From a virus, in IMG/VR virus record IMGVR_UViG_3300042006_000223, positions 1-22,425 of that record: 22,425 nucleotides of DNA. One strand, given 5' to 3'. This document shows, in pieces, positions 1 through 22,425 of this stretch (the stretch's first letter is position 1; every line of letters begins with the position of its first letter). The notes under the pieces were generated by a model that saw only the letters and a program-made list of their open reading frames with translations, was not told the DNA's origin and made no database searches. A program made the translations under genes and the position numbers.

Positions 1-21
1 ATGAAAAAACACGACTGACCC

Positions 22-50
22 AACGGCCTGGCTTTTTGCCGGGCCGTTTT
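22..50 (+). terminator. Rho-independent terminator of the upstream gene
   Basis: An 11-bp stem (22-32 with 38-48, one G-U pair) closes a TTTTT loop and is followed by a T run at 47-50. A short frame ending at TGA 16-18 just before it is probably the last codons of a gene that begins outside the window. Confidence 0.75.
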
Positions 51-92
51 CTGTCGACTTGGGTAAACTGGCCGCCCTTCGCGGAGGCTGAC

Positions 93-650
93 ATGCAAGA
101 CGACGATTTTTCTCTGTTCAAAAGTGCCATCCAGGGCGTCAAGCCGATCAAGCACGACCGCGCCGACACCGGCAAACCCAAGGCTGACCGCGCGCAGATC
201 GCCAAGCTGCGTCAGTCCGCCACCGTGCGAAGCGACACCACCATCATTGACGGCTTGTCCGACCAGTTCGTGATCGACGTCGGCCCGGAAGACGAGCTGA
301 TGTGGTCCCGCGACGGCGTGCAGGAAAGCCAGATGCGCAAGCTCAAGGTCGGGCAGATCCCGTTCGAAGGCAGTCTCGACCTGCACGGCATGAGCGTGGA
401 AAAGGCTCGGGAAACACTTTGGGCCTTTCTCGCCGAAGCGACCAAATTCGAAATCCGCTGCGTGCGCGTGACGCACGGCAAGGCTGTGCGCCTGGATGGC
501 AAGCGCCCGATGATCAAAAGCCACGTCAACACCTGGCTGCGCCAGCATGCGCAAGTGCTCGGTTTCTGCTCCTGCCAGGCCCGCCACGGCGGCGCCGGCG
601 CGGTTTATGTGATGCTGAAACGGACGATGATGGAAGGCCGCGACGAATAA
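93..650 (+). CDS. smr: Smr domain protein (MutS2 C-terminal-like, YdaL type)
   Basis: This 185-residue protein carries a C-terminal Smr domain (about residues 92-178). Visible signatures are LDLHG at 95-99, THGK at 127-130 and the RHGGAGAVYVMLKR block at 164-177. Stand-alone Smr proteins of this type are small nucleic-acid-binding proteins, some with nicking nuclease activity; the cellular role in Pseudomonas is not well defined. The N-terminal 85 residues are charged and probably flexible. I chose the ATG at 93 because GGAGG at 83-87 sits five bases upstream; a TTG at 36 would place the start inside the terminator hairpin. The folE fragment follows 77 bases downstream on the same strand. This gene looks like intact chromosomal backbone left of the inserted DNA. 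Confidence 0.9.
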   Translation: MQDDDFSLFKSAIQGVKPIKHDRADTGKPKADRAQIAKLRQSATVRSDTTIIDGLSDQFVIDVGPEDELMWSRDGVQESQMRKLKVGQIPFEGSLDLHGMSVEKARETLWAFLAEATKFEIRCVRVTHGKAVRLDGKRPMIKSHVNTWLRQHAQVLGFCSCQARHGGAGAVYVMLKRTMMEGRDE

Positions 651-727
651 AGCCGTCACACCGAACTTGCAGGGTTGTGTCCGCCACCGTACCCTTGCCC
701 TTTGCGAAAATCCCCACAGGTAGTTTC

Positions 728-775
728 ATGTCCCTGGAACAGAATTACACCGCGATGTTTAGGGGTTTTCAGTAG
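728..775 (+). pseudogene. folE: folE 5' fragment (GTP cyclohydrolase I), truncated
   Basis: The frame starts MSLEQNYTA, which is how Pseudomonas GTP cyclohydrolase I (first step of tetrahydrofolate synthesis) begins. After about nine codons the similarity stops (around 755-757) and the frame reaches TAG at 773-775, whereas the full enzyme has roughly 180 residues. The start codon and upstream spacing look intact, so the gene was cut by insertion or rearrangement at its 5' end. The remainder of folE is not in the window. The identification rests on only nine residues plus the adjacency to smr, so it is good but not certain. Another folE copy elsewhere would be needed if this is the only broken one. 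Confidence 0.65.
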
Positions 776-846
776 GTTCTCAGGGTCAATGAAATCAGGG
801 GGTTAGCACCGAGGAAAACCCAGAATTTCATTCTGATCCACAGTTA

Positions 847-867
847 TTGGTACAGAAATTGGTACGG
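847..867 (+). repeat. Tandem direct-repeat doublet A (TTGGTACnG)
   Basis: TTGGTACAG and TTGGTACGG occur 12 bp apart. The form resembles doublets found beside tyrosine-integrase attachment sites at tRNA genes. Two similar doublets lie at 1442 and 3261. The function is inferred from position and form only. Confidence 0.4.
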
Positions 868-890
868 GATTCATATCCCACATACATCGA

Positions 891-930
891 AAAAGCCCCG
901 CATCGTCTGAAACGATGCGGGGCTTTTTTC
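891..930 (+). terminator. Strong rho-independent terminator
   Basis: A long GC-rich perfect stem (AGCCCCGCATCGT with its complement, 4-base loop) is flanked by an A run on the left and six Ts on the right, so it could work in both directions. No intact gene precedes it on the plus strand; it may be the former terminator of a displaced gene. Confidence 0.75.
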
Positions 931-964
931 ATTGTTGAATGATGGCCTGACCGTAAATCGAATG

Positions 965-1150
965 GCGGCTATCGGCCGAGGCTGTGTAAAAACGTTTTCC
1001 AGCGTGACAGGTACTCAAAACCGGACTGGAAATCGCGCTTCTACGTAAAATCCACATCTGCTGACGTGCCGGTAAATTTCAGATTTAACGTAGACGCGCA
1101 CACTGCAATTTTGGCGAAACGTTTTTACACACTCTGGGCCGAAAGCGGCC
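965..1150. mobile_element. MITE-like inverted-repeat element or IS remnant
   Basis: A 15-bp sequence, TGTGTAAAAACGTTT at 983-997, recurs exactly in inverted form at 1117-1131, giving a 149-bp core. The symmetry continues outward imperfectly through GGCCGA-like sequence to about 966 and 1150. Inward, 1035-1052 pairs with 1082-1099 (two mismatches). There is no ORF. It could be a non-autonomous mobile element or the joined ends of an insertion sequence that lost its transposase. The family was not resolved. Confidence 0.6.
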
Positions 1151-1334
1151 GCAGGCTGGATCCGATGATGGATTGGATGCCGCAACCCGCCGGTTCCCCG
1201 CGCTGATTGGCTAAAGGCTCACAGCAGCGTCGCGCTGTAGCAATTTCTAAGCAGCAACAAGAAGTGCCCCAAGAAGCCGCCTGGATGAGACGCCGCGCCT
1301 GTAAGGGATGCGTACTTCGCCTCTTCACTTAGCT

Positions 1335-1362
1335 GGGAGTTCGAATCTCTCCTTCACCGCCA
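1335..1362 (+). tRNA. tRNA-Ser 3' end fragment (attachment-site scar)
   Basis: T-stem GGGAG/CTCTC encloses TTCGAAT, followed by acceptor strand CTTCACC, discriminator G and CCA. An ending in CACCGCCA is characteristic of serine tRNAs. No matching D-arm, anticodon arm or 5' acceptor strand (GGTGAAG) lies upstream, so this is a partial gene. tRNA 3' ends are common integrase targets, and phage phiCTX is known to use a serine tRNA. Serine identity is inferred from the 3' end only. Confidence 0.7.
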
Positions 1363-1376
1363 TATTCAGTAAACGC

Positions 1377-1411
1377 AAACCCCTGATTTTCTTAGAGAAA
1401 GTCGGGGGTTT
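1377..1411 (+). terminator. Terminator downstream of the tRNA fragment
   Basis: AAACCCCTGA pairs with TCGGGGGTTT (one G-U) around a further weak inner stem, followed by a T-rich stretch. It sits 15 bases after the tRNA CCA end, where a tRNA terminator is expected. Confidence 0.65.
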
Positions 1412-1441
1412 GTGGTTTTAGGTGTCCGAAAAATGGGCATA

Positions 1442-1461
1442 TGGGACAGATCTGGGACAGA
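1442..1461 (+). repeat. Tandem direct-repeat doublet B (TGGGACAGA)
   Basis: TGGGACAGA occurs twice with an 11-bp period, 80 bases after the tRNA 3' end. Position and form suit integrase arm-type sites of an island attached at that tRNA; this is an inference. Confidence 0.45.
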
Positions 1462-1567
1462 TGCGCCATTTCGGTGCGGAAATGAGCCTCCAGGATTGAG
1501 TGCCTGAGCTACCCTGTATTAGCTGCGCAAATCAGTCTTCCGAATCTTTGATCCAGGGACGATCAAC

Positions 1568-1786
1568 ATGCCAAGTAATGCAGATTCCAATATCACCACT
1601 GCCGATGCGCTGACACTGTTGTTGCACAACCAGCATGCGCTGGGCGCAGCGATAGAAGAGATTACACATTGGATATCGGGAGCTGGTGCAGATGATGTTG
1701 CCGATAACGCAATCGTGGCCTTGGCAACGCTGGACACTAACGCAGCAGCGATCACAGACGCGATCATGCGGCTACGGAAGGTTTAA
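1568..1786 (+). CDS. Small hypothetical protein, paralogue of the 5552 gene
   Basis: This 72-residue soluble, probably all-helical protein has no function I recognise. AGGGA lies about eight bases before the ATG. It aligns over nearly its whole length with the 73-residue product at 5552-5773: both run from A/SD-x-L, then NQ-x-x-L-x-AA/AL, DVADN or DVGDN, to a C-terminal K/R-rich helix. Similar small proteins occur in Pseudomonas accessory regions. It stands alone just inside the tRNA-associated scar, and no partner gene on the same strand is close. The shared pattern is the main evidence that both are real genes. Confidence 0.7.
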   Translation: MPSNADSNITTADALTLLLHNQHALGAAIEEITHWISGAGADDVADNAIVALATLDTNAAAITDAIMRLRKV

Positions 1787-1915
1787 GGGGAGATCTTTGC
1801 TGGCAGCACGCGGTCTAAACGCAAAGTTCAGTCCGCGAGCTCCAGTAGCTTAGACAGCGTTCACCGTCGCAATCTAGACATGGATTCGGCTGGCCAGCTC
1901 TCTCGGGCCGTAGAG

Positions 1916-2167
1916 TCACACTATGTGCTTACGTGACGACGTGAAATAAGCCGTTCGATCGCTGATCGCCGGGATGACCCCAGCGCACACTGCATCTACG
2001 ATGAGCTGTCGAGTAGCCTTCACGTCGAGCGTCTTGCCTACATTCTTTTGCATGAGTTGCCTGCTAATAAAATAGCGGCCACAGGCAGAACAGTCGATGA
2101 CCTGCCAATCCCCCACTTCATATTGAAGCTCTGCATTTTCCCAACAAATCCAGCACATACATCTCAT
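1916..2167 (-). CDS. Small zinc-ribbon-like hypothetical protein
   Basis: This 83-residue protein has a CWIC pair near its N-terminus and a CSACG pair about 20 residues later, the spacing of a small zinc ribbon. The pattern suggests a metal-binding module that contacts nucleic acid or protein, but no family was recognised. The ATG at 2167 is preceded by GGAGGGG at good spacing, which supports this start. It is convergent with the gene at 1568 and divergent from the pair starting at 2463. The C-terminal half is mixed helical sequence with no obvious domain. Confidence 0.7.
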   Translation of the reverse strand: MRCMCWICWENAELQYEVGDWQVIDCSACGRYFISRQLMQKNVGKTLDVKATRQLIVDAVCAGVIPAISDRTAYFTSSRKHIV

Positions 2168-2334
2168 GAATTCCCCTCCGTGACCAATGGATTGCGCCAG
2201 AAAAAGGCTGGTTCAATTCAGAGGGGCGACTGGAATGACCGTCGGTCGTATTAAGTGCGCAAATGCACGAAACACTAATTATGACCTATTGCGGCTATTA
2301 GCCACTAGTGGATGGAACGACGTTTATGTTCAAT

Positions 2335-2367
2335 AGGCCCCCACATTTGACCTAGGTATGGGGGCCT
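2335..2367 (+). terminator. Terminator-like hairpin
   Basis: AGGCCCCCA at 2335-2343 pairs perfectly with TGGGGGCCT at 2359-2367. The tail is only weakly T-rich (GTTTC). It lies in the gap between the divergent genes at 2167 and 2463, so it might act as a terminator or another RNA structure. Confidence 0.4.
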
Positions 2368-2462
2368 GTTTCATGCGCCGTGGAAACCAGACGTCCCAGG
2401 ACTGGTCTACCATCCTCCTACCGCTTGGCTTGCTGCAGCCACTCATTATTTAAAGGATGCCC

Positions 2463-2786
2463 ATGTGCTTTTATGCAGGTCTGGCCACCGTCACCGTGTT
2501 GGCCCGCTATCAAGGGCGGGAGCCGGCCGAGCTAACCAGTCTCGAATGCCCGGTGCGCCTCATTCATGTGGGCTTCGGTCGCGTCCGCGTTGAACTGCAG
2601 CATTACCTACAAGGCCCCAAGGAGGCCAACGCGCTACGGGTGATGTTGCCGCATGGAACAATGGTGCAGGGGCTCTTGATCGACGGGTCTAACCAACCCA
2701 CCGGCGGCTGGCTGCTGATCGACGTCGAGCAGTACGATTTGGCGCTTGAGCAACCGGGGACCCTGAATGGATGGCAATGGCAATGA
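2463..2786 (+). CDS. Hypothetical protein, first gene of a pair
   Basis: This 107-residue soluble protein was not recognised. Its composition is beta-rich with a central motif GFGRVRVELQHYLQG. The ATG at 2463 is chosen because AAAGGA at 2452-2457 is five bases upstream; the in-frame ATG at 2457 overlaps that ribosome site. Its stop TGA at 2784-2786 overlaps the start region of the next gene, so the two are probably translated together. It belongs to the accessory stretch between the tRNA scar and the Detocs operon. Codon use resembles the Pseudomonas backbone more than the AT-rich genes further right. Confidence 0.65.
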   Translation: MCFYAGLATVTVLARYQGREPAELTSLECPVRLIHVGFGRVRVELQHYLQGPKEANALRVMLPHGTMVQGLLIDGSNQPTGGWLLIDVEQYDLALEQPGTLNGWQWQ

Positions 2787-3028
2787 TTGACCACGACGAA
2801 TTTGCCGCACTTAACCTGCCGCGTTCTGTGCATGCGCAAGCGCTGAGGTTGCTCGCTGGCATCGTCCAGGCAAACACCCTGGCCGACACGCTGCACGCCG
2901 CCGACCGAGCCGAAGGTTTCACCCTGGGCATTGAAACGGTGAAAGCACTCAACCTCGGGGCCATCGAAGGGCTGTACCTGATATTCGACCGCGCTTTACA
3001 GGCGCGTCAGCGGGAACTGAATAGATGA
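2771..3028 (+). CDS. Hypothetical protein, second gene of a pair
   Basis: This product has up to 85 residues, is helical and soluble, and was not recognised. Three in-frame ATGs compete (2771, 2777, 2783). The last forms an ATGA overlap with the upstream stop, a common coupling arrangement, and would give 81 residues beginning MIDHDEF. No strong ribosome site separates the options. The protein is rich in Ala and Leu with alternating hydrophobic positions, which suggests a helical bundle. It is co-oriented and overlapping with the gene at 2463, so the two probably work together. Confidence 0.6.
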   Translation: MAMAMIDHDEFAALNLPRSVHAQALRLLAGIVQANTLADTLHAADRAEGFTLGIETVKALNLGAIEGLYLIFDRALQARQRELNR

Positions 3029-3260
3029 TCGGCGAAGGCATTCACGTGGAAGCTCTGAGTCTTTGACTCTCGCTTCGGCTTTACGCTTGCTCGTGATCAC
3101 TCAGTGTCAACTGCGCCATGAGTTGCTCTCGCACACTCCGATTGTGCTCGAGTATTTTGGCCGTTTAGCCCCTACCCTATGTGCTTATTGAGCCTCAGCG
3201 CATAACGCCATTACATGCACACACGCATGATTGGCATTGAATGGCATGGATTGGCGCACG

Positions 3261-3281
3261 GTTTGCCCCATGTTTGCCCCA
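3261..3281 (-). repeat. Tandem direct-repeat doublet C (TGGGGCAAAC)
   Basis: On the minus strand TGGGGCAAAC occurs twice with an 11-bp period. It has the form of doublets A and B but the opposite orientation, as expected if it marks the other side of an inserted segment. Role inferred. Confidence 0.4.
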
Positions 3282-3662
3282 CCCTCTTCTGCTCCAACTA
3301 CCCGAAACCAAACTGCTCAACCTTCAGCATTCGGCATGAACAGCCCCCAGAAAACATCAACAAGGGCACTGAAGCAGCAATCCCTCTCCTTCTTCACCGT
3401 CTCACTGGCGCAGTGCTAGCATCAACGACTCAAATATGATCATCATGCCCTATCCGTTATTCATCAGAATTGTGGATTGATGGCTTGGATTGAATCGGGG
3501 CGACATATTTTCGATGCAGACATGAATTGGATTGCCTACCTTGCAAATAATCAGGCTGGTCTGCTGAAAGCGGTAATTGCCTAGGAGCGATAAGTGGGTT
3601 GTCATGCATGAATCACTCTGGAAAGCCGGTTCTATGGAATCCAAATGAGCGGATAATCGGAT

Positions 3663-3770
3663 CGCCCGTCCTGCCCGACCTTGTCGTGCCTTTAGAGCTT
3701 CGCGGCCCTCGCGTCCGTCCAGACCTTCGTGACCATCTCGCCCGACGAGACCTGCTCGTCCGAGGAGCGG
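3663..3770 (-). pseudogene. Collagen-like (G-X-Y) coding relic
   Basis: One minus-strand frame reads GRAGLVGRDGHEGLDGREG, a clear glycine-every-third-residue pattern, then degenerates. The frame opens just after an in-frame stop and has no start codon with a ribosome site. Collagen-like repeats occur in phage fibre and surface proteins, so this may be a fragment of such a gene. Chance is not excluded in a GC-rich 9-bp periodic stretch. Confidence 0.3.
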
Positions 3771-3968
3771 ATGGTCCGACTCACTGTGTTCAGCTGCTTA
3801 CCCAATAAGGGATGTGATCGAGTACATGGCTTTCGGAGACAATCGTTAAGAATATCCAAAATTTTATAAAAGAGGATAAAAAATGAGAAAAAATGGAGAC
3901 AGATTTATTCATCGCCAAAATACTAGAAAATGATCTGCCCCTTCTATTGCTTATTTACATTCAACGCC

Positions 3969-5162
3969 CTATTCGTTACTAGACTCATTCAACTTCCTAC
4001 TCGCGCGCCCGTCTTCTGTTCCGCGGGCAAAAACATATCCTGCAATGGTACCAAGCAGCGTACCAAGAATCTCCTTACTCAACTTCTCACCCGTCCCCAG
4101 AATAATGATCGTAATAAGCATAAATGCCATACCAACGACTTCAACAAGTGACCGATTTACGATTAGCGCCTTAGCTACATCATCAGTGAAGACCTTAAGC
4201 CCCAAAAACAAAAACAACAATACACCAATCATCCCGTATACAGCGTAAACCAACCTAATATCAGTGCTTTCACGGCGCGCCTCGTCTTGCTTCTCCAACT
4301 TTTTAAACTCGATAATGAAATTAGACAATGCCTTTCGCTTATCCCTCAAGCTGTCTCGCTCCTGCGTGCGCAAAGCTTTCAATGCGGACTCAGCGGCTTT
4401 TTTACTCTCTATAACCGCTTCAAAATATTCATTTTGCAAGCTTAAATATACGGCCTCGTGCCCCTTCAAATATAGCTTTTTTAAAACTAACACTCTAGCA
4501 CCAAGCTCTTCCTCTCCTAATGACTCGCCACCAGCCAACCCAACCCAAGATTCGTCATCAATACTAAAACCTATTAACCCAAGACCATCATCACGAGTAC
4601 TTTTTTTCTTTCGATAACTGGATATTACTTCACTAGCTGCGGCACGTGCAGCCTTCATATAACTCGCTTCGGAAGAAACATCCCGATCAAACATAGCATC
4701 AAAACTTGAGCGATTCCAGAAATCTCCCGAAAAACCAATTGCACCTCTAAGCGATTGTTTTAAAAGAGCTAAAGCCTGCTGATATTTTTCGTCATCTAGC
4801 TTGCCTGGCTGAAGACTTTCAATTAACACCTGAGACCTTTTCCAACTACTTTCAGAGTTGGTGTCAGGAGGCGTTTTTTGAATTTGCGCCTCCTGAATCT
4901 TAACCAATAAATCATCAAGCACTTTAATATTTCTTTCGTGCATCCTTATATCCGACTTAGCTTGACGCAAATCATCTTCAACCAAAGGCGCAACAATGCT
5001 CTCTCCAGCTTCATCTGCATACATCAAAGGGCAATACACTAAACATAGGAAGACAAATAAACTTTTTAGACACTGAAACATTAACAGCTTTAGCTGCACA
5101 TTTGAAAACTCCGAAAACAACACAAAATTATCAAAAATGGACGACCCGTTTATTTTTAACAA
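3969..5162 (-). CDS. Unrecognised coiled-coil membrane protein
   Basis: This 397-residue protein was not recognised. It has a hydrophobic segment at about 31-48 (signal peptide or anchor), a long charged helical region with likely coiled coil at about 235-300, then two membrane segments (about 304-325 and 340-356) and a glycine-containing hydrophobic stretch (ILGTLLGTIAGYVF, 366-379). The start at 5162 has AAGGA 11 bases upstream; an ATG at 5081 would give a more classic signal peptide but lacks a ribosome site. The gene is markedly AT-rich, like the Detocs operon and unlike the phage genes, which suggests acquisition. It is transcribed in the same direction as Detocs but separated from it by a terminator and a plus-strand gene, so it is not obviously part of that operon. 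A membrane-located defence or stress role is possible but unproven. Confidence 0.8.
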   Translation of the reverse strand: MLKINGSSIFDNFVLFSEFSNVQLKLLMFQCLKSLFVFLCLVYCPLMYADEAGESIVAPLVEDDLRQAKSDIRMHERNIKVLDDLLVKIQEAQIQKTPPDTNSESSWKRSQVLIESLQPGKLDDEKYQQALALLKQSLRGAIGFSGDFWNRSSFDAMFDRDVSSEASYMKAARAAASEVISSYRKKKSTRDDGLGLIGFSIDDESWVGLAGGESLGEEELGARVLVLKKLYLKGHEAVYLSLQNEYFEAVIESKKAAESALKALRTQERDSLRDKRKALSNFIIEFKKLEKQDEARRESTDIRLVYAVYGMIGVLLFLFLGLKVFTDDVAKALIVNRSLVEVVGMAFMLITIIILGTGEKLSKEILGTLLGTIAGYVFARGTEDGRASRKLNESSNE

Positions 5163-5189
5163 GAGTTCTGTTCCTTAGATAGCTCACAA

Positions 5190-5510
5190 ATTAATGGCTA
5201 TATGCTATCAATAATTTCCCAATCTGTCTGTCCATAAAATTCAAAGTGCTCCCGAGCTTCACGGATGCGAATAAACCTCGTTTTCACCATTACGGATCAA
5301 CGCCCCCACTTCCCGGCCACGCCGATTCGTACCTCCAATGCCACCAATCTCCGCCACAGCTGCCCCACTCTCCCGCCGTTGCTCCATCGCGCCGATGACG
5401 GATTGGAGATAGCTCCTCGTCTGCACCCCGTCCAGCCTAGCTACACGCTCGAAAATGCCACGCTTTGTAGCAAAATATAAGCATGCAGCATTTACTACGC
5501 ACAAAGTCAC
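5190..5510 (-). pseudogene. Probable frameshifted ORF, unknown product
   Basis: A minus-strand frame from 5510 ends at 5259 with ...NGENEVYSHP. Immediately overlapping, another frame (5279-5190) reads IREAREHFEFYGQTDWEIID, which looks like natural C-terminal protein sequence. A one-base shift near 5262 would join them into one protein of about 105 residues. The family was not recognised and there is no good ribosome site. It may be the decayed end of a gene, or the two frames may be unrelated. Confidence 0.3.
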
Positions 5511-5551
5511 TGTCCGTACTATGCTCTTCCTTTTTCGAAGGCAACGATGCT

Positions 5552-5773
5552 ATGGCAGACGAATATTCGTTATCGGACGTACTTGAAAGGATGTACCAAA
5601 ATCAGCTCGGGCTGGAGGCGGCACTAATGGAGCTGACGCTTCATCTAGAAAAACAAGGCTGGGTCGACGTCGGTGACAACGTTCGCGGCTCATTGTGGGC
5701 GATTGGCGAGAACGCCGGGCATATCAAGCAAGGATTTGCAAAACTTAAATCAAATAATGGGAATCAAAAGTAG
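5552..5773 (+). CDS. Small hypothetical protein, paralogue of the 1568 gene
   Basis: This 73-residue helical protein, starting MADEYSLSDVLER, has no known function. It is homologous by eye to the 72-residue product at 1568: the NQ-x-x-LEAAL, ELTLHLEKQG and DVGDNVRG segments line up without gaps. GAAGG at 5536-5540 precedes the ATG at 5552 at a rather long spacing. A longer frame from 5483 exists, but its extra residues do not match the paralogue. The gene points toward the end of the Detocs operon and is separated from it by the operon terminator. Confidence 0.7.
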   Translation: MADEYSLSDVLERMYQNQLGLEAALMELTLHLEKQGWVDVGDNVRGSLWAIGENAGHIKQGFAKLKSNNGNQK

Positions 5774-5837
5774 TATATTTACTGTTGATAAAATCGCGTA
5801 AGCTCTCGAGGATTGATTTATACATCAAAGGCTAGAT

Positions 5838-5868
5838 AAAAAAAGGCCGTAGCTTTTAGCTCGCGGCC
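5838..5868 (-). terminator. Rho-independent terminator of the Detocs operon
   Basis: On the minus strand GGCCGCGAGCT pairs with AGCTACGGCC (one bulge) over a 3-base loop and is followed by seven Ts. It begins 13 bases after the dtcC stop codon, so it should end the three-gene transcript. Confidence 0.85.
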
Positions 5869-5880
5869 CTGTGAGTTCAA

Positions 5881-7125
5881 TTAGATCTCATCGTCAATTG
5901 GAACAAGCTTTGACAGCGCGAATTCGTATAAAAACTGTGAACTAGCATATGCTGCAAAATCATGAAAATCGTCTGATTTTTCAGAGTCACCAAAATCACA
6001 AACCGACTTTATGGAGAAACATAGAGGTTTTGGGTGAGATGCGTACTCAGCGGCCGCAAATACGGAGTAGCTTTCCATTTCAATGCCAATTAAATTTTTG
6101 TGCCGCTCTTTGGCCTGCTCCATAATTTCAGTAGATTGAATAACTGACCCACCGCTACCCATTGGCCCAATTATCACCTTGGGAGGATGATCAGGTCGCT
6201 TATGATCATAGTTTCGCCAGATTCGATCAATTATTGATTTATCATCACCAGCAGCTTTGATATCCGTCCTCAAAGAGTCATTCAATCGACGCTGATAAAG
6301 GGCAGGTAAAAATTTAGTGCGTGACTCGGCTTTAACATATGCCAGCTTACCACTGCCCAAGTCAAAACATGGGTCAGACACCAATATATCTCCCATCGCG
6401 GTCTTAGATTTAAGCCCCGCACATATCCCTGTAATGCCTAAATATTTAGGCCGAAAGCTATTTATCAACTTTGAAGCAAAAACTGCAGCGGATGGCATAC
6501 CCATCTCCGGAGACGCAACCGCTACAACTTTGAGGCTTTTTGTAGCACTCTTAAAAGTACCTTGATGATACCTAGCATCATCATGAGGAATTCTGAACTC
6601 TTCCCAATTCGCATCTAGATCGAGAATGCTCTTGAGTTCCTCTTCGAGCGCGACAAAAACACATAAGTCGATATGATAATTTGTACCATCCGCCTTATAT
6701 GGCGGTATATTTGATTCATTCAGATACTCGACTACCGCTTTTATATCACCCTGCCATGACAAATCAGAATACGAAAATGTTATAAAACGCCACAAAGGAA
6801 AGTTGAACTCTTCCACTGCAGCTTGAGCACCATCCTCATAAGCGCTCATTCCAATCACATAAGTAGGCTTTATAGCCCTATTATTATTTTTTATGAAATC
6901 CAAAAGCTCTAGACCTAGACCGGTCTCAACAGGCATATCGGCCCGCTTTGGTATATTTATATCTAAAATTATTAGCTCATATTTATTATTAGATAGGAGC
7001 TGTTTCGCCTCAATGAGATCACCCGCGATACTAACTCGAGAATACGCCATATCCACTGCCGACATGACTGCTTCCGTGACTAATCGCTTCTTCTCTAATT
7101 CGTCTTCAACGATTAAAACTCTCAT
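5881..7125 (-). CDS. dtcC: Detocs effector DtcC: receiver fused to nucleoside-phosphorylase/MTAN-like domain
   Basis: This 414-residue protein has a receiver domain (about 1-138; acidic pair E7/D8, phosphoacceptor D55, S94) joined to a phosphorylase-superfamily domain (about 150-407). The latter shows the MTAN-type landmarks VALEEEL with E163, ITGICAG at 231-237, GDILVSD at 245-251, EMES with E351, and CDFGD with D377; these match E. coli MTAN Glu12, Glu174 and Asp197 by pattern. In Detocs the phosphorylated effector cleaves the N-glycosidic bond of ATP, depleting ATP and aborting phage growth. The ATG at 7125 overlaps the dtcB end by about 20 nt and has AAGGAAG upstream. An alternative upstream start adds only six residues. 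The switch lysine expected near residue 117 is not seen. The ATP-cleaving activity is known for the family and inferred here. Confidence 0.88.
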   Translation of the reverse strand: MRVLIVEDELEKKRLVTEAVMSAVDMAYSRVSIAGDLIEAKQLLSNNKYELIILDINIPKRADMPVETGLGLELLDFIKNNNRAIKPTYVIGMSAYEDGAQAAVEEFNFPLWRFITFSYSDLSWQGDIKAVVEYLNESNIPPYKADGTNYHIDLCVFVALEEELKSILDLDANWEEFRIPHDDARYHQGTFKSATKSLKVVAVASPEMGMPSAAVFASKLINSFRPKYLGITGICAGLKSKTAMGDILVSDPCFDLGSGKLAYVKAESRTKFLPALYQRRLNDSLRTDIKAAGDDKSIIDRIWRNYDHKRPDHPPKVIIGPMGSGGSVIQSTEIMEQAKERHKNLIGIEMESYSVFAAAEYASHPKPLCFSIKSVCDFGDSEKSDDFHDFAAYASSQFLYEFALSKLVPIDDEI

Positions 7126-7588
7126 CCCTATCTTCCTTAACAAGTACAGTGTCTAGAATAATTTGTAAATCATTTTGCCAGTCGGTATTGGACTGAGCAA
7201 AATATACGCTCCCCAGGAAATGATCAGGAAACTCATCTTTGCAGATATTGGTGATTTCACTAAAAGACATTCGCTCATCCCCATCTCCAAAATCAGTTAG
7301 CTGGGTAACAACAATCACCTTTATCGGAAGTTCTTTTAGCTCCAGCTTTGTTAGCAGATCATACCCTCCCAATGCCCTTTGCCGCCCTTCCCTTTTATTA
7401 GGTTTTTTATCGAAGGTGGGTAATGCCATATCCAAAATCAGTAGATCTGGAGCACCTTGTTCGCATGCACGCAATCCGCTATTGTAACTTCCATACGTCT
7501 CAATATCTGCATCACCCACTGCATGCTGCAAATACTCTTGTAAACGACTTAATTTTAAAAGGTCATCCTCTATTATAAATATTTTCAC
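7106..7588 (-). CDS. dtcB: Detocs stand-alone receiver protein DtcB
   Basis: This 160-residue protein is a single receiver domain: E7/D8/D9 acidic pocket, phosphoacceptor D53 in LLILDMALP, and T95 in VIVVTQLTD. It has no output domain. In characterised Detocs the stand-alone receiver acts as a phosphate sink that absorbs accidental signalling from the kinase and prevents self-killing. Its GTG start at 7588 overlaps the dtcA stop in a GTGA arrangement, with GGAG five bases upstream, so it should be translated in proportion to the kinase. The end overlaps dtcC. The C-terminal stretch YFAQSNTDWQNDL lacks the usual Lys-Pro and resembles the equivalent stretch of DtcC. Confidence 0.85.
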   Translation of the reverse strand: MKIFIIEDDLLKLSRLQEYLQHAVGDADIETYGSYNSGLRACEQGAPDLLILDMALPTFDKKPNKREGRQRALGGYDLLTKLELKELPIKVIVVTQLTDFGDGDERMSFSEITNICKDEFPDHFLGSVYFAQSNTDWQNDLQIILDTVLVKEDRDESFNR

Positions 7589-10500
7589 ACCATCTCCAGG
7601 TTGCTAATCGTCAAAGTTGCGGAAAAAGACCTGCCCTCCAAAATCAATTCCAGAACATGATGCTTTTTCACTTCATACTCCATCATTCTCCATATCTTCG
7701 AAAGCCCGGACCCCCCCTCAGTACCAGCCCTGGTCAGGCCCGCGCCTGAATTATATCTTTCGCCCGCTAATCGAATACTTTCATCTAGCAATATTAGATC
7801 AACATTTTCCGCGATAGGGTTCCGAACACTTATTACCAGATCATCCCCGCTTACATCAAATGAAATGGAGATCCCTCGAATGTCATTTTCTATTCCGCTG
7901 TGGATAATAATATTCTGCAATAGGATAAACAACGTTTCGACAATACTGGTAAGAAGTCTCCCTTGTATTTTTTGAACAGGCATAGACGAAATAGAGGGAA
8001 AAACCCTATTACTAATATAGCAATTTTCAATTTGCTTAAGTGCAACAGCCAACACTAGTTCAAGCTCAATATCATCTTGACTGGAAAGCTGAGGTCTATT
8101 GAACCACCCGCAAATATCCTCAACCGTTTGTTGAACCTTGAGCCGCGCATCTATCACTTCATGTTCAATCGTTGAATATGTTTGCGGGCTAACATCACTT
8201 CGCAGCCCTTCCAGGATGGTATGGAATGCTTGTTGGATTTGCGCCTCAAGTATCTGCCGAATGTGCTGCTTAACATGCTCAATTGAATTATCAGTCAGTG
8301 TCCATGCTAAAGAAAGCAACTCGTTCATGAACGCGTCGTAGTCTGATATATTCATAAGCTTGTCCATCGACTTAGATCTAATTTCTTCAGTCAATATGAA
8401 CATAAAGAGACCCGAGGGATGCGCGTCTACCGAGTAGATTCGAAGATAATCCGTGAGATAACTATTTATTAATGTTTCTATTCTTTTAGTAAACCTAACC
8501 AAAACTTTTTCGACTTTTCCTACATCTTCTGCGACACTCTGGATTTTCTGTAGAATCACGTAAGGTAATTTATACTCTTCCTTAGACTTCGAACACATTA
8601 GGTGGCGCAATGCAGTCCGGATATGCCCCTCAAATACACCATGTCGAATTGCAGTAGAGATATGAGTATCAAGACCATATGCTGGATGAGCTGCAAATGC
8701 TTGGATAAAATTTTGCACCATTGTATTAAATAGTGACTCAGTTTCGGACGCAGGCAACTTGATATTTTTAAAGTCAAGGCTCTTGTCGTTTATAATCCGC
8801 TCTAACGCCTTTGCAAGTTTTTCCGCTTGAACATTCAAGCTTGGAGAGTCTCTTAGAACTACGTATCTATTGAAGGTTTCTTTAAAGGTTGGTTCCAAGT
8901 GATTTCTTAGACCATCCTCATCTATGTAAATTTTACCAGATTGAAAATGATGCCAGATCGTCGCCAACTTTTCGTTTCTAGTTATATCCTTGATTTCCGT
9001 AGAGTAAACACTCTTGTTTTTTGGATCGATTGTTGCCAACAACTGGCATATAGCTATTCTTTCCTCTTCAATTTCCTCTACAGACCCATATGCGCTGCTA
9101 TCATCTAGTATCCGGGAGATGCATACATACCTAAGAAAATAAACAAGTCTCTGTTTCTGGTCTTCAATTGTAGAAATTTTTAAACCGGATGGTCTATCGA
9201 GCTTAAGTTTCGCAATAATATTCTCATGTATATTTGATAATTTACGTTCCCATTTTGGGTGTACATGCCGAGATGTTAGATGTAACAATATCGCAGTAGC
9301 AACTGAAGATTTTAATTTTTTTATCTCCAGTGCAGCTATAGACAAATCTTTAAGAGGATAAAAAATAACTGCATTTGGATTTTCCAGGCAGTGATCCACT
9401 ACTATATTTACAGAACCTTCAATATCACCTTTCGCAAAGATGGACTGAAACAAATAAGCGGTTACCCTATCCGAATGACGCTTATCTCCCATCGCAAGAG
9501 TTTGGCGATAGTATTTTTCCGCACAATCTAATCTACTGTTCTTTAATGCCAGATGCCCTTTGTATATCAAGGCGCGATATTCAGGAAGTTTCAGCGTATC
9601 TATCCCCTTTACACCTTCGTCAAACGGCGCATCCAGAAACTCAAACAATCTAACTGGCTCAAGCGAGCTGATTTCGGGATTAATAGCTGGGTTAAAGGTT
9701 ATATAATCTTTGCTAATCGACTTTAGAATTGCCCAGCTCTTTGGATTGCAAAGGTTATTAGAAATTGCAGCTAACTTTTCCTTGTCAGTGGCGTCATCAG
9801 GCGAAACCACTTCATTTGTTCGATCCAGAAAGGCTGAAATACCATACCAAACAGAGGGGGTCGGAGCGAGTAAAGAAAGTTTCTCCAACCTTACTCTCGC
9901 CTTAACTTGATCGCCAGAACAAGTGATGATCGATGCCATCTGGCTGATAATTTCATCCTGCATACTAGACGGTGTTACTACAGCTTCGCTGTTCGTTATA
10001 TCGGAGACATACACGTATGCGTGAGCCTTGAGCTCGATAGCATCCAAAGCCTCAACGCTGATCTGCTCGTAATTTCCGAGTGAATAATTTCTATATGAGT
10101 TCAGCAAATCCTCATCAATTACTAATGCAGATATTCCAGTTAAGACCAATAGCCGTTGAATGTCTTTATCTGGAATCCAAGCAGAAAGCTTAAGAGCTTC
10201 CAGGATTTGTTCCTTCGGCACATTTCCTTGTATGAACGCAAGTTGACAGACGCTCACATATGCAAGCAGTCTATCAATCAGAGGCTGAGTCTGCTCATAA
10301 AATAGTATATTTTCAGGATTTACTATTTTCTCTAGCTTTGACGGCATTATATGATATATAAAATACTCAACGACATTATTCTGAATCTCCGAAACTTCTC
10401 TATCCAAATCATGAAAAGTAACGTTTTCTTCCGCTCGTATACTGGCGTGGTACGAAAGCAGTGCTGCTTGTAAACTAATAGATGGTGAGTTTATCACTTC

Positions 10501-11010
10501 CTCAACATAGTCTTTCTGTTCTTTTAAACCGTACATAGCTTGTTTTAAATAGATCTTATTCTTGATGAGCCAAATCGAGAAACCAAAATCTTTTTGGATC
10601 TGTTCGAGCGTGCGCTCAGCCAGACCATAATCACCAGCAAATAATGCTTTATCATATGCTCCTTTCTGGTCTAAAAAAGGGGCGAGTTTATCTTTGAAAA
10701 TTGATAATACTGCAGCATTCCAAATCAGTTCCTCTCCAGTAGATCCCGTCACCAAACCTGGAAGACCTTTTTTTATCGAAGATAAACTTGTTGGAAATTG
10801 AGTAGGTGCGACTAGCCCAAGGTAAGTTGAATTATTACCGAGATCTTGCAATATTTTGTAGTAGCATCGACTATCGGTTTTAAGCTTCGCCATGTTCAAT
10901 CCGCGGCGCAATGACGTCGGTTGTTTCCTTCCTGACTTGCTAGATTTATGTATTTCCCTAACAAATTCCTTGTAAGAAGTTATCAATTGCACTTTGCTTT
11001 TTGAGTTCAT
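7585..11010 (-). CDS. dtcA: Detocs sensor histidine-kinase-like protein DtcA
   Basis: This 1141-residue cytoplasmic protein has no membrane segment. The first about 880 residues are helical, with TPR-like segments (for example about 480-555, with the pattern ALKNSRLDCAEKYYRQTL). The C-terminus is a GHKL-type ATPase domain: N-box LLQN with N1033, an RNP segment with N1064, and the G2-type GGSGL at 1099-1103. A candidate phosphoacceptor is H930 in QQAFHTILEGLR, in the helical stretch before the ATPase domain. In Detocs this protein senses infection and passes phosphate to DtcB and DtcC. The size, the repeats and the order dtcA-dtcB-dtcC fit that family. The ATG at 11010 has only a weak site (AGGA about 12 bases upstream). 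The gene is visibly AT-rich compared with the phage block. Confidence 0.85.
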   Translation of the reverse strand: MNSKSKVQLITSYKEFVREIHKSSKSGRKQPTSLRRGLNMAKLKTDSRCYYKILQDLGNNSTYLGLVAPTQFPTSLSSIKKGLPGLVTGSTGEELIWNAAVLSIFKDKLAPFLDQKGAYDKALFAGDYGLAERTLEQIQKDFGFSIWLIKNKIYLKQAMYGLKEQKDYVEEVINSPSISLQAALLSYHASIRAEENVTFHDLDREVSEIQNNVVEYFIYHIMPSKLEKIVNPENILFYEQTQPLIDRLLAYVSVCQLAFIQGNVPKEQILEALKLSAWIPDKDIQRLLVLTGISALVIDEDLLNSYRNYSLGNYEQISVEALDAIELKAHAYVYVSDITNSEAVVTPSSMQDEIISQMASIITCSGDQVKARVRLEKLSLLAPTPSVWYGISAFLDRTNEVVSPDDATDKEKLAAISNNLCNPKSWAILKSISKDYITFNPAINPEISSLEPVRLFEFLDAPFDEGVKGIDTLKLPEYRALIYKGHLALKNSRLDCAEKYYRQTLAMGDKRHSDRVTAYLFQSIFAKGDIEGSVNIVVDHCLENPNAVIFYPLKDLSIAALEIKKLKSSVATAILLHLTSRHVHPKWERKLSNIHENIIAKLKLDRPSGLKISTIEDQKQRLVYFLRYVCISRILDDSSAYGSVEEIEEERIAICQLLATIDPKNKSVYSTEIKDITRNEKLATIWHHFQSGKIYIDEDGLRNHLEPTFKETFNRYVVLRDSPSLNVQAEKLAKALERIINDKSLDFKNIKLPASETESLFNTMVQNFIQAFAAHPAYGLDTHISTAIRHGVFEGHIRTALRHLMCSKSKEEYKLPYVILQKIQSVAEDVGKVEKVLVRFTKRIETLINSYLTDYLRIYSVDAHPSGLFMFILTEEIRSKSMDKLMNISDYDAFMNELLSLAWTLTDNSIEHVKQHIRQILEAQIQQAFHTILEGLRSDVSPQTYSTIEHEVIDARLKVQQTVEDICGWFNRPQLSSQDDIELELVLAVALKQIENCYISNRVFPSISSMPVQKIQGRLLTSIVETLFILLQNIIIHSGIENDIRGISISFDVSGDDLVISVRNPIAENVDLILLDESIRLAGERYNSGAGLTRAGTEGGSGLSKIWRMMEYEVKKHHVLELILEGRSFSATLTISNLEMV

Positions 11011-11521
11011 GCTCTAGCCAAATCCTATTTGCGAAAACCTAAGTAATGTCCGTATGAATCTGAACCTTTAAATGAGCCTAATCTCAAAATCACCTTTCTT
11101 GTGCTGGAATGAGATCGTCATAGTGGCCGTTCGCTATGCTAACTCAGTACCAATGATTAGGCACTGCTCTTTGCTTAAGGAGTGGCTTACTCAACCCGTG
11201 AAGTCAAAGCTGAGGCTCGTGATGGTTGATAACCGGTCGCCTCGACCGGTTTCGAGCGCAATCAAAGCTTGTGAGTGATATTACCAATCAGCCTTATATC
11301 ACCAGCCATCCTTCCACAGCTGATCCGAGCGGATTTTAAAGCTCTGGCTCAGAGAACTCTCGACGCCTGTCCCAATATGGGCTGCTTGGTACGCTGCGGC
11401 CCGGAGCATTCCCCTACCCGCTCGTCAGTTGGTTTCACCCAGTACCACCCTCACGTGCGCAGTTTGATGAGATGCGACGATTCCTTGCTGTCTGGGGTGA
11501 TTGAATGAAAGCCAATATTCT
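11011..11521. other. Intergenic region between the dam-like gene and dtcA
   Basis: About 510 bp without a credible gene. It must hold the Detocs promoter on the minus strand, but no convincing -35/-10 pair was identified. The hairpin at 11231-11251 is the only clear structure. Composition changes from AT-rich to GC-rich across it, so the Detocs/phage junction probably lies here. Confidence 0.5.
11231..11251. repeat. Perfect 9-bp inverted repeat
   Basis: AACCGGTCG and CGACCGGTT are separated by CCT. The stem is stable but has no T run on either side, so terminator function is doubtful. It could be an operator or an RNA structure. Confidence 0.45.
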
Positions 11522-12316
11522 CTAAAACAGTCCGTAGAGCAATCCCGGTTCCCAATTCATGATGACGAGTTCGCCGCTGACCTCAGCTTTGCCTTGCCGT
11601 TGATTGGTATTGGAGTAACGGATGTCTAGGGTTTCAAAATGAAAGCCCTCGAATACGCGGCGGATATCTGGATGGTCGTTGATGCTGACCATCACCTTGC
11701 CTTTGCAGCGGCGCATGAAGTCGGCCATCCGTTCGTAGTTCTCGAACGGAAAGTCCACGCCATAGCCGGCCGTCTGCCAGTAAGGCGGGTCCATGTAGTG
11801 GAAGGTATGGGCGCGGTCGTAACGTTCAGCGCATTCAAGCCATGGGAGGTTTTCGACGTAGGTACCGGACAAGCGCTGCCAGGCGGCCGAGAGATTCTCC
11901 TCGATCCGCAGCAGGTTGATGGCCGGTGCGGTGGTCGCCATGCCGAACGTCTGCCCGGAGACCTTACCCGCAAAGGCATGGTGCTGCAGGTAGAAGAATC
12001 GGGCGGCGCGCTGGATGTCGGTGAGGGTTTCGGGGCGGGTCATTTTCTGCCATTCGAACACCTGCCGCGAGCTAAGCGCCCATTTGAATTGGCGCACAAA
12101 CTCTTCGAGGTGGTTCTGCACGACGCGATAAAGCGTGACCAGGTCGCCGTTGATGTCGTTGAGTACTTCGACCGGCGATGGCTGGGGCTTCATGAAGTAG
12201 AGCGCGGCGCCGCCGGCAAAGACTTCAACGTAGCATTCGTGTGGCGGAAAAAGCGGAATGAGGCGGTCGGCCAGGCGGCGTTTGCCGCCCATCCAAGGGA
12301 TGATGGGTGTAGACAT
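11522..12316 (-). CDS. dam: Phage-type DNA adenine methylase (Dam/MT-A70-unrelated D12 class)
   Basis: This 264-residue protein is an N6-adenine methyltransferase of the D12 class, which methylates adenine in a short DNA site using S-adenosylmethionine. Visible motifs are the SAM-binding WMGGKRR (8-14) and FAGG (33-36), and the catalytic DPPY at 176-179. Phages use such enzymes to protect their DNA or alter regulation; the site recognised here cannot be told. The ATG at 12316 is preferred over an upstream in-frame TTG at 12325, because AAAGG lies 11 bases before the ATG but only two before the TTG. It is the last gene of the phage block, about 150 bases after Rz. A LexA-like box overlaps its likely promoter. 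Confidence 0.88.
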   Translation of the reverse strand: MSTPIIPWMGGKRRLADRLIPLFPPHECYVEVFAGGAALYFMKPQPSPVEVLNDINGDLVTLYRVVQNHLEEFVRQFKWALSSRQVFEWQKMTRPETLTDIQRAARFFYLQHHAFAGKVSGQTFGMATTAPAINLLRIEENLSAAWQRLSGTYVENLPWLECAERYDRAHTFHYMDPPYWQTAGYGVDFPFENYERMADFMRRCKGKVMVSINDHPDIRRVFEGFHFETLDIRYSNTNQRQGKAEVSGELVIMNWEPGLLYGLF

Positions 12317-12333
12317 AAAAAGCAAGACCTTTA

Positions 12334-12349
12334 CTGTATGGATAAACAG
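12334..12349 (-). promoter_or_regulatory. Putative LexA (SOS) box upstream of the methylase
   Basis: CTGTTTATCCATACAG fits the CTG-N10-CAG LexA consensus with an AT-rich centre. It ends 18 bases before the methylase start codon. A weak -10 (TACAGT) would overlap it, so LexA binding could repress the gene until DNA damage. Confidence 0.6.
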
Positions 12350-12466
12350 GTGCTAGGCTCGCCGCGCTTTGTGCACGGAGCAAGAGCCTTGGCTGGACTT
12401 GCAGGGACAATCTGCAGGGACGGCGGTCGATCTGGATGTTGACGCATCCGGACCGGCCGCTCTTTT

Positions 12467-13009
12467 TCACTTCGGTGTTGAGACTTCTTTGGCGTATGCC
12501 TGACAGGCCGCGAGGGCAATCAGCCCCCGGTCGCCGTCATCGGTGACGCCGATAATTCGTTGAGCATGCGCTGGGTCAAGTTCGGCTCTTGTGGGGCCAT
12601 GAACCAAGCCGCCGGTGGCGGTGGTGGCTGACAAAGATCCGTTTCGGGCGCCGGTGGTGGCGTCGAGTAGGACTGACAAGCGCAGATCAGCAGTGGCAAG
12701 GCGGTCGCGCAGGCGACCTTGATCACGTTGGACATCGCTCAAGGCTCGATAATGGGTTTGTTCGCTGGTGGCCAGGCGCTGCTCGAGCGCAAGGCGTTTG
12801 TCCTGTTCGGCACGCTGCTGCGCAACCGTGGCCAGGGCCAACTGGTTAAAGGCTTCGGTGTGGAGTCGGGCCTGCTCTGCGAGCTGTTTGCCGTAGCGCC
12901 AATCCTGTACTTGCCAGGTAATGGACGCAGAACTACCGACTAAAACGACCAGCAACACTCCTTTTGCCAGTAGCCGATACGGCGCCGGGATCAGTTCGCC
13001 GAGACGCAT
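12467..13009 (-). CDS. Rz-like inner-membrane spanin
   Basis: This 180-residue protein has one N-terminal membrane segment (about 14-32) and then a long, charged, Gln/Ala/Arg-rich coiled coil (about 45-110), the layout of the i-spanin that bridges the periplasm and fuses the membranes in the final step of lysis. The ATG at 13009 is chosen because GAGGG lies just upstream and the membrane segment then sits near the N-terminus; a longer frame from 13033 has no such site. It overlaps the end of the endolysin gene by 19 nt. The Rz1 partner is encoded entirely within it in another frame. Confidence 0.8.
   Translation of the reverse strand: MRLGELIPAPYRLLAKGVLLVVLVGSSASITWQVQDWRYGKQLAEQARLHTEAFNQLALATVAQQRAEQDKRLALEQRLATSEQTHYRALSDVQRDQGRLRDRLATADLRLSVLLDATTGARNGSLSATTATGGLVHGPTRAELDPAHAQRIIGVTDDGDRGLIALAACQAYAKEVSTPK
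12520..12735 (-). CDS. Rz1-like outer-membrane lipoprotein spanin, nested in Rz
   Basis: This 71-residue product starts MSNVIKVACATALPLLICAC: a short signal sequence and a lipobox-like LICAC with C20 as the likely lipidated cysteine. The mature part is rich in proline (PPPAPE, PPPPP), as in Rz1 proteins. It lies wholly inside the Rz gene in another frame, the classic overlapping Rz/Rz1 arrangement. The lipoprotein sits in the outer membrane and binds the C-terminal end of Rz. Because the frame is embedded, gene finders often miss it. Confidence 0.75.
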   Translation of the reverse strand: MSNVIKVACATALPLLICACQSYSTPPPAPETDLCQPPPPPAAWFMAPQEPNLTQRMLNELSASPMTATGG

Positions 13010-13554
13010 AACACCGCCCTCGCCCGCCCCCACAACTCCAGCCGATCCTGCAGGCCATTGAGGCCGCCGTTGATCCTGCGGGTGATCGTGTTGAATTCAT
13101 TTTGATCAGCCAGCGCGTTCAGCCCATTCACTGACCAGAACCATGCAGCCGATTCAGCGGCCCACTGCGGCAGCTCCAGCAATTCAGGCGTGCGCAGCAA
13201 TCGCTCGTCGCCGAACAGCGCCAAGCTACAGCGCAGGTAGTTGTCGTGACCAGTGACCTGGATCAGGCCGCGACCACGATAGCGCTGGCCATCACCATCT
13301 GCTGCCGGGGTATTGCCCAATTTCGCAGCCAGGTTGCCGGTGTCGTATTTGCTCAGGTACTGGTCGCCGCCCAGTTCCCGGACGTATTGCAACTGACCCG
13401 ACTCGTGACCGACTTGCGCCAGAAACGCGGCTTGCCGTTTCGGCGTGTTGATCTGTCGATGGGCCATTGCTGCGTTGAGGGCGGATACAAAAACGCCCGC
13501 TTGGCGGCGGGCGTTGGGCATGATGCTTTGCAGCTGCTGTTCAGTGATGGACAT
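12991..13554 (-). CDS. Phage endolysin, glycoside hydrolase family 19
   Basis: This 187-residue enzyme cleaves the glycan strands of peptidoglycan during lysis. The GH19 signature is clear: AAFLAQVGHESG with proposed catalytic E51, a second acid around E60, and the RGRGLIQVTGHDNY motif at 93-106. No signal peptide is seen, so it would need a holin or pore to reach the wall; no holin gene was found in this window. The ATG at 13554 has GGAG five bases upstream; the longer frame from 13569 is less likely. A small hairpin lies between gene D and this gene, and Rz overlaps its 3' end. Confidence 0.9.
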   Translation of the reverse strand: MSITEQQLQSIMPNARRQAGVFVSALNAAMAHRQINTPKRQAAFLAQVGHESGQLQYVRELGGDQYLSKYDTGNLAAKLGNTPAADGDGQRYRGRGLIQVTGHDNYLRCSLALFGDERLLRTPELLELPQWAAESAAWFWSVNGLNALADQNEFNTITRRINGGLNGLQDRLELWGRARAVLCVSAN

Positions 13555-13569
13555 ACAAACTCCAGACAT

Positions 13570-13591
13570 AAAAAAGCCGCACTCAGGCGGC
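13570..13591 (-). terminator. Hairpin with T run between D and endolysin
   Basis: On the minus strand GCCGC pairs with GCGGC over a 6-base loop and is followed by six Ts. It may reduce read-through from the tail genes into the lysis genes. Confidence 0.5.
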
Positions 13592-13603
13592 GATGGGATG
13601 CGG

Positions 13604-14653
13604 TTACTGTTTCTCGATGTTCACAACCTTGAGCGGTGCTTTTGGCCCTTTCTTTTTCTTGCCCTTGGATTTACCGGCTTTGCCGGCGTTGCATTCGACT
13701 GTGGTCAACCAGCCGGACTGGGTGAACACCTGCTCGACCGAATCCGCCAGGTATTCGCCATCAAGCCCGACCTTGAAACCCTGAGCGAGAATCGGCCGCT
13801 CGGCAAAGATGTCCGTCCGGCCGGGCATTTCAAGCCGCACATCGGCGGTCGAACGGTTGAACGCCGACAGACGCGCCTTTGCCGCCGCTTCAGCAGCGCC
13901 CTTGTCTGGGTAGATATGGCGGTCGGTATGCACTGCCGGCAATCCGTCCGGAGCGTCATCGTTGTCGATGGTAACCACCGCGAGCTTGCCGTTCTTTTTG
14001 TCCTGATGCTTGGTGGACACCGCCTTGTGCGAATTGCGATCGCCGAGACTGAATTGCCAGCGACTGAGGTCACTGCGGGTCAGCGTGATGGCGCCAAATG
14101 CTTTGCCGCTGGCAGTCTGGCCACCTTGGCGCGGCATCACCAACAGCTTGCCGTCGGCGACCTTGGCTGTGCAGTCGTATTGCTTGGCCAGGCGGGTGAT
14201 GAAATTAAAATCGGACTCGTTGAGCTGGTCGACCCGGGCGACCTTGGTCGACACCGGACACACCGGCGTCCAGCCATTGCGCGCGGCAACGTCAGCCACG
14301 ATCTTCGACAGCGGCACGTCTTCCCAGCTTCCGCTGCGGATGGTCTTGCCGCTGCCACGCATGTCGCTGGCCTTACCCTTGATCACGATGGTATCCGGTG
14401 GGCCTGATACCTCGACCGTGTCGACGGTGTAACTGCCCATACGCGTCAAGGTCGTTTCGGCATAGCCCAGGTAGATCTCGATTGAGCTGCCGCGCCGTGG
14501 CAATTGCACTTGCCCATCACGGTCGTCGATACGCAACTCAAACTCGTCGGACTCCATTCCCGGCTTGTCAGAGGTACGCAGCAACAACAGCCGATCATTG
14601 ATCTTGGCCGTGACATCGGCGCCATCGGCGACAATGCGAAACATCGGTGTCAT
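13604..14653 (-). CDS. D: P2 gpD-like tail protein (late control D family)
   Basis: This 349-residue protein belongs to the phage late control gene D family, named after P2 D. These proteins are structural, forming part of the baseplate hub at the tail tip (gp27-like fold). It starts MTPMFRIVADG and has the typical beta-rich body, with segments such as FEMELRIDDRDG-like ELRIDDRDG early and LNESDFNFITRLAKQYDC in the middle. A Lys-rich C-terminus (KGKKKKGPK) ends the protein. The ATG at 14653 is preceded by GGA eight bases upstream; the longer frame from 14680 would begin inside a hairpin. It follows X across a terminator-like hairpin, keeping the U-X-D order of P2-type phages. Confidence 0.88.
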   Translation of the reverse strand: MTPMFRIVADGADVTAKINDRLLLLRTSDKPGMESDEFELRIDDRDGQVQLPRRGSSIEIYLGYAETTLTRMGSYTVDTVEVSGPPDTIVIKGKASDMRGSGKTIRSGSWEDVPLSKIVADVAARNGWTPVCPVSTKVARVDQLNESDFNFITRLAKQYDCTAKVADGKLLVMPRQGGQTASGKAFGAITLTRSDLSRWQFSLGDRNSHKAVSTKHQDKKNGKLAVVTIDNDDAPDGLPAVHTDRHIYPDKGAAEAAAKARLSAFNRSTADVRLEMPGRTDIFAERPILAQGFKVGLDGEYLADSVEQVFTQSGWLTTVECNAGKAGKSKGKKKKGPKAPLKVVNIEKQ

Positions 14654-14667
14654 AGATTTTTTCCAAT

Positions 14668-14689
14668 AAAAAACCCGCACAAGGCGGGT
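14668..14689 (-). terminator. Hairpin with T run between X and D
   Basis: On the minus strand ACCCGC pairs with GCGGGT over a 5-base loop and is followed by a T run. It is an intra-operon attenuator candidate. Confidence 0.5.
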
Positions 14690-14739
14690 CAGAAATACAA
14701 GGTATCGTTACGCGGCGCCGGCAAAGGCATCGCCCAGGG

Positions 14740-14946
14740 TCAATCCCACAAGCTGACGCCTTCACTGGTCGGACTCGGCAGATCCGGCAGGACGATGATC
14801 ACGCCCAATCGGAACGGTTGAGGCTCATCCGCTAGCCCCTGATTGGCATCGAGTACGGCCTCGACGCTGCCATTCAGATGGCCGTAAACGTTGTTGCAAA
14901 TGACATCGAGCATGTCGCCATCAGACGTCCTGCATGTCGTCGCCAT
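14740..14946 (-). CDS. X: P2 gpX-like tail protein
   Basis: This 68-residue protein matches the P2 gpX family, a small LysM-like tail protein. The sequence runs from TSDGDMLDVICNNVYG through VEAVLDANQGLAD to GVIIVLPDLP, as in other Pseudomonas gpX proteins. The start at 14946 is chosen because GGAG lies about ten bases upstream and the product then has the family length; the longer frame from 14985 adds 13 residues. It overlaps the end of the U gene by 26 nt, so the two are coupled. Confidence 0.85.
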   Translation of the reverse strand: MATTCRTSDGDMLDVICNNVYGHLNGSVEAVLDANQGLADEPQPFRLGVIIVLPDLPSPTSEGVSLWD

Positions 14947-15766
14947 AGCGCTCAAACTCCAAAGTGAAACCCTGTTTTCGAGCAATCCCGCCGTGCAGCA
15001 GTGCGGACTGTTCCTCGTTGATGTTTTTCAGGCACCACGTCCCGATCACCTCGCCATAGCCCGTGGTCAACGTTAGCGGCTGCAGCCTGGCCCCGATGGA
15101 ACGCAGCGTGTCGAGCTGCTTTAAACCGCCTTTGAAGCCCGGGTAGATCGTGCCTTTGAGCGTCAACTTTTCATCGCCCATACCGATGGCCTGCTTCGCC
15201 GGGCGGCGCGTCAACCGCTCCTGCGAAGCCCAGCGGAATTCGGTCGAACGACTCAGTTCATCAAACGCCGCCGTGTCCAGGTTGAAGTAGTACGGCTCAA
15301 TCTTCGGATCGCGCGGCTGAATGATCATCAGGTGCGGGAACGGCTTCACCGCCTCCGGCGCCGGCGTGGCATCCACGGCAAAGGAACTGGTGGGCACGAT
15401 GTTGGCCAGCGCTGGGCTGACTTTGCCGGCGACGTTGTTGATCGTCGTGGCCGCCTTGCCCGCCTGTTCCTTCAACGTGCCCAGCCGCTCCTGCACTTCT
15501 GCTGCCGCCCGGGTGGCGCGGCCGTACACCGCCGCCACCTGACCGACCTTGGCCTGAGCCGCGTCGACGCCGCGCATCACCCGCTGAAGTTTGGCGCCGA
15601 TGGCCGGACCAACAAACGGGATGTTCTCCAGCTCGGACGCGGCACCGGTCAGCTCGCGGATAGCACCGTTGACCGGGCTCAGCATGCCATCCGCGCTACG
15701 TCGCCCGGTTTCCGCCGCCTCCACCAGATACTTCAGAGTTGATTGCATCTGCTCCATGTAAGCCAT
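14921..15766 (-). CDS. U: P2 gpU-like tail terminator protein with N-terminal extension
   Basis: This 281-residue protein has a gpU domain in its C-terminal half (about 145-275; EFRWASQERLTRRPAKQ, LKGTIYPGFKGG, IGTWCLKNI). GpU caps the tail tube and helps tails join heads. The first about 140 residues are an Ala-rich helical extension that the roughly 160-residue P2 protein lacks at this end. The ATG at 15766 has AAGGAGG just upstream. It is ten bases after the tape measure stop and overlaps X. The extension may be helical tail-associated sequence. Confidence 0.85.
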   Translation of the reverse strand: MAYMEQMQSTLKYLVEAAETGRRSADGMLSPVNGAIRELTGAASELENIPFVGPAIGAKLQRVMRGVDAAQAKVGQVAAVYGRATRAAAEVQERLGTLKEQAGKAATTINNVAGKVSPALANIVPTSSFAVDATPAPEAVKPFPHLMIIQPRDPKIEPYYFNLDTAAFDELSRSTEFRWASQERLTRRPAKQAIGMGDEKLTLKGTIYPGFKGGLKQLDTLRSIGARLQPLTLTTGYGEVIGTWCLKNINEEQSALLHGGIARKQGFTLEFERYGDDMQDV

Positions 15767-15775
15767 GAAACCTCC

Positions 15776-18568
15776 TTACAGATGGGGTTGGTCGTACAGC
15801 TTGGCAGCGTTACTCTTCGCCGCGTCCGCCATCATTCGCTGCATGTGCGGCATCAGATCTTGCGCCAATGCTTGCGGGTCTTTGACATCACCCTGCACGG
15901 TCACCGGCATGCTCAGCGAGTATTGAAACTGCTGATCGACCTTGGCCGGTACCGGCTTTTCTGGCTCCTTGGGCTGGATCGCCAGCGCTGCCGACTTGAG
16001 TGGCGCCGTCACCGCCATCGAGCGCGCGACATCCCCCAGCACCGGGCCTTGCTGCGCCGCTGACGCCATCATGAGCGGCGTGGTCGGCACGGGCGCCTTT
16101 GGCTTTTCCTCGGGCTTTTCATCCTCGCCACCGAATAGCGATTTACCCAGGGATCCGCCCAGCGCCGCACCGCCCTGACTGCCCAGATAGGCGCCGATCA
16201 AGCCGCCGATAGCCGTGCCGATGACCGGCACCACCGAACCAATCGCCGCGCCCGCCGCTGCACCGGCCATGGTTCCGGCCAGATTGCCAGCGGCCGCGCC
16301 GTAGCCCTCGGCTTTTTCGTCCTTGGTCTTGGCGTTTTCAAATGTCTCGTAGGCCATCGCTCCAGACTCCAGCAGCGTACCGCCCGGAATCATCTTGGCG
16401 ACTTTGCCGACCTTGCCAACGGCCTGCACAACCCCGCCCAGCTTGGCCATCGTCCCGACCGGGACAGGTGGCACCGGCGGAATAGGCGGCCGAGGCACAG
16501 GAACAGGCCGGCGCGGTACGGGCGGCCGCGGCCCCGATGGACGCGACAGCGGCCGACGCCGTGAAGCACCGCGCCGCGAGCCGCGCCCACGCCGGCGATT
16601 TTCGCCCGGCGCATCTGCGCCACCGGCGCTGCCCAGGGCGCTGGCATTGACGACAAAAACCTTCTTGACTGCATCGTCACCGCCGCCCGCCTCGCCCTCA
16701 CCATCGCCGCCCGAAACGGCTTCTTGGGCCAGCGACACGACTTTGAGGCCGGTGGAAACCAGATCGAATTTCCCGGGCTTCTTGTCGTCACCGGCATCAT
16801 CGGCGCCATCTGCCGGCGTGCCCTTGAGCGCTGCCACGGCCTTGAGGCCGGTTTCGACCAGGGACAGCGCTTTGCCGGTCTTGCCCTTGGGCTCGGCATT
16901 ACCGCCGCCGTCGCCATCCTCGGCATTGGTCACAAAGACCTTTTGCACCTCACCGGCCTTGCCCTTGCCCAAGGATCCGCGCGCGATATTGAGCAACCCT
17001 TTGCCCATCTTGAAGGAGCTATACAGACCGGACAGCCCCACCAGCGCAGCACTGACCAGCCCGATTCCCGTCACGACGCCGGGCGAGCTGTCCGACAGCG
17101 AAGTGATGCCCTTTGCGACCTTAGTCAACGACTCTGCGACGACGTCCGTTACCGGCCGCAGGGCATCGCCGATGCTGCGCATAGCATCATCCATCGACTG
17201 GGCCATTTCGGCCCACTTCTGCGATGACGATTCACGCCGCTCGGCGAGGTTTTTGTCGAGGATCCCGGTTGCATCGCGAGAATCGTTTTTAAGCTGGCTG
17301 TACAGCGCCTTGTTCTGCATGTACGCAGACAGCGCCGCCTTGACCTGCATGTCAGCGAACAGGTCGCCGGTGCGCAGGGATTCTTCCAGCGAGGCCATCA
17401 TGGCCTTGGCCTTTTCAGGATCCGCTTCCTTGCTGATTTTTGACGTGGCTTCGGCCATGGCTGCCGCACGCTTCGGATCCGTCGCCTGAATGTATTTCTG
17501 AGCCAGCGCCATACTGGTTTCGAGCGTCGACATGCCGTTTTGCAAACCGGTCTGCATCGATCCCTTGTAATCAATACCGGCTTTTTCGTAAGCCTTGACC
17601 GTATCGGTCGAACCGATTTTGCCCATCCAGTTTTTCAGGTTGTTAGCCGCTTCGTCCGAACTGCCGGCCTGCTTCATCTGCACCTGCAACATGGCGCCCA
17701 GTTGCGTCACCGCGTCCAAGCCGGTGATGCCGTTGCTGGCCATGTTGGCCAGCAGCTCAGGGAACCACTTAGCCATGTCGGCCGCTTCAAAGCTGCCCGC
17801 CTGACCTTGGTAGGCGATCGCCTCCAGCGCCTGCTGCATCTGCTTGGGGTCGGTGATCTTGGCGTTCTGCCCCAGGGCGTTGATCATCTTCGCCGTGTCG
17901 ACACCGCTCGATCCCTGCCCCACGACAAACTTGGCCGCGACAGGCGCGTACTCCAGCGCCTTGCTCAGGTCCATACCGGCGCCGACCAACTGATTGACCA
18001 CGTCGGCCACGTCGTTACGCGCCATGCCGGTATCGCGGGAGGTGTCGATGATCTTGCGCGACATCTCCTGCTCCTGCGGCTTGTTGGCAATGCCGGCTTT
18101 GATCGCGATGTCACGCACGATCGCGCCAAAATCAGCGCTGACCTTGGTCGGCACCGCCAAGGCACCAACACCGACCACCGCCGCACCGACGGCGCCCTTC
18201 ATGCCCTTTACGCCCGAATCAATCTGCTGATGCCCCTTGGCTTTCAGCTCGGCTTTGTTGGCCGTCTGCCCCATGGTGCGATAGGCTTTTTCCAGCCGGC
18301 CGACCTCGATCCCCTGTTTTTTCAGGCTGTCGAGGTTCGAGTTCAAACGGTTGAGTAATTTGGACGCGCCGGCCGCGCCGGTGTCGTGAGCCTTCTTCCA
18401 TTCTTCGCGCAGGCGGATGGTGTCGCCAATCGTGCGCTGCAGCACGCGCGCTTTGTTGACTTCAGCCTCAAGGCGCTTGATGCGCCCGGTCACATCCTTG
18501 AACGCGGCGCCGACCGTGGAACTGACGGCACCGCCGATCACCAGCCCAAGGGCGAGTTTGTTTGCCAT
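15776..18568 (-). CDS. T: Tail tape measure protein
   Basis: This 930-residue protein sets tail length and is threaded inside the tube. The N-terminal part is helical and coiled (about 20-100), followed by a TP901-type core (about 115-480) with FGAIVRDIAIKAGI and VKAYEKAGID-like segments. A central low-complexity part holds two copies of a KVFVxNA motif and then an Arg/Pro-rich linker (about 650-710). A glycine-zipper hydrophobic block (about 760-815) could insert into the host membrane during injection. At about 0.15 nm per residue the tail would be roughly 140 nm, close to P2. It starts 39 bases after the frameshifted chaperone stop, as expected for this gene order. Confidence 0.9.
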   Translation of the reverse strand: MANKLALGLVIGGAVSSTVGAAFKDVTGRIKRLEAEVNKARVLQRTIGDTIRLREEWKKAHDTGAAGASKLLNRLNSNLDSLKKQGIEVGRLEKAYRTMGQTANKAELKAKGHQQIDSGVKGMKGAVGAAVVGVGALAVPTKVSADFGAIVRDIAIKAGIANKPQEQEMSRKIIDTSRDTGMARNDVADVVNQLVGAGMDLSKALEYAPVAAKFVVGQGSSGVDTAKMINALGQNAKITDPKQMQQALEAIAYQGQAGSFEAADMAKWFPELLANMASNGITGLDAVTQLGAMLQVQMKQAGSSDEAANNLKNWMGKIGSTDTVKAYEKAGIDYKGSMQTGLQNGMSTLETSMALAQKYIQATDPKRAAAMAEATSKISKEADPEKAKAMMASLEESLRTGDLFADMQVKAALSAYMQNKALYSQLKNDSRDATGILDKNLAERRESSSQKWAEMAQSMDDAMRSIGDALRPVTDVVAESLTKVAKGITSLSDSSPGVVTGIGLVSAALVGLSGLYSSFKMGKGLLNIARGSLGKGKAGEVQKVFVTNAEDGDGGGNAEPKGKTGKALSLVETGLKAVAALKGTPADGADDAGDDKKPGKFDLVSTGLKVVSLAQEAVSGGDGEGEAGGGDDAVKKVFVVNASALGSAGGADAPGENRRRGRGSRRGASRRRPLSRPSGPRPPVPRRPVPVPRPPIPPVPPVPVGTMAKLGGVVQAVGKVGKVAKMIPGGTLLESGAMAYETFENAKTKDEKAEGYGAAAGNLAGTMAGAAAGAAIGSVVPVIGTAIGGLIGAYLGSQGGAALGGSLGKSLFGGEDEKPEEKPKAPVPTTPLMMASAAQQGPVLGDVARSMAVTAPLKSAALAIQPKEPEKPVPAKVDQQFQYSLSMPVTVQGDVKDPQALAQDLMPHMQRMMADAAKSNAAKLYDQPHL

Positions 18569-18606
18569 GTCATGGCCCTCATGTGCCCAGCACTACCGGT
18601 GGCGGC

Positions 18607-19318
18607 TCAATCCGTGAGCCACCACACCATATCCGCGAACGGCATTGACTGGATCTCGGCGGCGGAAAATCCGGTTTCCGCCGCCAGACGTTTCGCCGCC
18701 GACTTGATAACGCTGGGGTTAAAGCCCGTCGTCGTTGTCCATGCGAAAATAGCCGGCCTGCAAGCGGTTAAAATCCACCAGCTTCAGCCCCTCCAGATCC
18801 GCGACAGGCGCACCGGACAATGCGGCAAACAACACCAGCTCTCGCTGCTCATCATCGCCACCCACTTCACGGTTGGCCGCCCGCACGTCGCCCACGGTCG
18901 GCGAACGCAAGGCCAGCTTGTCGACGGTCACGCCGTTGATTTCACTCGGACACGACAGCGTTACCAGCACCTGATCGGTGGTCAGCGACAACCACGCCGG
19001 CATCGAGTCCGAATAATCGGTTTTCGGTACCAGGTGCGAATACGCCGTTTGCACGCGGCGATAATCCGTCAGTTTGAGGCCTTCCAGATCCTTCAGTCCG
19101 ACTTCGGCAAGACCGGCGAACAGCATCAGTTCGCGCTGTTCATCATCGCCGTTGGAAGCACGATCAGCCGCGCGCACTTCACGCACGGTCGGGTTACGCA
19201 GGTTCAACGTCTCGACGTCGATGCTATTGGCTTGGCTTGGGCGGGTCAGCGTTACGACGGCACCGACTGCACTGAGCGACAGCCAGGCCGGCAGGTTTTT
19301 AGCGATTGCTTGAGTCAT
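18607..19318 (-). CDS. Long (frameshifted) form of the tail assembly chaperone
   Basis: The short chaperone ends at TAA 18719-18721. The frame +1 (equivalently -2) to it is open across that stop and reads a further 37 residues, ending ...ETGFSAAEIQSMPF..., before TGA at 18607-18609. The extension is natural-looking and resembles GpE-family tails, and it has no start codon of its own. The product would be about 236 residues. Tail assembly chaperones of many phages make a long form in this way, at low frequency, to load the tape measure. In Mu the shift is -2. Confidence 0.6.
18718..18727 (-). other. Putative programmed frameshift site GGG-CTT-TAA-C
   Basis: The in-frame stop sits directly after CTT. 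The layout resembles the RF2 gene site CTT-TGA-C, where a slow stop codon drives +1 slippage. A +1 or -2 shift here joins the chaperone to the GpE-like extension. Confidence 0.5.
18719..19318 (-). CDS. Tail assembly chaperone, tandem Mu gp41-like domains
   Basis: This 199-residue short form contains two copies of one domain. PAWLSL...VTLTRPSQ...LRNPTVREVRAADR...GDDEQREL (about 9-95) repeats as PAWLSL...VTLSCPSE...LRSPTVGDVRAANR...GDDEQREL (about 106-192). The unit resembles the Mu gp41 / phage tail assembly chaperone family, which coats the tape measure while the tube polymerises. P2 instead uses E and E'. AAGGAA precedes the ATG at 19318. It lies between tube and tape measure, the position of E/E' in P2. 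The duplication within one polypeptide is unusual. Confidence 0.75.
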   Translation of the reverse strand: MTQAIAKNLPAWLSLSAVGAVVTLTRPSQANSIDVETLNLRNPTVREVRAADRASNGDDEQRELMLFAGLAEVGLKDLEGLKLTDYRRVQTAYSHLVPKTDYSDSMPAWLSLTTDQVLVTLSCPSEINGVTVDKLALRSPTVGDVRAANREVGGDDEQRELVLFAALSGAPVADLEGLKLVDFNRLQAGYFRMDNDDGL

Positions 19319-19331
19319 CTGGATCTATTCC

Positions 19332-19835
19332 TTACAGGCCGAGTGCCTGGCGCACTTCGAGCAGTTGGTCTTTGCCGTCGATCACCTGAATGCCGGCAAC
19401 CATGTCGATTTCGTACATCAGGCGCCCGTCGATTTCGAGCTTGTAGTAGGTGACCGCAACGGCGTGTTTGATCTCGGCCGCGTCGCCGGCTTTCCAGTCA
19501 CCGAGATCGACCTCTTTGAGGCGGCCGCGCAGGGTGGCAACGACCGCTGTCACCGCGCCTTTTTGGCCCTTGAAGGCACCACGGAACGTGGCGTTGAAAG
19601 CCGTGCCGTCAGCCAGGCCGAAGTACTTCAGCGACTCGCGGCGCACGCCCTTGGTGACAAACGAGGCCTCCATTTTCTCAAGCCCTTGATCCATCTCGAT
19701 GGGGCCGGCCATGCCGCCCCCTCGATACTCGTCAGTCTTGGTGGTCAGCTTGGGCAGCGTCAGGCTCGGCACGTCGCCGGAGAAGTTCACGCCGTCGACG
19801 AACAGGTTGGTGTTGTACAAAGTCTGAGGAATCAT
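19332..19835 (-). CDS. FII: Major tail tube protein (P2 FII family)
   Basis: This 167-residue protein polymerises into the inner tail tube. It begins MIPQTLYNTNLFVDG and has the family features LTLPKLTTKTDEYRGGGM, AGPIEMDQGLEKMEASF and a C-terminal YYKLEIDGRLMYEIDM. The length is that of P2 FII (about 170). A G-rich ribosome site lies before the ATG at 19835. It follows the sheath gene closely and precedes the chaperone, which is the standard contractile-tail order. Confidence 0.93.
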   Translation of the reverse strand: MIPQTLYNTNLFVDGVNFSGDVPSLTLPKLTTKTDEYRGGGMAGPIEMDQGLEKMEASFVTKGVRRESLKYFGLADGTAFNATFRGAFKGQKGAVTAVVATLRGRLKEVDLGDWKAGDAAEIKHAVAVTYYKLEIDGRLMYEIDMVAGIQVIDGKDQLLEVRQALGL

Positions 19836-19848
19836 TTGCTACGCCCCC

Positions 19849-21015
19849 TTAGGCTGCTTCAAGCACTTCGGTCATCCACTGATCGGTGACTTCGAAAAGG
19901 AAATTGGGGTTCTCTGCCGGCGGCACGTCGGTGAAACGGATGCGCCAATACACCTTGCCCTGGGCGATCTGGCTGGCCGTGTTCAGTTCGGTGTCGGGGA
20001 ACACTTCAAAGTTGATGATTGCGCCCTGGGCTTTCAGGTCGCGCATGAATGCATCCAGACCGTTGGTGACATCGGTCACGTAGGTCTTCGTGATCGAGCG
20101 GTCGACCGCCCATTTGTGCCCGGCCTGCACCGCGTCCATGAGGATGAACAGCGTGCGAACGCGGGTAACGAACGCCCACTTCGGATCGCTCGACAGCGTG
20201 CGGTTGCCCCACAGGCGGTAACCGTCATCGCGAATGATCGTGGTGATATTGGCGTTGTTGAGCAGGTTGGCCCGGCAGGTCTCGTCGCCGTCCAGGTACT
20301 CGACCGCGCGACCGGTTCCGGTGATGCCGGTCAACTCCTTGTTCGAAGGCGAGGCCCAGAAACCGTATTCAGCATCCGTCCAGGCGAACAGCCCCGCCGC
20401 CCAAGCCGAACCGGGCGCGTCGACGGTCTTGCTGGTGATGGTGTCCCAATACTTGACGCCCGGGTCGACCATGAACAGGTTGCGACTGCCGAAGTTCTCC
20501 GCGTAGGCAATAGCAGCCTCGTCGGTCGTACCTGGGCCGTCGATGATGCCGATCGCGCGCAGCTTCTGCGCCACGCTGTCTAGCGCCGTGGCCACCGCCT
20601 GAGTCGCCGTATGCCCCGGCGCGATCAACAGCCGCGGCTGGGCGTTGAACAGGCTTTTGCCGTCGAGTAGCGCCTGTAAGCCAGTACGCTGCCCTGACTC
20701 CAGCACGCCGCCGATGATTGCCGAGGTTTGCAGCGCAGGGTCTTCCAGCTTGGCCACGCCGATGGCGACGATCACCGCCTTGGCTTTGACGTAGATCGCC
20801 TGACAGGCCTTGGTGATTGCCGAATCGGCGCCGAAGGCGGCAATGGCTTCGCGCTCGGTGGTGATCAATTTCAGTTCGCCGGCCTTGGCCGTGCCGCCGC
20901 CGAGAACGCCCGGGGTGAAGGTCGCACACAGACCGATGATCGACGAAGACGGCAGCGAGATGGTGCGCGCGCCAGTGTCGACCGACGTGGTCGTGACGCC
21001 GTGGAAAAAACTCAT
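19849..21015 (-). CDS. FI: Contractile tail sheath protein (P2 FI family)
   Basis: This 388-residue protein forms the contractile sheath that surrounds the tube and drives it through the host envelope. It begins MSFFHGVTTTSVDTGARTI and contains the typical SSSIIGLCATFTPG region, IDGPGTTDEAAIAYAENFGSRN, the WGNRTLSSDPKWAFVTRVRT block and a C-terminal YWRIRFTDVPPAENPNFLFEV-like strand. The length is normal for P2-type FI (about 390). GGAG lies about nine bases before the ATG. Two terminator-like hairpins sit between it and the fibre assembly gene. Confidence 0.95.
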   Translation of the reverse strand: MSFFHGVTTTSVDTGARTISLPSSSIIGLCATFTPGVLGGGTAKAGELKLITTEREAIAAFGADSAITKACQAIYVKAKAVIVAIGVAKLEDPALQTSAIIGGVLESGQRTGLQALLDGKSLFNAQPRLLIAPGHTATQAVATALDSVAQKLRAIGIIDGPGTTDEAAIAYAENFGSRNLFMVDPGVKYWDTITSKTVDAPGSAWAAGLFAWTDAEYGFWASPSNKELTGITGTGRAVEYLDGDETCRANLLNNANITTIIRDDGYRLWGNRTLSSDPKWAFVTRVRTLFILMDAVQAGHKWAVDRSITKTYVTDVTNGLDAFMRDLKAQGAIINFEVFPDTELNTASQIAQGKVYWRIRFTDVPPAENPNFLFEVTDQWMTEVLEAA

Positions 21016-21033
21016 AAAGGTCAGTCTCCAGAA

Positions 21034-21062
21034 ACGAAAAAGCCCCGCATAAGCGAGGCTGT
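21034..21062 (-). terminator. Hairpin with T run before the sheath gene
   Basis: On the minus strand GCCTCGC pairs with GCGGGGC (one G-U) over a short loop and is followed by five Ts. It would limit read-through from the fibre genes. Confidence 0.55.
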
Positions 21063-21093
21063 GAGGGTGTTCGTGTTACGCGATACGGAAACG

Positions 21094-21120
21094 AAAACGC
21101 CCCGTCAGTGCGGGGCGTTT
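21094..21120. terminator. Bidirectional-type hairpin after the fibre assembly gene
   Basis: AACGCCCCG pairs with CGGGGCGTT over a 6-base loop, with a T run on the minus-strand side (TTTT). It overlaps the last codons of the fibre assembly gene. Confidence 0.6.
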
Positions 21121-21556
21121 ATTGGATTTGCTCGATCAGCCAAGGCGGCGCGATCGGGCGGTGATCGATCAGCGGGAATTGCTCGCCTTGTGGCCAGTCC
21201 CGCAACGCCTGTAAGTACGCCAGCAATTCGGCGAACTGCTCAGCACTGAGGGTTGTGGCCGCCCCCACCTCCACCTGATCCCGATGCCGATCACGCAGCC
21301 AAGAAACCCGCAAGACTTCAGCATCACGCCAAGCGCGCTCTTCCGCCGCCAGATCTTCAGAGCTCGGCGGCAACATATCAACCAGAATCGGCAGCCCCCC
21401 TTCGTCATGGCCTCGGCGCTTTCCCAAAGGCGGATTCGCCAAGACCTCTAAAAAACGCGCCTCGCTGATCGCCACCGCATCGTTCGGAATCTCACCATGA
21501 AAGCCCTTGAAATAAGTGCAGCCCGTTGACTGCGAATAAAGTCGCTGGATGCTCAT
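21119..21556 (-). CDS. Tail fibre assembly protein
   Basis: This 145-residue protein is of the phage tail fibre assembly (chaperone) type. It starts MSIQRLYSQSTGCTYFKG, and its mid-region is helical with LAAEERAWRDAEV and WLRDRHRDQ, a common pattern in these chaperones; the C-terminus has FAELLAYLQALRDWP. Such proteins help fold or trimerise the fibre encoded just upstream. AGGGA lies eight bases before the ATG at 21556. A longer frame from 21586 would overlap the fibre gene by 28 nt. The gene follows the fibre at almost no distance, as is usual. Confidence 0.85.
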   Translation of the reverse strand: MSIQRLYSQSTGCTYFKGFHGEIPNDAVAISEARFLEVLANPPLGKRRGHDEGGLPILVDMLPPSSEDLAAEERAWRDAEVLRVSWLRDRHRDQVEVGAATTLSAEQFAELLAYLQALRDWPQGEQFPLIDHRPIAPPWLIEQIQ

Positions 21557-21558
21557 TT

Positions 21559-22425
21559 TTATTTCCCTAGAGAGAGCCAAAAGCAATTTCCGCTCAGCGC
21601 GCCGATTGAAGAGCGCAGCGTGAATCCTGTCTTGCTCAGCGTTTCCGGCGCAGCGCCATAAGTGACGGTGTCAGAAGCAGCCGCCGAAAGAACCGTTCCA
21701 TCCGTGACCAGCACGATGAAACAAGCATTCGCGTATGCCAGCGTGAAGCTAACCGGCGATTTGTCGGCGTGGACACCAAGCCCCCACTGGATGGTAAAAC
21801 CGCCAAGCCAGCTCGGAAAAACCACGTACCCGTTTGGCGTAAGACTCGACAAAAAACCTAGCCTAAGTTTTTTCGGGGTTACAATCGTGGCGTCATCGGT
21901 GCCGGCATCGGTCTGCGCCTGCGTGGCGATCTTGGCCGTGCCTAGCTTGACTTCCGTAGCCTGCGTCGCCAGCGTCGCGAGCGCCGCAATGTCAATATTT
22001 CCCTGATTGATCGGCGCGTTCCAGGCCTTGATACACCAGATCACCGCTAAGTTGCGCGGTCGCGTTTCTCCGGCGCCGAGTGGAATATTAGGTCCGCTTT
22101 TCAACCAACTATCTTCAGCCGTCGCCGTGTAAGTGACGTTGGCCGAAACAGTATTGGTTCCGGGAACGCCAATCGCTGCGGCGCCGTAGGGCCACTGGCC
22201 CGAGCCGGCACCAATGCCTCGCGCGTTCTGAATCGACGGAGCAGTTGTACCGGTGTCGTTCACGCCCGTGACATGTGAATGGTCCTCAGTCTGCTGAACC
22301 TGAAGACTGCCCACCGTCCGGCCAGCATCCACACCCCGACCGTGATCCCAGCCTCGGAGGAACTCGCCGCGCGATTCCGGCAGACGGAAATTGCCAGCAC
22401 CCTCGTCGCCTTTGTTGAAGGCCGT
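21559..22425 (-). CDS. Tail fibre / tail collar protein, 5' end cut by window
   Basis: The last 289 codons of a tail fibre gene are in the window; the frame is open to the right edge. A tail-collar domain (PF07484-like) is visible near the start: FNKGDEGAGNFRLPESRGEFLRGW..., then the conserved RNLAVIWCIKAWN. The C-terminal part (GYVVFPSWLGGFTIQWGLG onward to ...GNCFWLSLGK) is the type of beta-rich tip found on R-type pyocin and P2-like fibres and is likely to set host range. The upstream region (baseplate and rest of fibre) is outside the window. Confidence 0.9.
   Translation of the reverse strand, partial: TAFNKGDEGAGNFRLPESRGEFLRGWDHGRGVDAGRTVGSLQVQQTEDHSHVTGVNDTGTTAPSIQNARGIGAGSGQWPYGAAAIGVPGTNTVSANVTYTATAEDSWLKSGPNIPLGAGETRPRNLAVIWCIKAWNAPINQGNIDIAALATLATQATEVKLGTAKIATQAQTDAGTDDATIVTPKKLRLGFLSSLTPNGYVVFPSWLGGFTIQWGLGVHADKSPVSFTLAYANACFIVLVTDGTVLSAAASDTVTYGAAPETLSKTGFTLRSSIGALSGNCFWLSLGK

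Follow-up and report, generated by a model that had tools for sequence, protein, structure and literature searches.

Three tandem doublets near one end of a Pseudomonas prophage, carried by the 22,425-bp IMG/VR record IMGVR_UViG_3300042006_000223 (the whole of which is referred to below as the window), are most probably arm-type (P′ arm) sites of three phage-type tyrosine integrases, placed in an attL site or in stranded att modules. Each doublet has a core 80–115 bp away, and the three cores are copies of three different chromosomal targets, namely the folE start for doublet 1, the 3′ end of tRNA-Ser(GGA) for doublet 2 and the mutS start for doublet 3 (Table 1). Sequence comparison shows that, in the relatives, motif, core and integrase are associated with one another and with the target. 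At present the prophage meets the chromosome at the folE site, and the first 5.5 kb of the window read as five stacked att remnants that belong to four targets. Several past insertions thus seem to be recorded at this prophage end.

Table 1. Features of the integration region, in window coordinates
Feature	Position	Strand	Details
folE start (MSLEQNYTA...), truncated after 29 nt	728..757	+	left half-site of folE-inserted element
folE core CTGGAACAGAATTACACC	734-751	+	inside displaced folE start
Doublet 1, TTGGTACnG x2	847..867	+	TTGGTACAG 847-855 / TTGGTACGG 859-867, period 12; putative arm-type site of folE-type integrase
Perfect 17-bp hairpin, terminator-like	890..928	+	similar hairpins in L029, L060, L061
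Dispersed repeat, ~190 bp, MITE-like	959..1151		34-nt inverted arms; possible misjoin point
dusA-type half-site	1162..1253	+	core CCGATGATGGATTGG 1162-1176; arm-like doublet TAGCAATTTCTAAGCA 1238-1253
tRNA-Ser(GGA) 3′ end fragment (core)	1337..1362	+	homology of relatives begins here
tRNA-Ser terminator hairpin	1371..1417	+	conserved behind intact tRNA
Doublet 2, TGGGACAGA x2	1442..1461	+	1442-1450 / 1453-1461, period 11; putative arm-type site of tRNA-Ser(GGA) integrase
72-aa ORF, companion of tRNA-Ser att module	1568..1786	+	phrog_12397, function unknown; 70 viral loci
Homology break point	3047..3057		L153 match stops at 3046; G003, L154 match to 3057
mutS-start-like core (LSHTPIV in mutS frame)	~3124-3146	+	CACACTCCGATTGTG at 3132-3146
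Doublet 3, TGGGGCAAAC x2	3261..3281	-	3281-3272 / 3270-3261, period 11; putative arm-type site of mutS-type integrase
Second dusA-type att remnant	5338..5483	+	MPPISATAAPLSRRCSIAPMTDW start-like stretch 5338-5406; doublet TAGCAAAATATAAGCA 5468-5483

Tandem doublets exceed chance expectation

The doublets had been noticed in an earlier, sequence-only reading of this DNA, and their positions are borne out, all three being recovered by a repeat search of the window. Near-exact doublets with a period of 10–12 number four between positions 640 and 3700 (doublets 1–3 and TGATTGGCATTGAATGGCAT at 3228), compared with a mean of 0.21 in first-order Markov sequences, which served as controls for all doublet counts; none of 500 such controls reached this number. 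Over the entire window, TGGnnC pairs with identical middle bases and a period of 10–13 also number four (mean of 0.29 in 300 controls), whereas near-exact doublets number 11 against 1.5 expected (200 controls), so that some of the others are coding or simple repeats. The fourth TGGnnC pair lies on the minus strand at 4065, within ORF 3969-5162, and we assign no meaning to it.

The common form TGGnnCA proposed for the doublets breaks down in the second copy of doublet 1, which reads TGGTACG. One doublet had also been placed right after a tRNA 3′ end; a tRNA-Ser fragment does lie near doublet 2, but it comprises only 26 nt and ends 80 nt upstream, and ARAGORN detected no tRNA in the window. An association with tRNA genes holds for one of the three doublets, the other two adjoining the starts of protein genes. 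An Rfam search for structured RNA gave no match above the gathering score, and window positions 1–6000 had no match when compared with phage records. As the sequence-only reading had stated, no integrase gene is left: a search of the window record with PF00589 gave no match. Its proposal that the doublets are arm sites of different tyrosine integrases, marking separate integration events, gains support from the relatives, in which each doublet recurs beside tyrosine integrase genes and each kind at a different target; the refuting outcome, doublets scattered at random and unconnected with tRNA or integrase genes, is not what the genomes searched display.

The folE site

Intact folE genes of other genomes part from the window after position 756 (folE is intact, for example, in G001 and G003), and a displaced folE start followed by the TTGGTAC doublet is found also in G034 and G251. 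At folE, G034 carries window positions 1–958 followed by 11301–22425, in the same order as in the window. The element of G251, ~22.9 kb in length, has the folE core CTGGAACAGAATTACACCGA and a TTGGTAC doublet at each end. Its integrase is a 258-aa frame in which Pfam recognises the catalytic domain only; the 3′ end of the gene overlaps the right doublet, its last codons forming TTGGTACAAAATTGGTAC, and directly 3′ of it lies folE with a new GTG start. We collected 80 related folE-type integrase loci, 77 of which reach the 3′ end of the gene and were scored. Exact TGGTACn5TGGTAC is present at the integrase gene 3′ end in 63 of the 77, with two further occurrences elsewhere in 336 kb; from the remaining 14 the exact doublet is absent, in five by one base and in some with another sequence in its place. 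A folE gene lies 3′ of the integrase in 15 of the 80 loci; most of the contigs break off on that side. Some relatives with the TGGTAC doublet precede other genes, for example the start of an ABC-F ATPase-like gene (L292-L300, by reading).

The doublet at the integrase gene end is coding sequence (WIGTKLVQ), and its conservation there could be partly of coding origin. Non-coding copies of the doublet occur at the opposite element end (window, L029, L060, L061) and speak against conservation from coding alone.

The tRNA-Ser(GGA) site and its stranded copies

Exact TGGGACAGATnTGGGACAGA occurs at 26 loci in GTDB contigs, 12 of them in Pseudomonas, 6 in Enterobacterales and 8 elsewhere. In Pseudomonas, nine loci follow an intact tRNA-Ser(GGA) with its terminator, and two (L001, L008) resemble the window in following a fragment of tRNA-Ser; of the Enterobacterales loci, three follow tRNA-Thr and one tRNA-Arg. 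An integrase match, in one case to a fragment, accompanies five of the nine tRNA-Ser(GGA) loci, and three of the four without a match had less than 2.2 kb of downstream DNA. Among the best 30 matches behind tRNA-Ser(GGA), which were picked by similarity to a query containing the doublet, inspection by eye revealed two TGGGA-like copies in about 24, one copy in four and none in two. In L092, L098 and L160, a second TGGGAC doublet precedes the core copy by 92–104 nt, providing arms on both sides; in L092 and L098 it corresponds to the far end of the element. These three are the only ones of the 18 copies listed that have a P arm left of the tRNA-Ser core, and the expectation of a P arm in the left flanks of stranded cores was dropped. 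The P arm is absent from the window as well, and the stranded sites are therefore not intact attP sites. The integrase of L020, of another kind and without a Pfam arm domain, also adjoins TGGGACAGA, and the doublet form is thus not tied to one domain family.

Homology to other Pseudomonas elements begins at window positions 1334–1337, that is, at the tRNA core, and the left flanks vary between core copies (in G050 and L162 the flank agrees with the window as far back as 1162), which suggests site-specific exchange at the core. The same module, 97% identical over window positions 1337–3046, lies beside an intact tRNA-Ser(GGA) in L153, where the ORF of a 394-aa integrase ends 210 bp past the homology break. 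A position for the lost integrase at ~2412, derived from comparison with G009, was dropped, because L153 places the gene beyond the equivalent of 3046. All 15 viral loci that have an intact tRNA possess an integrase gene at a distance of 4 kb or less, compared with none of 8 stranded cores (Fisher 2e-6), the latter having at least 3.4 kb of DNA and the viral loci not being independent of each other. The core search used 58 of the 70 loci of the 72-aa ORF (12 begin at or near the ORF), and a core was present in 26 of them, with an intact tRNA in 15 and without in 11. Stranded cores in L183 and L193 were added to the integrase comparison; the eight do not include five stranded viral copies that had less than 2.7 kb of sequence downstream, the second core of L098 (an isolate, without integrase) was excluded, and isolate loci, chosen for a known integrase, stand outside the 15. 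By eye, at least 8 of 249 Pseudomonas genomes (G023, G046, G050, G052, G179, G189, G233 and G260) contain a core-plus-arm match more than 380 kb away from the tRNA-Ser(GGA) gene on the same contig.

The mutS and dusA sites

Doublet 3 is separated by ~115 bp from the LSHTPIV stretch. Doublets of TGGGGCAAA were matched in 26 of 249 Pseudomonas genomes, with no match to the reversed-pattern control among the matches listed, and adjoin displaced mutS starts, follow tRNA-Pro(GGG) or precede integrase genes; the displaced starts were recognised by reading, and MutS at the other element end was confirmed by Pfam in G001. Both G001 and G155 combine a TGGGGC doublet at each element end with an integrase and mutS. 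In viral contigs, where the exact third doublet had no match, 32 of the 45 loci scanned contain the mutS core, and all 32 of these mutS right ends have GCCCCn5-7GCCCC at most 110 nt ahead of it. The element in the window is bounded by folE rather than inserted in mutS, and the mutS-type core and arm stand alone at 3124–3281.

Window positions 1162–1253 are colinear with the left end of a prophage inserted in dusA in isolate G050. This genome carries window positions 1162–3281 and 11526–15802 in the same order, but its element is inserted in dusA, and an adjacent integrase together with DusA marks the far end; the window has remnants only. The two dusA-type remnants have doublets of their own, TAGCA and TAAGCA. 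Both of them, like the folE and mutS cores, had been overlooked in the sequence-only reading. The window combines two architectures known from isolates (G034 and G050), and the joint coincides with the 959–1151 repeat. A linear order of site switching was considered and dropped: the order in G050 is dusA, tRNA-Ser, mutS, but in G001 mutS lies outside tRNA-Ser.

Integrases and a possible mode of binding

Pfam identifies Arm-DNA-bind_2 and Phage_integrase domains in the intact folE-type, tRNA-Ser and mutS integrases of the relatives; the dusA integrase of G050 has no Arm-DNA-bind_2 match, and the dusA-type repeat differs (TAGCA). The core is shared with the displaced chromosomal target at folE (window, G034, G251), mutS (G001 and others) and tRNA-Ser(GGA) (L153 and others). 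Arm repeats of the same kind at both ends, together with the cognate integrase, are seen in the relatives G251, G001, G155, G009 (= L091/L092) and L098; the window ends short of the right end of its own element. In the general model, the N-terminal integrase domain recognises arm sites, whereas contact with the core is made by the C-terminal domain (PMC2951348, partial text). By analogy, we infer that integrases bind the doublets: the N-terminal arm domain would engage two repeats about one helical turn apart and the catalytic domain the core 80–115 bp away, with DNA bending bridging arm and core. The dusA, tRNA-Ser(GGA) and mutS sites would then be stranded inside the prophage, their integrase genes lost, and could be traces of earlier integrations or of exchanged integration modules, with a presumed order of events.

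Alternative explanations

Short two-copy repeats are common, and the 11 near-exact ones in the window could suggest that the doublets arose by chance; the probability of this is negligible, given that no control sequence reached the count in 640–3700, that the reversed pattern had no match among the matches listed and that the doublets are conserved at the same place in many elements. It is also very unlikely that the doublets are operators of another protein, be it a repressor, an excision factor or an autoregulating integrase. Tandem repeats would suit many regulators, and integrase promoters under the control of the integrase itself often overlap attL (PMC2951348, partial text), but the motif is found at both element ends, even where no phage promoter is evident (the 3′ end of the folE integrase gene, the mutS leader), and changes with the integrase type.

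Two further alternatives concern the stack. The inner dusA, tRNA-Ser and mutS sites could be living docking sites (attB within a prophage), kept for insertion of other elements, with the doublets still serving as arm sites. This has a real, if minor, chance of being correct: E. coli prophages contain several host-derived attB sites close together, at which other phages insert (PMC8112680, partial text), and the cores in Pseudomonas prophages have many different left flanks, with the joint precisely at the core. However, no element was seen inserted at the inner sites of the window or of G050, and the lack of an integrase at all eight stranded tRNA-Ser modules fits relics and docking sites equally. 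The inner sites may be either, and we keep both readings. Less probable still and on the whole unlikely, though the chief reservation about the stack, is that assembly produced part of it by misjoining the folE end (1–958) to 1152 onward via the 959–1151 repeat. The window comes from IMG/VR, some genomes contain several copies of the repeat, and no other record among those found spans 958 to 1162; yet the first part occurs with the late genes 11301–22425 at folE in isolate G034, and 1162–3281 with 11526–15802 at dusA in isolate G050.

Relation to known systems and implications

Integration sites in dusA, mutS, tRNA-Ser and the mutS/cinA region, and those of prophages within prophages, are already published, as the partial texts cited here document, whereas neither folE as an integration target nor TGGnnC-type doublets as arm sites were found in the open-licence literature searched. 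The attL and attR arm sites of the lambda/KplE1 kind likewise combine a core with nearby repeated arms at each end, and their integrase has an arm domain at its N terminus (PMC2951348, partial text); unlike them, the window contains three motif types (TGGTAC, TGGGAC and TGGGGC) in one prophage end and no integrase. Elements inserted in mutS target the HTPMMQQ motif, leaving the displaced mutS start at one end and a new start at the other, and the strains tested for excision include Pseudomonas putida F1 (PMC5296598, partial text); the mutS core of the window differs in lying inside a folE prophage and not at mutS. Islands associated with dusA insert in the 5′ end of the gene, the old start forming the outer boundary (PMC4482086, partial text). 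The G050 element fits this description, whereas the window has two dusA-type remnants inside a prophage without an integrase. E. coli prophages that harbour attB sites for other prophages resemble the window in having several host-derived att sequences in one prophage (PMC8112680, partial text), but the window sites keep P′ arms and no second prophage is seen inserted. In P. fluorescens, Pf-5 prophages 01, 02 and 06 likewise use the mutS/cinA region and tRNA-Ser as sites and have defective integrases; arm repeats or stacked sites are not mentioned in the partial text of that report (PMC2647930).

With the doublets taken as integrase arm sites, a short doublet plus a core would be a readable marker of the past integrase type, even without the gene, and a single prophage end with folE, dusA, tRNA-Ser(GGA) and mutS half-sites suggests free exchange of integration modules. 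We tentatively propose, with somewhat less than even confidence, that Arm-DNA-bind_2 integrases have one arm-site grammar in common, that of TGGnnC doublets about one helical turn apart: the middle bases (TA, GA, GG) would track the integrase type, while the target can change independently. If so, stranded doublets would tell which integration specificities a prophage lineage had in the past. TGGTAC integrases are found both at folE and at the start of the ABC-F ATPase-like gene.

Doublet architecture, accessory repeats and cargo

In loci L102, L105, L120, L123, L127, L128 and L131, a tRNA-Pro(GGG) gene is followed, about 100 bp behind, by TGGGGCAAAAAGTGGGGCAAAA doublets; the tRNA-then-doublet architecture is repeated at one more tRNA. 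Downstream of the TGGTAC-doublet integrase in L292-L300 lies a gene start reading like that of an ABC-F ATPase, a possible further insertion target of these integrases.

The TTGGCATTGAATGGCATGGATTGGC repeat is conserved in mutS-type ends (element ends with a mutS-start core), and it is perhaps an excision-factor site. The dispersed repeat occurs in several copies in the Pseudomonas genomes G023 and G244, and is also found in G251, carrier of the folE-inserted element.

The cargo trio matches A, B and C (E = 1e-90, 2e-33 and 3e-106) of PDC-M60, which PADLOC lists as a candidate defence system. One gene codes for a protein of 1141 aa, another for a product resembling a response regulator, and the third for a fusion of a response regulator with a nucleoside phosphorylase domain.

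Repeats and cargo genes located in the window
Feature	Position	Strand	Description
Dispersed repeat	959-1151		about 190 bp; inverted arms of 34 nt
TTGGCATTGAATGGCATGGATTGGC repeat	3228-3253		additional repeat adjoining doublet 3 (two-copy repeat)
Three cargo genes	5881-11010	minus	matches to PDC-M60 A, B, C of PADLOC
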